Virus record (IMG/VR): IMGVR_UViG_3300040751_000264
Span: 1-64,000 of that record
Source of the DNA: a virus
Direction: 5' to 3' (one strand)
DNA: 64,000 nt
The notes beneath the pieces are model-generated. The model did not search any database. It saw nothing but the letters and a program-made list of their open reading frames with translations, and was not told the DNA's origin. Below, piece after piece: positions 1-64,000 of the stretch. Position 1 is the stretch's first letter, and each line of letters begins with the position of its first letter. Both the position numbers and the translations under genes were made by a program.

Positions 1-680
1 GATCTTAGATGTTTCATTAGTTCTTGATGCTTCTCTGAGCAATCAAACCGCACTTGATCTAATTGATCCTTAGTCAGATAATCTATTCCCCAGCCGCTGT
101 CATCATAAAGGGGCATCTTCATTTGACGAGATCTTACTTTATGATGCCCGTCATGCTGCAAATGCTTGTACCATGTGGGAGAATTCTCATGAAAATTAAT
201 CATGGATTCTTCAAACTCTAGTCCAGCAAAAGAACACATGCCCTCTACTGTTTCATTAAAGTTTTTTACCATATTTTCATATGTAACTAAATAGGTGTTG
301 GGCTTCTTTATTGCATAGATACAGGCTGCCATATCATTAGCACATTCGTATACCGATTGACCAAAGTTACCGTGTCTGCGGAGCGTTGATGCAACCCTGT
401 CCACTGGATCTCTAGTCACTATAAATATTGGAGACTCAGGCCAGTCCTCTTGTATCTTATTAATTTGATAAACATGGTCTGGAGTTTTTTCTACCAGGAA
501 GTCCGATTCTACAGAGGCAGTTTGCTTTACAAACACCTCTCTCAAATTTCTGATATGTCGAATTGAGTACGCACCACTTTCCATGGGGATTAATGAGCAT
601 TTGCTGTTAGCACCAAGGACGGTTGCTGTGAGTGTTGTGCCAGAGTGTTTGCCACCCATAACAAAGATTGGTGTTGTCAT
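1..680 (-). CDS. Sulfotransferase-family protein, partial (runs off left edge)
   Basis: The frame starts at an ATG at 680 and stays open for 226 codons to the window edge, so the C-terminus is missing. Near the N-terminus it has a P-loop like the 5'-phosphosulfate loop of PAPS sulfotransferases (GGKHSGTT, residues 9-16), then KTPDH (about 65-69) and VTRDPVDRVAS (about 88-98), which matches the 3'-phosphate-binding motif. The family transfers sulfate from PAPS to sugars, proteins or small molecules; the acceptor here is unknown. Its ATG overlaps the stop of the upstream gene (ATGA). It is the last visible member of the accessory modification cassette. Confidence 0.8.
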   Translation of the reverse strand, partial: MTTPIFVMGGKHSGTTLTATVLGANSKCSLIPMESGAYSIRHIRNLREVFVKQTASVESDFLVEKTPDHVYQINKIQEDWPESPIFIVTRDPVDRVASTLRRHGNFGQSVYECANDMAACIYAIKKPNTYLVTYENMVKNFNETVEGMCSFAGLEFEESMINFHENSPTWYKHLQHDGHHKVRSRQMKMPLYDDSGWGIDYLTKDQLDQVRFDCSEKHQELMKHLR

Positions 681-940
681 CACAAAAAGAATGCTTGTGG
701 TCGCCAGTCGGGTCCGAACTCGTCATACCAGTCATCAAAACCAGAAGCGACGCTATCAACGCTCATATCCTTGTCAGCCTCTTGAATCTCATTCTGTTCA
801 AATTCAATATAATATAGAATTTCGTCATTAAGAACGTACTCATTTCTCTGAGTATTCGTATCAGCATCAAAGTACACCTTGATGGCGTATGTCTGATCAC
901 CCTTTACGCTGTCTTTTTCTCCTATCAATTCAAAAGCCAT
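680..940 (-). CDS. Hypothetical protein, 86 aa
   Basis: Small acidic soluble protein that I do not recognise. It begins MAFELIGEK and ends with an aromatic, proline-containing tail. A longer form from a GTG at 958 is possible, but ATG 940 is preferred because TATAAT lies exactly 6 bases before it (947-952), a leaderless layout seen repeatedly in this genome. Its stop overlaps the start of the sulfotransferase gene. It sits between a methyltransferase-like gene and a sulfotransferase, but nothing in the sequence shows its role. Confidence 0.6.
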   Translation of the reverse strand: MAFELIGEKDSVKGDQTYAIKVYFDADTNTQRNEYVLNDEILYYIEFEQNEIQEADKDMSVDSVASGFDDWYDEFGPDWRPQAFFL

Positions 941-946
941 ATCTTT

Positions 947-952
947 ATTATA
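947..952 (-). promoter_or_regulatory. -10 element, leaderless layout, for gene at 680-940
   Basis: TATAAT, a 6-base gap, then ATG at 940. It lies within the 3' end of the preceding gene. No clear -35. Confidence 0.5.
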
Positions 953-1400
953 CCTCACTCTTCTTTATTGCCCAAAAGCACAGATCTGATCTTTCATAAT
1001 CAACATCAAACTTATGTGTCTCAAACATCGCGTCTAGATCAAGGTGGTTATAGAAGTCTGACATTACTAAATTCTTGTAATATGTCGGTGGATTTTTTAT
1101 GTGCCTACCCGCCGCTGCACAGGAGAACATTACAAACTTTGACGAAACTCTGTGCATTTCTTTAAGTTGCTCAAGGTAGTTTGGGGTATATTGAAAGTAG
1201 TTAACACTCATAACAACTGTAAAAGAATTATTTTCTATACTAGACATGTAGTTAGATTCTGGATTAACAACAAAGTTTCTAGAGTTTTCAAATAGATAAT
1301 TAATAGACTTGCTTCTTGCATGTGGTACATATTCAAGAACATCTACCCCACTAAAGAAGTGCGGCATTCTTTTCTTTGTTGATTCAAAAAAGGGACTCAT
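948..1400 (-). CDS. Methyltransferase-like protein lacking motif I, 150 aa
   Basis: Resembles the central and C-terminal part of class I SAM-dependent methyltransferases: GVDVLE (about 18-23), a VVMSVN strand (about 62-67) and an LKEMHRVSSKFVMFSC segment (about 79-94). The usual N-terminal glycine-rich SAM motif is absent. The protein begins where that motif would have ended, and its ATG overlaps the stop of the upstream oxygenase (ATGA). It may be a truncated or repurposed methyltransferase. Activity cannot be inferred. Confidence 0.6.
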   Translation of the reverse strand: MSPFFESTKKRMPHFFSGVDVLEYVPHARSKSINYLFENSRNFVVNPESNYMSSIENNSFTVVMSVNYFQYTPNYLEQLKEMHRVSSKFVMFSCAAAGRHIKNPPTYYKNLVMSDFYNHLDLDAMFETHKFDVDYERSDLCFWAIKKSEV

Positions 1401-1948
1401 GGCTGATATGGGTGCTCAATATCTATGTCGGAATTCCAGGAGACAATGGTCTTCCTCTTATCAAAAAAATCGTCAGGGCTTTTGTGAACCACATAAGCAG
1501 GAAAAACTAAGGTCTGGCCCTCTCTTACGTCAGGAACAAATTCCTCTCTTGTAAAGGGGTTTACAAGAACAGTTTTAGGTGCATTGTCATCCAACTCCAA
1601 GTAGTAGACATTAGTGAAATGCGAACCATGTGTGTGCCAGCCATGACTTGCCTTTGCTAAATATTGCTGAAACCAAATTTCTTTAACCCTAAACTTGCTA
1701 AAGTTCATAACCTTAAACACTTCAGCAATGTGTGGATTCAGATATGGCATAAGGTAATCAACCCATGGTCGTGAGAAGTCTGTTGAGTCTTGCCAGTCTA
1801 CCTTTGTAACATTAAGATTGTCGGTAGGATTCTCTGCCGACCCCGCCGCACTCTGATCAATAAGATCTAACAGGCTTTGCTTAATTTCCTCATGCGGCTC
1901 AAAGTCTGACACAGCATATACTGAATCAAGTTTATGTTTGGTTATCAT
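1397..1948 (-). CDS. 2-oxoglutarate/Fe(II)-dependent oxygenase-like protein, 183 aa
   Basis: The jelly-roll oxygenase signature is visible: WHTHGSH gives H105-x-H107, VVHKSP gives H155, and a basic R165/K166 is positioned to bind 2-oxoglutarate. The family uses Fe(II), O2 and 2-oxoglutarate to hydroxylate proteins, nucleic acids or small molecules; the substrate is unknown. The start overlaps the stop of a 58-aa ORF (TAATG) and the stop overlaps the methyltransferase-like gene (ATGA). One of three oxygenases within 4 kb. Confidence 0.75.
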   Translation of the reverse strand: MITKHKLDSVYAVSDFEPHEEIKQSLLDLIDQSAAGSAENPTDNLNVTKVDWQDSTDFSRPWVDYLMPYLNPHIAEVFKVMNFSKFRVKEIWFQQYLAKASHGWHTHGSHFTNVYYLELDDNAPKTVLVNPFTREEFVPDVREGQTLVFPAYVVHKSPDDFFDKRKTIVSWNSDIDIEHPYQP

Positions 1949-2124
1949 TACATGTCCTCCACAGGATCATCAAACCTATATCTTATATACATTGCAGCAA
2001 ACCTCAATCCCTCATTAAACCATCGTGTTTGATCGTCATTTTGACGTATCATTATACACTCTTCTATCTCATCAGAAAACTTTTCTCTCCAATATTTTTC
2101 AATATCGTGCCTAAGTTCATCCAT
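1948..2124 (-). CDS. Small hypothetical protein, 58 aa
   Basis: Complete ORF beginning MDELRHDIEKYW and ending in PVEDM, charged and probably helical, no recognised domain. The ATG at 2124 is 6 bases after TACAAT, and the stop shares an A with the ATG of the downstream oxygenase (TAATG). The coupling and the promoter-like element argue that it is a real gene despite its size. It starts just 3' of tRNA-Asn. Confidence 0.6.
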   Translation of the reverse strand: MDELRHDIEKYWREKFSDEIEECIMIRQNDDQTRWFNEGLRFAAMYIRYRFDDPVEDM

Positions 2125-2130
2125 GTAACT

Positions 2131-2136
2131 ATTGTA
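2131..2136 (-). promoter_or_regulatory. -10 element, leaderless layout, between tRNA-Asn and 58-aa ORF
   Basis: TACAAT, a 6-base gap, then ATG at 2124. It lies between the 3' end of tRNA-Asn (2143) and the start codon. The -35 position would fall inside the tRNA. Confidence 0.45.
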
Positions 2137-2142
2137 TACCCG

Positions 2143-2214
2143 CTGGCGTGGTAGGATTCGAACCTACAACCCATCGATTAACAGTCGATTGCGCTGCCGT
2201 TGCGCCACACGCCA
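2143..2214 (-). tRNA. tRNA-Asn(GTT)
   Basis: A full cloverleaf can be drawn on the minus strand: 7-bp acceptor TGGCGTG/CACGCCA, discriminator G, T-loop TTCGAAT and anticodon loop centred on GTT. No CCA is encoded. Confidence 0.93.
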
Positions 2215-2218
2215 TTGT

Positions 2219-2845
2219 TTAGTTAAAGAAAGGTGACTCTTGCCACAACTTCTTTGCTTCGTTCTGCTTGACGATCTTGCGTGACCAAGAGAATCCAGCA
2301 TCCCCACCCCAAGCGTCCCACATGATGCGACCATTGGATGGATTAGAAGTATTATAAAAGTCCTTGCCCTTTTTGTCAACCTCATGGCGTGAGAAGAATG
2401 AATACATTCTCTTGACTGTAGATAGCGACATTGATCTGCCTGCAACAATATCAGAGGCTCTGCCCCAACCGACTGGCGTTCCCGCACCTGTTGCCTTGCC
2501 CTCTTCTTTCCATCGCAGGGCACGCTTTGCGGCAGCCTTCATTCCAGCGGTTGGCCTGTAGGAATCTGCTGCCTTCACTACCGCTGGATTACATGTATCG
2601 CAAATTTCACAAGGAATATTTTCTTCCTTGCACTCTGGACAGCCACAGTTTTCGTATCCTCTTTCATATGCTCCTGCATAATCGGCCTTCTGTGGCTTAA
2701 TGGGAACGCAGTTAGGAACCATTCTACCAGTGCCATCGCCTGCTGGCTTCATGCCTTCCATGCGATAACCTTCCCAGCAAGGATCTTTCTTGTCCATATT
2801 CTCTGTCATATCCTCTACGAACTCTTTCATTTCTTCACGATCCAT
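2219..2845 (-). CDS. Phage protein with Cys cluster and conserved TVKRM/RHEVD domain, 208 aa
   Basis: Start chosen at ATG 2845 because TACAAT lies 7 bases upstream; an upstream in-frame start would overlap the sulfotransferase gene. An N-terminal WEGY..GMKP motif with VPNCVP (about 24-48) is followed by six cysteines at about 67, 69, 72, 79, 82 and 85, likely a zinc site. The C-terminal half carries LSLSTVKRM, RHEVDKKG and an IMWDAWGGDAGFSW stretch. I recognise this combination as a recurrent phage module, often joined to head-maturation or capsid-associated proteins, but I am not sure of a family name. Here it is free-standing beside tRNA-Asn. Function unknown. Confidence 0.7.
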   Translation of the reverse strand: MDREEMKEFVEDMTENMDKKDPCWEGYRMEGMKPAGDGTGRMVPNCVPIKPQKADYAGAYERGYENCGCPECKEENIPCEICDTCNPAVVKAADSYRPTAGMKAAAKRALRWKEEGKATGAGTPVGWGRASDIVAGRSMSLSTVKRMYSFFSRHEVDKKGKDFYNTSNPSNGRIMWDAWGGDAGFSWSRKIVKQNEAKKLWQESPFFN

Positions 2846-2852
2846 GATATAA

Positions 2853-2858
2853 ATTGTA
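2853..2858 (-). promoter_or_regulatory. -10 element, leaderless layout, for gene at 2219-2845
   Basis: TACAAT, 7 bases, then ATG at 2845. No convincing Shine-Dalgarno sequence precedes that ATG. Confidence 0.5.
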
Positions 2859-3623
2859 TCACGATTTCCAAGAAACGCCCGTGTAGCCTGGAAGAACGTC
2901 ATAGTCTATAGCAAAATGCTTTTTGATTATCTTAATTGATTTTGGAGACAGTTCTATGCTATCTCTTTCGCTTGCATTCAATCTTTGTAACGGAACACTT
3001 TCTTCTATCCCTACCTCATCTAGAACATCCTGCCACTCATCATTAAGAACAGACAGATCTTTAATCATTCCAAGGTCTGAGGTAGATAGTGCTTCAAGCC
3101 TACGCACCTGTGGCCTAATAAAAGAAAAGTCGTCCTTAAATATATATCTTACAAATCCGTCTATTCCAGAAGAATTAATTACTGAATCTGCGTACCCGTG
3201 AACAAATGCTTCAGTGTATGGCCAAGCGTTGGGAAACTCTTGAGTCCTTATAATCTCTTTCCACCTCTGTCTATTTATTCTTCCAATGTGATACTTAACG
3301 CTTGTATGGGAGAAAAAATATAACGATTTTATTAAGTCTATTGGATCTCTTACTACAGATATTTTTTTAAAGTCACCCCAGTTTTCTGGAAGAACAAAAC
3401 TCTCTATGTCTTTAGCAGTAGAGTGTTTCCAAAGCATTGTTTTATTTACTTCATCTATGCTGTATCTGTCATATAGATTTTGCTGATATCTTTCACCATA
3501 GATTGTGCTGCCCATGATTATGTCTGACCAGTGTAGGTGTGGTTGCAAGGCTGTTTCTACGGATGTGCCGCCACACTTCTCTAGATGAATAAAAACAAAG
3601 TTTCTTGATGGACTGATAATCAT
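2859..3623 (-). CDS. Sulfotransferase-family protein, 254 aa
   Basis: Contains LEKCGGTS (residues 14-21), a sulfotransferase P-loop for the 5'-phosphosulfate of PAPS, and VVRDPIDLIKS (about 90-100), matching the 3'-phosphate motif. A longer frame reaches back to 3677 but runs through tRNA-Val, so ATG 3623 is chosen; it lies only 4 bases after the tRNA 3' end. No Shine-Dalgarno sequence can fit in that gap, so translation may start on a message trimmed by tRNA processing. Second sulfotransferase of the cassette; acceptor unknown. Confidence 0.8.
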   Translation of the reverse strand: MIISPSRNFVFIHLEKCGGTSVETALQPHLHWSDIIMGSTIYGERYQQNLYDRYSIDEVNKTMLWKHSTAKDIESFVLPENWGDFKKISVVRDPIDLIKSLYFFSHTSVKYHIGRINRQRWKEIIRTQEFPNAWPYTEAFVHGYADSVINSSGIDGFVRYIFKDDFSFIRPQVRRLEALSTSDLGMIKDLSVLNDEWQDVLDEVGIEESVPLQRLNASERDSIELSPKSIKIIKKHFAIDYDVLPGYTGVSWKS

Positions 3624-3627
3624 AGCG

Positions 3628-3700
3628 TGGACGATGAGAGATTCGAACTCCCGACATTCTGGGTGTAAACCAGACACTCTACCAACTGAGTTAATCGTCC
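3628..3700 (-). tRNA. tRNA-Val(TAC)
   Basis: Acceptor GGACGAT/ATCGTCC, discriminator A, anticodon stem TCTGG/CCAGA around a loop with TAC, T-loop TTCGAAT. No encoded CCA. One base separates it from tRNA-Thr upstream. Confidence 0.93.
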
Positions 3701-3701
3701 G

Positions 3702-3773
3702 AGCCTCCTGTCAGATTCGAACTGACGACAACCCGCTTACAAGGCGGGTACTCTACCCCTGAGTTAAGGAGGC
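3702..3773 (-). tRNA. tRNA-Thr(TGT)
   Basis: Acceptor GCCTCCT/AGGAGGC, anticodon stem CCCGC/GCGGG around loop CTTGTAA, T-loop TTCGAAT, discriminator T. No encoded CCA. Probably co-transcribed with tRNA-Val. Confidence 0.93.
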
Positions 3774-3783
3774 ATTACCCAAA

Positions 3784-4014
3784 TTATACAGGGCTTGATT
3801 CAGATGGCTTCTCGTTGATCTTATAAGTCTCATCAACAATTTCAAAGGCGTAATCACGCAGGGATTCCTCATGCTTCAGAAAGTGATGGCGGCAGAAAAG
3901 AAGATCCCCTGCTACTCCATTTACCCAAACAAAAGCCTGACTCTGACAGCGATCACAACGATCACTAATTTTTAGAACATCAGAAACTTCGTTTTCCTGA
4001 ACCATTGTTTCCAT
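3784..4014 (-). CDS. DUF7455-like small zinc protein, 76 aa
   Basis: Carries CDRCQSQAFVWV (about 20-31), then LLFCRHHFLKHE (about 39-50), a CxxC...C..H pattern that likely binds zinc. It resembles the DUF7455 proteins common in Actinobacteria and their phages; function unknown. It has the strongest promoter in the window immediately upstream and an AAAGGAG Shine-Dalgarno sequence 5 bases before its ATG. That promoter probably also drives the tRNA-Thr/Val pair and the genes below. Confidence 0.75.
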   Translation of the reverse strand: METMVQENEVSDVLKISDRCDRCQSQAFVWVNGVAGDLLFCRHHFLKHEESLRDYAFEIVDETYKINEKPSESSPV

Positions 4015-4043
4015 TATATCTCCTTTGTTTGATTGACAAGAAT

Positions 4044-4072
4044 ATTATATCGATAAAATACCGTTGTGTCAA
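4044..4072 (-). promoter_or_regulatory. Consensus housekeeping-type promoter
   Basis: TTGACA (4067-4072), a 17-base spacer, then TATAAT (4044-4049). Both boxes are perfect matches. It reads into the zinc protein and tRNA-Thr/Val. Confidence 0.85.
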
Positions 4073-4074
4073 TA

Positions 4075-4656
4075 TCAGATAGGCATGAAAGAAATGTTGA
4101 TAGCGTTTCTTTCTTGCATTGCAAGCAAGGTTTCCCTTGTGCCAATGTCATATCCACAAGTTATTCTATGGCCCTCATACTGACCGTTAGAATAAACTTT
4201 GTGTTGAACATCTGATGGGCCAATATAAATATTGCCCACCTTATTTTCAATCTCAAAGTTTTCAAACATGGTAACAGAGTCTTTCGGATCAATAGAAATG
4301 TATCCGTGACATGCCCAATCAAAGTGGGCGTGCCAATCTAATAGGTCATTTTCGTAGTGATAGTTTGCCCATGATTGCATCCATAGCGGCTCATCTGTTT
4401 GAAGATAGTCTCTAACAATATATTGCAAATCCTTGTATAGGTTGTAAAACATTTCATACCCCGCAGAGATAGCAAACAGGTTATAAACGTTATACCCCCA
4501 TGTGGAATCAATGTCTGGGTATATTGATTTAAGTGAGTTGCGTGAACTTTCAATCTCACGAACAAATTCATCTTTGTTATCAATAATCTCAGAAGAACTA
4601 TATACCTTATACCTTGGGCTTTCTCCTTCTTGCATCAGCGTTAGTCGTTCACTCAT
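4075..4656 (-). CDS. 2-oxoglutarate/Fe(II) oxygenase-like protein, 193 aa
   Basis: The WHAHFDWACHGY segment gives H109-x-H111, with H152 in SDVQHKV and R164 in GHRITCGYD. This fits a double-stranded beta-helix oxygenase (two His plus a third ligand, and an Arg for 2-oxoglutarate). Start set at ATG 4656, one base after the upstream stop; eight more in-frame codons exist but overlap that gene. It directly follows the prolyl-hydroxylase-like gene, so the two are probably co-expressed. Substrate unknown. Confidence 0.75.
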   Translation of the reverse strand: MSERLTLMQEGESPRYKVYSSSEIIDNKDEFVREIESSRNSLKSIYPDIDSTWGYNVYNLFAISAGYEMFYNLYKDLQYIVRDYLQTDEPLWMQSWANYHYENDLLDWHAHFDWACHGYISIDPKDSVTMFENFEIENKVGNIYIGPSDVQHKVYSNGQYEGHRITCGYDIGTRETLLAMQERNAINISFMPI

Positions 4657-4657
4657 G

Positions 4658-5272
4658 CTAGCCTCTGTAGTACCTTTCAAAGGTATCGCTATTAATTGTC
4701 AAACCAAACCACGTTACCAGAACATACTTGTTTCCAGAGATGGGATGCCTAGCCTCATGTGAGTATGGGAATGTAGCAGGGAACAGCACAAGCCTACCCG
4801 CCTTTGGCTGCACACTAATATCAAATTGATCAAAGTATGTCTCCCCACCCTCTTCCACATCGTTTAGATATAGAATGGCAGACATTGCCCGTGGTGTATC
4901 TGGCCCAAAGTCATAGTGTGGCTTATAGAAACCGTCGCCAGCAAGGTACTCCAACATGGAGATCTTTTCCATATGGCTGAAGAAGATATCGTTGTCCTGT
5001 GCATACTTGTTAGCCTGAAGATAGATCTTCTGTGCTGTGCTAAAGAATACTAGCGGATTCTCAAAATGGACGGGAAACGGGAAAGAATTTGATCTGCGAG
5101 AATCAGTATCAACACTTCCATCTCCACCTAGAGCAGAGGGCATCCAGTTATCTGGGATACTGTTCGCAATATCAATAAGTTCTTGCGGGTTGTCAATTAC
5201 ATTATCAATAACCCTGATTCCAGGAAAGATATCTTCTCCCTCTGCAATCTCCACATCATTAACGTATAGCAT
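4658..5272 (-). CDS. Prolyl 4-hydroxylase-like 2OG/Fe(II) oxygenase, 204 aa
   Basis: Carries the classic P4H-type active site: H119-x-D121 in KPHYDFGPD, H172 in SHEARHP and K182 in GNKYVLVTW. Between these, ILYLNDVEEGGET (about 133-145) is the usual conserved strand-loop. Family members hydroxylate prolyl or other residues in proteins, and viral homologues are common. Start at ATG 5272 with AAAGGAG upstream and a TAAAAT -10-like box at 5294-5299. Which protein or other molecule it modifies is not shown. Confidence 0.85.
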   Translation of the reverse strand: MLYVNDVEIAEGEDIFPGIRVIDNVIDNPQELIDIANSIPDNWMPSALGGDGSVDTDSRRSNSFPFPVHFENPLVFFSTAQKIYLQANKYAQDNDIFFSHMEKISMLEYLAGDGFYKPHYDFGPDTPRAMSAILYLNDVEEGGETYFDQFDISVQPKAGRLVLFPATFPYSHEARHPISGNKYVLVTWFGLTINSDTFERYYRG

Positions 5273-5299
5273 GTTTCTCCTTTTGTCAGTAGAATTTTA

Positions 5300-5953
5300 T
5301 CACAACTCTGCCTCTGAGTCTAGCCAGACTAGAGACATTGTTTTATTATGAATGACCCTAACACTTGGATCAAACCAAATCTTAAATCCAAACGACCTCG
5401 CCTTTGCACACCAAGCGGAGTCTTCTGTGGCATAAGACGCAACGGTTCCATCCTTGTTGAAAAGGAAGTTGTCGAACCACGGTCGCGGAAGTTGTTCAAA
5501 CACACCTTGCTTTATACAGATAAAGCCAAAGCCGCAAGAGGTAACTATTGACTCCCTAGACACTGGTATCTGGTGTGGATAAGGAGAACTCACCTCGTCA
5601 AAGGAAATTGCAACTGTTCCATTTGTCTGCATATATGCACCTGTAACAATATCCCTTTCTGAACGATATAGTGTAAGAACATCTTCTGGCTCCCACTGAA
5701 TATCAGAATCTATCCACATTATCTTGTTATATGTGAACTTTCCAGAGAAGGGCACTTCAGAATCAAACTGGTCATCATTTCTATCATTAATTACCCTTTC
5801 TCTTGCGTGACGCAGAGTTGGTGATTCATAATTAATAAATTGCCAAGTTATCCCCTCTTCTTCTAAAACCTTAATGGTCTTAGTTAGGCTCCTGACAAAT
5901 GCACCAGTGATCAAAGACCCTGGCGTTCCTATTACTATGTCGTAGTGTTCCAT
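5300..5953 (-). CDS. GT-A fold glycosyltransferase, 217 aa
   Basis: An early ARERVINDRN region is followed by IMWIDSDIQW (about 78-87), giving the D82-S-D84 metal and sugar-nucleotide motif of GT-A enzymes. A later acidic TEDSAWC segment is a candidate catalytic region. It likely transfers a sugar from a nucleotide donor; donor and acceptor are unknown. The ATG at 5953 lies 13 bases after tRNA-Tyr with an AAAGGAAG Shine-Dalgarno sequence between them, so it is probably transcribed through the tRNAs. Confidence 0.75.
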   Translation of the reverse strand: MEHYDIVIGTPGSLITGAFVRSLTKTIKVLEEEGITWQFINYESPTLRHARERVINDRNDDQFDSEVPFSGKFTYNKIMWIDSDIQWEPEDVLTLYRSERDIVTGAYMQTNGTVAISFDEVSSPYPHQIPVSRESIVTSCGFGFICIKQGVFEQLPRPWFDNFLFNKDGTVASYATEDSAWCAKARSFGFKIWFDPSVRVIHNKTMSLVWLDSEAEL

Positions 5954-5966
5954 AACTTCCTTTCTG

Positions 5967-6046
5967 TGCCCGATGCTGGAATCGAACCAGCCATGCCAAC
6001 GGCGACGGTTTTACAGACCGCTTCCCCACCTTGGGGACTATCGGGC
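5967..6046 (-). tRNA. tRNA-Tyr(GTA)
   Basis: Acceptor GCCCGAT/ATCGGGC, anticodon stem GCGGT/ACCGT with loop CTGTAAA, T-stem GCTGG/CCAGC. It has the long variable arm expected of bacterial tRNA-Tyr. No encoded CCA. Confidence 0.93.
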
Positions 6047-6051
6047 TTAAG

Positions 6052-6124
6052 TGCCCCTGGCAGGAGTCGAACCTGCGACTTAAGCATTAGAAGTGCTCCA
6101 CTCTGTCCTCTGAGTTACAGGGGC
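6052..6124 (-). tRNA. tRNA-Arg(TCT)
   Basis: Acceptor GCCCCTG/CAGGGGC, D-stem ACTC/GAGT, anticodon stem GAGCA/TGCTT with loop CTTCTAA, T-stem GCAGG/CCTGC. It reads AGA/AGG codons, often rare in actinobacterial hosts. Confidence 0.92.
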
Positions 6125-6145
6125 GTAACATCAACTTCCCAAGCG

Positions 6146-6216
6146 AGCGGCTGACCAGAATCGAACTGGCGATAAGAGTTTGGAAGACTCTTGTGTTACC
6201 TCTACACCACAGCCGC
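6146..6216 (-). tRNA. tRNA-Gly(TCC)
   Basis: Acceptor GCGGCTG/CAGCCGC, discriminator T, anticodon stem AGAGT/ACTCT with loop CTTCCAA, T-loop TTCGATT. Reads GGA/GGG. Confidence 0.93.
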
Positions 6217-6223
6217 GAATAGG

Positions 6224-6421
6224 CTACCTTGTAGTCTTGGTCCACTGCAATTTGTATTGCTTTAGACCCATTCGATAGCACCTATTGTACTCCTCTGCGT
6301 ACTTCTTTTCAAGTGCCTCGCCTTGCTTGCCGCCAACAGACTTCTTGATAGAATCCATTGCCTTTTCTAGATCACGCAATGCACGCTGATCTTCTTCTGT
6401 ATAATCTTCTTTAGACTTCAA
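6224..6421 (-). CDS. Hypothetical charged helical protein, 65 aa
   Basis: Lysine- and glutamate-rich, predicted helical throughout (MKSKEDYTEEDQRALRD at the N-terminus), no recognised domain. Its ATG overlaps the upstream stop (ATGA) and its end lies 7 bases before tRNA-Gly, so it appears to be the last protein gene before the three-tRNA block. Confidence 0.6.
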   Translation of the reverse strand: MKSKEDYTEEDQRALRDLEKAMDSIKKSVGGKQGEALEKKYAEEYNRCYRMGLKQYKLQWTKTTR

Positions 6422-6906
6422 CTTGCTACCTCCAATAGTTCCTCGTTATACATTAATAGATGCGTAGGCCACACATAACTGCATTTATCGCAACATGAGA
6501 TGGCCTCGTCATGCACGAACTCTGCATAAAACTCTGGGTCTTTATTATATAGATTATTACGATGGGATTGGTGGACACGCTCATCATTCCACCACGGCGG
6601 CATTACGATGTTGCTTCCACGGTCCCAATTATCACTGTGCATCTTGGTGATTGCTGACCAGTTCTTCTCAGTAGCAATGCCACGAAACTCACACTCTAGC
6701 ATCATGTTCTCTAGATATGCGTAAAGAGCATTGTCATAGTTGCGCCACATCTTAACGGCAGGGTGATTGACCCAGCCACCCTTAGTACGGCCAGAGGACA
6801 GAATGTTGTAGATCTGACGACCCTCTAGCAGTTGCTTGTTAAGCCGCTTGTTGTCTAGCACAACAGCAGACTCATGCATGTCTGCATACGGAACAAAGGT
6901 TTGCAT
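6418..6906 (-). CDS. Pyrimidine dimer DNA glycosylase-like protein, 162 aa
   Basis: From ATG 6906 the protein reads MQTFVPYADMHESAVVLDN, then RLNKQLLEGRQI, then a GWVNHPAVKMWRNY block. This resembles the T4 endonuclease V-like pyrimidine dimer glycosylase family widespread in Actinobacteria and their phages. A C-terminal CCDKC suggests an extra metal site. If active it would excise UV-induced dimers. A TTG at 6921 is possible but overlaps the upstream gene. Assignment is from motif memory, so moderate. Confidence 0.6.
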   Translation of the reverse strand: MQTFVPYADMHESAVVLDNKRLNKQLLEGRQIYNILSSGRTKGGWVNHPAVKMWRNYDNALYAYLENMMLECEFRGIATEKNWSAITKMHSDNWDRGSNIVMPPWWNDERVHQSHRNNLYNKDPEFYAEFVHDEAISCCDKCSYVWPTHLLMYNEELLEVAS

Positions 6907-6907
6907 A

Positions 6908-7090
6908 TTAATCCATTTCAATCAGGTCCAACGGCGTTGGAGCAGTTAACTTAGTATGACAGTAAGCGCACTCACAGTCAAGTAGGTAGGAGGTAATTTC
7001 GTATGCTTCATCAAATTGAACCTGAACGGTAAATAAAGATGATCCACAGGTGACGCATTCCCTGGTGGGGATACCACGGCAGTCAAGCAT
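6908..7090 (-). CDS. Small zinc-ribbon protein, 60 aa
   Basis: Two cysteine pairs, CVTC (about 12-15) and CECAYC (about 39-44), suggest a zinc ribbon. AAGGAG lies 6 bases before ATG 7090. Short Cys4 proteins like this are common in actinophages without known function. It lies directly downstream of a stem-loop at 7114-7144. Confidence 0.65.
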   Translation of the reverse strand: MLDCRGIPTRECVTCGSSLFTVQVQFDEAYEITSYLLDCECAYCHTKLTAPTPLDLIEMD

Positions 7091-7113
7091 TATTACTCCT
7101 TATATATGACTTA

Positions 7114-7144
7114 TCCACGCCCCCAATTTTACAGGAGGCGTGGA
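7114..7144 (-). terminator. Stem-loop between 57-aa gene and zinc-ribbon gene
   Basis: Inverted repeat TCCACGCC/GGCGTGGA (8 bp) around a 15-base loop. No strong T-run follows, so it may be a weak terminator or an mRNA 3' end stabiliser. Confidence 0.45.
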
Positions 7145-7157
7145 CAAATGTCAATAA

Positions 7158-7331
7158 TTAGAGTCCTGCACGACTGAAGATTGCATCAATTTCTTGGACA
7201 TGGTGAGGGCCGAACTTTGCTGCGGCTTCCCTCTGCTTTGTCCACTCACGATGCATTGCACGGATAGCCTTTTCATCTTCGCTTGTGGCGTTTGTGAAAA
7301 GATTCTCAAAGGCACGCTTGAGTGACTTCAT
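7158..7331 (-). CDS. Small hypothetical protein, 57 aa
   Basis: Complete ORF beginning MKSLKRAFENLF and ending FSRAGL, probably helical. It has a near-ideal AAGGAGG Shine-Dalgarno sequence and lies 33 bases from a well-matched promoter, so it is very likely expressed and probably early or strongly. No domain recognised. Confidence 0.7.
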   Translation of the reverse strand: MKSLKRAFENLFTNATSEDEKAIRAMHREWTKQREAAAKFGPHHVQEIDAIFSRAGL

Positions 7332-7364
7332 ATTTCCTCCTTTTGGGATTGTTGGGATATCACA

Positions 7365-7393
7365 ATCATATCAGAGTTTTGTATGAGAGTCAA
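7365..7393 (-). promoter_or_regulatory. Sigma-70-type promoter for the 57-aa gene
   Basis: TTGACT (7388-7393), 17-base spacer, TATGAT (7365-7370). A strong Shine-Dalgarno sequence and ATG 7331 follow. Confidence 0.8.
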
Positions 7394-7414
7394 ACAAAAA
7401 CGATGTGATCTTCA

Positions 7415-8182
7415 TCAACTTGGCTTGCAGGGACAGTCCTTGCAATAGGTTGGAGCAGACTCCTTTGGCCTTGGCTCATAGTCATCGTTCTTAGAGAATG
7501 GAACCTTGCCAAAGATGGCCTTGTGAGCCTTCTCATCATACTCTCTGCGTTCCCAGCCCATCCAATCCTGCATTGCACGAATAGCGTTCTTTGGATATGC
7601 CTGCTCACCATCTGGAGCAACCTTGCCACTATAGAACCCTAGTTCCTTTAGTCTGCAAGCAAGCCTCCATGTTGCCTTATTCCTAGCACCTGATGCAATA
7701 GAATCTTCTAGAACATCAAAGAAGGGGATGTATCCGTCCCATACCCCGATCTCACCATCTATGAGGATTGGGATATCAAACTTCGATCCATCTTGCTCTC
7801 CTTCTTTTGTGAAGGAAACATGCATGTGATGCTCATGACCCCAGTCACCGTTTCTCCATGTCCAGAACTGGCGTGGGTACGATCCGCTTGCAATTCTGTC
7901 TTCATATACCACATATTTGAGTCTAGAAGATCCTGGACGCTTGTTACGAGCATAAGCAATAATCTGCCTTGCCAGCCACTCGCTATCCATCTTTGACCCT
8001 CTCAGATCCTCATCAATGTCTAGAGCATGAACATACCCACGACTATCTGGATTATGGTCGCTCTTCCTGGCGGAATGAGCAGAATCCCCTACGATTCCAT
8101 CTGACCTCTTATCTCTCTTAGGCCAACGGTCATCAATTTGCTTACGCAATGTTGTGATTCCTGCTACTGGCTTCCAACTCAT
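7415..8182 (-). CDS. Endolysin, M15-type peptidase with C-terminal wall-binding-like region, 255 aa
   Basis: Residues about 33-57 hold SAHSARKSDHNP followed by HALDID, and about 115-123 hold GHEHHMHVS. This His/Asp arrangement is that of zinc M15/VanY-like L,D- or D,D-peptidases found in many actinophage endolysins. The second half (about 165-230, LKELGFYSGKVAPDGEQA) looks like a peptidoglycan-binding fold, and the C-terminus has a Cys pair near the end. Start chosen at ATG 8182 with AAGGAG upstream; the frame extends to 8212 without a better site. No signal peptide, so a holin or other export route is expected. Confidence 0.8.
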   Translation of the reverse strand: MSWKPVAGITTLRKQIDDRWPKRDKRSDGIVGDSAHSARKSDHNPDSRGYVHALDIDEDLRGSKMDSEWLARQIIAYARNKRPGSSRLKYVVYEDRIASGSYPRQFWTWRNGDWGHEHHMHVSFTKEGEQDGSKFDIPILIDGEIGVWDGYIPFFDVLEDSIASGARNKATWRLACRLKELGFYSGKVAPDGEQAYPKNAIRAMQDWMGWERREYDEKAHKAIFGKVPFSKNDDYEPRPKESAPTYCKDCPCKPS

Positions 8183-8208
8183 TTTGCTCTCCTTTTTCTT
8201 TAAAAAAC

Positions 8209-8349
8209 TCATTTCTTTTCCATCGACTTTCTTATTCTATAAACGTCTGTGATCCAATTAGAAACAAGATGGTGATCTCCTTCTTCACAAGGAAGAAAGC
8301 ATTGATGCGTTATACAAACATATTCACTATCGTCATCAAGTATATCCAT
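8209..8349 (-). CDS. Small hypothetical protein, 46 aa
   Basis: Starts MDILDDDSEYVC and contains three cysteines and several histidines (CITHQCFLPC), possibly a metal site. TGGAG precedes ATG 8349 by 6 bases; ATG 8355 is an alternative two codons upstream. The end touches the longer endolysin frame. Supported only by reading frame, spacing and packing. Confidence 0.45.
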   Translation of the reverse strand: MDILDDDSEYVCITHQCFLPCEEGDHHLVSNWITDVYRIRKSMEKK

Positions 8350-8372
8350 GGGCATCTCCAGACAAACATTAT

Positions 8373-8552
8373 TTATTCCATTTTATCATGTGTTGTATGA
8401 ACATCTTGAACCTGCTTAAGTTGCTCTAACTCATCTTGCAGCCTATAAATTTCTGCTGTGAGATTGGCAATCTCAACCTCATATCCATGAACCACCTTCG
8501 AATGTCTACTCAGAACATTGTTAAGTGTCTTTGTAACATATTCGTTATTCAT
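8373..8552 (-). CDS. Small coiled-coil protein, 59 aa
   Basis: The segment EIANLTAEIYRLQDELEQL (about 27-45) has heptad spacing typical of a coiled coil. The ATG at 8552 overlaps the stop of the upstream gene. No family recognised; a small oligomerising or regulatory protein is possible. Confidence 0.55.
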   Translation of the reverse strand: MNNEYVTKTLNNVLSRHSKVVHGYEVEIANLTAEIYRLQDELEQLKQVQDVHTTHDKME

Positions 8553-8751
8553 CTATTATCTCCAATTCATGATTCTCAAACATGCTTTTACATACCTGGG
8601 CATTCGACCATCTCTCTGCTGATTTACGAGACAGAAACTTTGCCTTATTTATTGATGTTATTTGGTTTGACATAAATTCTTCAGACCATTCTTTTTTAAA
8701 AATGCTGGCCTGAATTATCAAACCTTTTCTACAAATTTTTGCAACATACAT
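8545..8751 (-). CDS. Hypothetical protein, 68 aa
   Basis: Start chosen at ATG 8751 because AAAGGAAC precedes it and TATAAT lies at 8772-8777; an upstream start would run back to 8772. The product is basic at its N-terminus and contains KAKFLSRKSAERW, which looks like a small compact nucleic-acid-associated or regulatory protein. No family recognised. Confidence 0.6.
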   Translation of the reverse strand: MYVAKICRKGLIIQASIFKKEWSEEFMSNQITSINKAKFLSRKSAERWSNAQVCKSMFENHELEIIDE

Positions 8752-8771
8752 GCTCGTTCCTTTTCCGAACA

Positions 8772-8777
8772 ATTATA
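8772..8777 (-). promoter_or_regulatory. -10 element before the gene at 8545-8751
   Basis: TATAAT overlapping the stop of the methyltransferase gene, followed about 20 bases later by ATG 8751 with a Shine-Dalgarno sequence. Confidence 0.5.
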
Positions 8778-9285
8778 CATCAAAGCGTGCCCAGTAAGCA
8801 CCCGTTATGTTGCCAAGCCAATGGTCTTGGATGCCAGGGAACGTGCTTAAAACCTCTTTGTGGCTCCAATCCTCTTTAACGTGCTCTTCATAAGGATTGC
8901 CATTAATTGCATGTTGATGATAATTAATAATTGGAATAGAAATTACACCATACTTACATTTACGAGATGCCTTTGTCCAAACATCAAACGCCTCTTCTTG
9001 AGTCATATGCTCTAGAACATCGCCAAAGATTACTAAGTCATGATGATACTTGGTAAACTCTCTAATGTCTTCTTTGTATACCTTGTTGTACTTATCCTTT
9101 AGAGAAAAGGTATCAATATATGGCTGCCAAATCTCTACTGCATCCATTGTAGGATTAAAACCCTTGTTGTAAAAATAATCTCTATATGTCCCTGAGCCAG
9201 CACCAACATCAAGGACTGTTTTAACTCTTGCCCTTTTTGCTTTTTCCATAATCCAAGGCTTTGTTTCAGGATGTGAAGTTCCCAT
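8773..9285 (-). CDS. Class I SAM-dependent methyltransferase, 170 aa
   Basis: Motif I is complete (VLDVGAGSGTY, about 24-34), then VYKEDIREF (motif II/III region), LVIFGDVLEHM (about 84-94, motif IV) and a GVISIPI strand. This is the Methyltransf-type fold used on small molecules, sugars, lipids or proteins. It overlaps the upstream glycosyltransferase by 20 bases and has GGAGGAG before ATG 9285, so it probably works in the same pathway, perhaps methylating a sugar. Substrate unknown. Confidence 0.8.
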   Translation of the reverse strand: MGTSHPETKPWIMEKAKRARVKTVLDVGAGSGTYRDYFYNKGFNPTMDAVEIWQPYIDTFSLKDKYNKVYKEDIREFTKYHHDLVIFGDVLEHMTQEEAFDVWTKASRKCKYGVISIPIINYHQHAINGNPYEEHVKEDWSHKEVLSTFPGIQDHWLGNITGAYWARFDV

Positions 9286-9892
9286 TTACATACTCCTCCA
9301 TTAATTTATTGTAATTAAGTTCTGATGTTACTCTGTGTGCAGGATGATAAAGGTGATAATCAAATCCATCAACGTAGTGTGCGTTGCCAAGTTTTGCCTT
9401 GATCAATATGTGAAAAGCATCGTCTTCTGCACCCCAACCAATAAAGCCTTCGTCCATTCCTCCAACCTTTTGCCAAAGGCTTTTCTTTATTACATATGCT
9501 CCGCCTGTAAAATTCTTCTCTGGATCATTGATAAAACTGTCTGTGTTGGGCTTGAAGTTATTTTTACCAACATAAAAAGAGTTTGTTGCCTCTTCTGTTA
9601 GATATCCAAAGTGTGAGAAAGGCTTGACAAGGCAATCTTTTCTTGCCGCCACCTTGATGGCAGACTTTATCTGTGATATTTCTATATAGTTGTCTGCATC
9701 TATTAGAACAGCAACCTCAGATTCTGATTTTTCCACCCCTGCATTTCTCGCAGCAGAACGATTAAACTTTCCCTCATTGTCTCCTATTACAACGTCAAAC
9801 TCTTTTGAATAATAATCATACAAAAAATCAAAGTGTTTTCTCCTATAAACGCAGTCTGGATCTCTCCAGGGTAGGATTACTTGCTGCCTCAT
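9266..9892 (-). CDS. Glycosyltransferase, GT2 / galactosyltransferase-like, 208 aa
   Basis: LIDADNYI (about 63-70) supplies the DxD motif (D65, D67). The stretch GGMDEGFIGWGAEDDAF (144-160) matches the conserved acceptor and catalytic region of galactosyltransferase C-terminal domains. It likely transfers a hexose to a sugar or protein acceptor. Its ATG overlaps the stop of the larger glycosyltransferase (ATGA), making a translationally coupled pair. Confidence 0.8.
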   Translation of the reverse strand: MRQQVILPWRDPDCVYRRKHFDFLYDYYSKEFDVVIGDNEGKFNRSAARNAGVEKSESEVAVLIDADNYIEISQIKSAIKVAARKDCLVKPFSHFGYLTEEATNSFYVGKNNFKPNTDSFINDPEKNFTGGAYVIKKSLWQKVGGMDEGFIGWGAEDDAFHILIKAKLGNAHYVDGFDYHLYHPAHRVTSELNYNKLMEEYVNGNFTS

Positions 9893-10968
9893 TTTATATC
9901 TTCCTTATCACTATTATGACAGATACAATCACAAATTTCTTTTGCAAAGCAACGAGAGTGGTATCCTTCTCTGCAATAACCAGTCTTTGATATTTCTACT
10001 AAATTAAAATCTTTGTCAAACTCAATCTCTTGAGTAACAAGTCCAAGATTTACTTTGTCAGATAAATCTTTTTCATAAAACTCTTCAAAGTTTATGCCAA
10101 TCATCTCTTGATATTCAAGGTATTTTTGGTAGTCGCCTATGCCGAAAGTTCCCTGCTCCACTCCTAATAAAACATCTCTTTGCACACGTTGAGATCTCAT
10201 CTCAATGTCTGTCCAGGATCTTCCAGCCATGTTGTCTTTCCATATTTTCGGACGCTCTTCTCTTTTATAGAAATGCCAACACACCATTTCGTTTGGTGCA
10301 TAGATGTGCCAACCTCTTGTAAAGGCACGAATAGCAAAGCATAATTCCTCACCCATAAAGGATATTCTTTCATCATAAGGAATCTCTTCAACAACCTTCC
10401 CTGGAGCAAATAACAGTCCTGCGAGAATTGTGTGGGAATAGTGTGGGGAAGACATGTCTTCAATCTTCTCACGGTTCCCTGCCCACACGCCTGTCCAAGT
10501 ATTAACTACGGTTGTCCAAGATGGCTCGTCCCAAAAATCCTCATCTCCAAGGACGTAGTGGTCTGTTCCGTCTGTCAATGGCATGTATGGGGCAGGGAAC
10601 TGGCTGAGAATAATCTTGTCTGTTCCTTGCTTTTCAACTGCTACATGATACATATCTATAAGTTTGGAATCCCATCCTTCAGCAAACCTCATGTGGGAGT
10701 CTGTCTGAAAAAAGAAATCCTCGCCACGGTATTCTTCCACGGCGAGTTTTCTTGCATATCCTGCACCCTTTGCATCCTTAGCATGTACCTTTACTAAGAT
10801 TAGTTGATCTTCTGGTATGAAGTCTAACTTTGGGTGATTGTTTCTAAGTTCCTGAGATATAACACAAATTGTTAGATCCTCTGGTCTGCTTGCATTCTCG
10901 TAAATGCTGCGAACAGTTTTCACTATTTCTTCATCACGATATGAAGCAATAGAAACAAATATGCTCAC
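9889..10968 (-). CDS. Glycosyltransferase (GlcNAc-transferase-like) with Cys-rich tail, 359 aa
   Basis: Starts MSIFVSIASYRDEE, typical of the GlcNAc glycosyltransferase family seen in phages. FFFQTDSHMRF (about 85-95) provides a D-x-H metal motif, and MGEELCFAIRAFTRGW is a conserved downstream helix. The last 30 residues hold a Cys/His cluster (C332, H337, C340, C346, C348, C350, H351) that could bind zinc. Likely donor UDP-GlcNAc by family resemblance; acceptor unknown. Coupled to the genes on both sides. Confidence 0.8.
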   Translation of the reverse strand: MSIFVSIASYRDEEIVKTVRSIYENASRPEDLTICVISQELRNNHPKLDFIPEDQLILVKVHAKDAKGAGYARKLAVEEYRGEDFFFQTDSHMRFAEGWDSKLIDMYHVAVEKQGTDKIILSQFPAPYMPLTDGTDHYVLGDEDFWDEPSWTTVVNTWTGVWAGNREKIEDMSSPHYSHTILAGLLFAPGKVVEEIPYDERISFMGEELCFAIRAFTRGWHIYAPNEMVCWHFYKREERPKIWKDNMAGRSWTDIEMRSQRVQRDVLLGVEQGTFGIGDYQKYLEYQEMIGINFEEFYEKDLSDKVNLGLVTQEIEFDKDFNLVEISKTGYCREGYHSRCFAKEICDCICHNSDKEDIK

Positions 10969-11195
10969 TTAACAGGGTTCCTTTCAAGGAGCACTATTGC
11001 TCCATTTTGCTCAAGTGCCTTCTTTACCTTGATCATATATTCTACTGCTGCAATCTTTTGATCATGCTCTAGTTTGTAAAACTCAATCTCATCTGCACGA
11101 ACAGTAAGAAAGTCATCGTGATCAAAGATATCTACATGAAATCCCTTGGGAGGATTTAGAGATCTAACGGCCTTTGCCATCTCCATCGTATACAT
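10965..11195 (-). CDS. Hypothetical protein, 76 aa
   Basis: Start at ATG 11195, which shares its A with the WhiB stop (TAATG) and has GGAGGTAA upstream. The product is acidic in its middle (VDIFDHDDFLTVRADE) with a helical second half. No family recognised. Its stop overlaps the glycosyltransferase start, tying the WhiB gene into the same coupled operon as the modification enzymes. Confidence 0.6.
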   Translation of the reverse strand: MYTMEMAKAVRSLNPPKGFHVDIFDHDDFLTVRADEIEFYKLEHDQKIAAVEYMIKVKKALEQNGAIVLLERNPVK

Positions 11196-11476
11196 TAGTT
11201 TACCTCCATTGTTAGGGACTCCCAAGTGTTTGACCAATCTTCTTTGGCCTTATGAGAGTTAAATTCCTTGTCTATTTTACCATCCTTCAAATAGACACCT
11301 CCCCAAACTCCCCACTCTTTTCTAGAAACACCTGAGGCAAAACACTCCTGATTAACCTTGCATCTTGCACAGATGTTGTCTACAGACTTGGCAAGTTTTT
11401 GATCTTCTTCATACTTGTCAAAGAAGAGATTGGTATCCATTCCTAAGCATTCTGCATCATCCTTCCACCTGTGCAT
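11195..11476 (-). CDS. whiB: WhiB-like iron-sulfur transcription factor, 93 aa
   Basis: Four cysteines C10, C36, C39 and C45 have the WhiB spacing (C-x25-C-x2-C-x5-C) and are followed by GVWGG at 56-60, the turn that contacts the primary sigma factor. WhiB proteins are essentially restricted to Actinobacteria and their phages and bind a 4Fe-4S cluster. Known phage WhiB proteins can interfere with host WhiB regulation. GGGAGAAACC precedes ATG 11476. This is the strongest host indicator in the window. Confidence 0.9.
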   Translation of the reverse strand: MHRWKDDAECLGMDTNLFFDKYEEDQKLAKSVDNICARCKVNQECFASGVSRKEWGVWGGVYLKDGKIDKEFNSHKAKEDWSNTWESLTMEVN

Positions 11477-11687
11477 GGTTTCTCCCTATCTGGTTTGGAA
11501 TGTGCCAGCCTTTTTCGGTGATAGGGAATACTCTCTTCTTATTCCACTGTCCGTCACGATACTCAGCATCCTTTGAATATACCGCGTTGTGGTTTGGGGT
11601 ATGTCGAACTACATCCCAGCCATCCCACGATAGACTCTCATGGTTAGAAACAATTTCTTCCATGACTTCTAGGCTACTTACTAGCAT
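11457..11687 (-). CDS. Hypothetical protein, 76 aa
   Basis: Contains GWDVVRHTPNHNAVYSKDAEYRD-like alternating strands and ends in HAQVEG; no family recognised. AGGAG precedes ATG 11687. It overlaps WhiB by 20 bases and the deaminase by 14 bases, so it belongs to the same coupled run. Confidence 0.6.
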   Translation of the reverse strand: MLVSSLEVMEEIVSNHESLSWDGWDVVRHTPNHNAVYSKDAEYRDGQWNKKRVFPITEKGWHIPNQIGRNHAQVEG

Positions 11688-12060
11688 GATATTCTCCTGC
11701 TTCTATTGTAAAAATAACTCGCTTTATTCCAGCCCGATCAATTAGATCACTACAGCGTGGACAAGGCTTGCTATTTCTATCATGACCATTCTTATTTACT
11801 CTTGCGACGTAAATAATTGCGCCTCGTACATTGTACTCTCCAGCCTCACGAATTGCAACCTGTTCTGCGTGGTATGAGCAATCACTTTTAATGTGCTCTG
11901 GAGAAACAATGTTTGGGTTGTTTCTTGTTTTGTTCCATCCTGTGCCCACGACCCTGCCACTTTTTACTACAACAGCACCGTGAGTATTTTTTGAGCGAGA
12001 CTTTGTTGCAAAATATCTTGCAACATTAAGATATGCTCTGTCTGTCTTTGAGAGTATCAT
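11674..12060 (-). CDS. dCMP/cytidine deaminase family protein, 128 aa
   Basis: The zinc-dependent deaminase motif is clear: HAE at 64-66 (YHAEQVA) and PCPRC at 99-103. The likely reaction is dCMP to dUMP, feeding thymidylate synthesis; use on another cytosine-containing substrate cannot be excluded. A GGGGGAT run lies just before ATG 12060. It complements the phage ribonucleotide reductase. Confidence 0.85.
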   Translation of the reverse strand: MILSKTDRAYLNVARYFATKSRSKNTHGAVVVKSGRVVGTGWNKTRNNPNIVSPEHIKSDCSYHAEQVAIREAGEYNVRGAIIYVARVNKNGHDRNSKPCPRCSDLIDRAGIKRVIFTIEAGEYHASK

Positions 12061-12069
12061 GGCATCCCC

Positions 12070-12414
12070 CTAGTATCGGAAGATGCCTACCTCTACTCCA
12101 GCCAACTCAGCAGACGACACAAGGCGCGACGGTCGCTGATTTGGCGTAGAGAGGAAGGCAAAGTAGTCAACGTTGTCCCAGTTTTCCTCAATCTGTTGAG
12201 GCGGAACCCTGTAGTATCGTACCTTAATGTTGCGTCGTTTTAGTCCTTGCTCAGAAAGGTTACAGAATTCAGCGGTGTATGAGTTAATTGTTGCAGGACC
12301 AACAGAGAATACATTGAATTCTCCATCTGTTATTTCTGACAACGCGACTCCCATTGCACGCATAAATATCTGATAATCTGAGAACTCCTTGGTTCCCTGG
12401 ACTACGACGTTCAT
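12070..12414 (-). CDS. Hypothetical protein, possible SLOG/YspA-like fold, 114 aa
   Basis: Begins MNVVVQGTKEFSDYQIF, a strand-loop-helix with a glycine as in SLOG nucleotide-binding proteins, and contains VDYFAFLSTP later. The resemblance is weak and rests on pattern only. It lies 2 bases after the upstream stop, in the operon with the deaminase. Confidence 0.5.
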   Translation of the reverse strand: MNVVVQGTKEFSDYQIFMRAMGVALSEITDGEFNVFSVGPATINSYTAEFCNLSEQGLKRRNIKVRYYRVPPQQIEENWDNVDYFAFLSTPNQRPSRLVSSAELAGVEVGIFRY

Positions 12415-12416
12415 TT

Positions 12417-12761
12417 TTATTCCTCTCCGTATGCTTCTAACTCATCTAGTATGATGAGAAGTTCGTTCAACTTTCTTTTTGATAAAGACATTGTATCAAT
12501 TGGTTGTGCAGTAGAAAAGTCTGGCTCTGATATTACTTCTGCCTCATAAAAGACATTGTTTTTTACCCAGTAAGCCTTGTCATCTACTACTGCTACTCTG
12601 ATCACTCCCATTGAATCTTCGTTGACCCAATCTGGAATTAGATCTTCATTATCCAGATCAAAGTGATCGTCAAAGTCTACACCATTTTTATTTTGTATGT
12701 ATATTATAAGCAAAAGCAGCAACACTGTCAATACCCATGGGACAACCACAAGTATATTCAT
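12417..12761 (-). CDS. Single-pass membrane protein, 114 aa
   Basis: The first 25 residues (MNILVVVPWVLTVLLLLLI...) form one hydrophobic helix, followed by an acidic soluble domain (DFDDHFDLDNEDL). The ATG at 12761 shares its A with the upstream stop (TAATG). It may be a membrane-anchored regulator or superinfection/lysis-related protein; nothing decides which. Confidence 0.65.
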   Translation of the reverse strand: MNILVVVPWVLTVLLLLLIIYIQNKNGVDFDDHFDLDNEDLIPDWVNEDSMGVIRVAVVDDKAYWVKNNVFYEAEVISEPDFSTAQPIDTMSLSKRKLNELLIILDELEAYGEE

Positions 12762-12964
12762 TAGCGATTCCATGGCATAAACTGCCCCATCCAGGTACTT
12801 CTGGTGGGCCACTCTGCCTTATCTTTTTCGTCTGCCTCCGATGCATACAAGGCTGCTTGCTGTCTTTCTGCTGCTGCTCTTGTTGGATGCGTTCCAACAA
12901 TTTTTCCATTGTCTCTCTGAACCACTGTGTATTGAGATCCACGTTGCTTAATATCCCAAGGCAT
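12761..12964 (-). CDS. Small conserved phage protein, 67 aa
   Basis: Reads MPWDIKQRGSQYTVVQRD, then a THPTRAAAERQQAALYASE helix. I recognise this layout (MPW..K, a beta hairpin, then a residue-rich A/Q helix ending in ALYA) from many phage proteins, sometimes fused to prohead proteases; function unknown. An in-frame TTG precedes the ATG. TATAAT at 12987-12992 and an AAAGGA Shine-Dalgarno sequence lie upstream. Confidence 0.65.
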   Translation of the reverse strand: MPWDIKQRGSQYTVVQRDNGKIVGTHPTRAAAERQQAALYASEADEKDKAEWPTRSTWMGQFMPWNR

Positions 12965-12986
12965 CAATCATCACATCCTTTATAAA

Positions 12987-12992
12987 ATTATA
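12987..12992 (-). promoter_or_regulatory. -10 element between tRNA-Ile and the 67-aa gene
   Basis: TATAAT located about 15 bases downstream of the tRNA-Ile 3' end and about 22 bases before ATG 12964. Confidence 0.5.
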
Positions 12993-13006
12993 CCTTACAT
13001 ATTTCG

Positions 13007-13081
13007 TAGGGCGGGTGGGATTTGAACCCACAATCTTCCGCTTATAAGACGTATGCATTAACCAGATTATGCTACCGCCCC
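13007..13081 (-). tRNA. tRNA-Ile(TAT)
   Basis: Acceptor GGGGCGG/CCGCCCT, D-stem GCAT/ATGC, anticodon loop CTTATAA giving TAT, T-stem GTGGG/CCCAC, discriminator A. The anticodon stem TACGT/GCGGA has one A-G mismatch. It reads AUA, a codon usually rare in actinobacterial hosts. No CCA encoded. Confidence 0.88.
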
Positions 13082-13087
13082 ATGCCA

Positions 13088-13264
13088 TCAATAATTTATT
13101 AAAAGATAAATGTTCCAGGAGATGATGAGCACTGGCAAAATTACAAGGATTATATCTGATACGCGAACCTTTTGTTCATTAATCTTTGTCGATAGCAAGT
13201 ATATTGCTGCCAAACTATTGATAGAGAATATAATCAATGTTGTAATTAAAAATGCTAATAGCAT
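13088..13264 (-). CDS. Small two-helix membrane protein, holin candidate, 58 aa
   Basis: Residues about 2-25 and 37-57 are strongly hydrophobic, separated by a charged loop (STKINEQKVRVSD), giving two membrane helices. GAAAGGT precedes ATG 13264 by about 6 bases, and a TAAAAT -10-like box (13289-13294) abuts the terminase stop. Size and topology fit a small holin, but it is not next to either lytic enzyme. Holin is inference; membrane protein is solid. Confidence 0.65.
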   Translation of the reverse strand: MLLAFLITTLIIFSINSLAAIYLLSTKINEQKVRVSDIILVILPVLIISWNIYLLINY

Positions 13265-13294
13265 GTCTATACCTTTCTGTTGTAGAAAATTTTA

Positions 13295-15085
13295 TCAGAG
13301 CATACCTAGGCTGTCAAGGTAGCGAGCAACATCGTCTGGCATTTCAGGACGACGGCCTCTTTCATATTCTTCTATTTCATCTCTTTCATGCTTTCTGGAA
13401 ATAGACTTCCAATCATGGATCTCAATCTCTTGATTAAGATTACGAGGGGTGTGAGCGATTGCATTGTATACCGCGCCTGTAACAGCGTCTGAGAGGTCTT
13501 TAGAACCCTTTCTAGGGTGGTCAACCTTCTTATCAGATACGATACGCAACTGGCTCATTTCCTCCAACAGAATGTCGTTGTGAGGCATCAGTACGCGATC
13601 TTCATAGACAAGCATGGCGAGATCTTCGTAATGCTTCTTGCCTACTGAAAGAGTATCAGTCTTAATTCCTACAGTCTTTAGTTCTTGTTGAATGTCGAAT
13701 GACTGCCAGCGGTCAAAAGTGACAAGGCCAATCTGGAATCCTGACCTTCTAAAACTAACAATCCACTCCTTGACTTCTGATAGATCTACTGGGCCTTCCT
13801 TACGAGGTTCCCACCACACAATAGCATCAACAATGACGAATGGATGAATCTGAGTATAATCATTCCACGTTCTCACCTCTACCCACTTGTCCACATGAGC
13901 AATGGCAATCGCACATTTGTCATGCTTCTGAGCAAGGTCAGCGTGAAGATAGTATCTAATATTTTCATCTGGTTGCCACTTTGGTTCTACCCTCTTAAAG
14001 TTATCAATTGGATTGTGAAGACACATAGCCTTTTCCAACTTATCCTTTTGCTTAAAGAATGCATCAGTAACAAAGGATGGCATACAGGCAAATCTTTGCA
14101 TTGCATCTGCATAGTCTGTCATAAAGGCAATCTTAAAATCTTCAATGCTTCTTGTTGGGTTTGCCTCCCATGTCGGCCTCTTGACAGCGTATACTCCAGG
14201 GTATTTATATGAAAGGATGTGGTCTTCTGTCCACTCAATATCAAATCTATTTTCTGGTGAATCCTCTGGCAAGTCAGGATTGATTGTAAAAGTATGCTTC
14301 TTTTCTTCTACTTCTTTTTCTGCTACCACTTCATCGTACCGCTTGGAGATAAAGTCTCCTGGGTAGCGAGGGAAGGAAAGCAAAACCACCTTTCCATAGT
14401 CTGGGAAACGTGAATCAACTGACGCACGGAATGCCTTATAGATAGCATCACCAGTTTTAGCGTTTTCGTTTCCACTTGTAGACTCTTGTGCAAAGCCAGA
14501 AATCTCGTCAAGGATTGCAAGCATTAGGTTCAAACCCTCATGGCTCTCGCGTTCTGAGTGACCAGAATAAACAGTAATTGTTTTATCAAACTCTACACTA
14601 TCTACCTTCGATTCAAACTTTCCTGCGAACCACGGGCTGCGTTGAATCTTTGTCTTAAAGTTCTTGAAGAACACATTCTTTGCCTGTTGTGCGTTAATGG
14701 CAATGTTGATAATGTCGATAGAGTCTCCTGGTGGCTTGCCAAAATATGCAGCAGGATCTTTTAGGCACATTAGTTTATATACTAGGTAGGCACAACCAAT
14801 GGTTGATGTATGATCTTTTCCGCTGCCCTTTCCAAGTTGCAGAATGACCTCTGCCTTAGTGTATTTCTTGTAGTGTTCCTTGCCCTTCTCCTCACCCATA
14901 AGCCTAATTAAATCTTCCTCCCTGTAGATCTGACTCATAACTTCTACAAGATCTCTCTGAATCTGTGAAAGAGGTGGCTGCATGAGAAAGTTTTCGTCAT
15001 GCAAAAAGGTGTCAAGATCTACTGGATCTTCCTCAAAGGGGTTGTCATCAAGGGCATCAAAGAAGTCGCTAAAATCAAGACTCAT
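13295..15085 (-). CDS. terL: Terminase large subunit, 596 aa
   Basis: Walker A LGKGSGKDHT (about 84-93) and a Walker B-like LMLAILDE segment (about 200) form the DNA-packaging ATPase. The C-terminal nuclease half contains YYLHADLAQKHD (about 380-391) as a probable metal-binding strand. Length and architecture are normal for a large terminase, which cuts concatemers and pumps DNA into proheads. It overlaps the small subunit by 11 bases. Unusually, it lies nearly 40 kb from the portal gene. Confidence 0.9.
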   Translation of the reverse strand: MSLDFSDFFDALDDNPFEEDPVDLDTFLHDENFLMQPPLSQIQRDLVEVMSQIYREEDLIRLMGEEKGKEHYKKYTKAEVILQLGKGSGKDHTSTIGCAYLVYKLMCLKDPAAYFGKPPGDSIDIINIAINAQQAKNVFFKNFKTKIQRSPWFAGKFESKVDSVEFDKTITVYSGHSERESHEGLNLMLAILDEISGFAQESTSGNENAKTGDAIYKAFRASVDSRFPDYGKVVLLSFPRYPGDFISKRYDEVVAEKEVEEKKHTFTINPDLPEDSPENRFDIEWTEDHILSYKYPGVYAVKRPTWEANPTRSIEDFKIAFMTDYADAMQRFACMPSFVTDAFFKQKDKLEKAMCLHNPIDNFKRVEPKWQPDENIRYYLHADLAQKHDKCAIAIAHVDKWVEVRTWNDYTQIHPFVIVDAIVWWEPRKEGPVDLSEVKEWIVSFRRSGFQIGLVTFDRWQSFDIQQELKTVGIKTDTLSVGKKHYEDLAMLVYEDRVLMPHNDILLEEMSQLRIVSDKKVDHPRKGSKDLSDAVTGAVYNAIAHTPRNLNQEIEIHDWKSISRKHERDEIEEYERGRRPEMPDDVARYLDSLGML

Positions 15086-15599
15086 AGATTACTACTGCCT
15101 CTCCTGCTGGCCCAGACACCTCTGACAATCTTGTTAAAATTTCATTCTTAATCTGTGGATGCTTTGTTGCAACATCTTTAAGAATGTTCATGATAAGTTC
15201 TTGTTTTCTTTCTGTTTCTAGAAGTTGATCAGCAAGTTCTTTGTTTTCTAGAAGCCCTGCCTTTTGTAGCATATCTATTCTTCTTGATTCGATATCAAGA
15301 ATTAGTTTTATTGCTGCATTCTTTGCAGAAAGATTTGATGTTGTCGTAGCCTCATCAACTACTTCATATGCTTGTTTAATAAGTCTAGAATAATGTTGAT
15401 CGGCAGCAGACAATGCCTCCCTAGCCCTTGACCTTACTGCCTCTGAATTGCTAGCCATGGTCTTCCACTCTTTCAACAAAGAGGAGACTCTGGCCTTGGG
15501 TATATCAAGTTCCCTAGAAATTTCTGTCTCGTTTAGCCCCTTGATGTATTCAGTTGCTACACGATTAACTTCTTCAATATGTGTCAAAATATCGTTCAT
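15075..15599 (-). CDS. terS: Probable terminase small subunit, 174 aa
   Basis: An N-terminal helix-turn-helix (about 13-45: EYIKGLNETEISREL, then PKARVSSLLKEW) is followed by long helices suited to oligomerisation. Position immediately upstream and overlapping terL is typical of the DNA-recognition subunit. GGAG lies 5 bases before the ATG and TATAAT 9 bases before it. Assignment rests on position and architecture. Confidence 0.75.
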   Translation of the reverse strand: MNDILTHIEEVNRVATEYIKGLNETEISRELDIPKARVSSLLKEWKTMASNSEAVRSRAREALSAADQHYSRLIKQAYEVVDEATTTSNLSAKNAAIKLILDIESRRIDMLQKAGLLENKELADQLLETERKQELIMNILKDVATKHPQIKNEILTRLSEVSGPAGEAVVIYES

Positions 15600-15608
15600 A
15601 GTGCTCCA

Positions 15609-15614
15609 ATTATA
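15609..15614 (-). promoter_or_regulatory. -10 element for the terminase genes
   Basis: TATAAT, 9 bases, then ATG 15599. It immediately follows the hairpin at 15618-15661. Confidence 0.5.
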
Positions 15615-15617
15615 GCA

Positions 15618-15661
15618 GCAGGGTAGGGTGTTGCCACCTAATGATTTGGTCCCTACCCTGC
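15618..15661 (-). terminator. 11-bp stem-loop between transglycosylase-like gene and terminase genes
   Basis: Perfect inverted repeat GCAGGGTAGGG/CCCTACCCTGC around a 22-base loop containing a smaller ACC/GGT pairing. No T-run follows; instead the terminase -10 box begins a few bases later. It may terminate the upstream unit or stabilise its mRNA. Confidence 0.55.
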
Positions 15662-15667
15662 CGCCTT

Positions 15668-16195
15668 TTAATAGCAGTTATGGCCTGGATAATACCAATG
15701 CTTCTTACCACTACCATTTTGCCAAGCGGTATAGAAAGCACGATCTTGGTAATACCTTGACCATTTGTGAATTGGCTTATCGAACAAAGTCTTTATTTCA
15801 GCAGACAAGCCATCTTTTGTTTTCTTGGATTCCTTCAGCATCATCCAAACAAGCCCATCTCTCCATTGAGAGTCCAAGAATTGATAGGCTCCTCTTGCAG
15901 AGGATGATCTATTGGCAGCACGATAACTAAAGCGAGATTCACGCTGCATAATACACTTGCGAGAATTCTCCCATTTATTATCGTACCATTTACCGCGATA
16001 CAAAGATGGCTCATAGCCCTTCATATCGTCAGCATCAGCAGAGCGAGCAGCCTTGTGCTCTTGACTGATGTATACGACCTTTCCCGTCGCAGTTGGTGCA
16101 GACTTAGCATACACCGCGTCAGAGGCAGTTGCAGGGGAAGTCATAGCGATTGCTAACACCATTCCTACAACACCTCCTATCAGTTTCGATTTCAT
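15668..16195 (-). CDS. Secreted lytic transglycosylase-like protein, 175 aa
   Basis: Residues 1-25 form a signal peptide (positive MKSK, hydrophobic core, PATAS cleavage region). The domain contains CIMQRESRFSYRAANRSS (81-98) with E86 as the likely catalytic acid, followed by ARGAYQFLDSQW, as in transglycosylase/lysozyme-like and resuscitation-factor folds. Two cysteines (C81, C174) could pair outside the cytoplasm. It could act in lysis or in remodelling the wall. It has a strong AAGGAGG and its own promoter. Confidence 0.75.
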   Translation of the reverse strand: MKSKLIGGVVGMVLAIAMTSPATASDAVYAKSAPTATGKVVYISQEHKAARSADADDMKGYEPSLYRGKWYDNKWENSRKCIMQRESRFSYRAANRSSSARGAYQFLDSQWRDGLVWMMLKESKKTKDGLSAEIKTLFDKPIHKWSRYYQDRAFYTAWQNGSGKKHWYYPGHNCY

Positions 16196-16224
16196 CTGTT
16201 TCCTCCTTGCGGCGGCAACACTTT

Positions 16225-16253
16225 AGCCTAACAGAATTTACATGTTTTGTCAA
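16225..16253 (-). promoter_or_regulatory. Promoter for the transglycosylase-like gene
   Basis: TTGACA (16248-16253), 17-base spacer, TAGGCT (16225-16230), then AAGGAGG and ATG 16195. Confidence 0.7.
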
Positions 16254-16281
16254 TCTAATTTATACATGACGGTGATTTATG

Positions 16282-17001
16282 TCACACAACATTTTCTTTA
16301 ATTTTATCTAAAACAAACTTATTCATTTTTGATTGCTTGAATCTTTTGTATCTTTTAAGCAAGGGAACTTTAGGCTCCCAAAATCCAGCGGAACTGCAAG
16401 ACTTTGCTTGCTCTATCAGTTCGTTGGTCATTGAGAATCTTTTAAACACAACAGTCTTATCTGTAAAAAACTTTATATAGGCAATGGGTTCATCTTCTTC
16501 AAGACTGACCTCTGTAATACCAGGCCAAACATTAAACTCTATGTTGAATGGCCTAAACCAACTTCCAATATTAAATAATCCTGGTACAACGGCTCCCCAA
16601 GATCTGTGTGGTGTTTGAGAAAAGTACGGACTGCTCACCATCATCTCAATCTCTTCCTCTGCGAAAAAGATAAGTGAATAATCATAACTAGCAAGCAACT
16701 GGTTTTCTAGACTAGGTGGACGATTTACAAACCAGCCGCCGCTCTTGCTTTCCATTTTACTAGAAACATTACCATCTTCTATAACAAAAGAGGCAGAAGT
16801 CTTTAATGGACTCTTCACTACAAAAAGATTTTTTGCAAGATCGGTTACTGCTGGACAACGCAAAAGGTTGTCGTCTGGATTACTCTTATTTTTATTAAGA
16901 GAAAGTTCGTGAATAAGACTTTTTGGCTCTTCATAGATCATTGACAGATCTAATTCTCCATTACGAACATTTGACCAGTAGACGTTGATCTTATTAGACA
17001 T
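16282..17001 (-). CDS. Phage protein, DUF6065-like (tentative), 239 aa
   Basis: Contains LLRCPAVTDLAKNLFVVKSP (about 47-66) and a FNIEFNVWPG segment, a layout similar to the protein at 24645-25367, which has IRDCPAVNDAMAFGY. Both end with a long beta-rich part and a basic C-terminus. I think they are divergent paralogues of a phage family of unknown function; the DUF6065 label is tentative. Its start overlaps the upstream gene by 8 bases. Confidence 0.5.
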   Translation of the reverse strand: MSNKINVYWSNVRNGELDLSMIYEEPKSLIHELSLNKNKSNPDDNLLRCPAVTDLAKNLFVVKSPLKTSASFVIEDGNVSSKMESKSGGWFVNRPPSLENQLLASYDYSLIFFAEEEIEMMVSSPYFSQTPHRSWGAVVPGLFNIGSWFRPFNIEFNVWPGITEVSLEEDEPIAYIKFFTDKTVVFKRFSMTNELIEQAKSCSSAGFWEPKVPLLKRYKRFKQSKMNKFVLDKIKENVV

Positions 17002-17287
17002 TCTTTGTGCGCCTTTTCCTCTTTTTAGGTAGGGGCTTTATACGATCTGGAGTAAAGGATCGATGACCGCACAGTTGTCCCTTTTCTAACTCATAGCAAT
17101 CAATCCACTCTTTTGACCCATCATCTGTTCGCTGAACATACTCTATAAACTTAAACTTTGTCCCCCAGATACCCTTGATCTTGATGATCTCTCCAGACTC
17201 AACCGTCCTTCCTTCGGGGGTAGTGAATGTCGGTTCACGATGATACAGATGACCAAGTGGACTAACTACCTTCTTCCTGCGACCCAT
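16994..17287 (-). CDS. Conserved small phage protein, 97 aa
   Basis: From ATG 17287 it reads MGRRKKVVSPLGHLYHREP and contains IKIKGIWGTKFKFIEYV, a small beta-barrel-like pattern with a basic C-terminus (KKRKRRTKN). The charge suggests nucleic-acid contact. Ten further in-frame codons upstream overlap the DUF3310 gene and are not preferred. Function unknown. Confidence 0.6.
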   Translation of the reverse strand: MGRRKKVVSPLGHLYHREPTFTTPEGRTVESGEIIKIKGIWGTKFKFIEYVQRTDDGSKEWIDCYELEKGQLCGHRSFTPDRIKPLPKKRKRRTKNV

Positions 17288-17498
17288 AGTGGCCCTCCAG
17301 CCTTTTGATTTCGTCACTAATATAAAAGATCGCCTTCTTTAAATCTTCTATATGCTTGTCTTCGTTCTTTAGTCCTGCTCGCCACAGGTATTTAATGGCG
17401 TTCCCTATATTATAGTTCCTATGGCGCACAATGTCAATACACTCTACCCCGCTAGGATCGCTTGTGTAGTGGCTTGGGTGGTTTACCATATCGTTCAT
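17262..17498 (-). CDS. DUF3310-family protein, 78 aa
   Basis: VNHPSHYT (5-12), then GVECIDIV and AIKYLWRAGLKN with a helical C-terminus: the hallmark pattern of DUF3310, a small phage family often annotated as nucleotide-kinase-like without biochemical proof. Its ATG overlaps the stop of the HTH protein (ATGA). Confidence 0.85.
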   Translation of the reverse strand: MNDMVNHPSHYTSDPSGVECIDIVRHRNYNIGNAIKYLWRAGLKNEDKHIEDLKKAIFYISDEIKRLEGHYGSQEEGS

Positions 17499-17647
17499 TT
17501 CTTAATTCCAAACTTTTTCATCTGTCGGTAAATAATTTGCAAACTAACATTGCATTCCTTGGCAACCTCTTCTGGAGTCTTCTTGTCCATATGAAGACGC
17601 TTTCTTAGGTATGCCTCTGAATGATGCAGAGAACTTCCTCTAGGCAT
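17495..17647 (-). CDS. Small helix-turn-helix protein, 50 aa
   Basis: Complete 50-aa ORF beginning MPRGSSLHHSEAYL. The segment TPEEVAKECNVSLQIIYRQMKKFG (about 25-48) has the spacing of a homeodomain-like or resolvase-type HTH. It starts 3 bases after the RuvC-like stop and overlaps DUF3310. A small regulator or accessory DNA-binding protein is likely. Confidence 0.65.
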   Translation of the reverse strand: MPRGSSLHHSEAYLRKRLHMDKKTPEEVAKECNVSLQIIYRQMKKFGIKK

Positions 17648-17650
17648 ATT

Positions 17651-18217
17651 TTAGAACACCTTCTTCCAGTTGTCAATACAGTATGCTCCTATTGCAATAG
17701 CATCTGCAACATCGTCATCATCAATATGTAATCCAAATCTATCATTAACAAACTTAATTGTTCTTTGCTTTCTAAACAATCTTTCCTGAGACTTATACCA
17801 AGACTCTGACTTACCAGGAGTCCTTTGCCTAATCGTCTTTTTCTCTTCGTTTGTTAAACGCTTGTTGCCTGACCAGTTTTGCCATACCATGGGTACTACG
17901 CTTGCCATATGGTCTACCCCCGTCAATGCGGCAGCAGAAACAATTGCGCCATGGCTCATTGCCAAGTTTGCGGCAGTCTTTGGAGAGTTCAGATAGATTG
18001 GTTGCTCAATAACAATATGATTTAAAGATTTAAACTTGTCAAAGAACGCCCGTGTTTTGTGTGCAGCATCAATAATCTTTTCATAAATATCATTTCCCTG
18101 ATACTTAATCTTTCCATATCTAATAAGTTTTTCATTCTCAAAATAAGCAAAGGCAAGGCTGTTTGTGCTTGCATCAATCGTGCAAAAAGACTTTGGCTTA
18201 TTATTCAAAACGCTCAT
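17651..18217 (-). CDS. RuvC/RNase H-fold Holliday junction resolvase-like protein, 188 aa
   Basis: Acidic residues at RuvC positions are visible: D15 in CTIDASTN, E71 in HIVIEQP, and D169/D172 in DDVADAIAIG. This is the order expected for a metal-dependent resolvase. It likely trims branched DNA before packaging or during recombination. AAAGGGG precedes ATG 18217, overlapping the upstream gene by 17 bases. It lies in a recombination block with RecA and two PD-(D/E)XK nucleases. Confidence 0.75.
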   Translation of the reverse strand: MSVLNNKPKSFCTIDASTNSLAFAYFENEKLIRYGKIKYQGNDIYEKIIDAAHKTRAFFDKFKSLNHIVIEQPIYLNSPKTAANLAMSHGAIVSAAALTGVDHMASVVPMVWQNWSGNKRLTNEEKKTIRQRTPGKSESWYKSQERLFRKQRTIKFVNDRFGLHIDDDDVADAIAIGAYCIDNWKKVF

Positions 18218-18494
18218 AGTCTATCAACCCCTTTAACTCTTTTAGTGTTCTATTTACTTGCTTCTTATCTACAGCACAATAACTACAAAATCCTGATTCG
18301 TTATATACGCTTAGAATTGTTCCACAACCATTAGAACATCTTCTTTCTTTTTGAGCAAGTTTTTTCCTTCTTTTAATTCTATACTTCTCGCCCACCTTTT
18401 CTTTTGTTGCCAATTCACGGCACTCTGGCGAGCAATAAATCTGATAAGAAACGTTTGGCTGAAACTCCTCAGAGCACCAGTCACAGACCTTCAT
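18201..18494 (-). CDS. Zinc-finger protein, 97 aa
   Basis: An N-terminal CDWC...CSPEC (4-7, 21-25) and a second CSNGCGT...CSYC pair (about 53-74) make two Cys4 zinc sites linked by a basic segment (KRRKKLAQKERR). It resembles HNH-associated or FCS-like zinc fingers but has no complete nuclease motif. Its ATG overlaps the Cas4-like gene stop. DNA or RNA binding is likely. Confidence 0.65.
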   Translation of the reverse strand: MKVCDWCSEEFQPNVSYQIYCSPECRELATKEKVGEKYRIKRRKKLAQKERRCSNGCGTILSVYNESGFCSYCAVDKKQVNRTLKELKGLIDYERFE

Positions 18495-19258
18495 GCAAGG
18501 TACTCCAGAGGCTCTATTCTCTCCTCACCTGTAGGAGCGGCAGCACAAGCCTTTTGTAGTGGGCATGTTTTACACACCTTTGAATTAGACCTATAAGGCT
18601 TCTTTGGGATCTCTCCGCTTTCCCACTTAGCCCTAACCTTTCTCATCCAATCAAAGGCGTGCTCAACCCATGCTAGGCTTTCTTCATCTGCTTCTACAGG
18701 AATGGCATGTAGTTCGTGAGAGTTCTTGTTTTCATAAAGAAGTACCCCCAACTTTCTGCCAAGTATCTTCATATAGATAAGCAACTGCATAAGGTGATAG
18801 TTTGGTGGCTTCGCGTGCTTGCGGTAAGAGTAAGACTCTTCTCTCATTGTTTTGATTTCAAGAACTGGTTGTGTCTCTCCCCATTGCAGGATACCGTCAG
18901 CAAAACCAAAGATGGGTGGGTCAGAAATCATCACCTTCTTCTCTTCTTCAACCATAATACCAGCGTCTGTGATAGCCTTCTGAATGCGTGCATGAGCATC
19001 AATACCGCTTTGCATATTGGCTGATGCATAAGCATCTGCATCATCCTCAAACTCTGCACCCTCAAATGCGAGGAACCAGTACCGTGGACATGCACCATTT
19101 CCATAAACCAACGAGGACGGACTGAAAGACTTCTTCTTCTTAAATTCGGTTGTCCTATTTACCGTATATCCTTCTTCAATCTTAGAGATAAGTGCCTTAG
19201 TATCTATTGGTCCTGCTGGCTGCTTATCTAAAACCTGTTTTAAAAAATTCTTTGCCAT
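18491..19258 (-). CDS. Cas4/RecB-like PD-(D/E)XK exonuclease with Fe-S cluster, 255 aa
   Basis: C57 (ACPRYW), then D121 in FADGI and E134-I-K136 in LEIKTM form the nuclease core. C229, C232 and C238 near the C-terminus (CKTCPLQKAC) complete a Cas4/AddB-style 4Fe-4S site with C57. Such phage enzymes degrade or resect DNA ends; no CRISPR genes are nearby. TACAAT at 19286-19291 and AAGGAAAA precede ATG 19258. Confidence 0.85.
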   Translation of the reverse strand: MAKNFLKQVLDKQPAGPIDTKALISKIEEGYTVNRTTEFKKKKSFSPSSLVYGNGACPRYWFLAFEGAEFEDDADAYASANMQSGIDAHARIQKAITDAGIMVEEEKKVMISDPPIFGFADGILQWGETQPVLEIKTMREESYSYRKHAKPPNYHLMQLLIYMKILGRKLGVLLYENKNSHELHAIPVEADEESLAWVEHAFDWMRKVRAKWESGEIPKKPYRSNSKVCKTCPLQKACAAAPTGEERIEPLEYLA

Positions 19259-19285
19259 TATTGTTTTCCTTACTCGTAGGGAATA

Positions 19286-19291
19286 ATTGTA
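19286..19291 (-). promoter_or_regulatory. -10 element for the Cas4-like gene
   Basis: TACAAT just past the upstream stop, followed by a leader with a Shine-Dalgarno sequence and ATG 19258. Confidence 0.5.
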
Positions 19292-19591
19292 TCACTTTAG
19301 AATGAACTTGAGTGCTGCTACTGTCTTGTCTATCTCAGAGGATGCCGTGTAATAAATGTTCTTCTTTGCTCTATCGCTCTTATCAACATTTGTCATCCAG
19401 GTTGCCTTCATTGCCATCTTTGCTGCAATTGCCTGTAGTCTAACTATCTCAACTGCTGCTACATTCGGAGGAATGTCTGGCTTCATTATTACCTTTGCAA
19501 TAAACTCCAGTGCCTGAGTTAGTTCTGGATCTTGCATATAGTCTGCTATTTCATACAGACCGTTGATCTGCTCAAGAGTCGTTTGACTCAT
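19292..19591 (-). CDS. Hypothetical helical protein, 99 aa
   Basis: Nearly all-helical pattern (EFIAKVIMKPDIPPNVAA, then AIAAKMAMKATW), no family recognised. It overlaps the nuclease-like gene upstream by 20 bases. Position between two nucleases suggests a recombination or replication accessory role, which is inference. Confidence 0.6.
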   Translation of the reverse strand: MSQTTLEQINGLYEIADYMQDPELTQALEFIAKVIMKPDIPPNVAAVEIVRLQAIAAKMAMKATWMTNVDKSDRAKKNIYYTASSEIDKTVAALKFILK

Positions 19592-19868
19592 CGTTTTCTA
19601 CCAACCTTTCAAACTCTGACCATTCTAGAATAGCAAGCCTTGTCTTACCATCAAGAACCAGCAGTATTGCTGGAGATTTCTTTCTGTCTACCTTCAAAGT
19701 ATCTGTTACTACTTTAGCCCATACATCCTGAGTGACTGAAAAACTCTTAGAATATTCCTTAGAGTCTACAACGTAATTGTTCCAGGACATGTCTCCCTTT
19801 GTATAGTTGCGACCTGAGTTTTTGTGCAGCCTTGCACCAATTCTCTTTGCTTCTCCACGCTCGCTCAT
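19572..19868 (-). CDS. PD-(D/E)XK nuclease-like (Holliday resolvase-like) protein, 98 aa
   Basis: E5, then GARLHKNSGR, then D26 and D35-S-K37 (GDMSWNNYVVDSKEY) give the E...D...DxK order of small archaeal-resolvase-type nucleases. A following SVTQDVWAKVV helix and LLVLDGKTRLAIL strands fit the fold. Likely cuts branched or recombination intermediates. The start overlaps the 51-aa zinc protein (TGATG). Confidence 0.65.
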   Translation of the reverse strand: MSERGEAKRIGARLHKNSGRNYTKGDMSWNNYVVDSKEYSKSFSVTQDVWAKVVTDTLKVDRKKSPAILLVLDGKTRLAILEWSEFERLVENDESNDS

Positions 19869-20023
19869 CAGTATCCCTTTCCATAAAGGTTTACCTTAGA
19901 AACATACTTGCAAGAGCACATCCATGTAAAGTCGTAGGTGTCTTTCCAAAACCTCGCCTTATCCACTTCTGACTTGCATTTATGACAAGTAAACTTACCA
20001 CTGTATACAGTAAACTTACTCAC
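19868..20023 (-). CDS. Small zinc-ribbon protein, 51 aa
   Basis: Complete ORF from GTG 20023, overlapping the RecA stop, to TGA at 19868. It has CHKC (13-16) and CSC (36-38) separated by aromatic residues (FWKDTYDFTWM), a compact zinc ribbon. No function known. The overlaps on both sides support it. Confidence 0.6.
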   Translation of the reverse strand: MSKFTVYSGKFTCHKCKSEVDKARFWKDTYDFTWMCSCKYVSKVNLYGKGY

Positions 20024-21023
20024 CACGAACCTTCTTAAATAGTGTTTCTTGCATGTCCAGATCTTCCTTTACACCAGCAACCAACTTGTCTCTGCCTTGG
20101 AATCTTTCTCCTTCTACGGTATACCAAGCACCAGAACGCTCAACAAAACCAAGCATTTCTGCGGTGTCTACAAGATCTGCAATGGAGTCTACGCCAATAT
20201 CTTCACCACGGAAGTAGAAATCGTACTCTCCTGTCTGAAAGGCTGGAGAGGTCTTAGAGAACTGAACATCCCACCTGACCTTACGACCTACCTTTTCTTC
20301 AATAATCTTGTCTCCAGAATAGACCTTGCCCTTGATTGCCTGATTATCTGATTCAGAACTAAACAACTTAATGATTGTAGATGAGTAGAATTTTACTGCC
20401 ATGCCCCCTGTGGGCTGTTGTTGAGTATACATCTGACCAATATTATTTCTAGACTGACTAATAAGAATTAACAAGGTTTGATTTTCTTGATTGTTTGCAT
20501 AGTTGAGCATCTTGACTGCGTTAGTCATATCTCTGGCCTCTGCACCAATCTGCTTGGTATTCTCTAGTTGCTTTAGATCTGTGCTATCCTTCTCAAAATA
20601 AATAGCAGGAAGTAGGGCAGAGATGCTATCAACTACGATTAGATCTACACCAGCCTTCATAAGGTCTGTACCAACATCTACCATATCGTTCACTGTGCGA
20701 GCGGTAGAAACAATTAGATTTTCTGTATCTACCCCCAAAGTTTGTGCCCAGTCTTGATCGAACGTCATTTCTGCATCTATCCATGCACACACCTTTCCTT
20801 CTTCCTGAGCCTTAGCGATGACTTGCAGGCAAAACGATGACTTGCCCGATGACTTATTTCCCCAAACTAGAACCTGTCTGCCATAGGGGAATCCGCCATT
20901 GAGGGCACGATTAAGGCCAACGCTTGGTGTTGCGGCAAACCTTGTACTCTCTATCTCAGATCCAAGAGAGATCTTCTTTCGTAACTTTGGATTTAAGTTT
21001 GCCAGAACTTCTTCTACGCTCAT
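20016..21023 (-). CDS. recA: RecA-like recombinase, 335 aa
   Basis: Walker A GNKSSGKSS (55-63), Walker B LIVVDSISALLP (about 128-139), and the RecA-typical QTLLILISQSRNNIG and PTGGMAVKFYSS segments (about 182-213). It forms filaments on single-stranded DNA for strand exchange and probably supports recombination-dependent replication. It overlaps the MazG-like gene (ATGA). Confidence 0.93.
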   Translation of the reverse strand: MSVEEVLANLNPKLRKKISLGSEIESTRFAATPSVGLNRALNGGFPYGRQVLVWGNKSSGKSSFCLQVIAKAQEEGKVCAWIDAEMTFDQDWAQTLGVDTENLIVSTARTVNDMVDVGTDLMKAGVDLIVVDSISALLPAIYFEKDSTDLKQLENTKQIGAEARDMTNAVKMLNYANNQENQTLLILISQSRNNIGQMYTQQQPTGGMAVKFYSSTIIKLFSSESDNQAIKGKVYSGDKIIEEKVGRKVRWDVQFSKTSPAFQTGEYDFYFRGEDIGVDSIADLVDTAEMLGFVERSGAWYTVEGERFQGRDKLVAGVKEDLDMQETLFKKVRGE

Positions 21024-21370
21024 GCCAGAACTCCGTGCATTGATGGACGCTCAAGGTTCTTTTCCATCTTTGCCACTATTGCGTCTGCCAATGATCTGTT
21101 TGTATATTGTGTGGCAGAAAGGAATGCCCAAAAATCAAGAACGCGAATCACAATGTCTGCCAGTTCTTCTACAACAATGTCGTCGCCCTTCTCCTTACGC
21201 ATAGCCTCTAGAACCTCAGATACCTCGCTATGAATCATTGCAAGTTGTTTTAGATGAAAGATAATGTAATCTGCATCATCCATGTTCTCATAAGACTCAT
21301 AAAAGCCCTTCTTCTTTGCATGTGCGTGTAGCGTATGCGCTAGATCGTCCATGTCTCGTAAATATGTCAT
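21020..21370 (-). CDS. MazG-like nucleotide pyrophosphohydrolase family protein, 116 aa
   Basis: The all-alpha NTP-PPase signature is visible: IHSEVSEVLEAMRKEK (about 45-60) and VEELADIVIRVLDF (about 66-79), giving the E..E and E..D metal ligands. Phage MazG-type proteins hydrolyse nucleotides such as (d)NTPs or alarmones. Its start overlaps the polymerase stop (ATGA). Confidence 0.8.
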   Translation of the reverse strand: MTYLRDMDDLAHTLHAHAKKKGFYESYENMDDADYIIFHLKQLAMIHSEVSEVLEAMRKEKGDDIVVEELADIVIRVLDFWAFLSATQYTNRSLADAIVAKMEKNLERPSMHGVLA

Positions 21371-24300
21371 TCTCCTACTACCTCCTGAAATACCATGTCT
21401 TCGTCCTTTGATAGATTGTAATTAATCTTAAACGCCTTTCCTTCTTCTAGTCTTGTGTATGCCATTGCAAAGTTGCTGGGGAACACGATCATGCTCATCA
21501 ATTCCCTTCCGCTATCAGCGACTACAAGGCTTGCCATGCGCTTCCCAGCCTTAGTCGTGCGAGGCTTAAAGGATAGCACATAATACTCATCCTGTCCATA
21601 AGGTAGTTGCTTGTAGTTTAAGAACCGTATAAGCGGAGAGTCGCTTTCTCGTATCTCGTCAACAGGAACTGCTTCCACAATTCTGTTAGATCCAGCAAGA
21701 ATAATGTAAGTTTTGCCTGCTTCAATGCTAGTCTCTTCTTCATCAAATATTCCAATCGATCCTGTGCTATCTAGAATTTCTACTCTTGACCAACCCTTGC
21801 CACGCTTAATCCCTCTGACTACGCCCATCAAAATGAACGCACCCTTTTCATCGAAATCATCAACAGAACTAATGTATGCATGAAAGTGCTGTGGGATCTG
21901 CACGTTGAACTCTGGAAGGTTTAAATATTGATAGAGATTGTTGCGAACCCCTTCTTCATTTCTAGGATTATCTGGAAACGTTAGTGCTCCTACAGACCTT
22001 AGTGCCTCTAGTGCTCTAGAGTTTACTCCATTTCCCTTTGTAAAAGTGAACTCTTGCACTTCTGCAAAAGACTTGAAGGGCCGTGCTGCAATATATCTTT
22101 GAGCGATAGTATCAGAAATGTACTTAATTGCCGATAACCCAAAACGTATCCCCTTTCCTTCGATCTTAAAATCAGTATCAGAATCATTAATATGTGGTAG
22201 ACGTAGGGGAATTCCCATACGCTTTGCCTCAATCAAATACTCTGTACGAGCATCCTTGTCCTTCTCATTCTTAAGAAGAGCAAACATAAATTCTAGTGGA
22301 TAATAATACTTTAGCCATGCCGTCCAGTACGAGAGCGTTGAGTAAGCGACAGCATGAGACTTATTAAAGGAGTATCCTGCGTGGGCTTCAAAGTCGTGCC
22401 ACATCTTTTCAGCAGCCGTCCCACCAAGAGGCCCAGTTGCATTCCGAATGAATAACTCTTTGAATTGATCAAACTCTTTCGCATCCTTCTTCTTGCCAAT
22501 AATCTTACGGACCTTGTTTGCCTCGCCCATAGTCATGCCACCAAGGTTGGTGCAGGCAAGCATAACTTGCTCCTGATACAGAATTGTACCGTATGTATCC
22601 TCTGTAAACTCCTTCATAATTGGGCTGGCGTAGGTAATAGATTGCTTGCCTTGTTTACGAGCAATGTAGTCCTTTCCAATGGTATTCATAGCACCAGGAC
22701 GGACGAGTGCATTTGAGGCTACAAGTTCATCAAACTTCTTAACACCCATCTTTACTAGAAGGTTTGTGTAAGGAGTTGCTTCACACTGAAAAACACCCTT
22801 TGTGTATCCATCACTCAGCATATTGTATACATTTGGATCTTCCATATTGACTTCAGACAGTCTTGGCCTCTTGCCAGTTCGTTCTTCAATAATGTTTAGT
22901 GTGTCATTGATAACTGTAAGAGTTTTCAGGCCAAGGGCATCGATCTTGATTAGACCAATATCTGCCGCCTCTTCCATGTCTACCGCGACAACAGGAAGCC
23001 TTCCTTCTGTTCCTGTAACATTACGAGTTTCCATTGGGGCAATCTTAGAAATGGGTGTCTTAGAGGTTACGACTCCTGCGGCATGAACACCTGTTCCACG
23101 AATTCTCCCCCTAAGTTTATCTGCATACTCTACAACCTCAGGGTACTTTTGGACAAACCATGCTGTATTCTTAGAGGTTACAAACTCTTCCCAAGTGTCT
23201 ACCGTCTTCAAGGCGCGGTTAACGTCAGAGAGGGGGATATTGAAGCAACGAGAAACGTCCCTAACCACACCCTTATCCTTGAACTGCAAGAATGTGGCAA
23301 TTGACGCTACATGCTTATATTGCTTTTCTAAATAATCTTTAACCTCTTCACGACGACTATCTTGAATATCACTATCAATATCAGGCCAGTCATCGCGGTC
23401 AATGTCAATGAAGCGGAAGAACAGCAGCCCATGCTTAATTGGATCAATGTCTGTGATTCCAAGTGCATAGCAAACCAAAGACCCTGCTGAAGAGCCACGC
23501 CCTGGACCAACCATGATGCCGTTCTTCTTTGCCCAGTTCAGCATATTCCTAACAACAACAAAGTATGAGGCAAAGTTCTTTTCCTTAATTACTGACAACT
23601 CTTCTTCAAGCCTATCAACATATTCTTGATTAGTATCTAGATTGTTGTCCTTAAGCCAATCTTCTGCATACTTTCTAATCTGCTTATCTGGATCTTTGTA
23701 TTCAACTGGTAGCAGGTTAAGGTTTCTGTGAATAGTATATTCCTCAACCTTGTCTGCGATCTCAAGCGAGTTTGCAAACATGTCTTCTCTAAACCCACCG
23801 TTTTCTTCCATTGCCTGACGCATTTCATCACCAGATAGCAGGTGAATATCAAACTTGTTAAAACTCATCATACGATCATGACCATAAAGATAATCAAGGC
23901 GTTCCATCATATCTTCATGCTTGCGAGACTTATCGTAAGTAACATCCTTCTGCAACTTAGCATGAGTGTTGTTGATAAGCATGATCTCCTGAATAACCTT
24001 TTGATCTACCGTCGCATGATGACAGTCTGGAGTTACAACCAACTTGTGCCCCTGAGTGTCAGCAAGATCAATTAGAGCCTCGTTCATCCCTGCGACATTG
24101 TGAGGCATTACCTCTACATAAAAGTCCTCACCAAAGCGGTCAGAGAACCATTGCAGATGCCTCTTTGCTGCCGCATAGTCGTCAACCTCAATAGCCTTGT
24201 TGATTAACCCAGACATGCAAGCAGAGGTGACAATCAGACCTTCACGATACTTCTCCAGTATTTCAAAGTCAATGCGTGGCTTCTTATAGAAGCCTTCGTT

Positions 24301-24645
24301 CCAGGCAATCTCGTTCAACTTGCCAAGATTCTCTAGACCCTGGTCATTCTTGGCTAGGATAACAATGTGATTATAAACAAGGTCAAGTGGGGTAGTTCTT
24401 TCTGCCTTGTCTCGTTTATCAAATCTATCTGCGGTGATGTACCCTTCTACCCCCAGGATCGGCTTGATTCCCTGCTCCTTGGCTGCGCGATACATTGGCC
24501 TATGTCCAGAAAGGGTTCCGTGATCTGTGATAGCAATGGCAGACATGCCATTTTCCTTTGCCCTTGTTGCATACTCTTCAGGTGTAGCAACACCATCCAT
24601 TAGACTGTAGTGGGTATGAACGTGAAGGGGTACATAGTTATTCAT
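21367..24645 (-). CDS. dnaE: DNA polymerase III alpha subunit (DnaE-type), 1092 aa
   Basis: N-terminal PHP domain (HVHTHYSLMDG, 8-18, and PDCHH near 206-210). Polymerase core has PGRGSSAGSLVCYALGI (381-397) and PDIDSD (421-426), whose aspartates are catalytic. Helix-hairpin-helix and OB-like regions follow. Slightly shorter than bacterial DnaE. It replicates the phage genome, probably with the helicase, primase and SSB-like protein encoded upstream. Its ATG overlaps the previous stop (TAATG). Confidence 0.95.
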   Translation of the reverse strand: MNNYVPLHVHTHYSLMDGVATPEEYATRAKENGMSAIAITDHGTLSGHRPMYRAAKEQGIKPILGVEGYITADRFDKRDKAERTTPLDLVYNHIVILAKNDQGLENLGKLNEIAWNEGFYKKPRIDFEILEKYREGLIVTSACMSGLINKAIEVDDYAAAKRHLQWFSDRFGEDFYVEVMPHNVAGMNEALIDLADTQGHKLVVTPDCHHATVDQKVIQEIMLINNTHAKLQKDVTYDKSRKHEDMMERLDYLYGHDRMMSFNKFDIHLLSGDEMRQAMEENGGFREDMFANSLEIADKVEEYTIHRNLNLLPVEYKDPDKQIRKYAEDWLKDNNLDTNQEYVDRLEEELSVIKEKNFASYFVVVRNMLNWAKKNGIMVGPGRGSSAGSLVCYALGITDIDPIKHGLLFFRFIDIDRDDWPDIDSDIQDSRREEVKDYLEKQYKHVASIATFLQFKDKGVVRDVSRCFNIPLSDVNRALKTVDTWEEFVTSKNTAWFVQKYPEVVEYADKLRGRIRGTGVHAAGVVTSKTPISKIAPMETRNVTGTEGRLPVVAVDMEEAADIGLIKIDALGLKTLTVINDTLNIIEERTGKRPRLSEVNMEDPNVYNMLSDGYTKGVFQCEATPYTNLLVKMGVKKFDELVASNALVRPGAMNTIGKDYIARKQGKQSITYASPIMKEFTEDTYGTILYQEQVMLACTNLGGMTMGEANKVRKIIGKKKDAKEFDQFKELFIRNATGPLGGTAAEKMWHDFEAHAGYSFNKSHAVAYSTLSYWTAWLKYYYPLEFMFALLKNEKDKDARTEYLIEAKRMGIPLRLPHINDSDTDFKIEGKGIRFGLSAIKYISDTIAQRYIAARPFKSFAEVQEFTFTKGNGVNSRALEALRSVGALTFPDNPRNEEGVRNNLYQYLNLPEFNVQIPQHFHAYISSVDDFDEKGAFILMGVVRGIKRGKGWSRVEILDSTGSIGIFDEEETSIEAGKTYIILAGSNRIVEAVPVDEIRESDSPLIRFLNYKQLPYGQDEYYVLSFKPRTTKAGKRMASLVVADSGRELMSMIVFPSNFAMAYTRLEEGKAFKINYNLSKDEDMVFQEVVGE

Positions 24646-25367
24646 TAATTAAACTTCTTCCTTTGCCAAAATAGTTTCTTGTATGGCTGGGAAAAAACAC
24701 TTCCCAGTTTCTGTATGTTCTTGTGATAGTTCTTGCTGTCAGGCTCTACTACTTCCATCTCCCAATCTTCTCTCTTGAAAGGTATGACCTGTAGTATTGG
24801 CGTACCGCGATGAATTACACCCTTAAATCCTTTCTTAACAAAGAAGGCGTATGGACTTCTTGTGGCGAATTTGTCGGTATCCACTATAGCGGTTACTGAA
24901 TAAAAAGGCAAGTCATTTCTGTGCATAGGATGAACAAACATTGTGCTGTATCCCTCATCTGTTCGTACCCCCCAGTATGTCTGCCACTTCAAAGCCTGCC
25001 TATGAAAATCAAACATGGACTGATATCCATTAGTCTGAATGGGATCGTGATTTGTGATAAAGTCAAACTCAGCGTCTGTGATTCTGGAGCCATCTCCGAA
25101 TGTTCCAGTGTCGTACTTTATGGTATCTCCTGTGGCATCTATAAAAACATCTCCAGGAAGGTACATCGTATATCCAAACGCCATTGCATCATTTACTGCT
25201 GGGCAGTCTCTGATTGTGCCAATCTTTCTTACGCCAGACTTACCATGAATCTTTGGATCTACAAACTTTGGCATATCCTTGAACCATTTTGGAAAAGCAT
25301 TGATTGCTGGCTCTGGATGTGGACAGCCTAATTCGTCAAACAGTTCTTCAAAATAAATCTTTGGCAC
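24645..25367 (-). CDS. Phage protein, DUF6065-like (tentative), 240 aa
   Basis: Start set at GTG 25367, which follows AGGAG by 5 bases; the frame runs further upstream only by reading through a hairpin. It begins VPKIYFEELFDELG and has IRDCPAVNDAMAFGY, then TMFVHPMHRNDLPF and HRGTPILQVIPFKRE. It resembles the protein at 16282-17001 in layout. Phage genes of this kind are usually near replication genes; role unknown. Confidence 0.6.
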   Translation of the reverse strand: MPKIYFEELFDELGCPHPEPAINAFPKWFKDMPKFVDPKIHGKSGVRKIGTIRDCPAVNDAMAFGYTMYLPGDVFIDATGDTIKYDTGTFGDGSRITDAEFDFITNHDPIQTNGYQSMFDFHRQALKWQTYWGVRTDEGYSTMFVHPMHRNDLPFYSVTAIVDTDKFATRSPYAFFVKKGFKGVIHRGTPILQVIPFKREDWEMEVVEPDSKNYHKNIQKLGSVFSQPYKKLFWQRKKFN

Positions 25368-25386
25368 ATTAACTCCTATTGATAAT

Positions 25387-25411
25387 GGGGGAGGGCGCAG
25401 TGCCCTCCCCC
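25387..25411 (-). terminator. GC-rich 10-bp hairpin downstream of the SSB-like gene
   Basis: GGGGGAGGGC/GCCCTCCCCC with a 5-base loop, starting 7 bases after the SSB-like stop. It lacks a strong T-run (ATTATC follows). It could act as a partial terminator reducing expression of downstream genes including the polymerase. Confidence 0.65.
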
Positions 25412-25417
25412 GCAACA

Positions 25418-26080
25418 TTACCAATCAATGTTGGTTGCAGATGCTGTCGATGCTGGAGCATCAAATCCTAGATAGTATGATTCCTGCTCTGCATAAGGAA
25501 CCTCACGAACTACCTTCTCTAGATTGAATGGTTCGACACCAGTCCAGTCGTGCTTTTCTGTGTCTGGATCTCCTGGAAGCAGAATATAAGTAGTGTCCGT
25601 TCCAGTGCCTTGACGCTTCATGCGCCATGGGCGGTTGGTAATTGAGCCAGTATCAATTGCATATTCACGCAAGGTGTTGAATGCAGATTGCTTTCCTACG
25701 CCCTGTGACCATACAGCAACATATGGATCTTCTATACCATCGTCTACAAGGAGATTAGTGTAGAAGCGGAAGCGAGCACGCCAGCCACTCTTAGGCTCCT
25801 TGCGATACATCTCACAGCCAAAGCAGCGACCTTCTGAGTCCTGCGTACATACAGCCTTGCGCTTGTAATCCTTGGGGTTTGTGTGCTCAGAAACAACGAT
25901 TGCTAGATCTCTCTCCTGATCGTAGTGAGGGGAATCCTCATCAAGTTCATTGACAAAGCGAACCTTTACGCTCTGACTATCTTCCAACTTAAGCCAACGA
26001 ACCTTTGCTCCACCCTCGCCAGACGCTGATGGACGGTCCATGGCCTTCTCCATTTCCTTTAGACCCTTCATAATACCCAT
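25418..26080 (-). CDS. Single-stranded DNA-binding-like protein, 220 aa
   Basis: The order is an N-terminal helical region, a beta-rich core with CTQDSEGRCFGCEMYR (a likely zinc-binding insertion as in T4 gp32-like proteins), and a flexible C-terminus ending NIDW. TAGGAGTG precedes ATG 26080. Abundance signals and position between primase and polymerase fit an SSB. Assigned by context and pattern, not by a strong sequence motif. Confidence 0.6.
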   Translation of the reverse strand: MGIMKGLKEMEKAMDRPSASGEGGAKVRWLKLEDSQSVKVRFVNELDEDSPHYDQERDLAIVVSEHTNPKDYKRKAVCTQDSEGRCFGCEMYRKEPKSGWRARFRFYTNLLVDDGIEDPYVAVWSQGVGKQSAFNTLREYAIDTGSITNRPWRMKRQGTGTDTTYILLPGDPDTEKHDWTGVEPFNLEKVVREVPYAEQESYYLGFDAPASTASATNIDW

Positions 26081-26092
26081 ATAAATACACTC

Positions 26093-27037
26093 CTAAATAA
26101 TTGATAATAATGGATTTTTTGTAATTTTTGATAGTTCGTGAATGTCGGAGTCTGTCATGTCTCCGATATCCTTGAACCTTTGTGGGAGCCTAATTGCTGT
26201 TGCTCTTGACCCCATTTTTTCGGTGATGCGTTTTGCCATGTCAGCACCAGCATCATCGTTATCAGGAACAACTATAACATTATTGAAGTATTTTGTCAAT
26301 AGTTCTACCTGAGTTCTTGATACATTAGACCCTAGTGTAGCCACCGCTGGAACATCACATTGATCTAATCTAATCGCATCAAAGGACGATTCTACCACAT
26401 AAACTATGTCATGCGTCCTTGCGCGATGTAAGTTAAACAAAATCTTTGACTTTGGAAGTTTTGGGGTATTCTTAAAATCCTTACCATCTACAGACCTAGC
26501 AACAAAGCCCACAAACATCTTTCCGTTAGGATCAGTCATTGGAATAATAATCATATCTTGATTTTCAGAGTATCCCAACAGAAACTTTTTAATAGAGTTT
26601 TCAGATATCTTCCTGCCCTCAAAATATCTCATTGCCCTAGGAGATTCAAGAGCCTGGTTATTTAATCTCTTAATTAGCAGGTCGTCAAATGGAATATAGT
26701 CAGGCTTCTTTTCTAAAGCATTATCGATGCTTTGAGTAATATCTACATTAGTCTTTGCAGAATCAATAAATCTTGATGCCTCAAAAAAGTTCTTAGAAGA
26801 TGTATGCATGATAAGTTCTACTAGAGATCTTGACTCATGACAGGAGAAGCAAAAGAATGTGCCTCGCTCCTTGCTGACCTCGCCAGCAGGCGTGCGATAG
26901 TTGTTGTGATAAGGACAGAAGATTAGATAGTCAGAATCTACTTCTGATTCGATGTTGATTCCAGATCCGTTGAGGACTCTCCTGACTTGTTCTGGAGAGT
27001 ATATATCGGTCTGTTCTTGTCTAGTCCGTCTATACAT
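26093..27037 (-). CDS. dnaG: DnaG-type primase, 314 aa
   Basis: From ATG 27037 it has a CHC2 zinc-binding motif (C41, H44, C63, C66), and a Toprim domain with VVESSFDAI and VVPDNDDAGAD in the second half. It synthesises RNA primers for lagging-strand replication; the C-terminal helicase-binding domain of bacterial DnaG is reduced. The start lies 100 bases inside the upstream gene because the zinc domain needs that N-terminus. A longer start at 27118 would deepen the overlap. Confidence 0.85.
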   Translation of the reverse strand: MYRRTRQEQTDIYSPEQVRRVLNGSGINIESEVDSDYLIFCPYHNNYRTPAGEVSKERGTFFCFSCHESRSLVELIMHTSSKNFFEASRFIDSAKTNVDITQSIDNALEKKPDYIPFDDLLIKRLNNQALESPRAMRYFEGRKISENSIKKFLLGYSENQDMIIIPMTDPNGKMFVGFVARSVDGKDFKNTPKLPKSKILFNLHRARTHDIVYVVESSFDAIRLDQCDVPAVATLGSNVSRTQVELLTKYFNNVIVVPDNDDAGADMAKRITEKMGSRATAIRLPQRFKDIGDMTDSDIHELSKITKNPLLSII

Positions 27038-27273
27038 GCGGCATTTCTCTTTCCTATATATGATCCGTATACACTTAATATAAATTCGTAGTGGTTTCCT
27101 GTATATTGTATTGTCCAATCTGGATCTATGTCAAGCCTAACAACATAGCCAGATTCTTTCATTGATTCCGAAAGTAGTCTGATATATTCTGATTTCATGC
27201 GTGGAATAAATATGTCATCTAATATTTGTCCAGACAACTCAAATCTTTTTATTCTTTTGTGCATGAAGTTCAT
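26938..27273 (-). CDS. Conserved phage protein, 111 aa
   Basis: Begins MNFMHKRIKRFELSGQILDD and continues with a beta-rich YEFILSVYGSYIGKR segment. I recognise this opening from other actinophage replication regions but know no function. ATG 27273 lies 6 bases after TATAAT with no Shine-Dalgarno sequence, a leaderless layout. Its last 33 codons overlap the primase in another frame. Confidence 0.65.
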   Translation of the reverse strand: MNFMHKRIKRFELSGQILDDIFIPRMKSEYIRLLSESMKESGYVVRLDIDPDWTIQYTGNHYEFILSVYGSYIGKRNAACIDGLDKNRPIYTLQNKSGESSTDLESTSNQK

Positions 27274-27279
27274 AGATAA

Positions 27280-27285
27280 ATTATA
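27280..27285 (-). promoter_or_regulatory. -10 element, leaderless layout, for the 111-aa gene and primase
   Basis: TATAAT, 6 bases, ATG 27273. It lies just past the DnaB stop. Confidence 0.55.
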
Positions 27286-27291
27286 TCAGCA

Positions 27292-28503
27292 TTATTCAAA
27301 ATCCTTATACAAGAACCTTCCTGAATCAAAGTCTACCTGCACCATAAAGTCTCCTAGAAAACCATTACGATTCTTCCTAAATACCGCCTCTAGAACATCG
27401 CTGTTGGCAGCACGACCAAGGGCTAGGAGCCAGTCAGCGTCGTATGCGATCTGGCGTGACCATGAGGTCTGTCCCAGAGTTGGCACGCTATTCATATCTG
27501 TCACATCGTCTGGCGTAGCAGAAGAAATAGCAACAATGGGAATCTCTTCTGAGATGGCGAGCAACTTGAGTTCACGACTCAGATTCTTCATCTTAACAAC
27601 CTCGTTGTCTGTGCGCTGATTGCTAGTCATAAGATTTAAGTAATCAACAAACACAATGTCTGGCTTGTATTGATCAATCTTTCCACGGAGTACGCTTGGG
27701 GATACCTCGCCCACTCCCTCATTAGAAATGATATGAATACTTGGCTTTCCAGTAAACTCCTTGTCCATCCACTTCTTAAACATATCAATCTCTACGTCGC
27801 CGCGAGACAATCTCCTGTGACTCCAAATGCCTTGACCAATAATGGTAAAGATACGATTACGAACCTCTGCCTCTGTCATCTCTAGAGAAACAATGAGCGG
27901 AGACTTGCCATTCTTCCAAGCCTGTACCGCCAAGTAGAGTGCCATCCATGACTTTCCAATGGCTGGATAGGCTAATAGAACCCCTAACTGCCCTGGGGTA
28001 ATACCAGCAGGTAGATAGTTGTCAAAGCCTGCAAGACCCGTGTAAATGCCGTGAGCACCGCTTGCCTGCAACTCTTTAATTTGCTCAAAGTAAGCGACAG
28101 CATCATCAACGTCTGAAACATCTAAGTCTCTAACTGTTGAGGTAACCTTTTTAAGATTTGCAGTTTCTGTAATCAGACTGTTTAGAGCATCTGCTGCGTT
28201 TCCATCTTGAACCTCTGTTGCTGCTGAACGCAAAAGAATCTTAATATTGTCATTAAGAAAGTCTGTTCGCAGTTCGTCTAACTGATGCTTTGTGCTTCCA
28301 GTATCTTGTGTATAGTCAAAGTCAAAGAACTTTTCTTGTACTATCTTTACTGGTGGAACAGTTTGATTCTGTTCATAATAATTTCTAATAAAAGACCACA
28401 CATCGTTATGTGTTCTAAGAAGCGTATCAACATTAGCCTGTAGTAAAACGTGTATTTGCTTGTCATTCAGTACCGCTGAAATTGTCTTAGCCTCTAGATT
28501 CAC
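27292..28503 (-). CDS. dnaB: Replicative DnaB-like helicase, 403 aa
   Basis: A small N-terminal domain is followed by the RecA-like core with Walker A AYPAIGKSW (178-186), EMTEAEVRNR (conserved DnaB H1a region), Walker B DIVFVDYLNLM and a SWSRQIAYDADW segment. It unwinds DNA 5' to 3' at the fork. It starts with GTG 28503, overlapping the upstream gene by 17 bases. Confidence 0.92.
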   Translation of the reverse strand: MNLEAKTISAVLNDKQIHVLLQANVDTLLRTHNDVWSFIRNYYEQNQTVPPVKIVQEKFFDFDYTQDTGSTKHQLDELRTDFLNDNIKILLRSAATEVQDGNAADALNSLITETANLKKVTSTVRDLDVSDVDDAVAYFEQIKELQASGAHGIYTGLAGFDNYLPAGITPGQLGVLLAYPAIGKSWMALYLAVQAWKNGKSPLIVSLEMTEAEVRNRIFTIIGQGIWSHRRLSRGDVEIDMFKKWMDKEFTGKPSIHIISNEGVGEVSPSVLRGKIDQYKPDIVFVDYLNLMTSNQRTDNEVVKMKNLSRELKLLAISEEIPIVAISSATPDDVTDMNSVPTLGQTSWSRQIAYDADWLLALGRAANSDVLEAVFRKNRNGFLGDFMVQVDFDSGRFLYKDFE

Positions 28504-28804
28504 TTAACCATTCCTTTGCTTGCTTGCGTCGTTCTGCACGCAATCTGTCGTCTTCTTCCCTTGCCGCCTTAGATTGTAGCAGACGATCTACGTTGTTGGC
28601 AAATCCCTTCCATGTTGGATTAGAATTGATAGCAAAGTAGTATTCCATTGCACCATAGATATCCTCCATTGAAAAGGATTCTAGCAATGCGTCTGCTGCC
28701 CATTGCTCGTTGTACTTATTCATGTTTATCTGAGGCAAACCGCTGATCTTGCAATGCTTTTCATACCTGCTTAAAACAGCAAACCTGCTCTTTCTATCTG
28801 CCAT
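28487..28804 (-). CDS. Hypothetical protein, possible helicase loader, 105 aa
   Basis: Helical throughout with a basic, charged C-terminus (RLRAERRKQAKEWL). It directly precedes and overlaps the DnaB-like helicase, the usual position for a loader or accessory factor. No loader motif can be seen, so the role is a guess from context. Confidence 0.6.
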   Translation of the reverse strand: MADRKSRFAVLSRYEKHCKISGLPQINMNKYNEQWAADALLESFSMEDIYGAMEYYFAINSNPTWKGFANNVDRLLQSKAAREEDDRLRAERRKQAKEWLSESRG

Positions 28805-29046
28805 TACTCCACCTTTGTATGCGATACAACAACTGTCATGCAGTATACATCATCATCCATGTAGTGCCCAGATTGGGATATTAGATTTACAAAACCAGTA
28901 TCTCCTAGCAAATTGCCCATCTGTCGAAATGCCTCTGCTTCTGTTTCTCCATACGAACAGAGAACAGAAACCTTTTCATTAGATGCAACATATGCATAAT
29001 TATTTGCGCTATTGGTATTATTGAATTCTACCCAGAAGTCATCCAT
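28804..29046 (-). CDS. Hypothetical protein, 80 aa
   Basis: Alternating strands and helices with a central YGETEAEAFRQMGNLLG helix, no recognised family. Start and stop both overlap neighbours by one base (TAATG), so it is part of the replication operon. Confidence 0.6.
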   Translation of the reverse strand: MDDFWVEFNNTNSANNYAYVASNEKVSVLCSYGETEAEAFRQMGNLLGDTGFVNLISQSGHYMDDDVYCMTVVVSHTKVE

Positions 29047-29243
29047 TACTCAAGTTCCTCTCTTGCCTCCTGCAACTTTTCTGTTAGTTGCTGCTCTACA
29101 AAAGAGTAGACGCGATCTGATGCCTCCTTTGTGGACTCTCCATCACGAACATAGTCCTCTACTTGGCAGTCAAGCCTGAGTGACTGAAAATTACCTGTAT
29201 TGAGCGTATAGCCCAAAGACCACTGAACCTTTGTTGGCTCCAT
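29046..29243 (-). CDS. Small conserved phage protein, 65 aa
   Basis: From ATG 29243: MEPTKVQWSLGYTLNTGNF, then an acidic helical C-terminus. GAAAGG precedes the start and TATAAT lies at 29274-29279, so the 23 additional upstream codons in this frame are not used. Short proteins like this occur in other actinophages next to replication genes; function unknown. Confidence 0.6.
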   Translation of the reverse strand: MEPTKVQWSLGYTLNTGNFQSLRLDCQVEDYVRDGESTKEASDRVYSFVEQQLTEKLQEAREELE

Positions 29244-29273
29244 GTGAATAACCTTTCTAGAACGATTTGCCGT

Positions 29274-29279
29274 ATTATA
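29274..29279 (-). promoter_or_regulatory. -10 element overlapping the HTH gene stop
   Basis: TATAAT formed by the last codons and TAA of the HTH gene, about 30 bases before ATG 29243. Confidence 0.45.
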
Positions 29280-29811
29280 TTGTCTCAGAGAAGACGGGAA
29301 TGAACTTGCCATTCTCGTCCTTGACGTAGTAAATCATACCATCACCCATGGCATAACGCAACTCCTGTTCTGTAGGAGTTTTATTATTTGTTACGAGGCC
29401 GTCTTTTCTTTCCCTGCCCATATGCGTCTGGGCCATGAGATTCCTTGCTTCGAATATGTGATCCTCGCTGTAATAACTTAGGTGATGAAAGGCGGTTTCT
29501 CCACCAGGGAGTTCGCCTACGGGTTGAGGGAGAAAACCACGTTTTACTAATCTTGGTATGCTCTTCCTATGGTAATTTAGAAGTTTGGCTGCTTCCATAA
29601 CCGTGAAAGCACGCTTCCGCTTCCTCTTAAATTCTACCATATTCATGGTCATTTGTACAGCCTTGGTGCAATTCCAAAGCGTCACTATTCCTTGTGCTCT
29701 ACTGGAGTGAGTGATTCTAACAAGATCCCCATCAAGAAACCAAGTCTTTCTTCTTGGTCTTTGTATTACTGGCAAATCGATGATTTCGCGTTCATCTTCT
29801 CCATTAGCCAT
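29275..29811 (-). CDS. MerR-like helix-turn-helix DNA-binding protein, 178 aa
   Basis: Middle region AFTVMEAAKLLNYHRKSIPRLVKRGFLPQP (about 67-97; motif key residues A, AA, LL, R, G) has the winged HTH arrangement of MerR/excisionase-type DNA-binding domains. The flanking regions are basic. GAAGGAG precedes ATG 29811. It stands at the start of the replication block and could regulate it. Confidence 0.7.
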   Translation of the reverse strand: MANGEDEREIIDLPVIQRPRRKTWFLDGDLVRITHSSRAQGIVTLWNCTKAVQMTMNMVEFKRKRKRAFTVMEAAKLLNYHRKSIPRLVKRGFLPQPVGELPGGETAFHHLSYYSEDHIFEARNLMAQTHMGRERKDGLVTNNKTPTEQELRYAMGDGMIYYVKDENGKFIPVFSETI

Positions 29812-29957
29812 AATCTTGCTCCTTCTCCGCTTCTAACACCCTCATTGTGATAAAACTTCCTAGAGCCACACCGTATACAAAATGTTTCAAGGTGGTTGTG
29901 TTCTGTAAACGCTCTGTCTACAAAAACCCTTCCTTTACATTTTTTACAAATAAGCAT
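29766..29957 (-). CDS. Small zinc-ribbon protein, 63 aa
   Basis: MLICKKCKGRVFVDRAF followed by FCIRCGSRKF gives two CxxC pairs (C4/C7, C27/C30), a compact zinc ribbon often found in phages. ATG 29957 is 9 bases after TATAAT with no clear Shine-Dalgarno sequence. It overlaps the HTH gene by 46 bases. Confidence 0.65.
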   Translation of the reverse strand: MLICKKCKGRVFVDRAFTEHNHLETFCIRCGSRKFYHNEGVRSGEGARLWLMEKMNAKSSICQ

Positions 29958-29966
29958 AGTTCAGAA

Positions 29967-29972
29967 ATTATA
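29967..29972 (-). promoter_or_regulatory. -10 element for the replication block
   Basis: TATAAT, 9 bases, ATG 29957. This is the boundary between tail and replication genes. Confidence 0.5.
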
Positions 29973-30416
29973 TCATGTAGGAATACCAATGGCTGTGATA
30001 TTTACTGTTGTTGTCACCTGTCCAGAGGAATTAAACTTAACTACCCCTTCGATTCGTGATGTTGTGATTGATCTAATAACAACAGAAACATCGTCACCAA
30101 TGTCGGATGTACCGCGATTGACTACAGTAGCAGTAGCAACTGGTGGGTACTTAAAGTCTGAAGAATATGAGAAAGAGAATGGCTTTGTTGTTCCTGCTGT
30201 TACTGATTCGTTAGTAACAATGTCAACATATCCAGCAATAACTCTGGCTGCTCTAGTCTGAATTACCTGATTTCCAGCATCTCTTGTTGATACCGTTGTG
30301 TAATTATATGTAGCAGATGATACCTCGTTTGATACCTCATTGATTGCGTTTGCCAATTGATAGATGTATGTAACGTCTAGTGGCTGACCTCTGTCTGGTA
30401 GTGGAATTTTTGCCAT
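29973..30416 (-). CDS. Fibre-like or tail-associated protein, 147 aa
   Basis: Short N-terminal helix region (VTYIYQLANAINEVSNEVSS), then a beta-rich part with repeated valine and threonine strands. This is a common shape for small receptor-contact or fibre-tip proteins at the end of tail operons. ATG 30416 lies 6 bases after TATAAT. Assignment from context. Confidence 0.55.
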   Translation of the reverse strand: MAKIPLPDRGQPLDVTYIYQLANAINEVSNEVSSATYNYTTVSTRDAGNQVIQTRAARVIAGYVDIVTNESVTAGTTKPFSFSYSSDFKYPPVATATVVNRGTSDIGDDVSVVIRSITTSRIEGVVKFNSSGQVTTTVNITAIGIPT

Positions 30417-30422
30417 GGTTAA

Positions 30423-30428
30423 ATTATA
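30423..30428 (-). promoter_or_regulatory. -10 element, leaderless layout, for gene at 29973-30416
   Basis: TATAAT, 6 bases (TTAACC), ATG 30416. No Shine-Dalgarno sequence. Confidence 0.55.
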
Positions 30429-30432
30429 TCAT

Positions 30433-30582
30433 CTAGGAGTTGGGTATTTCAAATATTGGTGTCCACGCGGATAGCCTGTTTCTATCCTCAGAAACCAACC
30501 TAAATCTAAGATAGATTTCGGGGTCTTGATCAATGCCAAGACTTACCAATTCTTCTGCACTAATAATTATTCTTTTAGACAT
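30433..30582 (-). CDS. Small hypothetical protein, 49 aa
   Basis: Complete ORF beginning MSKRIIISAEELVSLG and ending EIPNS. The ATG shares its A with the stop of the minor tail gene (TAATG). It contains a WTPIFEIP motif but no recognised domain. Probably a small tail-operon protein. Confidence 0.55.
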   Translation of the reverse strand: MSKRIIISAEELVSLGIDQDPEIYLRFRLVSEDRNRLSAWTPIFEIPNS

Positions 30583-31976
30583 TACGAAACACCCAGGGAG
30601 AATCTGAAGTCTATGTAGTTGTTTGAGTTTGCAGTTTTTATGATAGGAAGTCCATTGTTCCCAGCAATAATTGAGTACCCCGACATTTTATAGATTGGGT
30701 TATCTGTTGTATTGTCAAGCCTGAATCCATCAAACGCTATATAGTGATCGTCTGATGGTGAATCATCTGATTTTGTTACAGCAGCAAAAACTCTTGCAAT
30801 CTTAATCTCTGTTGATGCAAAGTCTGCTGAAGTATAAAATCTTATGTATGGAAGAGTCGTGCTTGCAGACTCGTTACTGTAATCAACGTTTTGTGAAATT
30901 TGTGAAGAAGCAACAAAGTATCTGTTAACATCTAGCACTGATCCAGGAACATATATTTGCATTTTAGCAAAAGACTGAGATCCAGTTACCTCGTTCTTAA
31001 AGAACTCTACTAAAACCTTTACATCTTTTACCGCCGCCTGAGCAACAGATGTTCTGTCTACCATGGAGAATGCCAGTTTCAAAAGATCTGATGTGTTGTT
31101 GCCAGATATATCAAAACCAATGTTGTTGAGATGAACGTGTGATCCGCTACCAACCCAGTCGCCATCGATTCCAGCACTGTCATCTATTGAGGAGAAATCT
31201 CCTCTCAGCATTAAGGTTCTATTTAGATACCTTGGCCCTTCTTTTCTATCTTTTCTTGTGCTAACCTGAAAAATAGGGTCGGAGGTATTTGCATAAAAAG
31301 CAGTAGCAGTTTCTTGAATGTCTACAGTTGTAGAAGATCCATCAAAACCCAGGTTGGTATTAAGTGGTGGATCAGAAATTGCAACATTGTGTACCTGCCA
31401 ACTGTTGGAAAAGTTAAACAAAACCCTGCTGTCATACTGAGAAGCAAGGCTGTTATTTCCAGCAGACCAAATTCCTACCTCAGAAATTTCATATCTGTTC
31501 TCTGTTGGCAGTTCTGCTGTAAGGGACATTTTTGTTCTAGGTACAAGTGCTGAACCATTTGGTGATAACGACACAGCAGGACTAATGTCAGACCCAATAA
31601 CTGAATAACTAAAAGTGTTAGAAGTAACAGCAGTAACTTCAAACTGACCATCTAGGGAGTTGTCAACATCGCTGACAATGACTGTCTCTCCTATAACAAT
31701 GTCATGGTTGACTGATGTTGTTAGGGTAGCGACATTTGAAACTAACTCTTTTGTTGTTATCTGATAAGTTACAGAGTCATCAACAAAGCCTTTAGAAGAA
31801 ATAGGAACTCTTGTCATCTCAAAATCTAGTCTTTTTTGACTGTATGCAGAGTTAGGGATTGGGTCTGTCGGACCAAGGGGTGTTGCTCCGCACCCTATTG
31901 CCAAATGTGTAGCATATTCTGGAACTTGGCCCAGAAGGTACTTTGAGATTATTTCTTTTCCGTCGTTAGTTATCAT
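30582..31976 (-). CDS. Minor tail protein, 464 aa
   Basis: Starts MITNDGKEIISKYLLGQ, a typical opening for tail-fibre or minor tail proteins, and continues as a long beta-rich, serine/threonine-rich chain with VGETVIVSDVDNS-like repeats also seen in the large tail protein downstream in the map. Its ATG overlaps the stop of the polyproline gene (ATGA). Role in host contact is inference. Confidence 0.65.
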   Translation of the reverse strand: MITNDGKEIISKYLLGQVPEYATHLAIGCGATPLGPTDPIPNSAYSQKRLDFEMTRVPISSKGFVDDSVTYQITTKELVSNVATLTTSVNHDIVIGETVIVSDVDNSLDGQFEVTAVTSNTFSYSVIGSDISPAVSLSPNGSALVPRTKMSLTAELPTENRYEISEVGIWSAGNNSLASQYDSRVLFNFSNSWQVHNVAISDPPLNTNLGFDGSSTTVDIQETATAFYANTSDPIFQVSTRKDRKEGPRYLNRTLMLRGDFSSIDDSAGIDGDWVGSGSHVHLNNIGFDISGNNTSDLLKLAFSMVDRTSVAQAAVKDVKVLVEFFKNEVTGSQSFAKMQIYVPGSVLDVNRYFVASSQISQNVDYSNESASTTLPYIRFYTSADFASTEIKIARVFAAVTKSDDSPSDDHYIAFDGFRLDNTTDNPIYKMSGYSIIAGNNGLPIIKTANSNNYIDFRFSLGVS

Positions 31977-32584
31977 GATTCATCTACCAAATTAATTGTA
32001 CCATTCAGGAGCAGTTGAACCTGTATTTCTTCACCATCTCTTACGTCTTCTACCTCTATCACAAGGTCGCCATTTTCATCAAAGTAGGGTTCATAGATGC
32101 CCCTGGAATCTAGATCTATTCCAAATCTAGAAAAGTAATTAGTTGATATTGCTGTGGCGACAACGTTGTTTGGGTTAAACTCTTGCCTAACAGAAGAAAG
32201 ATTCTTTATTGGTTCATAGATAACTTCCTGGCCATCAATCAAATCTGTTCTTGAAATATTGGCAAGTTCTGTAGCACTAATATCTTCAAACAATAGATCT
32301 TGAAGAAGAGCGATTTCTATTGAATTATCATCAAATTGAATTATGTCGCTTGGTGCTTCTTTAATGTTTTTGTCGGGGGCCGCCATTGCTGAGAACCTTG
32401 GCAAAATTGGTGCTGGGGGTGGTGGTGGCGGTGGAGGGGGTGGTGGTGGCCCTGGGGGTGGCGGAGGTGAAGGAGGGGGTGGAGGTGGTGGAGGATTCGC
32501 TACAGACTCAGACCACTTCTGAATTCTTTCCATCTCCTTGCCAAAACTAGGGGATGTTATTATGTCCCAATTTATATTAAACAT
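31973..32584 (-). CDS. Polyproline-containing minor tail protein, 203 aa
   Basis: After a 30-residue N-terminal part, residues 31-57 are almost all proline: blocks of 8, 5 and 12 prolines broken by one serine and one glycine, followed by A-P and then an ordinary acidic domain. Such a block makes a stiff polyproline II rod and needs EF-P for smooth translation. It lies between two tail proteins and abuts the large one, so it is probably a tail component. Proline codons are mixed, which argues against a recent simple-repeat expansion. Confidence 0.7.
   Translation of the reverse strand: MFNINWDIITSPSFGKEMERIQKWSESVANPPPPPPPPSPPPPPGPPPPPPPPPPPPAPILPRFSAMAAPDKNIKEAPSDIIQFDDNSIEIALLQDLLFEDISATELANISRTDLIDGQEVIYEPIKNLSSVRQEFNPNNVVATAISTNYFSRFGIDLDSRGIYEPYFDENGDLVIEVEDVRDGEEIQVQLLLNGTINLVDES
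32414..32494. repeat. G-rich/C-rich low-complexity tract encoding polyproline
   Basis: The plus strand has several runs of five G within about 80 bases. It encodes the proline block on the minus strand. The G-rich strand could form G-quadruplex structures. Confidence 0.8.
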
Positions 32585-35500
32585 TTAAACCTCCGCCAAA
32601 TGGATCACTGTTTCTACCGATCCCTCTTGCTTAGTATTTTCAATATTATACACAACGTACCTTGTTGATTCTGAAGATATGATATCTATGCCAGAATCTT
32701 TGTAATCAATATTAACTATGTCTCCAAGTTGTAGGTGGGGTGTTCCAAAGACGTTTATTCCTACAGTTTTCTTGGGATATAGAACTCTTCTAATAATCCA
32801 GTCCATCATTGATTCAGCAGCGTCGTCTGTTTGTATATACTGAGCCTCTATTGAGAATTCGTTATTTCCAAACTTGCTTCTGCTGTTTTGAACATCTGCA
32901 TAAATTTGCTTATACTCCCCAGGATTGGAGTTGCTTGAATATATTGCATTAGTAAAGTTACTATTCTTTTTAAAGAAATCGTCTACCGTTAAGGATCTTG
33001 TAGTGTTTTGTGTAAACGCAATTCCCAATATTCTCAAGTAGTTTCCTGTTGTGTCATCTAGATTAAGAATTTTGTCAACGGCATTAAAGATCAGGAACTC
33101 TGCACCATAAGAGCCTGCAAAGAATCCTGATACAGTGTACCCCCTTACCCTGTTTAAAGTTTCTGCTAACTTAGCATATAGGGCAGGGTAGGCACGATCA
33201 TATTTGATATCAAAATATGCAACCTCTCTCATAATTGTTCCAAACTCTTCATAGAACAAACTGTACTTTGGATCTGATTCAGAACTAATTCCAGTCAGGT
33301 ATGTGTTTTGTACCATTCCACTCAGGGCGTAGTTTCTAAGAGCATCGGATTCTGTAATCAGTTCATCTGAGAATACCTTAGAAATTGGCAACTGTAATGC
33401 CCTTGATGTGTTTTCTGCAAAGTTATCCGCAAGAGCATAAACATTTTCAAACATCACCCTGGATGATCCACGAACAAAGAGTGCCAAGTTGTTGTATTGT
33501 GGTAGAGGATTCGTATCAGTTACCACAGCAATTTGTTTATTGTTTATGTATAAGTAAAAGTCTCTGTTTGTTCCAACATCTATAAATTCTGCTGATAGAT
33601 CATATACCGTTGAATTTTCTGAAGATGTTAGTCTTGATTGTGTTGTAAACTTTCCATCATCTACAAAAATTTCTGTAAATCCTCTGTAAAGTATTTCTGG
33701 TATAGCATTTCCTTCTGCATCAGAAACAACCTTGTAAAAGAAAACATCTGAGATAAGCGTGTTTTCGTCAATTGATTCTCTGACCTCTCCCCCGCTATTA
33801 GATGTTGCATTGAATGGAACATATGTCGCTGTTCCGCTTGCCCCCGTTTCAGTAGCCGTCACATTGGCCTCAATAGTAAATGTGTCATAAAGTAAAAGAT
33901 CTGTTGGATTTGATACAGCAGTAATGACAGCATTAGCAATATTAAAGGCAGAGTTAGACATTCCAGTTATTGACACTGTTTGCCCTGCACTAAACCTGTG
34001 ACCCTCTGCTGTGTAAACAATATTAGATCCGTCACCCTCTGCTGCCGTAACAGTTATTGAATTTACTGTTGGTTGCAAAAGTTCATACTGGAATTGTTTC
34101 CTATCTTGAGATATTGCAGTAATGTTGAACTCACCATTAAACCTATTGACAGAACCTGTTGTCGTGAGTCCAGAAACAACCACCGTTGTTCCAATATTAA
34201 AATCATGCTGTTTTGATAAAGTTAAAGTAACTGTATCATTTACTGATTGAGCGACTGGGCTAGTTACAACCTTATAAACTTTTTCATTGGAGTTGTTTTT
34301 GTAAGAAGAAACCGTATTCTGTGTAAGGGCTGCTATTTCAAAGTAGTATCCGACGTTAGTATCTTTATTTAGTCCAAATGCCAAGCCTCCTGAACCCCCT
34401 GAAATAGATATTTGCTTTGATGGGTCATCTGACACTACCTCGCTAGATGGATAAAAATCAAAAGCACCTACTGGAGTTTGATCACTACTCGTTCCAGACT
34501 CTATCTTTCCAACGATTCTCATTCTTGTTCCAAAGTGCTTGTATGGCTTTTCCATCTTCTTGTAAGAGTATGTAACAAAATCTGCTGGATTAATGGCATC
34601 TGGAAGAGATGGACCATTAAAGACCAGGGAAGAAGTTTGTACTGATCCAGATCTTGCTGACTTAAAATAATTTGTTTCTGATTCTGTTAGGTTCGTGTTT
34701 GCCATAAAGTTTTTAATAATGCCATTACGAGATGACTTAATTGCATAGGACTGTGCAGAGTATGATTCATCATTTATCACCTTAGACTTTCCTGCCTCTG
34801 CTATCCCCAAATTATCTGGGTACTCTAAATCAACATTTGTATTAAATAGATAGTCCTGGGCATTTTGAATACAGCCTCTTACATTAGTATCATTTACCCA
34901 AGTTGTTTCTTCCACCCCCGCAGGATGCTGAACAATCTCTGTTCCAAACTGGCCACGACCATGCTCCTTTATTTCATTGTCCTGAATATTTGTATATATT
35001 CTTACAAGTCCAGTAGGATACATCTTTCCATTAAATCTAAGTTTAGAAAAATAGTTCTGATATTCCTGATTATTCTTAATCCAAACTGTTCCCACTCCAG
35101 CAACAGAGTATTGCACAGCATCATACTTAATGATTTCGCCGCTTGAATAAAAATATCCAGAGTAGTTTGCTAGCCAATATACATTTTCTCCAAAGTCAAT
35201 TACGTTATTTATTAGTTCTCCCTCAACCAATTGTGGAATGCTAGCAGGCAAAGTTGTTTTTAATGGCATTGCAGAAAGTGAATATCCAGATGCTTGAGAA
35301 GATGACTCATTAATTGTCTTAATTTTTTCTTGTCCTGCCACCTCCCAAAGTAGGACTGGCTTATAGACAAATGTTTTATATTCGTCTATATATGGTGCCT
35401 GACTAATCGAACCAATACTCTTTTGTATGTATCTGGTTGTGTAGTTTATTTCTCCACCGTTATAAACTTGTTTTTCTGTCGAAGAAATGCTAACGATATT

Positions 35501-37486
35501 TGGAAGTGCCACTCCATCATCAGTAATCTCTTCTTGCCCATATATAATCATATCTGTTGATCTAGCATCTTGTGATGCCATTAAGTAGTTTTTAGACATT
35601 ATTACAAGATTGTTATATTCATCAAAGAATATTGCGCTTTGTGAAGATATCGCCAACTGTTGCAAAGTTTCTGCTAGATTCTGCTCTGGGCCAACAAAGA
35701 AGTATGGAATAATTAATTCTTCATCTTCTTCAGTTCTCTTAAACACATAGTTGCTAAACCCAACACTATCAAGAAGCACTGTTATTGCATAACTCAAAGA
35801 TACATCTGTTAGCAAAATCTCTGGAGACTTCTTTGACTCCAGGAAGTAGAACAAGTCTCTTAATTCAATAGATATTTTTACTGGTGCTTCTGTTGCTTGT
35901 GGAAAGCCCTCAGAATATAGTGTTTTCATTGGTATGTAATAGTCAAAAGATCCAATATTTTTTACAATGTCATAGAACAAAAACTTCATTCTATTTGTTG
36001 TGTAATTGCTAAGAATGCTTCCTGTTTTTGTATTATCATCAAAGGGGTTATTTTCATTGAGAGAAAGGTCGTAATCAAAAATCTCTACGCTACCTGTTGA
36101 TGCTAAAAGTGCCCCCGTTGGCATTGAATGGTTTGCTAGATCAGAGAGTGTTCTAGTTATAGAAAAAGACATTATCTTATCACTAATGTCTGCAACTATT
36201 CTTGGAGAAAGTTCTATTAAATCAAATGTTGAATTAACTTTGTTCATGGTGTCAATCACGATTCTTAGTCCATGAACGAAGTCGAACTCCCTAAAAAATG
36301 TATTGCCCCCTTCTTCATAATAGTCTGGGTCAGATATTTTCTTTACAACCTTGGTGTTTCTTGTTATGTTTTCTTCATTTACTTGCCAGGAATATTCTGC
36401 ATCATATACCTGCCAGCCAGCACCGTCGCTGATATATAAAACACCCTTGTCGGTTTCAGATTGTTTGTAAAGATATGCATATCCATATGGGGCAAGGTCT
36501 GGAAGCAATTCTGTTGAATAAATTTCTTCAACAAAAACAAACACATCTGTAAATAGGTCTGGAACAGTAAGGCCATACCCTACCTCTAAATGCCCATTAG
36601 AGCCGATGATGGGGCTTCCATCGCTTTTTACAGAGTCTTCTGTAAAAGATATAATTTCCACCCAGTTGTTATTTTCATCTAATTTTTGAATAGCCCACCT
36701 CTTAGGAATTGTTGCATTACTATCTCCATAAAGCGGATCTGGAACATTTGTGTCGTTTCCAATTCTGAATGGACCATTATCTATTTCGCCAACATTTGTT
36801 TGCATCTTTACAGTAATTCTGTTTGTTGGAACTTTTTCCTTGTAGACAACAAATGGCGCAGCATCATAAATATAATATGATGGATTTTCAGATCCTGAGG
36901 ATTGATTAATTGCAATGCCATATTCGTTAGTTGTGTTGTCTTCAACCTCTGTCCTATATGAGGTCCAGTATTTAAAGTCGTCATAACGTGATGCCATATA
37001 GTATCTTGGTCTGCGAGCAACGTTTACGGTGGACAAAAGATTTGGGTCTTCTCTTCTACCGTTCGTTGTAAGGCTATCAACATACTGATTAAAACCATTT
37101 GGTGCTCCAACAATTCCCAAATACAGAAGTTTGTTAATTCCAGATCTTGGTCTATTTTGTCTGAAACAATCATCAAGAGAATACAGAAGGTTTATCTTTC
37201 TTTTTGGTGCAACAAAAAATGCTGGATCATCATTATCTTCAAAGCCAGCGTTTATAACTGTGTCTGAGTCAGTCGCTCCTGTGTAGTGATTTCCAACATC
37301 GTTTGAATCGTATGATGCCTGAATGATACCGTATTGTGGGTCTGTAGTTCCTGGTCTATACCTATAGTTGCCAACCTTGTCAATATTATAAGATTGGTTC
37401 ATGTTTATCTCTATCCATGTTGCCTGCTGGCTATCGATGGTATGAGAATACTTAAGATGATTTTCTAATTCTTCTGACTGAAACAT
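32585..37486 (-). CDS. Large minor tail protein, 1633 aa
   Basis: A very long beta-rich protein in the position of the central tail-tip or baseplate proteins, directly downstream of the distal-tail-like gene. Residues about 440-600 and the C-terminal part (about 1480-1633, with VFGTPHLQLGDIVNIDYKD) resemble tail-associated hub domains. The middle holds DYFEIAAL-type lectin-like segments. It begins by TAATG coupling to the upstream gene. Probably builds the tip and displays host-contact domains. Confidence 0.65.
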   Translation of the reverse strand: MFQSEELENHLKYSHTIDSQQATWIEINMNQSYNIDKVGNYRYRPGTTDPQYGIIQASYDSNDVGNHYTGATDSDTVINAGFEDNDDPAFFVAPKRKINLLYSLDDCFRQNRPRSGINKLLYLGIVGAPNGFNQYVDSLTTNGRREDPNLLSTVNVARRPRYYMASRYDDFKYWTSYRTEVEDNTTNEYGIAINQSSGSENPSYYIYDAAPFVVYKEKVPTNRITVKMQTNVGEIDNGPFRIGNDTNVPDPLYGDSNATIPKRWAIQKLDENNNWVEIISFTEDSVKSDGSPIIGSNGHLEVGYGLTVPDLFTDVFVFVEEIYSTELLPDLAPYGYAYLYKQSETDKGVLYISDGAGWQVYDAEYSWQVNEENITRNTKVVKKISDPDYYEEGGNTFFREFDFVHGLRIVIDTMNKVNSTFDLIELSPRIVADISDKIMSFSITRTLSDLANHSMPTGALLASTGSVEIFDYDLSLNENNPFDDNTKTGSILSNYTTNRMKFLFYDIVKNIGSFDYYIPMKTLYSEGFPQATEAPVKISIELRDLFYFLESKKSPEILLTDVSLSYAITVLLDSVGFSNYVFKRTEEDEELIIPYFFVGPEQNLAETLQQLAISSQSAIFFDEYNNLVIMSKNYLMASQDARSTDMIIYGQEEITDDGVALPNIVSISSTEKQVYNGGEINYTTRYIQKSIGSISQAPYIDEYKTFVYKPVLLWEVAGQEKIKTINESSSQASGYSLSAMPLKTTLPASIPQLVEGELINNVIDFGENVYWLANYSGYFYSSGEIIKYDAVQYSVAGVGTVWIKNNQEYQNYFSKLRFNGKMYPTGLVRIYTNIQDNEIKEHGRGQFGTEIVQHPAGVEETTWVNDTNVRGCIQNAQDYLFNTNVDLEYPDNLGIAEAGKSKVINDESYSAQSYAIKSSRNGIIKNFMANTNLTESETNYFKSARSGSVQTSSLVFNGPSLPDAINPADFVTYSYKKMEKPYKHFGTRMRIVGKIESGTSSDQTPVGAFDFYPSSEVVSDDPSKQISISGGSGGLAFGLNKDTNVGYYFEIAALTQNTVSSYKNNSNEKVYKVVTSPVAQSVNDTVTLTLSKQHDFNIGTTVVVSGLTTTGSVNRFNGEFNITAISQDRKQFQYELLQPTVNSITVTAAEGDGSNIVYTAEGHRFSAGQTVSITGMSNSAFNIANAVITAVSNPTDLLLYDTFTIEANVTATETGASGTATYVPFNATSNSGGEVRESIDENTLISDVFFYKVVSDAEGNAIPEILYRGFTEIFVDDGKFTTQSRLTSSENSTVYDLSAEFIDVGTNRDFYLYINNKQIAVVTDTNPLPQYNNLALFVRGSSRVMFENVYALADNFAENTSRALQLPISKVFSDELITESDALRNYALSGMVQNTYLTGISSESDPKYSLFYEEFGTIMREVAYFDIKYDRAYPALYAKLAETLNRVRGYTVSGFFAGSYGAEFLIFNAVDKILNLDDTTGNYLRILGIAFTQNTTRSLTVDDFFKKNSNFTNAIYSSNSNPGEYKQIYADVQNSRSKFGNNEFSIEAQYIQTDDAAESMMDWIIRRVLYPKKTVGINVFGTPHLQLGDIVNIDYKDSGIDIISSESTRYVVYNIENTKQEGSVETVIHLAEV

Positions 37487-38124
37487 TATGCCTCTTCCAA
37501 GGACACGTTAACAGTCCAGAAGTCAAAGTTCGTTCCGCCTCTTTTTTCAACGCTGTAATCAAAACTTGAAAAATACATAAGCCTTACATCATTATATATT
37601 CCTAAATAATTAAAAGATTCGTCTGTTATGCTTCCAGCAACCTCAAAGGATGCGTTGTTATACTTGTCATAACCCAAATAAACATAAAATGGGCCGCTGT
37701 GATTTTCATACCAGTCCAGTAGTTCTACACCGCCTGCCCCACCATCGACAGTATACTCCTGATCAGATCCAGTCATTTGTGGAACCCCGCTAGAATTAAA
37801 AATAACGTTTCTGGAGTATGATCTTGATGGAAGTCTTGACCATGAGCATGAAAGAGAAATCTTGTCTGCAATGTGATAGGATCTCATGGTTCCATTAACC
37901 ATTCTCTGTCTGCTTTCCACCCTTTGCTGATTAACAGAGATTTCGCCTCTGTTGTGGTCAGAAAGTATAATGAAATCTTCCTTTTCTAGACCGTCTGGTA
38001 TTCTAACGCCATTAGATATTGTTCCAGCATTGTCTGACCACAGCATTGCCTGTGGCCTGCTGTATCTCTTTCTGCCAGCGATGTACGAAGAGGTGGCAGT
38101 GGGATTGTTGGGATTAATATCCAT
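37486..38124 (-). CDS. Distal-tail-like or minor tail protein, 212 aa
   Basis: Beta-rich (SLSCSWSRLPSRSY, then FYVYLGYDKYN and RLMYFSSFDY) and located immediately after the tape measure gene, where siphophages encode the distal tail protein. AGGGG precedes ATG 38124, which overlaps the tape measure stop by 11 bases. Assignment by position and fold pattern. Confidence 0.6.
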   Translation of the reverse strand: MDINPNNPTATSSYIAGRKRYSRPQAMLWSDNAGTISNGVRIPDGLEKEDFIILSDHNRGEISVNQQRVESRQRMVNGTMRSYHIADKISLSCSWSRLPSRSYSRNVIFNSSGVPQMTGSDQEYTVDGGAGGVELLDWYENHSGPFYVYLGYDKYNNASFEVAGSITDESFNYLGIYNDVRLMYFSSFDYSVEKRGGTNFDFWTVNVSLEEA

Positions 38125-41100
38125 TTATACCCCTAATTGATGCGTTATCAATATTTCTAATCTTTGTCATAACCTTGTGTGCAATCTCATCAGCGTTTGC
38201 ATTGGCTCCTTGAATATTAAACTTCATGTCATAAGTATTATACACTGGAGCGTTGACATTTGAAACATTGTTTACTGGAGAAATTACTGCTGTGGCTCCT
38301 GATTCTGGAACGTCATACCGTGGCATTGCAAAAGATCCTTGGTTAATTGATTCCATCATTGGCTGACCGTATTTATTGACCATTGACTTTCTAATTATAA
38401 ACTCTCCAGGCGTTAGTCGTGCGCCCACAGAATCTCTTGACCCTGAACCAACAACTGCTCCTCCAGCATAGTACCCAGGGAAAGGCTCTGGAATAGAAAG
38501 TTTAAATCCACTCCCCCCTCCAAGAACTGGTACTCCAGCAATTGTTTCTGGTATCTTCAACTCTATAGTTCCCAGTGTTTTAGCAAGCCTATTTGCCAAT
38601 GTTTTTGCTGCTTCAACTACCGCATCTGCTGCATCGTTGAACCAAGTCTTCCAATTATCAGCATCAAACAGGGACTTTAGCATCTCCTTCATTGCTTCAA
38701 CCTTTTCATCAAAAGTTGTGTTTTTCCAGTCTTCCCACCAATCTCCGATTGCCTCAAACTTTTCTACGAATGCTGCCCGAACTTCTTCCCAAACATTAAC
38801 GATAGCATCAATCTTTGGCTGAATGCTAGTATCCCACCATGTTGTAAAGAACGTCTTTATTTCATTAAACTTCTTTTCAAATCTTGATTTAACCTTTTCC
38901 CACACCTCTAAAATAATATCAAGTTTTGGCTGAATGCTTGTAGCCCACCACGTTGTAAAGAATGTCTTTATTGCATTGAACTTTTCTTCAAAACTTGATC
39001 TGACTTCTTCCCACTTAGCAACAATTGCATCAAGTCTTGGCTTTACTGTTACGTTATACCATTCATCAAACTTTGTTCTTAGTGGTTGAATAACATTTTC
39101 ATCTATTATCTGCCAAAGAGCAACAAAGAGTGCCCCGATTGTTTGTATAATGGCACCAACGTTTTCAGATACAGTGTTCCAAGCGTTGTTGATTGGATCA
39201 ATAACATTTGTTTGTACCCAACCTGAAACAGTGTTCCATGCTTCTTTGATTGGAGTTATAACATTTTCATCAAACCATGGGTAGAATGTTTCCCAGGCGG
39301 TCATTGCAAATCCTACAATACCCATCCACCAAGGAAGATCCATTTGGATTGCTGGCCCAGTAAGTGCTGCTTTCTGATTATTAAAGTCTTGCAATTCTTT
39401 TTGTGCTGTGGCAAGTTCTGCTCTTAGTTTCGCAAGTTTTTCTGGATCTTGTAAATCGACTGGCCCTCCACCGCCGCCTCCACCACCAGATGAAAGATCA
39501 GCAAGTTCTCTACGAGCAGAAAGAATTTGCAATTCTTGGTCAAGGAACTTCTTTCTTTCTGCTAGATGTGCCTTATCTTTTGTGATTGATCTTTCAGTAT
39601 CGCTAATAATATCGTCAAGAAGATCTCTCTGATCTTCAAGTTTATCGACTTGCTTTTGTAGAGGAGTTAGTCTTTCGTCTTCAATGTCCTTAATATCCTC
39701 TTCAAGATTATAGATATTGTTGTTTAATGTTTCTAGTTGTGGAGCATAGTCATCAATAATTTTTTGGTATGGCTCAATTCTTGCATCCTTGAGTTCTGTT
39801 ACCCTGTCAATTTCACGATCAGTTGCCTTGATTGCATCATTAGCATCTTGTAGTCTAAGTCTGTAAGAATCTTCGATAAGGAATTTGCGATATTCTTCTG
39901 CATCAATTTGCTCATCAATAGCGTCTAGTTGTTCTTGAATAAGATCTCTTTCTTCTTGAAGCGCATCCTTCTTTTCCTGAATCTGATCTTTTTCATCTTC
40001 TATTCTACTTCTTTGTTGATCAAAGGCTTCCTTTTGATCTTCTGTTGCCTTTTCTGCGGCATCTTGACGCAATTGCTCTGCTGCCTGTGCAGCAGCATAA
40101 ATGTCACCTTCAGCAAGTGCTCTAGCAAGATCAATTTGGCCTTTTCTCTGACGAGAGATATAGTCGTTTTGTTTTGCAACCTTGTCAAGGGCATCCTCTT
40201 GTTTATCTATTTGATCAAGTTGTTCGTCCAATGATTCATTTTGTAGATCAAGTAGTTTTTCTTCTTCATCTAGTGCTTCAAGTCTTGGCTTGGCTGCCTC
40301 TTGAGCAATTCTTGCTTCTCTTTCAAGTTCTGCTATTCTGTTTTCAATTGGTCTAACCTGAGCGTCTATCTCGTCTTCTAGACCCTCAAGAATGTCTTCT
40401 TGAGCACTTCTTTGTTTTTCTAAACTATCAAGTATTGGTTTGTATTCTCTTTCAATTCCAGCGATGGCTTGTTCTTGTAATTCTATGTCACGATTAATTG
40501 TGTCTATTTCATCTTGATAAACCTTGATTTGATCATTAAGAACATCTATTTCATCTTGTACCGCCTTTATTGGCCCCCTTTCAAGATCTTCAATTGCTTC
40601 ACCAATCATTTCGGTTGCATATCTTGCATCCTCCATGTTGTCTAGACCAATTTCAACTTCTCCTACAGCAATGGTTTCTGCACCAAACCTGTCTGAAAGA
40701 TTTTTCCTAAACCTATCTTCGGCTGTTCTGTCAATTTCAATTTCTTTAATAGTAATCTTTGCTTGCTTGTCTCTAAGTTCATCTTCTGCGGCAGCAAAGG
40801 GATCTTTGCTTCCTCCGCCGCCAGTGTCGTCGCCAGGTTGTTTGGTTGGCTTATTTTCTTCTTCCGCAATCTGTGCTTCAAGTTTGGCTACCCTAGACTG
40901 AGCAGCAGTTATTCCCGCTTGTATTGATTGCAGCAACGTAAGTTTTTCTATAATTTGGTCGGCGGAGAGTCCAGCGGCTTCCATTTGCTGAATAAATCTC
41001 CCCATGTCCACGCCTTGAGCCTGTAAACTTAGAATGTCAAACGCTATTCCAGCATCAGTGATTGATTTAACCGTTTCTTCGCTTTGTGGATAAATGTCAA

Positions 41101-44100
41101 TCAATTGTTGCTTCATTATTTCTAAACCTTGATTGTTTGGCAAAGATGCAAGTTGCTGCTCAATTGCCCCCATTCCAGCATTAAACTTTTTAAGATTTAT
41201 TTCTCCATTTACAAACTGAGAACTAACCAAGTTCATTGAGGTCTGAGTTGAGGTTTTAAGTAAGTTTAGAGAAGATGCTGTATCTAGAATTGCTTTCTTC
41301 ATTTCATACTGAGGAACAATTGCTGATTTTAGGAAGTCTGGTAGTGGATCAACTGCTGCCATCCACCTCTTAGCATCATCGACTGCCCCTTGATCTATTG
41401 CCTGATTAAATCCTTGTTGAGCAAGATTGGCAAAACTTTGTTCCAAGTTTGTTATTGATGGAGAAAGTCCATCTTGAATAAAGTTTGCCATATCCTTTAT
41501 TTTTCCTTCATCGTCAAAAGCAAACTGTAGATCTGTGCTAATTGGGACAAACACATCTTGCTTTCCTGCCTCGTTTGCAACTGCTTCAACAATTCCTACC
41601 GCAACATCTCTAGGTGCTCCAGATGCCAAAAGATCCATAAAGAATGACCTAAGTGCTGCCTCTGCTCCAGAGTCTGAGGCTAGGCTCAGCCTTCTTGCCC
41701 TTTCCTGCATTCCTGAATCTTCTTGCACATATGCTTGTGCTTCTTGAGCAACGCTTCTTGCTTCTTCTGATCTTCCAAGAACCGTAGAAACATTTTCAAA
41801 GCCAGAAGTTCTTTCAGTAAATCCAAACCTATCCGCAAGGGAGGTTAGTTCATCTCCAGCAATCTTTGCTGCTTCACCAAGATCTCTTACTTTATCCCCA
41901 GCATTCTTGTATGCAAATCCAAATGTTGCTAAAGTTGTTCCTATTAAAATAAGAGCGGAGACAACTTGACCAACAAGTGGTATGCCATTAACCAACACAC
42001 CCACAAATCTAAGAAGTGCTGGAACCAATCTTCCTAGTGTTGGTAATGCTACCTTAAGTATTGCAGTAACTCTTGCTAGAGCCTGACCGAACTTTCCTAT
42101 ACCTGCGATAGATGCTGCTCTTGATGCTACGGCCCCTGCTCGTCCTGCACCGATTCCCCTACGAACGGTTCCTGCTGCACCTACGGCTGCTCCTGCGGCA
42201 GCAGCACCACCTACTGACCCACCACTTCTAACTAATCCTGACTGAATTGCTGCCGTGGCTGCTGCTTTCTTTAAAGCATTGCTAAAACTTGTAAGTGCCC
42301 CCTTTATAATTTCCACTCTCAAAATTGCATCAAGCGCAGTAAATGCAGCACTAACCATAAATGCCTTATTGCCCACCTCGCCCAACGGTCCAGGGAGGAA
42401 TGACATTGCCAACGCTATGCCATCTACAGCATAGAACATTCTTGCAAAACTTCCCAGACCCCTTCTTTGGGTTCTGGTGTTCTTTTCGACTGCCGCCGTA
42501 TTATCCTCTGTAGAGATAGAGTTTTCTTTAGTAGATGCTGAATTCTGCTCTTCAGTGATTGTTGATTCAACAACGGCTACAGAGTGCCTTTCTATATCAT
42601 CAGCAGAACTTCCTGCAACTATTCCAAGTTCTTCTAGATTCTTTGATATCTGCTCACTTTGTGGGCTTCCAAATCCACCAACGAGTGGCGTAGCCATGTA
42701 CTCCCCAGGGATCTTTGGTGGCTGAACTGCTGTTTCCATTCCTTGATTGATACCCTCGCCAATCCAAGTACCCAACTGAATTGACCATGGTGGTGGAGAT
42801 CCAGTGTTTGCTCCATCAAATGTTGATGGTTGCAACTGTGCGCCTGCTTCTTCTGCCGCATTTGCTAGTCCTTCTGGTAACGTTTCACTAGCACCCTGTG
42901 CCACATAAATTCCCCACTCTTGCCCTAGAGCAATTCCTTCTTGAGAGAGTTTTTCATTAACTGATTTTCTAGTTGCGCCGCCAGGGAATATGTTTCGGCG
43001 TGTGCCCTCTACCTTTGGCTGAAGAATGCTTCCAACGCCAGAGGCATCTCCCGCAGCCATTGATGCACGCTTAGCAACTTGGGTAGTTTGCTCTATTACA
43101 CCCTCTGCGGTAGCAATAGCATCTGCATAAGAAAGAAGGTGTGCCTCCACAACCTGCTTGGCCCTTAGTTCATCAATTATTTCACCATTAACCATTGCCC
43201 CAGTTCTAACTAAATCAGCCTCTATCTGCGCCCTTCTTTCTAGAGATGTGGCAAGCGCAGTTTCTGCATCTGACTTCCTTACTGTCATCTCTTGATCTCT
43301 TACCATTGCCTGAACATTGTCAAGAAGGTAGGATGACTGGCTTTGAAGATTTCCTGTTAAGGAATTGTACTCATCAATCAATCCTTGAAGCGCATACTGG
43401 AATGGCTCTTGCATATTTCTTGCTCCAGAGGCAACTTCTTGTAAGGCTGTGTCTGCGGCCTGTGCTGCAACTCTAAGATCAGCAAAACTTATTGGCTCGT
43501 CTACACCAATTTGCTTTAACGCTTCATTTCTGGTTCCAGAAGTTATTCTTCCACCGCCGAACTGACCAAGTGAGGCAGCCCCCATATCAGTTGTTAAATT
43601 AGATAATGCTTGAGATGTTTGTTCTGTAGCAGTCCACAGCCCATCTGAAGTTTCTTCAAACTTAACAAATGTCTTTTCTGCTCCAAGAACAGAGTCAAGC
43701 AGTTCTTTTAGTGCTATATCTGTTTCCTTGGTAGATCCAACAAGGGAGTCGGATGCTGTAACCAGTTCTGAAACTGTTGAGGCCAACTCTCTTGGTGAAA
43801 ACCCTGCTGAATGACCAAACTCAAGTGGGGGTCTTGCACTTTGTGGTATTAGGTATGGCTCAACTGGTGGAACATATCTGCTTCCGATTGGTGAATCTGT
43901 GCCTCTTGCCAATCCAGGCAGTTCTCCTTGATTCATTGCTACCAACAGTGGAGCGTATTGCTTTGCTGCATCCTTGTTTACAACAAATTCTCCAGGCATG
44001 AGGAGTGCTGGCTGATTGTCTTCATTACCGCTACCTCCGACAAACCCTCCTGTAGCCATTCTTCTTACTGGAGAGAAGCCCTGAGGATTTTGTGCGGCTG

Positions 44101-46057
44101 CCCTTGACATTGTTGCAGCAACATCGCTGTACGCATCTGCAAGTCTTCTTACAGCCGTTTCTTGAATGAGAACGGTATCTGTAAGCCCAGCCATCGTTCC
44201 CTCTAAAGATGCTGCTGCTGCCATGGCATCAAGTTCTGCATCTGTAACATAGCCATATCCCTGAGTCAAAACTGTGTTTTGTCCAGTTATCTTAGCAACC
44301 ATCTTTTGATATGCAGTTCTTACAGAAAGAAATCCCTTAAGCATGTTTCCTATGCCGTTACCTATCAAACCAATACCCATAAGGAATATAGGTGCAATAC
44401 CAGCAAGGAGTGCGATAATGGCGGTAACGGAAGTCTTTACAACATCTGGTAAGTTGTTGAACATATTGGCAACCTTTGTTACCGCCTCAATAATTGGTGT
44501 GGCAATTTGAAGGAATATTGCGCCTAATGGGGCTATGGCTATCTTCAAAGATTCAATTGCCTTTGTGAACTTAGTAGCAATAGAGTCTGATACTGCTCCC
44601 AATTCTCGCTCTGTGGTGTCAGCAAGGTCTTGGCTTGACATGTCCATGAGTTCCAGAACTCTCTGTGCCTGAGAAGCCTCATTGGTAATGTTCTTAAACA
44701 ATGCACCAACGCGAGCGTACTGCCTCTTACCAAAGATTTCACTCAGAAGCCTCTGTTGCTCTAGACCGCTCAGTTCCTTCATGGCCTCTGCCAACTCCAT
44801 GACTGTAGCAAGGATATCGCCTTGGTTTGTTTCAACAATATCGTTTAGATTGATTCCAAGTTCTTTTGACATGCTTATCGCGCCTGCTGTTGGGCTAATC
44901 AATCTTGATAAAGATGTTTTGAGGGCGTTAGCCCCTTCTGCTGCTGTTACGCCACCTTCACGCATTGCTACAAGCATGACTGAAAGATCTTTTACATCGC
45001 CGCCAAGTCCTTTAATGACTGGAGCAACGCGAGGAATGGCACCAGCAACATCCTGAAGGCTGAGAACCGTCTGGTTCTCTACAACGTTCAAGAAGTTGAT
45101 TGATTCTGTAAGATCTTCATTAGACAACTGAAAAGCATTTTGTAGAGTAATCGTTGTCCTCATTGCCTCTTGCTGATCCATCTGGCCAAGGACTGACAAC
45201 CTTGTTGCCTCTGTTGTTGCGGCAAGAAGGTCGTTGCCTCTTTGACCAGCCTGTGCAGCAATTCCTGCTAGTGCCAGGGTGTCTTGGGCAGCAATGCCGT
45301 ACTTGGTGAATTCCTCTGACAATCCGCGAACGGCCTCTAGATTTGCTTCTACCTCTTGATCAGTAGTGAAGATATCTCCATAAACCTTGCGGAAGTTAAT
45401 TGCTTGCTCTTCTAGTTGCATGAAAGTCTTTGCTGCCACGCCGCCGAAAATTGTTAGAGGAATCGTAAAGCCAACCATCAACTGACGACCAGCCCACTGT
45501 GTATTCTTACCCCAGTTGACTAGGTGTGTAGATCCTTGCCTAAGAAGTTGATTAAATATTTGTTGACGCTGTGCTGCTAGGGCAAGACTAGTGTTTAGAT
45601 TGCTTGGCAAAACATCTGGCCTAATTGCCAGTGTCTTTTGCATACCGTCTGTTGCTTTGCCCAGGGCAATGTATCTTGTTTGTAATCTTTTTACCCTGTC
45701 CTCTGCGACAGCATCAATCATGTCAAGTTCTTTGGTGAACCCTCTTCTAAAGGTCTTGGTTGATGCCATTCCATATCGGAAATATTCTCCAAAACTTAAC
45801 TTACCCTTATCAAGTGCCTTGGAAAAACTTCCAACAGAAGTCTGTACAGTTTTTATTTGAGTAGAGAATTTACCAATGTCTCCCACCTTGCTTTGGAGCA
45901 TTGAGAGGGCTTGTTGTTGTGCAGCAACGGCTTGGGCATTGCTTTGAACTACTCTTCTATTAAAGTCAGATAGTGTGGACTCAAGAAGTCGTAGTTGTTG
46001 GGCGGCTTGTGCCGTTTCAATATTTATCCTGATATTAGCGTTTACATCATCTGCCAC
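38114..46057 (-). CDS. Tape measure protein, 2647 aa
   Basis: The longest gene in the window. Start chosen at GTG 46057, 7 bases after AGAGGTG; a TTG at 46063 is too close to the Shine-Dalgarno sequence. Features: N-terminal coiled coil, hydrophobic segments around 540-580 and 1330-1400, a dense coiled-coil block around 1700-2150, and two copies of a G-rich motif with LxPGEF followed by a basic helix (about residue 700 and near the C-terminus). By the usual rule of about 1.5 angstrom per residue it predicts a tail near 400 nm. It overlaps the next gene by 11 bases. Confidence 0.9.
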   Translation of the reverse strand: MADDVNANIRINIETAQAAQQLRLLESTLSDFNRRVVQSNAQAVAAQQQALSMLQSKVGDIGKFSTQIKTVQTSVGSFSKALDKGKLSFGEYFRYGMASTKTFRRGFTKELDMIDAVAEDRVKRLQTRYIALGKATDGMQKTLAIRPDVLPSNLNTSLALAAQRQQIFNQLLRQGSTHLVNWGKNTQWAGRQLMVGFTIPLTIFGGVAAKTFMQLEEQAINFRKVYGDIFTTDQEVEANLEAVRGLSEEFTKYGIAAQDTLALAGIAAQAGQRGNDLLAATTEATRLSVLGQMDQQEAMRTTITLQNAFQLSNEDLTESINFLNVVENQTVLSLQDVAGAIPRVAPVIKGLGGDVKDLSVMLVAMREGGVTAAEGANALKTSLSRLISPTAGAISMSKELGINLNDIVETNQGDILATVMELAEAMKELSGLEQQRLLSEIFGKRQYARVGALFKNITNEASQAQRVLELMDMSSQDLADTTERELGAVSDSIATKFTKAIESLKIAIAPLGAIFLQIATPIIEAVTKVANMFNNLPDVVKTSVTAIIALLAGIAPIFLMGIGLIGNGIGNMLKGFLSVRTAYQKMVAKITGQNTVLTQGYGYVTDAELDAMAAAASLEGTMAGLTDTVLIQETAVRRLADAYSDVAATMSRAAAQNPQGFSPVRRMATGGFVGGSGNEDNQPALLMPGEFVVNKDAAKQYAPLLVAMNQGELPGLARGTDSPIGSRYVPPVEPYLIPQSARPPLEFGHSAGFSPRELASTVSELVTASDSLVGSTKETDIALKELLDSVLGAEKTFVKFEETSDGLWTATEQTSQALSNLTTDMGAASLGQFGGGRITSGTRNEALKQIGVDEPISFADLRVAAQAADTALQEVASGARNMQEPFQYALQGLIDEYNSLTGNLQSQSSYLLDNVQAMVRDQEMTVRKSDAETALATSLERRAQIEADLVRTGAMVNGEIIDELRAKQVVEAHLLSYADAIATAEGVIEQTTQVAKRASMAAGDASGVGSILQPKVEGTRRNIFPGGATRKSVNEKLSQEGIALGQEWGIYVAQGASETLPEGLANAAEEAGAQLQPSTFDGANTGSPPPWSIQLGTWIGEGINQGMETAVQPPKIPGEYMATPLVGGFGSPQSEQISKNLEELGIVAGSSADDIERHSVAVVESTITEEQNSASTKENSISTEDNTAAVEKNTRTQRRGLGSFARMFYAVDGIALAMSFLPGPLGEVGNKAFMVSAAFTALDAILRVEIIKGALTSFSNALKKAAATAAIQSGLVRSGGSVGGAAAAGAAVGAAGTVRRGIGAGRAGAVASRAASIAGIGKFGQALARVTAILKVALPTLGRLVPALLRFVGVLVNGIPLVGQVVSALILIGTTLATFGFAYKNAGDKVRDLGEAAKIAGDELTSLADRFGFTERTSGFENVSTVLGRSEEARSVAQEAQAYVQEDSGMQERARRLSLASDSGAEAALRSFFMDLLASGAPRDVAVGIVEAVANEAGKQDVFVPISTDLQFAFDDEGKIKDMANFIQDGLSPSITNLEQSFANLAQQGFNQAIDQGAVDDAKRWMAAVDPLPDFLKSAIVPQYEMKKAILDTASSLNLLKTSTQTSMNLVSSQFVNGEINLKKFNAGMGAIEQQLASLPNNQGLEIMKQQLIDIYPQSEETVKSITDAGIAFDILSLQAQGVDMGRFIQQMEAAGLSADQIIEKLTLLQSIQAGITAAQSRVAKLEAQIAEEENKPTKQPGDDTGGGGSKDPFAAAEDELRDKQAKITIKEIEIDRTAEDRFRKNLSDRFGAETIAVGEVEIGLDNMEDARYATEMIGEAIEDLERGPIKAVQDEIDVLNDQIKVYQDEIDTINRDIELQEQAIAGIEREYKPILDSLEKQRSAQEDILEGLEDEIDAQVRPIENRIAELEREARIAQEAAKPRLEALDEEEKLLDLQNESLDEQLDQIDKQEDALDKVAKQNDYISRQRKGQIDLARALAEGDIYAAAQAAEQLRQDAAEKATEDQKEAFDQQRSRIEDEKDQIQEKKDALQEERDLIQEQLDAIDEQIDAEEYRKFLIEDSYRLRLQDANDAIKATDREIDRVTELKDARIEPYQKIIDDYAPQLETLNNNIYNLEEDIKDIEDERLTPLQKQVDKLEDQRDLLDDIISDTERSITKDKAHLAERKKFLDQELQILSARRELADLSSGGGGGGGGPVDLQDPEKLAKLRAELATAQKELQDFNNQKAALTGPAIQMDLPWWMGIVGFAMTAWETFYPWFDENVITPIKEAWNTVSGWVQTNVIDPINNAWNTVSENVGAIIQTIGALFVALWQIIDENVIQPLRTKFDEWYNVTVKPRLDAIVAKWEEVRSSFEEKFNAIKTFFTTWWATSIQPKLDIILEVWEKVKSRFEKKFNEIKTFFTTWWDTSIQPKIDAIVNVWEEVRAAFVEKFEAIGDWWEDWKNTTFDEKVEAMKEMLKSLFDADNWKTWFNDAADAVVEAAKTLANRLAKTLGTIELKIPETIAGVPVLGGGSGFKLSIPEPFPGYYAGGAVVGSGSRDSVGARLTPGEFIIRKSMVNKYGQPMMESINQGSFAMPRYDVPESGATAVISPVNNVSNVNAPVYNTYDMKFNIQGANANADEIAHKVMTKIRNIDNASIRGINGY
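38730..39060 (-). repeat. Tandem 37-residue repeats within the tape measure gene
   Basis: Two adjacent copies at 38833 and 38944 are spaced 111 bases apart and share most bases; the protein reads KTFFTTWW then TSIQPK in each. Weaker flanking copies lie about one period on either side (for example starting near 38734). Confidence 0.75.
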
Positions 46058-46076
46058 AAACAAGCACCTCTAGTTA

Positions 46077-46082
46077 ATTATA
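46077..46082 (-). promoter_or_regulatory. -10 element for the tape measure gene
   Basis: TATAAT about 19 bases before GTG 46057, with AGAGGTG between them. Confidence 0.55.
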
Positions 46083-46085
46083 TCA

Positions 46086-46795
46086 TTAGCCCAGCGGATT
46101 TTTAGGTGCAGATTCTGATTTAAGATCAGCATACTCTAGCCCCATCCCTATGCCAAATCCAGCCTTAGAAGCGTTTGGTCCTTGTAGAGATGTAATATCG
46201 TCTGAGTTATCGCTTCTTCCTCCACTAAACACTCTGGCCTTCATATCTTCCCACTGCTTTTGACCTCCAGAAGATGAACCAGACTCTTTATCAAGATCTA
46301 CCCCCTGCAATGCAGCAAGGAATTTTTTGTCTTGTCTATCATTTTCGTATTTAGCGACGAGAATTGCGGTAAGTTCTGGCATAGAAAGACTATCTTCTAA
46401 TTCCTGATAGTCTTTCCATATGCCAAGCATGAATGCCTGAGATTCAAGCGTTACTAGATCTAGTTCGTCCCAAGAATCCCCGCCGCTGGTACGTTTCCCT
46501 CTTCATCAAACTTCATACCAGATGCTGCTTCTAGAACCTTGTAGACGCTTGGAAGATCTAGATTGTCTTCAAGTGCTGTCCTATCTTCTGCCAACTCGGG
46601 CTTATACTGCTTCATAGCAATTTGAACGCAATCAATAAGAACGTCCATTGACTTGTCATTGCTTTCTGCTACCTTGGCAATGCCCTCAAACTTCTTCATA
46701 AACTCACGAAGAAGCGAAATCTTTAGTGGTCGCATAGAGATCTTGGTGCCGTCAATAAGTTCAATCTCTGTAACCTCATAAACTGATGTAGCCAT
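46086..46795 (-). CDS. Tail assembly chaperone fusion (gpGT-like), via -1 frameshift
   Basis: Reading the 46460-46795 frame to the GGGG run at 46478-46481 and slipping back one base continues without a stop through GDSWDELDLV and LESQAFMLGIWKDYQ to the stop at 46086, giving about 236 aa. The second frame is open upstream to the slip point, and its first ATG (46430) lies well inside it, so an independent start is unlikely. Siphophages commonly make such a G/GT pair just before the tape measure gene. The fusion chaperones the tape measure during tail assembly. Confidence 0.75.
46460..46795 (-). CDS. Tail assembly chaperone, unshifted product (gpG-like), 111 aa
   Basis: Acidic helical protein (MATSVYEVTEIELIDGTK at the N-terminus) that ends shortly after the slip site at a TAG (46460-46462). 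AAAGGA precedes ATG 46795. Position between major tail protein and tape measure is diagnostic. Confidence 0.8.
   Translation of the reverse strand: MATSVYEVTEIELIDGTKISMRPLKISLLREFMKKFEGIAKVAESNDKSMDVLIDCVQIAMKQYKPELAEDRTALEDNLDLPSVYKVLEAASGMKFDEEGNVPAAGILGTN
46476..46482 (-). other. Probable -1 ribosomal frameshift site (CGGGGAT)
   Basis: A glycine codon GGG in the 0 frame (46478-46480) is preceded by G, so the same tRNA can re-pair with GGG one base back (46479-46481). The next shifted codon is GAT. The 0-frame stop lies 18-20 bases downstream. Confidence 0.6.
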
Positions 46796-46824
46796 TTTAA
46801 ATCCTTTCCTTATATGGTTCGTAA

Positions 46825-46830
46825 ATTATA
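46825..46830 (-). promoter_or_regulatory. -10 element for the chaperone/tape measure unit
   Basis: TATAAT a few bases after the hairpin at 46842-46865, followed by AAAGGA and ATG 46795. Confidence 0.55.
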
Positions 46831-46841
46831 GCATGAGAAAG

Positions 46842-46865
46842 CCCCCGCCGCAATGCGGTCGGGGG
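46842..46865 (-). terminator. GC-rich hairpin after the major tail protein gene
   Basis: CCCCCG/CGGGGG and CCGC/GCGG arms with one bulged base and a 3-base loop, followed by CTTTCTC. Likely an intrinsic terminator limiting read-through from the abundant tail tube transcript. Confidence 0.7.
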
Positions 46866-46892
46866 ACAATCTCTATTAAATTGTTAATTAAA

Positions 46893-47564
46893 TTATGATG
46901 TTGGAACTAGACGGTCAACAATCTTTCCGTAAGAACCGTTGTTTGCGGGGAGCAGACGGAATGAAACCTCAAACATTGAAGCCTCATCGCGCTTTGCTGA
47001 AACAGTAACGTTGTCAATTGACAGCGCACGGTATGCAACGTAGATTCTTTCGATTGTGGAGCCTGCCTCACAGTCACCTGTACCTGGGCCAACGGCGACA
47101 AGACCGCGCTCTACTGGGCACTCACCCAGTTCACCTGATCTAATCTCCATAACGTCAGCAAAGTTGGTTGTGCCTGACTCAATGGGGTTATCCATCTTGG
47201 TATCCTGAGCAAGGTCATTGTCAGAAGCAGCAACAGCGATAAGAAGGTTCTCAAGTGTGGCCTCTGCAAAGGCTGTGTTGAGATTAACCTGCATTCCCTG
47301 CTTGTACAACTTGGCAACGTCTAGCAACTGGTCAACCTGTACCTCACCAAAGTCTGGCTGGAACTGAAGTTCAAGACCATTCATGGTGTAACCAACGTTG
47401 CGAACAACGCTTGATGAAGACAGTGTTTCACGGTATGCTGTGCCTGCAACAAAGTCGGGTAGTGCAGGGCTTGTGTTGGTGTAATCAAACTCAGCGTCTG
47501 TTGAGACAAAGAGTGCGGCTGCACCTACGATAATTTGCTTTGAATCACCGCGAGTATATGCCAT
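46893..47564 (-). CDS. Major tail (tube) protein, 223 aa
   Basis: Beta-rich protein beginning MAYTRGDSKQIIVGAAALF, in the standard place between tail terminator and tail chaperones. Its strong AGAGGTGA Shine-Dalgarno sequence, long leader with TATAAT, and downstream terminator fit a highly expressed structural gene. Assignment by position and expression signals. Confidence 0.8.
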   Translation of the reverse strand: MAYTRGDSKQIIVGAAALFVSTDAEFDYTNTSPALPDFVAGTAYRETLSSSSVVRNVGYTMNGLELQFQPDFGEVQVDQLLDVAKLYKQGMQVNLNTAFAEATLENLLIAVAASDNDLAQDTKMDNPIESGTTNFADVMEIRSGELGECPVERGLVAVGPGTGDCEAGSTIERIYVAYRALSIDNVTVSAKRDEASMFEVSFRLLPANNGSYGKIVDRLVPTS

Positions 47565-47619
47565 ATTTTTTCACCTCTTTTTTCCTTTTATTAGAATTAG
47601 GGGCGTTTCCTCATTTACT

Positions 47620-47625
47620 ATTATA
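47620..47625 (-). promoter_or_regulatory. -10 element for the major tail protein gene
   Basis: TATAAT about 55 bases before ATG 47564. The leader contains a strong Shine-Dalgarno sequence. Confidence 0.55.
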
Positions 47626-47636
47626 CTTCATTTTTG

Positions 47637-48140
47637 TTATAAAAATGATTCAATTGAGTTTGTAAGGTGATATTCTACCTCAATAGTGAATTGGGTTATG
47701 TAATAAGATCTATTGCTAAACTCTCTGTTTTCTGCGCCCTGAGTTTGAAAAGCCCTTAGATGATGAAAATAAACGTTTGAAGGAGTCGTCTGCTCTCTAT
47801 TCCAAGCGTTGATATCTTGTGCTGCGTCATCCATTCTGTCTAAAATATATTGTATTGCCATACCCCATTCTAGAGAATCTTTTGCCGATCCCTTTACCGC
47901 ATAAATAATATGCTCTCTTTTAATTGGATAAAAAGGCTTTCCAGTATTTCTCATTATTCTGTCATAAACAACATATGGCTTATTTTCCCAAGATTTTGTT
48001 CCGCTTTTTGCATCGTTGACTGGAAAAAATGGAATTGTTTGCCCATACTGTTTAGAAAATGTGGTGTCCACACTCTTCATTACATCCCACACATAGTTGT
48101 TTATTGTTATTGCTGGCAAGGTAAAGTTAGAAAAACTCAT
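47637..48140 (-). CDS. Tail terminator-like protein, 167 aa
   Basis: Opens MSFSNFTLPAITINNYVWDVMK and contains YYITQFTIEVEYHLT near the end, the beta-strand pattern typical of tail terminators. It overlaps the upstream gene (ATGA) and precedes the major tail protein, the usual order. Assignment by position. Confidence 0.6.
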   Translation of the reverse strand: MSFSNFTLPAITINNYVWDVMKSVDTTFSKQYGQTIPFFPVNDAKSGTKSWENKPYVVYDRIMRNTGKPFYPIKREHIIYAVKGSAKDSLEWGMAIQYILDRMDDAAQDINAWNREQTTPSNVYFHHLRAFQTQGAENREFSNRSYYITQFTIEVEYHLTNSIESFL

Positions 48141-48811
48141 TGTATAGTAGCACCTGCCGATCTAAGATATGCTTTTCCAGCGGTCACACCAGACATTTTA
48201 CCATTTTTTGTTCCAGCAGAAAGATATTTGCTGTACTCCCTTGGTGATGACAATGTTTTAAGAAATGGCCTTAGTATTGCCCCAGTAAAGTAGTTATTGA
48301 AAAAATCATCTACCACCCTGCCAAAACTTCCAGCAACAGCGTCGCCGCCAGGGTTGGCGATATAGATGGCGTTTGTAGTAAAAACTGTTTGACCATTATC
48401 CTCAAATGCTAGTACATTTGCATCTTTTGGCTCTACAACAACAGAGATTCTGTTTTCCATAATATTTGCCTTATCTACAAATGGTGTTGTAGATGAGTCT
48501 GAAACTGTTTTAGATAGAAGAAATTTTCCATCAAACCTTATTATTCTTTTTGAAGCATTTGATGTAATTTTAAACAATCTTTGAGAGTTGTCGCCAACTG
48601 CGTTCCATTCATAAACATGATGCAATGCATCTGGATTGATTCTTGACTGTGCATCTATGTATTGTCCTAAAGACTCTGCCGTATATTCACCCAAAGTTTT
48701 GTTGAACAATATTTGATCCATGCCTATTCCATCTAGGAATCCGTAGGAATATGAAACAGTATTTCCTAAAAGTTTATTAACTTCTTTAGAATCAATCTTA
48801 ACACGGAACAC
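48137..48811 (-). CDS. Neck / tail-completion-like protein, 224 aa
   Basis: Start chosen at GTG 48811, 10 bases after AGGAG; the frame extends to 48844 but that overlaps the upstream gene further. The N-terminal FRVKIDSKEVNKLLG resembles head-tail connector or HK97 gp10-like proteins, and the C-terminal half is basic. Fits the connector cluster. Confidence 0.6.
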   Translation of the reverse strand: MFRVKIDSKEVNKLLGNTVSYSYGFLDGIGMDQILFNKTLGEYTAESLGQYIDAQSRINPDALHHVYEWNAVGDNSQRLFKITSNASKRIIRFDGKFLLSKTVSDSSTTPFVDKANIMENRISVVVEPKDANVLAFEDNGQTVFTTNAIYIANPGGDAVAGSFGRVVDDFFNNYFTGAILRPFLKTLSSPREYSKYLSAGTKNGKMSGVTAGKAYLRSAGATIQ

Positions 48812-49280
48812 GGTTATACAACTCCTGTATATCTGATCTAGCAATAAGCATTTTGTAATACTCTATGCTTCCCATAGGCCCAATATATGGCTGACAAGTT
48901 TTAATTTCAAAGATAGTTGGATCTCCAACGTAGTCTCCATCTGTTTCTACAAAGATTGTGCCGTCGTCACAGCCAGAATTCCTAATGTTGGTAATGAGAA
49001 TGTTGGAGAGCGGAATATAAAGCCCTACAGAAGATTGTCGTGGATCTTTTTGCATTCTTCCATAAAGAAGTGTGTCTAACTTATAAAATCTTTCTGAGTC
49101 CTCGCTAAAATTTTTAGTTGAAGACTTGTCGGTAGTGCTATGAAATGAACAGTTCATTGTCATATCGAAGTCCCACTTCTTGTTTATAGCACCATATTCA
49201 TCTTGTGATTCTTGTGGATAATAGATATCACACTGCAAGGGAAACAAGAAGTTTGAGCAGTTATCTCCTAAAAGACCCAT
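48798..49280 (-). CDS. Head-tail stopper-like protein, 160 aa
   Basis: Cysteine-containing beta-rich protein (LQCDIYYPQESQDEYGAI) in connector position. ATG 49280 overlaps the upstream stop (TGATG); GTG 49283 is possible. Four further cysteines are spread along the chain. Assignment by position. Confidence 0.55.
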   Translation of the reverse strand: MGLLGDNCSNFLFPLQCDIYYPQESQDEYGAINKKWDFDMTMNCSFHSTTDKSSTKNFSEDSERFYKLDTLLYGRMQKDPRQSSVGLYIPLSNILITNIRNSGCDDGTIFVETDGDYVGDPTIFEIKTCQPYIGPMGSIEYYKMLIARSDIQELYNRVPC

Positions 49281-50269
49281 CACAAAACTCCAATGCGGTG
49301 GAAATGCTGCGTATAGTTGGACAGAATCTTGTCTACAACTCTGTTTCCTGTACCAGAATATGCATCTGGCTGGAACTCAATATTAAACTGATCACTTTCA
49401 TATTGTTTGACATAAGAATTAAGGTGTGGAGAAGTGTTGCACTTCAAGTCATTAATTAGAAGTTTGGCCGCAACCTTAATGTCTTCTGGTACTACTGGCC
49501 ATCCAGCATCTACAACGACTATATAATCTCTACCCTGGGGGAACATGGGAGATCCAGCGATGTTCTGAATAATGTTGGGTGAGTCGTTTGTGTTGTAAAG
49601 GGTGAATGAGTCTGACGCAGAAGTTCTTGGAACCACTGGCTTAGATTGCATACGATTATATCCACCATAAACATCGTCAATAACAACGGTTATTGCGCTC
49701 TTGTCTGCGGTAATCATATAGCCTCTAAGATTTGTCCACTCGCTATCTGTTGGCTCTGAGTCATAAACTAGATAATCATTCTCATAGACCCTAATTAGTT
49801 TATTTAGTCTGTATGGCAATGCGAGATAATCATTATCCATTCCAACGGTGTCTATGACCTCTCTGGAATAATAGAACCCATCTGCAATATATGCATCAAT
49901 AAGACCGCGAGCAATGACCTCATACATCTTTGCTTGCTCCAGTTCATCTTCTGTATCTGCATATAGAGATGGGTCGGTATATGGGCGAACAACGCTCAGG
50001 GTATCTACATAAACAAGATCTCCACGAATGGCTGATCCATCTGTATTTTCCCCCGTTTTAATATAAATCTCTACGCGATATGTTTGATCATATCGTGAAA
50101 AATAATTTGGCAATGGAGTAGAAACTACCCCATCCCCATCTGCTGTTACTGGAATTTCTACTAAGTCTTCAGCGTGATCGTCTAGGATCGCTATGGAGTA
50201 GTCAGTTCCTGCTTCAAGTTCTTCAACTGTGTAAGTTAATGGGAATGGGGCTAGTCTCAATAGTTCCAT
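49280..50269 (-). CDS. Head-tail adaptor or minor virion protein, 329 aa
   Basis: Beta-rich N-terminal half (TYTVEELEAGTDYSIAIL, immunoglobulin-like pattern) followed by a helical part with EDIKVAAKLLINDL, which resembles connector adaptor helices. Larger than a usual adaptor, so an added Ig-like domain is possible. It begins 3 bases after the upstream stop. Confidence 0.55.
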   Translation of the reverse strand: MELLRLAPFPLTYTVEELEAGTDYSIAILDDHAEDLVEIPVTADGDGVVSTPLPNYFSRYDQTYRVEIYIKTGENTDGSAIRGDLVYVDTLSVVRPYTDPSLYADTEDELEQAKMYEVIARGLIDAYIADGFYYSREVIDTVGMDNDYLALPYRLNKLIRVYENDYLVYDSEPTDSEWTNLRGYMITADKSAITVVIDDVYGGYNRMQSKPVVPRTSASDSFTLYNTNDSPNIIQNIAGSPMFPQGRDYIVVVDAGWPVVPEDIKVAAKLLINDLKCNTSPHLNSYVKQYESDQFNIEFQPDAYSGTGNRVVDKILSNYTQHFHRIGVL

Positions 50270-50272
50270 TTA

Positions 50273-50776
50273 TTAGTTGCCGTAATAGGTTGCCACTTCT
50301 TCAGCGGAAGCCTCGCGGATTCCCTGCCTAGTGAGCCACTTTTCGGCAGCCTCCTTAGTCACAACGTTATAGCCTGGTGACAATGTTCCTACACCCTGCC
50401 AACGAATATTCTTTTGTGAATGAACAAGCATCCTGTCTTCCTCATTGTCAACAACCTTTTCTGGAGCCTTTTCCTTCTTGGCTTCATTAAGTGCTCTGTC
50501 TGCTGAACGAGATCCAACAACGTTGTTGTCATCCATTCTTGTATTTGATGATCGTGATGGCTTTGGCTTACTTGGACCAGTAATTACCTCTTGTCCATCT
50601 TCAGTCTTTGTCTCTGCCTCTTGAAAAGCAGAAGTAGTGATTGCATCTACAGACTCTGCTACCTTGTCAGTAGTGGTCTTCTTTGGGGCTGCCTTCTTAG
50701 CAGTTGTCTTCTTTGAAGTTGTCTTCTTTGCTGTTGGCTTTACCTCTACAGCATCTTCATTAGTATTTTCAGACAT
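50273..50776 (-). CDS. Lysine-rich, histone-H1-like tailed structural protein, 167 aa
   Basis: Residues about 11-38 are a run of K, T and A repeats (KKTTSKKTTAKKAAPKK), unlike its neighbours. The C-terminal about 55 residues (HSQKNIRWQGVGTLSPGYN and a VTKEAAEKWLTRQGIREA helix) look like a compact domain that may dock on the capsid. It lies directly after the major capsid gene. A basic tail of this kind could contact DNA inside the head; that is inference. Confidence 0.6.
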   Translation of the reverse strand: MSENTNEDAVEVKPTAKKTTSKKTTAKKAAPKKTTTDKVAESVDAITTSAFQEAETKTEDGQEVITGPSKPKPSRSSNTRMDDNNVVGSRSADRALNEAKKEKAPEKVVDNEEDRMLVHSQKNIRWQGVGTLSPGYNVVTKEAAEKWLTRQGIREASAEEVATYYGN

Positions 50777-50799
50777 TTATACACCTTTCCTTTAATGCA

Positions 50800-50805
50800 A
50801 TTATA
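50800..50805 (-). promoter_or_regulatory. -10 element after the capsid terminator
   Basis: TATAAT about 24 bases before ATG 50776, with AAAGGAAAGG between. Confidence 0.5.
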
Positions 50806-50820
50806 TCAGAATATGCTGAA

Positions 50821-50847
50821 GGGAGGGAGTTTTCAAGACTCCCTCCC
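50821..50847 (-). terminator. 10-bp hairpin after the major capsid gene
   Basis: GGGAGGGAGT/ACTCCCTCCC with a 7-base loop, followed by TTCAGC. Probably limits read-through from the capsid gene. Confidence 0.7.
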
Positions 50848-50875
50848 CTCAACGGGTAACGCTTTATTCACTCAA

Positions 50876-52003
50876 TTATGAGGTGAATACGTTGTTATCT
50901 GCATAAGCAACTGCGTCAAGTTCTTCCCATGTGATACCGAAACGGACAAAGATGGTGTACTCAATTGTATCCTTCTTTGGCTTGTACTCACGGTTCACAG
51001 TGATATCGCGCTGGAAGCCCCAAACGCGGTTCTGTGGGAATGTAAGATCAGCATAGTCTGCTGGGTAGTAAGGAACTTCCTGAACATCAATGCCCAGAAC
51101 GCGAGTGGTGCGAGCACCACCGAATGTCTGACCATTTCCGTCCAAGTAATCCTGACGATTTGCAGGAGTGCCTGCTGGAGTTCCAGCGAATGCCTCTGCG
51201 ATAGCGTCAGCGAGTGTTCCGTTCTTCTCAACAATGCTTGCAAAAACGTCTGTGCCTGCGTAGAACTTGAGGCCAGACTTGATTGCGCGGTACTTGCGTG
51301 GGAGAGCGTAAACGATCTCCTGCATAACCTGTGGTGTCCATCCCTGTGTGAGATCAACAACGGCTTCGTGAGCATCGCTACCAACGGTAACCTGATTTAC
51401 GAAACCATTCATGATTCCTAGGAATGGGTCAACACCTCCGTTGCCATTAATGGCTAGATCCTCAAGGTCGTTACCGAAAGCATTTGTCATTAGACGAACG
51501 AGATGGTCCTCAAGAGCGGAACCCTCAATGTTGTCCTCAAGTGCTTCAGTTGAAACCTCCCAGTCTAGACGGATCTTCTTGGTTGTTAGTTCAACCTTTG
51601 TGAATGTTGCACCAGCGTTGGTGTACTCGCCAAGAGCCTGTGAAGCAGCGCGAATAACACGCTCTCCAACATTAACCTTCTCAAGTTCCATGGTATTTGC
51701 ACGCATGGTAACTCTACGGCCATCTTGGGCGAGAACTGTTGCGTCCCAAACATAGTCGATAAAACGACGGGCTTGTTCAGGATTTAGGATGCCTCCAGGA
51801 GTACCTGTTGGGTTTACAGCATTGGGGCCAGTTGTGACACCCATGTTAGCGTTATCGATATTGCCTACAACACCCGCTGCTGGATCTGTAACACCACCGA
51901 TACCACCAGCGGCTACGGAACCTTGACCCTGGTATAGACCTGGGGCAGTGCCGCCGTACTCGCCAGACTCACCTGGCTGGTTCTTCAGAATTTCTTCTGC
52001 CAT
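50876..52003 (-). CDS. Major capsid protein, 375 aa
   Basis: HK97-fold pattern: a disordered glycine-rich N-terminal arm (1-70), then RFIDYVWDATVLAQDGRRVTM, an E-loop-like region, and a long spine helix with DLAINGNGG. The very strong GGAGGTGA and downstream terminator fit the most abundant virion protein. It follows the protease/scaffold gene, as usual. Confidence 0.88.
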   Translation of the reverse strand: MAEEILKNQPGESGEYGGTAPGLYQGQGSVAAGGIGGVTDPAAGVVGNIDNANMGVTTGPNAVNPTGTPGGILNPEQARRFIDYVWDATVLAQDGRRVTMRANTMELEKVNVGERVIRAASQALGEYTNAGATFTKVELTTKKIRLDWEVSTEALEDNIEGSALEDHLVRLMTNAFGNDLEDLAINGNGGVDPFLGIMNGFVNQVTVGSDAHEAVVDLTQGWTPQVMQEIVYALPRKYRAIKSGLKFYAGTDVFASIVEKNGTLADAIAEAFAGTPAGTPANRQDYLDGNGQTFGGARTTRVLGIDVQEVPYYPADYADLTFPQNRVWGFQRDITVNREYKPKKDTIEYTIFVRFGITWEELDAVAYADNNVFTS

Positions 52004-52036
52004 TTGACTTTCACCTCCATGTTTTCTTTCCTTTTA

Positions 52037-53614
52037 TTAAAATAGGTCGGCATTTGTGAGGAAACGACCGCCCCAGGCAGATTTCTCTACCTTTACTGGT
52101 TCTTCCTGCAAGATCTCGCCAAGATCAGCAGACTTACGGAAAGCAGTATCCTTTTCAACTGCGTCTACGCGCTTTCCGAAACTTTCCTGTACTTCTTCCA
52201 CCTTGCTATTGATTTCAGCAACGGCTCCGCCGAAAGCCTTGTTAATGCCTTCAATCTTGGCATCAAGAGCCTTTACTGTTTCAGCAAGAGTGGTGAGAGC
52301 AGAAGCGAGGGAATCGTTAATCTCGCTAACCATCTTTGTGGTTTCGTCAACAACTTCGGCCTCTTCTGACTTTTCAACTTCGTTTGCTGTGTCAGCCTTC
52401 ATAGCCTCATCTTCCTTCTCTTCCTCGTCTTCATCGTCCATGTCTTCTGCCTTTGTTACCTCTGGCTCTTCAGACTTTTCGGCTTCCATTTCTTCTTCAG
52501 CCTTCATGTCATCGCCCTTGGCTACTTCAGCAGTTGTTGCATCAGTCTCTTCGACGGGAAGTGTGGTTGCCTCTGGCTCCACTGCTTCGCTCTTTTCAAT
52601 CTCATCAACTACTACAATGTCTGAGTCCATCTTGCTAACCTCCTTTACCTCTGATTTACTAATCGCATTAACTTTTTCTAGTGAAGAAATATTTTTAATA
52701 ACGCGACGATTCGTTGGTACTATTGTACCGTCATTTTGTGAATATACGCTTATAATCACAACTGGATCATCTGATTTAGCCAAAACTGGCTCTTCTTCAG
52801 ATGAAAGCCTTGCTCCACCCTTAAGGATTACCTGTGATACACGACCATACTCATCGTCAAACTTAACAAAAGAATCTGCATCAATGTCTTTTTGGATTAC
52901 TGACTTCTTCATTCTTCCAAGCATTCCCTTGACCATTGATGCCTTGTCGTCATCATTGCTTTCAACAAATCCAATGTTGTCCATTGACTTTTCGCATTGT
53001 GGACATGATGTTGAGTCATCCTTAGACATTTGAACAATGTCGTCTTTTCTGCACCAGAAAACATTTTCAATTACTGCCTTGGACAAGAATCCAGTGCCCT
53101 CGCCTTTTTCTACACTAATAACGTTAGCAAATTGATTTGCAGGATTATCAACAAGAGATAGTTCGCTTAGGCTGTATTCCTTGATAACCTGATAAGCCTT
53201 GTTCATTTCTTCGTCATATACATCTTCTGAATCATGAATTTCCCCACCAATGGAAAATCCTGTAAGAGTTCCATCAAGAACCTTTTCCCAGGTATCCTGA
53301 GCACCCTTGCTTACATAGGCAGAAACGTAAATACCGTTATAAAACTTCTTTGAATCTTCATCAAAATACTTGTCTTCTTTGAAAGAAACTACCTTGCCAA
53401 CAGCGATGGGCTGATGCATTTCGCGGATATTTCCACGAAAACCCTCAAAAGCCTTGCGTGATGCTTCCGCAGGAACTACGTCACCCTGCTTATCAAGATT
53501 ATCAAGAGTCGCAAAGCCTGAAACAATTCTGCGCTCTTTGTCAACTTTGTTGATTGGCATGGAAAGACGAATGTTGTTCTTTTCCATGGACCAATGCGCC
53601 TTGTTAATGTCCAT
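52037..53614 (-). CDS. Prohead protease with scaffold-like C-terminus, 525 aa
   Basis: N-terminal S78-type protease core: VSGFATLDNLDKQGDVV (31-47), EMHQPI with H67, and GFSIGGE with S121. After about residue 180 there is a cysteine cluster (C188, C204, C207), then a long acidic low-complexity and coiled-coil region (about 330-490) typical of a fused scaffold. It processes the capsid prohead. ATG 53614 is 10 bases after TATAAT with AGGA between. Confidence 0.85.
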   Translation of the reverse strand: MDINKAHWSMEKNNIRLSMPINKVDKERRIVSGFATLDNLDKQGDVVPAEASRKAFEGFRGNIREMHQPIAVGKVVSFKEDKYFDEDSKKFYNGIYVSAYVSKGAQDTWEKVLDGTLTGFSIGGEIHDSEDVYDEEMNKAYQVIKEYSLSELSLVDNPANQFANVISVEKGEGTGFLSKAVIENVFWCRKDDIVQMSKDDSTSCPQCEKSMDNIGFVESNDDDKASMVKGMLGRMKKSVIQKDIDADSFVKFDDEYGRVSQVILKGGARLSSEEEPVLAKSDDPVVIISVYSQNDGTIVPTNRRVIKNISSLEKVNAISKSEVKEVSKMDSDIVVVDEIEKSEAVEPEATTLPVEETDATTAEVAKGDDMKAEEEMEAEKSEEPEVTKAEDMDDEDEEEKEDEAMKADTANEVEKSEEAEVVDETTKMVSEINDSLASALTTLAETVKALDAKIEGINKAFGGAVAEINSKVEEVQESFGKRVDAVEKDTAFRKSADLGEILQEEPVKVEKSAWGGRFLTNADLF

Positions 53615-53624
53615 ACTAATTCCT

Positions 53625-53630
53625 ATTATA
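53625..53630 (-). promoter_or_regulatory. -10 element for the protease/capsid unit
   Basis: TATAAT, 10 bases including AGGA, ATG 53614. The next upstream gene ends at 53650. Confidence 0.5.
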
Positions 53631-53649
53631 CATTATTTTTATTTAATTG

Positions 53650-55284
53650 TTATGAAGTTTTTGGACCTTCGCCCTTGGGGTTTCTTCCAGAGATAGCACC
53701 TGGACCATCTGATTGTTCATTTGATCTTTCAGAGTCTCTTTCTCTATTACCTCGCACATCAGAGCGAGCGTCTGCTGCCTGTCGTGCAGATAATTCAAGT
53801 GGTGCATCTCCACCTTCTCTTTGTGGCTTTCCAAGTGCCTCACGGATTTCGTTTGGCGTAAGTGCCTGAATCTTTGCATAACGCTCATAAATCTGAGATT
53901 GTGCGATTTCGTCTGTTAGGTTAGCCTCATTAAATACAAGTTTAACAACATCGGTCTTTTCTTTAACAATCTTATTTATAGCCTTTGCAACATACTCTTG
54001 CAGTGGCTTAGATACCTGATCGCGGAATGTTCTATCTTGTGACATTGCTCCTGCTGATGATGCATCTCCAGATCCTAGTTTGGACAAAGGAACCTGATGC
54101 GCCATAAGAACGTCGTCCCTGTTTTGCTTACGATATTGTGAGAATGATGCTTCTTGAACATTGTTTTCTACAGGATGCATTTCAAATTCAATCTTATTGC
54201 CATCACTATCTCCAGGAAGTGGGATGTATAGAGTTCTATGGCTCTGCCCCTTTAGTCCTGTCTGGAAGAATCTAAATAACTTATCTTCTGCTTCGCTAGA
54301 AAGTTTTGCACCCTTTACGGTAATGATATATCGTGGAACAGCCTTGTTCTCAAAATAGTCAATATTATATTGTGCCGCCATCTGATCGCCACGCAGGGAA
54401 GTCATGGCAGCCATAACGTCTGGGATTCCATAAAAAGTATTGAGTGGTGAGTATTCCTTAAGATGAATGATCTCGTTTGGTCGTGGGTCTGTGGTTACAG
54501 GATTTGGATTGTTTGCTTGGAAATTACGGAAGTATACAATTGTTCCAGCGATAATTTGTAGATATCCATCCCTCAGGCGGCGTACTCGCATAGTTGTTGC
54601 TGGAATATGTCCAATGTATCCAATTTCTCCAGATACTGTTCTGCCAATTTCAATGTATCCATTTCCAGTTGCCTGCATATCTGTGACAACCTTCTCTAAA
54701 GTCTTTGTCAGGCTTTCGTCATCGTTGCAATCTTCTAGCCACGCCATCATTTGCATTTTTAGTGATTCAATTCTCTTCTTAGCCTTCTCTTTAGCAGAGT
54801 CATTTGTCATTGTCTCTAACTTGCCCATCGTGTCGTGAGTCATCTCAAATCTGTGACCCATGCCAACTGAGTTTGCTACCTTGGCATCAATGGCTGCGTG
54901 ATTGGCAAAAGATGTGTCGTAGTATGAAGAAAGTTCGTAAAGGTTGTAGGGTGGGGTGATAACGTCAAAGATTCCATAGCCATTACGATAAACCATTCCT
55001 GGATTAATAGCCTTTGACTCAACATCTCTGTCAGCATTCTGCCCTACCGCCCTGGCATCGCTAAGATACCTTGTGCTAATCTGTCCATCTGCTTGACGAG
55101 GAACATTGTTAACAGTTGTATTATACTTTTCAACCTTTCTTGCAGTTCTACGCTTAAAGTTTTTGTCTAGCCCATTAAGAGAAGAAAGGTCTTCCCAGGA
55201 CTTAGCAAATGGATCTAGGTTGGCAAATTCATTTTCAATAATTTGATCTGCCATCTTAGCATCAATAAAAAACTGCTCTTCCAT
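53650..55284 (-). CDS. Portal protein, 544 aa
   Basis: Contains IIHLKEYSPLNTFYGIPDVMAA (about 270-291; key P, YG, P) and QYNIDYFENKAVPRY (about 305-319), both hallmark portal motifs, and a disordered charged C-terminus. It forms the dodecameric DNA entry ring. Its ATG shares a base with the upstream stop (TAATG). It precedes the protease and capsid genes as expected. Confidence 0.9.
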   Translation of the reverse strand: MEEQFFIDAKMADQIIENEFANLDPFAKSWEDLSSLNGLDKNFKRRTARKVEKYNTTVNNVPRQADGQISTRYLSDARAVGQNADRDVESKAINPGMVYRNGYGIFDVITPPYNLYELSSYYDTSFANHAAIDAKVANSVGMGHRFEMTHDTMGKLETMTNDSAKEKAKKRIESLKMQMMAWLEDCNDDESLTKTLEKVVTDMQATGNGYIEIGRTVSGEIGYIGHIPATTMRVRRLRDGYLQIIAGTIVYFRNFQANNPNPVTTDPRPNEIIHLKEYSPLNTFYGIPDVMAAMTSLRGDQMAAQYNIDYFENKAVPRYIITVKGAKLSSEAEDKLFRFFQTGLKGQSHRTLYIPLPGDSDGNKIEFEMHPVENNVQEASFSQYRKQNRDDVLMAHQVPLSKLGSGDASSAGAMSQDRTFRDQVSKPLQEYVAKAINKIVKEKTDVVKLVFNEANLTDEIAQSQIYERYAKIQALTPNEIREALGKPQREGGDAPLELSARQAADARSDVRGNRERDSERSNEQSDGPGAISGRNPKGEGPKTS

Positions 55285-55676
55285 TAATCAGCATCTCCAT
55301 ACATTTCAAGTGACTTCTTTGCCGCTGCAACAGCACCGATATCATTTAGAGATGGGATCAAGCCTTCATCAAGTCTGTCAAGTTGTTCCTGATATTCCTC
55401 ATCTGTTGCACGATTTATACCAGCATAGAACCATGGCTCACCCTCTGAATAGCCATAGTGTGCTGCGGCTTGCTTAAGTTTAGCAATTTGACCAATATCG
55501 TTCTTTACGGAAGGAATGTTCAACATTCTTCCTTCGCCGTCCTTTAAAAGGTGGCCATCTGGCAATCTCCAGAAGTACAGACCCCATTCAAAACCAAAAT
55601 GCTTACGTTGTGCCTGCCCAGTGTCTACAACACTGACCTTGCTCTTTCCAAGTGTGGGTCTTTTTCTATTGCTCAT
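55284..55676 (-). CDS. Hypothetical structural-operon protein, 130 aa
   Basis: MSNRKRPTLGKSKVSVVDTG, then an aromatic EWGLYFWRLPDGHLLKD segment and a helical C-terminus. ATG 55676 is 7 bases after TACAAT; the GTG at 55682 would lie too close to it. It is coupled to the portal gene. No family recognised. Confidence 0.65.
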   Translation of the reverse strand: MSNRKRPTLGKSKVSVVDTGQAQRKHFGFEWGLYFWRLPDGHLLKDGEGRMLNIPSVKNDIGQIAKLKQAAAHYGYSEGEPWFYAGINRATDEEYQEQLDRLDEGLIPSLNDIGAVAAAKKSLEMYGDAD

Positions 55677-55683
55677 GAACACT

Positions 55684-55689
55684 ATTGTA
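55684..55689 (-). promoter_or_regulatory. -10 element, leaderless layout, for the head-gene operon
   Basis: TACAAT, 7 bases, ATG 55676. It overlaps no stop and precedes the portal-protease-capsid run. Confidence 0.55.
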
Positions 55690-55694
55690 CCAGA

Positions 55695-58600
55695 TTATGC
55701 TGGTTTTGCGGTAATTGATGACCAAGTAACACCCGTATATAGCGATGAATCTGTCTTATTGAAACGTATTCCAAAGTTATCGTCAACAACGCTCCTATTT
55801 GTTCCAACATATGACTGATAAATGTTCGCTGGTGTGTCAAAGAATGATGTTGATTGTCCCAAAACATAAACATCTCTCCAGGCTTCTACCGCTGTGTCCC
55901 AATATGACCATAGCCTGGTAACGCTTTCATAGTTCAGAACATTTTCCCAAGTTCTAATATTAATGTCTGTCTTAACACCAAGACCTTCTGACAGATAGTA
56001 TGAAATATTATTTAGCAGTACCCCGCCAAACACATCTATACTTCCGTTAGAAAACTCGCTAAAGTCTAACTGATTTGGGAAAGATATTCCAATCATGTTC
56101 CACTCAAAATCATTAATGGTTGGTGATGGGACATATCTTCCATTTTGATAAAACTCAATATCTGATGCCCTAGTTAAAGACACACCATCATTATAATAGG
56201 CACGAATAAAAATTCCAGTGTCCTCTTTTTCAGAAAGTATAGATATCTTTCCATCCTTATGATTAATATCCATTAACTTGTATTGCCCGTTTGTGTCTCC
56301 AATTGAGGAGAGCATGAAGAACTGAACTGCTCCAACAAAGAATTCATAAGAAGCATTCTGGTTTACTGGTAGTGAAATCATATATTCTTTTGATGGGTTA
56401 GCAGTAGACCCATCTGTCTTATTTATCAATCTTATGCCTGATTTTTTTGTGGTATACAGATATGGCGTTCCAGTTTTATAAATTGCAATGGGGTTTTTGC
56501 TCTTGTAGTCAATGTTTCCAGAATCTATAATTTGTGGATAAACAATGTTTCCAAACTTTGTTCCGATATAGTTTCTTTGTGCTGGGTCTGAAGTGGCAGA
56601 AACGTAGTTAAGATTCTTTGCAGTAATACCCATGTTTCTAATCTTGAGAGGGTTCTTTAAAATTGCCCTTTGATTTAATTCAAGGTGAACAACCATTGCG
56701 TAGTCTTCAAAGTCGTTTGTCTTTGGTGGATAAACTATTGTATTGTCAGTAAAAGCAAACTTTGTATCATAAACTTTTTCTGGCAATTGCGGAATGTTTT
56801 CTTCATCTGCATAAATAACCTGATCTGATGCAAGACCTTTTGTGTATGTAAAACTTGACAAAGGGCTGTTTGCTCCGCTAGCAAGAGTTTGGAAGGTTAT
56901 GTAGGATTGCAAAGATGAATTTGAAACGTTTACCGTATCTCCAGTGGTGTTGTTCTTAAACAAGTTAAAGTAGTTAGAGTAAATAGAAGATTGCAAATCT
57001 GCATATGTTTGTCCTACATATGCATCCTTAAGTTCTACATACTGCCAAACACCCTCAGACGACACATAAGAGTATCCAAGGTTTATTTGTATCATGTCCA
57101 GGTCATATACAGAGTCTCCGTTTTCGTCTTTAACATACCCAGCAAAGTATGACAGTGGGTAGTATTCTTCCCACTCTGAAGATATGGAAATATCAAGGAA
57201 TAGTTTTTCGTACTCATACTCTGGCAAAAGCGTGTAACTTGCTATGTGATCAGTAATAATCTCATAGTTTTCTGAAATAGCAATTCCATTGTCAGCAAAA
57301 TTGCTTGATATTTTTTCATGATTGTTTTGATCACAAAAGCCAACTGAGTATATTTTTCCTTCAAAAGTATTTATTCCGTTTCCGCCTACATATAACTGGA
57401 TTGATGATGGTGATGAAAAGAATCTAGAGATTTCATATCCGAATACCGCTCCAGCAGACTCAAAGTTTATTCCGACAAAAGCCTCTATTCCTATGGTTAT
57501 AACTTCTTCATGTATTAACCTATCGTTTATATAATAAAGGACTGAATCGCTATTTACAACAATATTAAAACTGTCTCCATTGGTAATATTCACAAAACTC
57601 ATTAAGGTTCTATCGCTAGCAATATCTTCCTCTGTTTCAAAAATTCCATAAACAGAGGATACTGAATTGTTTAGAACATTGAGTGAGGGAAAGTTTAGAT
57701 ATGACTGATCTACATAATTAATGCCGTCATAATCCCAGGAGAGTGGATCTCCATTTGAGTCATAGGTTACGTTTGGCCTAAACGTTATAAAGTTTGGATG
57801 ATTACCTGACGGATATTCTAATGTATTGACCATGTAGTTATCTCTGTACCACTCATTTACATCTCTGCCACCGATATTTATTAATGGCAGTCTGTAATCT
57901 GGGACAGACAGAAAATCTCTGTTTGCATCAAAGTTATTAAAGTATCCAGCATCCCATCTATAAATGTCTGGATATGTTACGCTTGGGCCATACTGTGAGT
58001 TAGAGAAATCTATTGTTGTGGAAGTACCCTTAAACCCATTGTCTATAGACTGAATTGATGGAGTTCCTTGTCCGTAGACAAACCTTCTTTTTGCTGCTAC
58101 CTCAGAAATTGAATATGGAAGAATGGATATGCAGTCAATGTAGAATGATGAAAAGTTGTCATACGAATACGCACCCCACCAATCTCTATCATTTGGAAGA
58201 TCAATTAGTTTCTTGTCATAATCCATTGTTACGACAATCTCTCCATTAACAATCAGAGATGCTGTTCCTTCTTTTAAGACAATGTGAACCAGCATTGGTC
58301 GATACCATTCCCCAACGCAATGGGACGCTATTTCATCTCCTATAACAAGAGTAAGGAATCCTTCTTTAACGTATAGGCCATAGTTGTTGGATACTGGGCC
58401 AATAATTCTTTGTGCTCTTGCTGTGGAAGGATCTAATTTGATCCATGCCTCTAAGGTATAGTTGTTGTTTCTTCCTGAATCATTTAGCATACCCTTGCCT
58501 GGGAAAATTAGAGATGGAAGGTTTACACCTGAAGAATATATCTTTGTTGAGTGATCTGTGCCGTATATTATTGGCATACCGTCATTTTTTGCGAGGAGCC

Positions 58601-59324
58601 TGTTGTTTCTAACCAAATAGTACGCATTGTCTGACAAGGTTCCGTACTGATCGGCAGATATGCCAAACATTCCAGTTATTCCTGCTGAAGATGGAGTGGA
58701 AACATATTCGCTTCCTAGGCTATCGTATGCAGTTGTCTCTGATTGCTGACCGACAGATAATCCATTTAGGATTAGAGTTCTAGATGTAGCATCTCCTCCA
58801 GAACTATCTGCAAAATTTACCTGAATAAAAATTTTAAGATTGCCTGACCAACTGGTTGGCAAAGAATATACTCTGTTAAAGTTTAGCCATGATTCTAGTT
58901 GTGGTGCAGGTATTTCATCTGAGATAACTTCTTGTGGGCTACTTAGTGCATCATCATATCTGTATCCCACCTTAAACCAGTTAATGAAGTCTGGCTTTTG
59001 ATACAAGAAAAAGTTTACGGAAAACGTGGCAATTTCTTCATTTACGTCTAGCAAATTAAAAAGTTCTGGACTTTCAACATCTACCGTTACTGGAGATGAG
59101 GTGTTTGCAATAAAGGCAGAGGACACCTCGTTTGGAAAGGGTGCTTCAGAGTCTGGCAAAGTTGGAGAATCGTCACTGTTTGCATTGGTTAGTGTCCAAT
59201 TTGATAAAAGCCTGTCGTTGTCGTCTATCAAAGATAGGTAATATACCTTTTCATCTAATGGCCACAAAGCGATTGGATGTTCAGAAAAAACCTTATCGGC
59301 ATATTGATTTCCAGCGATGCTCAT
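55695..59324 (-). CDS. Giant LamG-like virion protein, 1209 aa
   Basis: N-terminal SEHPIALWPLDEK (about 14-26) and a central NYTLEAWIKLDPS ... GEWYRP region (about 290-350) are the concanavalin-A-like LamG pattern, and similar segments recur later. Such proteins are usually adhesion or carbohydrate-binding virion components. ATG 59324 lies 7 bases after TATAAT; an ATG at 59333 overlaps the -10 box itself and is rejected. It sits before the portal gene rather than with tail genes. Confidence 0.7.
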   Translation of the reverse strand: MSIAGNQYADKVFSEHPIALWPLDEKVYYLSLIDDNDRLLSNWTLTNANSDDSPTLPDSEAPFPNEVSSAFIANTSSPVTVDVESPELFNLLDVNEEIATFSVNFFLYQKPDFINWFKVGYRYDDALSSPQEVISDEIPAPQLESWLNFNRVYSLPTSWSGNLKIFIQVNFADSSGGDATSRTLILNGLSVGQQSETTAYDSLGSEYVSTPSSAGITGMFGISADQYGTLSDNAYYLVRNNRLLAKNDGMPIIYGTDHSTKIYSSGVNLPSLIFPGKGMLNDSGRNNNYTLEAWIKLDPSTARAQRIIGPVSNNYGLYVKEGFLTLVIGDEIASHCVGEWYRPMLVHIVLKEGTASLIVNGEIVVTMDYDKKLIDLPNDRDWWGAYSYDNFSSFYIDCISILPYSISEVAAKRRFVYGQGTPSIQSIDNGFKGTSTTIDFSNSQYGPSVTYPDIYRWDAGYFNNFDANRDFLSVPDYRLPLINIGGRDVNEWYRDNYMVNTLEYPSGNHPNFITFRPNVTYDSNGDPLSWDYDGINYVDQSYLNFPSLNVLNNSVSSVYGIFETEEDIASDRTLMSFVNITNGDSFNIVVNSDSVLYYINDRLIHEEVITIGIEAFVGINFESAGAVFGYEISRFFSSPSSIQLYVGGNGINTFEGKIYSVGFCDQNNHEKISSNFADNGIAISENYEIITDHIASYTLLPEYEYEKLFLDISISSEWEEYYPLSYFAGYVKDENGDSVYDLDMIQINLGYSYVSSEGVWQYVELKDAYVGQTYADLQSSIYSNYFNLFKNNTTGDTVNVSNSSLQSYITFQTLASGANSPLSSFTYTKGLASDQVIYADEENIPQLPEKVYDTKFAFTDNTIVYPPKTNDFEDYAMVVHLELNQRAILKNPLKIRNMGITAKNLNYVSATSDPAQRNYIGTKFGNIVYPQIIDSGNIDYKSKNPIAIYKTGTPYLYTTKKSGIRLINKTDGSTANPSKEYMISLPVNQNASYEFFVGAVQFFMLSSIGDTNGQYKLMDINHKDGKISILSEKEDTGIFIRAYYNDGVSLTRASDIEFYQNGRYVPSPTINDFEWNMIGISFPNQLDFSEFSNGSIDVFGGVLLNNISYYLSEGLGVKTDINIRTWENVLNYESVTRLWSYWDTAVEAWRDVYVLGQSTSFFDTPANIYQSYVGTNRSVVDDNFGIRFNKTDSSLYTGVTWSSITAKPA

Positions 59325-59331
59325 ATATATC

Positions 59332-59337
59332 ATTATA
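59332..59337 (-). promoter_or_regulatory. -10 element, leaderless layout, for the LamG-like gene
   Basis: TATAAT, 7 bases (GATATAT), ATG 59324. Confidence 0.6.
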
Positions 59338-59343
59338 GCAAGA

Positions 59344-59371
59344 CGAGGCAGCCAAATCTATGACTGCCTCG
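59344..59371 (-). terminator. 8-bp hairpin downstream of the ribonucleotide reductase gene
   Basis: CGAGGCAG/CTGCCTCG with a 12-base loop, 16 bases after the reductase stop. TCTTGCT follows on the transcribed strand, a weak T-tract. Confidence 0.55.
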
Positions 59372-59387
59372 CCTATGCTGACCTATC

Positions 59388-61334
59388 TTAAACAGAAGGG
59401 GCCAAGTCTACTACGTCGCACGCTCCTGCTGTACAAGCAAGTTCCTGTGATCCAGTAGTGGTATCTTCTAGTTCATACAGGGGAAGTGATTCCCATGGAA
59501 TATTCTTTGGCATATTTGATACCATTTCCTGGTACTCTTCCTTGGAAACCTCTTGATATGGTGCTTGCTTGTAAGAGTGTTCTACGGCTGGAAGGAATGA
59601 AATTCCACCAATAGAATCAAAATTCTTATATACCCAAGCACCTACGTCCAGCCACTCGTCCTCATGAACATTGATAGTTACAGATGGGTTGTGCTCTGTC
59701 CAATGACTACGGTATGCCTTCCATACCTCAAGGTGGTCAATGGCAGACAAATCGCTAGTTACCGTTGCCCCCTTTGGAGCCTCAATTGGGAAGTAGAAAA
59801 CGGTAGTGTTGTCTGGCTTCATCACATCTGGTTCATTGGGAACTCCAAAATCCTTAAGGAAAATTGTTAGCGGATCTTTGTTGTCTGCACGAACTGAACG
59901 AATGTAATACTTTGAGTACCATGGGTGAATTCCACTAGATACCCCAGTCAACTGTGATACTGTTCCAGAGGGCTTTACAGTAGTAACTGATGCAGAGTGC
60001 TCAATTCCAAGAACGTCTGCTTCCTTGGCATTTGTCTCTACTGCAAACTCACGAAGGGAATCCAGCATTGGAGCAAGACCCTTATGAACTGTTCCTGTCA
60101 ACTTATTTCCAAAAATTCCTGTTAGGGAAACTCCAAGGAGCCTTTCTTCTTCAGAATTGTCTTTCCATGACTTACGAATGTACTTAAAGTTTGTTAGAGT
60201 TGATTGCCATGTGCCAAGAACTGCGGCAATGCGAACCTTCTTTTTAAGAGTTTCTTCTGTATCCTCTGCATCAATAACAACCTCTGTCAGATTACAAAAT
60301 TGATTAGCACGAAGAAGAATTTCTCCACATGGGTTTGTGCCCATAACCTTAGATGAATCACGACGACCAAAAGAATCAACATGCTTACGAACAGAGTCCA
60401 TATTATAAATGCCTCGCTCGCCTGACTTTGACTCATAAAGGTTTCTCCACTCACGAAGGAACTGAGCCGTGTTTGGCTTTCTGTCGTATACCGCTGAGTT
60501 ATTTGCTAGTGATCTTTGTGGCTCTGACTCCCACCACTGACCTGACTTTGCCTTAGCCATCTCAAAATCATCAAGATTGGACAAAGAAATAAGGGCGGAG
60601 CGACGAACTCCTCCAACAACGACAATTTCACCAACCTTACACATCAGATCGTGTGCCTCAATTGGCTTCAGTCTACGTCCTCTTGCAGTCTGGAATGTCT
60701 CTACAGTAAACCTAAATAGATCTTCTAGTGGTTCTGGTCCAGAAGCGCGACCACCAAAAGTCTTTAGCCTTGCTCCTGCTGGACGAACCTTTGACACATC
60801 CCAGTTTGGAATTTGTCCAGTAACAAGAAGACTAATGAGTTCCTTGTATGCCTTTGACCACCCCAACTTAGAATCTTCTACAACGATTGTTGTTCCTGTT
60901 GGATAAAACTCGTCAGCAATGACTGGGAGATTGTTGATGTGCTTTGACTCTACACTAAAACCAACACCAGTTCCATTCATCAAGATATACATGGCTTCAT
61001 CAAACGCTCTAAGGCTGTCTACCGCGATAAAAGAGCAGTTGTATGCTGCAACATTATCTCTTTCTAACGCTGGCCCTGCGGTCATCATAGCCCTCATAGA
61101 GGGCATTACCTTATGGTTAAGAACATAGTCCCTAACCTCTTCAAAAATCTTATTATTCTCATCATAGTTATAGTTACTAACCAGATGGCCTCTCATAAAG
61201 TTTATGTATCGGTCTACAGTCTCCACCCATGTTTCTCTGCGACCCTTATCTTCCAGCCAGCGGCTGTATCGACTAACATGAATAAAGTTACGGTATGGAT
61301 CTGCAATAGATCCATTTTCGTCAATAAATGACAT
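59388..61334 (-). CDS. nrdJ: Class II (adenosylcobalamin-dependent) ribonucleotide reductase, 648 aa
   Basis: C336 in NPCGEI is the radical cysteine with E338; C100 and C347 form the active-site pair (C336 and C347 are 11 apart, as in the monomeric Lactobacillus enzyme). C634 and C639 near the end (CTAGAC, CX4C) match its C-terminal redox pair. It reduces ribonucleotides to deoxyribonucleotides using B12 and works without oxygen. A full promoter and AAAGGAG precede ATG 61334. It feeds DNA synthesis and pairs with the dCMP deaminase. Confidence 0.93.
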   Translation of the reverse strand: MSFIDENGSIADPYRNFIHVSRYSRWLEDKGRRETWVETVDRYINFMRGHLVSNYNYDENNKIFEEVRDYVLNHKVMPSMRAMMTAGPALERDNVAAYNCSFIAVDSLRAFDEAMYILMNGTGVGFSVESKHINNLPVIADEFYPTGTTIVVEDSKLGWSKAYKELISLLVTGQIPNWDVSKVRPAGARLKTFGGRASGPEPLEDLFRFTVETFQTARGRRLKPIEAHDLMCKVGEIVVVGGVRRSALISLSNLDDFEMAKAKSGQWWESEPQRSLANNSAVYDRKPNTAQFLREWRNLYESKSGERGIYNMDSVRKHVDSFGRRDSSKVMGTNPCGEILLRANQFCNLTEVVIDAEDTEETLKKKVRIAAVLGTWQSTLTNFKYIRKSWKDNSEEERLLGVSLTGIFGNKLTGTVHKGLAPMLDSLREFAVETNAKEADVLGIEHSASVTTVKPSGTVSQLTGVSSGIHPWYSKYYIRSVRADNKDPLTIFLKDFGVPNEPDVMKPDNTTVFYFPIEAPKGATVTSDLSAIDHLEVWKAYRSHWTEHNPSVTINVHEDEWLDVGAWVYKNFDSIGGISFLPAVEHSYKQAPYQEVSKEEYQEMVSNMPKNIPWESLPLYELEDTTTGSQELACTAGACDVVDLAPSV

Positions 61335-61370
61335 AAGAACAACTCCTTTGTTGAATTTTGTGAATAGTTT

Positions 61371-61399
61371 ATTGTACCAACTTATTGAATCGTTGACAA
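61371..61399 (-). promoter_or_regulatory. Promoter for the ribonucleotide reductase gene
   Basis: TTGTCA (61394-61399), 17-base spacer, TACAAT (61371-61376), then a 36-base interval containing AAAGGAG before ATG 61334. Confidence 0.8.
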
Positions 61400-61443
61400 T
61401 AAAAAATGGCGTATGTGAAAAAGTGAATTATAACAATTATGTA

Positions 61444-61905
61444 TCAGGTAATCTTGTACCACTCTGATGGAGCCTGAGTGTATCCTGGTGCTGGATTAAG
61501 ATATGTGTACGGGCTTCCATAGAAGGCCATCCAAGTCGTTCCATATCTTGTGCCACCTGCTGGCGCATAGTTATAACACGTTCCTGTTGCAGGAGGTGGA
61601 GCGGAAACATATGTATAGGTAAAAGACTTTCTTTCTGCAAGAGTAGATGGAGAATCTGTTAAGCCCTTAACGGACCTGTTCTTTACAGTAGCAATAGAGT
61701 TTGCATTGGAAAGGGCTACTGTAGCATTTCCTGTGCCAAAGGTTAGCGATCCCGCAGTTACCGTAGATCTTCCTGAATAATCTGCTGATGAATCATTGTT
61801 TGTAATATTAAATATTCCTGTGGAGTTATAGGTAATTGTTGGTTTTACGTTTACATATCTACCGCCGCCTGCGGCTGCTCCACCGATTCCTGCAATAATT
61901 GGCAT
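61444..61905 (-). CDS. Small virion or fibre-associated protein, 153 aa
   Basis: Glycine-rich N-terminus (AGIGGAAAGGG), a threonine/serine beta-rich middle, and an aromatic C-terminus ending PSEWYKIT. No family recognised. AAAGGA and TATAAT (61938-61943) lie upstream. Position after the fibre genes suggests a fibre chaperone or tip protein. Confidence 0.55.
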   Translation of the reverse strand: MPIIAGIGGAAAGGGRYVNVKPTITYNSTGIFNITNNDSSADYSGRSTVTAGSLTFGTGNATVALSNANSIATVKNRSVKGLTDSPSTLAERKSFTYTYVSAPPPATGTCYNYAPAGGTRYGTTWMAFYGSPYTYLNPAPGYTQAPSEWYKIT

Positions 61906-61937
61906 ACTACAAACATTCCTTTCTTGTTATTAAAAAA

Positions 61938-61943
61938 ATTATA
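61938..61943 (-). promoter_or_regulatory. -10 element for gene at 61444-61905
   Basis: TATAAT near the stop of the upstream fibre gene, followed by AAAGGA and ATG 61905. Confidence 0.5.
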
Positions 61944-62766
61944 TCAGATCTCCTGCAACAACCCAAGAGTTTGCTGCATATTTTATTGCTGTGGCAAAAG
62001 ACCCAACTGCTCTAAGATCAGATCCTGGGGTGGTAAGAACGGTTACTCCAGATTCCCCACTAAATGTTACTAACCCATTTGTTCTAGTAAATGCCATTGA
62101 TGTTCCTACAGGAAAGTTTAATGTAGAGTCTAGAGGAAGTTGTACCCCTGTTGAAAGACTGCTTGCCATAATAAAAAGAGTGTTTGCATCAGATGTAGAG
62201 AAGTCTCCTGCTGAAAGACCTGACACCGTTTGAACAGTAAAGTCTCTAGGAGCATATACTGTGCTTAATCCTGTAATGGTATTTGTTAGATCTGCAACAT
62301 CGTCAATTGTGATCTCTTGCCATGCCGCGTTTGTTCCATCTGATGTTAGAAAGTATCCGTTTGCTCCAGTTTGATCAGGAAGAGTAACAAAGTTATTTAA
62401 TTCATTCTGAACATATTCTGTTGTTGCTATCTGAGTTGTATCTGTTCCCAAAGTTGCGGTTGGTGCTGTGGGAGTTCCCGTTAAACTAGGAGATGCAAGC
62501 GGTGCATATGTAGAAGATGCGTCAGCAATCTTTAAATACCCCTGATTTACGACATACTCTGTGGTAGCAATCTGAGTAGTGCTTGTGTCTGATCCAGCAG
62601 TTGGTGCAGTAGGGGTACCCGTCAGGCTTGGAGAAGCAAGGGGTGCTTTGAGAAGAAGTTCTGTCTCTACTGCCACCGCTAGTGCTTCAGTATCTCCAGC
62701 AACATCTACTGAATCTGTTTGAAGCGGATAAGGCAATAAGTAAGTAGTAGTTAGACCGCTAGCCAT
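61939..62766 (-). CDS. Tail-fibre-like protein with repeats, 275 aa
   Basis: Two copies of a fibre repeat with core PLASPSLTGTPTAPTA and TTQIATTEYV (about residues 37-75 and 86-120), then a C-terminal module ending SWVVAGDL that is shared with the two genes upstream. The repeat is typical of enterobacterial and other phage tail fibres. ATG 62766 is 6 bases after TATAAT. Confidence 0.8.
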   Translation of the reverse strand: MASGLTTTYLLPYPLQTDSVDVAGDTEALAVAVETELLLKAPLASPSLTGTPTAPTAGSDTSTTQIATTEYVVNQGYLKIADASSTYAPLASPSLTGTPTAPTATLGTDTTQIATTEYVQNELNNFVTLPDQTGANGYFLTSDGTNAAWQEITIDDVADLTNTITGLSTVYAPRDFTVQTVSGLSAGDFSTSDANTLFIMASSLSTGVQLPLDSTLNFPVGTSMAFTRTNGLVTFSGESGVTVLTTPGSDLRAVGSFATAIKYAANSWVVAGDLI

Positions 62767-62772
62767 AGTTTT

Positions 62773-62778
62773 ATTATA
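62773..62778 (-). promoter_or_regulatory. -10 element, leaderless layout, for the 275-aa fibre gene
   Basis: TATAAT, 6 bases (AAAACT), ATG 62766. Confidence 0.6.
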
Positions 62779-62788
62779 TCATCAGGGG

Positions 62789-63640
62789 TTATATTGTGGT
62801 TAGATCACCAGCAAGAACCCATGAATCTGTACCCCTCTTAATAAGAGTGGCCATAGACCAATTGGTTCTTGTTGTGTTTCCAGGAGTGGAGTTTACAGTT
62901 ACCCCGCTTGCTCCAACAACTTCTACTTGGCCACTATTTGTTTGAAGAATAACGATGTAGGTTCCAATGGGGAAGGCAACAGATGCATTTGTTGGAACAG
63001 TAATTGTTCCCTTTGCTCCAGAGTTGTATTCAATAAGTTTACTTTGATCAGAAAGAACTAAGGTATAAGATCCTGTTCTTACGTTTGTTCCAATTGTTGA
63101 GATTGGGTTTGATAAAGTCTTGTTGGTTAATGTTTGAGTACCGCTGAGAGTGACAACCTGAGCCATGGAGGTTCCGTCATAGGAAAATACAGCACCTTGA
63201 TTGTTTACCTTGGCAACGACTCCTGCACTTGTTCTCCATTGCTGCAAGTCTGCTGTTTGTCCTACCACGCCCTGAATAGACAATGGAATGACACCGCTAG
63301 TTGCTGGCTGAATTAGGTTTCTTGTTGCTGCTGTATCGTTGGAAGATGGGATAGCCTTTACATAGTCTGCTGCAAGACTTGTTCCAACGGTTGTCTCTAG
63401 TGAAGAAAGTCGTGAATGAACAGAGTTGGGGGTAGGAGAAACACCATCATATCCAATCTGGGTATCGATTGTATCTGCTCTATCATTGATATCAATAAAG
63501 TATTGCTCAACACTATTGGCTGCTGGAGATCCTGTCAATCCACCTTGATGATAATACTTAAACGCCTCAACAATTGATGCCTCGTCTGAGAGGGTAGCAA
63601 TAGTCGTCGTATAACTAGAAGATCCTATGCTCTGTGTCAA
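62789..63640 (-). CDS. Tail-fibre-like protein, 283 aa
   Basis: N-terminal helical part with DEASIVEAFKYYHQGG, a middle GTQTLTNKTLSNPIS segment common in fibre trimerisation regions, and the shared C-terminal module (VAFPIGTYIVILQ ... SWVLAGDL). The TTG at 63640 is the first usable start, only two codons after an in-frame stop; GGTGA lies 6 bases before it. Confidence 0.7.
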   Translation of the reverse strand: MTQSIGSSSYTTTIATLSDEASIVEAFKYYHQGGLTGSPAANSVEQYFIDINDRADTIDTQIGYDGVSPTPNSVHSRLSSLETTVGTSLAADYVKAIPSSNDTAATRNLIQPATSGVIPLSIQGVVGQTADLQQWRTSAGVVAKVNNQGAVFSYDGTSMAQVVTLSGTQTLTNKTLSNPISTIGTNVRTGSYTLVLSDQSKLIEYNSGAKGTITVPTNASVAFPIGTYIVILQTNSGQVEVVGASGVTVNSTPGNTTRTNWSMATLIKRGTDSWVLAGDLTTI

Positions 63641-63657
63641 AACTGTTCACCAGTTTT

Positions 63658-63663
63658 ATTATA
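63658..63663 (-). promoter_or_regulatory. -10 element for the 283-aa fibre gene
   Basis: TATAAT about 17 bases before TTG 63640, with GGTGA between. Confidence 0.5.
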
Positions 63664-63666
63664 TCA

Positions 63667-64000
63667 TTATGCAGAGAGATCGCCCATGGCTATCCATGAG
63701 TCTGTATCGCGCTTAATTAGGGTGGCAGATGACCACTGTGCCCTTAGGTTGAGTCCAGGGGTTCCGTTTACAGTTACCCCCGCACCTGCGGTGAGCGTTG
63801 TTTGACCAGTATTTGTCTGTAAAACAACAATTGTGGTTCCTACAGGAAAGGCAACAGAAGAATTTGGTGGAATAGTCAAAGTATTAGCAGATCCAACATT
63901 CATTTCTACCAAATCTCCATCGTCTGTCAGGGCGAGGGTATATGAAGCAGTTTGCTCATTTACAGAGATATACTTCTGTGCATATGAGGTAAGAGCGGTA
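63667..64000 (-). CDS. Tail-fibre-like protein, partial (C-terminal 110 residues)
   Basis: The frame is open from the right window edge to a stop at 63667. The visible part contains the same C-terminal module as the next two genes (VAFPVGTTIVVLQ, VTVNGTPG, LIKRDTDSWIAMGDL). An internal TTG at 63912 is not the likely start, because the frame continues upstream with SYTLALTDDGD, which also matches the neighbour. Confidence 0.75.
   Translation of the reverse strand, partial: TALTSYAQKYISVNEQTASYTLALTDDGDLVEMNVGSANTLTIPPNSSVAFPVGTTIVVLQTNTGQTTLTAGAGVTVNGTPGLNLRAQWSSATLIKRDTDSWIAMGDLSA

What the first reader, a model, noticed from the sequence alone, without database searches (positions are those of the whole stretch)
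1..10968. Cassette of oxygenases, glycosyltransferases, sulfotransferases and methyltransferases
Within 11 kb there are three 2OG/Fe(II) oxygenases (one prolyl-4-hydroxylase-like), three glycosyltransferases, two sulfotransferases and two methyltransferase-like proteins, interspersed with tRNAs and coupled to WhiB. Motifs for most are visible. Hydroxylation followed by glycosylation, sulfation and methylation is the logic of building a decorated glycan on a hydroxylated acceptor. Phage-encoded glycosyltransferases that modify virion proteins are known in actinophages, but sulfotransferases together with P4H-like enzymes in one locus are not something I recognise. Targets could be virion proteins, host surface glycans or DNA.
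Basis: partly seen in the sequence, partly recalled or inferred. Interest (0 to 1): 0.78.

Follow-up and report, generated by a model that had tools for sequence, protein, structure and literature searches.

The report
Phage protein-glycosylation locus with variable decorations
An uncultured virus of actinobacteria carries a near-universal enzyme that probably attaches a sugar to one of its own proteins, beside a slot of interchangeable sugar-building enzymes and a changing set of hydroxylase and sulfate-adding enzymes; related enzymes sit in the tail-fibre gene block of other phages, so the likely product is a chemically decorated virus particle.

Summary
The enzymes are really there and intact, except methyltransferase MTa, which looks degenerate. 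They are not one cassette. In 28 related IMG/VR records two tiers appear. (1) A near-core unit, WhiB-V90-GT60 (PF11397; 22 of 28 relatives), is followed by a slot in which other glycosyltransferases and methyltransferases are swapped. The GT60 model's best PDB matches are all polypeptide GalNAc-transferases and it keeps their D-x-H/H motif, so this is probably protein O-glycosylation. Yet the same families lie inside tail-fibre modules of relatives and unrelated phages. Loci found only by a tail-protein (PFFPP)n repeat carry P4H-like genes in 55 of 77 clusters, against 9 of 116 for collagen-like repeats. A few such modules also hold GT60 or a sulfotransferase-like gene. DNA as target is disfavoured (no Tet/JBP, no thymidylate-synthase-like gene in the sequence held). 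Best reading: virion-protein glycosylation and tail decoration. The substrate of the window's P4H is unknown; its own subclade lacks the repeat. Nothing has been tested chemically.

The parts
9889..10968 (-). GT60: PF11397 glycosyltransferase, likely polypeptide HexNAc-transferase; near-core in the clade
   Evidence: PF11397 E 1.7e-50; 22 of 28 relatives; D90xH92, E207-E208 and H232 invariant in 20 sequences; top 50 PDB fold matches all polypeptide GalNAc-transferases; dN/dS 0.05
9266..9892 (-). GTb: GT2-type galactosyltransferase-like, likely chain extension
   Evidence: PF10111 E 1.7e-10, PF02709 E 3e-10; about 12 relatives, in the slot after GT60; dN/dS 0.07
8773..9285 (-). MTb: SAM methyltransferase with motif I DVGAGSG
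   Evidence: PF08241 23.4 bits, cut-off 21.2; motif; 5 relatives, always next to GTb; dN/dS 0.08
10965..11237 (-). V90: conserved 90-aa ORF between WhiB and GT60, function unknown
   Evidence: in 23 relatives, overlaps GT60 by 4 bases
11195..11476 (-). WhiB-like regulator (actinobacterial host marker)
   Evidence: PF02467 E 4.8e-13
5300..5953 (-). GTa: small GT-A-type glycosyltransferase (phrog_1574), sporadic
   Evidence: invariant D82xD84 and ED-x-x-WC; model pLDDT 74, PDB matches include STIV A197, COLGALT1, Mnn9 and LH3 at TM about 0.5; also in G027 and G019
4658..5272 (-). P4H: prolyl-4-hydroxylase-like 2OG/Fe(II) oxygenase, sporadic
   Evidence: PF13640 E 7.6e-15; H119xD121 and H172; solved P4H matches E 6e-10
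4075..4680 (-). OXb: 2OG oxygenase of phrog_2696/phrog_81, overlaps P4H
   Evidence: H-A-H and distal H; otherwise only in G027
2859..3677 (-). STb: Sulfotransfer_2-type sulfotransferase (listed start overlaps tRNA-Val; true start probably the internal ATG of MIISPSRNF)
   Evidence: PF03567 22.8 bits; GGTS and RDPIDLIKS; also G006, G007, G010
1397..1948 (-). OXa: 2OG oxygenase of phrog_81
   Evidence: E 4.5e-25; not in any relative examined
948..1400 (-). MTa: methyltransferase-like, probably degenerate
   Evidence: phrog_32762 E 1.6e-17; motif I lost relative to three homologues
3..683 (-). STa: Sulfotransfer_3-type sulfotransferase, cut by contig end
   Evidence: PF13469 E 8.9e-17; SGTT and RDPVDRVAS; Sulfotransfer_3 genes lie in tail modules of G012 and G019
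6418..6921 (-). pyrimidine dimer DNA glycosylase (clade marker, not part of the glycan set)
   Evidence: PF03013 E 1.7e-18
7415..8212 (-). endolysin-like protein that separates the two enzyme groups
   Evidence: conserved in most relatives; no Pfam hit; reading by eye
2142..6216 (-). six tRNA genes (Asn, Val, Thr, Tyr, Arg, Gly) within the accessory stretch
   Evidence: ARAGORN; the same region of Streptomyces phage Karimac is tRNA-rich
31973..32584 (-). tail-module protein with a poly-proline linker, possible but unsupported P4H substrate
   Evidence: 33 Pro; homologues in P4H-lacking relatives are also Pro-rich

Best explanation
The locus is a virion-protein modification region of an uncultured actinophage related to Stanwilliamsviridae. 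GT60 adds a HexNAc to a side chain of a phage protein (inferred from family and fold). The adjacent slot (here GTb and MTb) extends and caps that glycan, and its content is swapped between relatives, so the glycan differs from phage to phage (the swapping is shown, the chemistry inferred). Further downstream, sporadically gained P4H, 2OG-oxygenase, GTa and sulfotransferase genes probably decorate tail-fibre proteins by hydroxylation, glycosylation of a hydroxylated residue, and sulfation (inferred from their place in tail-fibre modules of relatives and unrelated phages). The benefit would be changed adsorption or evasion of host or environmental recognition (inferred).
For: GT60 is in 22 of 28 relatives, directly after WhiB-V90, under strong purifying selection, with its motif residues invariant; its fold matches are all polypeptide GalNAc-transferases. 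Characterised GT60 enzymes are polypeptide alpha-GlcNAc-transferases, one acting on hydroxyproline of Skp1 (PMC8724618). The slot after GT60 holds GTb-MTb, GT2-GTb, GTb-GT2, GT32/GT25/MT or others in different relatives, and in another group a GT4-FkbM-GT4 set lies about 4 kb downstream; G017, which lacks GT60, has none of the glycosyltransferases profiled. P4H, GTa, sulfotransferase and GT homologues sit inside tail-fibre modules of G018, G019 and G012. In cyanophages GTa lies just upstream of baseplate genes in 6 of 8 genomes examined. Independent pattern search: PFFPP-repeat loci carry P4H in 55 of 77 clusters, collagen-like loci in 9 of 116. GT60 lies with P4H beside PFFPP tail proteins in L379, L316 and L334.
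Against: No acceptor protein is identified and no chemistry has been tested. The window's P4H belongs to a subclade of nine (support 0.997), none in a PFFPP locus and only two in a tail module. GT60 and P4H are 4.6 kb apart in the window and vary independently in the clade. Many relatives are fragments, so absences are uncertain. Structural TM-scores are about 0.5.
Confidence: 0.6

Rival explanations
1. One linear pathway: P4H hydroxylates, GTs glycosylate the hydroxyl, STs sulfate and MTs methylate the same glycan.
For: All activities are encoded in 11 kb here. G010 has DUF6065-P4H-2OG-ORF-STb-GT60 in one tight run. L379 and L316 pair P4H with GT60 beside a Pro-repeat tail protein, and L350, L353, L354 and L216 pair P4H with a sulfotransferase-like gene (the sulfotransferase call is weak).
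Against: In the clade GT60 mostly occurs without P4H and the sporadic genes do not travel together. MTa looks degenerate. The window's genes form separate groups with gaps.
Confidence: 0.15
2. The GTs and STs modify host cell-surface glycans, for example to block superinfection or release progeny.
For: Phage glycosyltransferases that change host serotype are known (cited in PMC12619734). The genes lie in an accessory region with tRNAs, away from the visible virion genes.
Against: GT60 is of a protein-modifying type. Homologues of the other enzymes sit inside tail modules.
Confidence: 0.12
3. The 2OG oxygenases repair DNA or consume 2-oxoglutarate, as proposed for cyanophages, and are unrelated to the GTs.
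For: PMC3037559 and PMC2984593 propose these roles. Close relatives of the window's P4H in L155 and L156 lie near the pyrimidine-dimer glycosylase.
Against: P4H-like genes are strongly tied to PFFPP tail proteins and pair with GTa in tail modules. The family is P4H-like by Pfam and PDB match.
Confidence: 0.12
4. DNA hypermodification: 2OG enzymes oxidise a base, GTs glycosylate it, and further groups are added.
For: Phage DNA glycosyltransferases exist (cited in PMC12619734).
Against: No Tet/JBP hit over cut-off and no thymidylate-synthase/hydroxymethylase homologue in 26 records; GT60 resembles protein glycosyltransferases. The 65.7-kb window record is incomplete.
Confidence: 0.04

Closest known systems
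GT60 polypeptide alpha-GlcNAc-transferases (Skp1 Gnt1 of Dictyostelium; PF11397)
   Same: Same Pfam family; D-x-H motif; predicted fold like polypeptide GalNAc-transferases
   Different: Phage-encoded, with a Cys/His-rich C-terminal tail in most members; acceptor and sugar unknown; not adjacent to P4H in the window
Virion glycosylation in mycobacteriophages (Freeman et al. 2023, known here only through citations)
   Same: Actinophage glycosyltransferases thought to act on virion proteins
   Different: Here a GT60 initiator plus swappable slot; homology to the mycobacteriophage enzymes was not tested
Cyanophage 2OG oxygenase / T4-GC 102 glycosyltransferase genes upstream of baseplate gp25-gp6
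   Same: P4H-, OXa- and GTa-family genes, with GTa near a 2OG gene in P-SSM2 and Sf-FS3
   Different: No GT60 or sulfotransferase match in those stretches; T4-like phages of cyanobacteria
Collagen hydroxylysine galactosyltransferase COLGALT1 and lysyl hydroxylase LH3
   Same: Among the best fold matches of GTa, in phages that also encode a 2OG hydroxylase
   Different: TM about 0.5 and 10% identity, so only a GT-A-level resemblance; not membership
Streptomyces phages of Stanwilliamsviridae (Karimac)
   Same: Terminase 54-55% identical; tRNA-rich accessory region after the terminase
   Different: No GT60 match in phage records except Xanthomonas and Stenotrophomonas jumbo phages
Xanthomonas phage XacN1 GT60 followed by carbamoyltransferase
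   Same: GT60 with a decorating enzyme, as in relative G020
   Different: 27% identity, unrelated jumbo phage

Membership tests
GT60 / PF11397 polypeptide GlcNAc-transferase | Pfam model above curated cut-off | tested here: met
   172.9 bits against 21
GT60 / PF11397 polypeptide GlcNAc-transferase | GT-A fold with D-x-H and a further His as metal ligands | tested here: met
   D90, H92 and H232 invariant in 20 sequences; fold matches only polypeptide GalNAc-transferases in the top 50; the role of H232 as third ligand is inferred
GT60 / PF11397 polypeptide GlcNAc-transferase | transfers GlcNAc to Ser/Thr or hydroxyproline of a protein | not testable with these tools
   needs enzyme assay
Skp1-type hydroxyproline glycosylation | P4H and GT60 function as an obligate pair | tested here: not met
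   GT60 in 22 of 28 relatives, P4H-type hits in 5 of 28; the pair is adjacent in some unrelated phages
Prolyl 4-hydroxylase-like 2OG oxygenase | PF13640 and HxD...H iron site | tested here: met
Prolyl 4-hydroxylase-like 2OG oxygenase | hydroxylates proline | not testable with these tools
   lysine, asparagine or other substrates are possible
PAPS sulfotransferase | family model plus 5' and 3' PAPS-binding motifs | tested here: met
   STa clear, STb borderline by model; motifs present in both
SAM methyltransferase (MTa) | intact SAM-binding motif I | tested here: not met
   motif I lost in the window copy
DNA hypermodification system | Tet/JBP oxygenase or thymidylate-synthase-like hydroxymethylase | tested here: not met
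   the window record is a fragment
Stanwilliamsviridae | family-level genome relatedness | tested here: inconclusive
   terminase 54-55% identity and similar order; no genome-wide demarcation computed
Mycobacteriophage virion glycosylation | homologous glycosyltransferases and glycosylated capsid or tail tube | not tested
   paper not held

The most novel reading that the evidence does not exclude
Some tailed phages hydroxylate proline repeats in their tail fibres and attach HexNAc, and sometimes sulfate, to the hydroxyproline: a phage counterpart of eukaryotic hydroxyproline O-glycosylation, of which the window's P4H, GT60 and sulfotransferase set is a dispersed version.
Probability: 0.25. 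Interest if true: 0.88.

Novelty: new variant of a known kind. Interest (0 to 1): 0.62.

Why it matters
Phage glycosyltransferases are usually annotated one by one and guessed to act on DNA or host envelope. Here a near-core protein-type initiator with a swappable extension slot makes a testable model of how a phage lineage varies the sugars on its particle. The tie between P4H-like genes and Pro-repeat tail proteins offers a concrete substrate for the hundreds of phage 2OG oxygenases whose role has been unclear, and may bear on phage adsorption and recognition.

Tried and rejected
Poly-proline linker at 31973-32584 as the P4H substrate: homologues in P4H-lacking relatives are also Pro-rich, and the linker is hypervariable (Pro, Gly, Ala or Thr/Asn), so no support. 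Transfer of the PFFPP-P4H link to the window's own P4H: its subclade has no PFFPP locus. Collagen-like repeats as a general P4H partner: only 9 of 116 loci. Defence-system annotation: only generic hits. GT60 in bacterial genomes with the conserved patterns used: nothing found. Literature on phage P4H with sulfotransferase, on phage GT60 and on hydroxyproline in phage tails: nothing relevant in the held library. Clostridial protein matches to the P4H were taken as chance and not followed.
Full report
WHAT IS THERE. The window is the first 64,000 bases of a linear 65,690-base virus record. Its terminase is 54-55% identical to that of Karimac-type Streptomyces phages (Stanwilliamsviridae), in which the region after the terminase is also a tRNA-rich accessory region. 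WhiB points to an actinobacterial host. Most carry intact catalytic motifs. The exception is MTa: relatives have E-x-G-S-x-x-I-N-G in the SAM motif I region, the window copy has EYVPHARSKS, and further segments are missing. STa is cut by the contig end.

TWO TIERS, NOT ONE CASSETTE. I fetched 28 related IMG/VR records, most of them in full or for the region needed, and searched them with profiles grown from each window protein. Tier 1: WhiB, V90 and GT60 follow each other; GT60 is in 22 of 28 relatives. Of the six without it, several end before or near the position; G017 has the full position and lacks it. The slot directly after GT60 is swapped between relatives: GTb-MTb (as here), GT2-GTb, GTb-GT2, or GT32/GT25/methyltransferase. 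In G003, G004 and G012 the extra enzymes (GT4-FkbM-GT4) lie about 4 kb downstream. G020 has a carbamoyltransferase after GT60, and G008 a tryptophan halogenase-family gene further on. In G017 none of the glycosyltransferase or methyltransferase families profiled is found. Tier 2: P4H (6 genomes with the window), STb (4), MTa (4), GTa (3), OXb (2), OXa (1), STa (1), in different combinations. G027 shares GTa-P4H-OXb with the window, and G010 has DUF6065-P4H-2OG-ORF-STb-GT60 (second copy). Many records are fragments, so absences are soft.

GT60 IS PROBABLY A PROTEIN GLYCOSYLTRANSFERASE. PF11397, 172.9 bits against a cut-off of 21. In 20 phage sequences D90, H92, E207, E208 and H232 are invariant. 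An AlphaFold model (pLDDT 81) has its 50 best PDB matches all among polypeptide GalNAc-transferases (E down to 9e-14, TM about 0.5, 15% identity). Characterised GT60 enzymes are polypeptide alpha-GlcNAc-transferases of protists, and the Dictyostelium Skp1 enzyme acts on hydroxyproline (PMC8724618). dN/dS against G024 is 0.05 for GT60, 0.07 for GTb and 0.08 for MTb; terminase is 0.03 (synonymous sites are near saturation). Target and sugar remain unknown.

THE SPORADIC ENZYMES POINT TO TAIL FIBRES. In G018 three P4H-like genes and two DUF6065/phrog_7084-type genes lie between tail-fibre genes. In G019 sulfotransferase, GTa, GTa, GT2, DUF6065, GT4, GT17 and GT2 do. In G012 a Sulfotransfer_3 gene lies between tail-fibre genes. 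GTa homologues occur in 106 phage records, mainly cyanophages; in eight annotated neighbourhoods read, six have GTa just upstream of baseplate genes (gp25-gp6 type), and P-SSM2 and Sf-FS3 have 2OG/P4H-annotated genes near it. The GTa model (pLDDT 74) matches GT-A enzymes including collagen hydroxylysine galactosyltransferase and LH3, which is suggestive only.

A GENERAL LINK OUTSIDE THE WINDOW. Of 80 phage loci found by P4H, many hold an array of P4H-like and DUF6065 genes, and in the array loci whose neighbours I read these sit among tail-fibre genes, often directly after a tail protein ending in (PFFPP)n. To test this without using P4H, I searched IMG/VR for DNA encoding PFFPPFFPP: 90 of 120 loci carry a P4H-like gene, or 55 of 77 after grouping similar loci. 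Among tail-fibre loci, P4H is in 31 of 32 with PFFPP and 16 of 48 without (seeded from a P4H locus, so biased). GT60, above the Pfam cut-off, lies with P4H beside PFFPP proteins in L379, L316 and L334, and beside P4H in L172. A sulfotransferase-like gene with PAPS motifs but only weak Pfam support (E 0.03 or none) follows P4H-DUF6065 in L216, L350, L353 and L354.

LIMITS. The window's P4H belongs to a distinct subclade of nine (support 0.997). None lies in a PFFPP locus; L151 and L152 lie in tail modules, the others in accessory regions, L155 and L156 near the pyrimidine-dimer glycosylase. The PFFPP link therefore supports the family's role, not this protein's substrate. DNA as target is disfavoured: no Tet/JBP over cut-off, no thymidylate-synthase homologue. 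Published ideas for cyanophage 2OG oxygenases are DNA repair and 2-oxoglutarate control (PMC2984593, PMC3037559) and are not excluded here.

VERDICT. Real, intact for the most part, and best read as a virion-protein glycosylation locus (near-core initiator, swappable extension) with a changing set of tail-decorating enzymes. It is a new variant of a known kind; the hydroxyproline-glycan version is possible but unproven.

Noticed in passing
L169, L173, L178, L179, L189, L199, L208, L210, L379 and others (IMG/VR); G018 1-12000: Arrays of two to six P4H-like genes plus paired DUF6065/phrog_7084 genes at or shortly after a tail protein ending in (PFFPP)n repeats; the association is far stronger than for collagen-like repeats.
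   Followed up: yes
L379 8402-9406, L316 5129-6082, L334 1357-2268, L172 627-1541: GT60 (PF11397) genes next to P4H; in L379, L316 and L334 beside a Pro-repeat tail protein as well.
   Followed up: partly
G008 4540-6000 (L076) and L152 6579-8171: Tryptophan-halogenase-family genes in these phages; in L152 the gene overlaps a P4H by one base within a tail module.
   Followed up: no
L148 (Xanthomonas phage XacN1) and G020 65663-67366: GT60 followed by a carbamoyltransferase in two unrelated phages.
   Followed up: no
PHROGs phrog_2297 and phrog_274; P-SSM2 PSSM2_104 (L141 14602-15231): Families labelled DNA endonuclease (V) match the P4H (E 4e-18, 2e-10), and P-SSM2 'denV' matches a 2OG oxygenase profile (E 1e-4): probable misannotation.
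   Followed up: partly
window 31973-32584: Tail-module protein whose low-complexity linker is poly-Pro here and Gly-, Ala- or Thr/Asn/Pro-rich in relatives.
   Followed up: partly
relatives, between pyrimidine-dimer glycosylase and L65 (e.g. L083 9695-10525): A glycoside-hydrolase-family-10-like gene present in nine relatives at a position that is empty in the window.
   Followed up: no
window 24645-25424 and 16282-17001: A phrog_7084 (DUF6065-type) protein and a phrog_17480 protein; relatives of both occur beside P4H-like genes in other phages, here they lie far from the cassette.
   Followed up: partly
window 948-1400: MTa has lost SAM motif I and internal segments kept in three relatives, so it may be decaying or repurposed.
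   Followed up: partly
G012 101369-101743 and 1-561: The contig ends share a Pro-rich repeat within one gene, which suggests a circularly permuted, nearly complete 101.7-kb genome.
   Followed up: no
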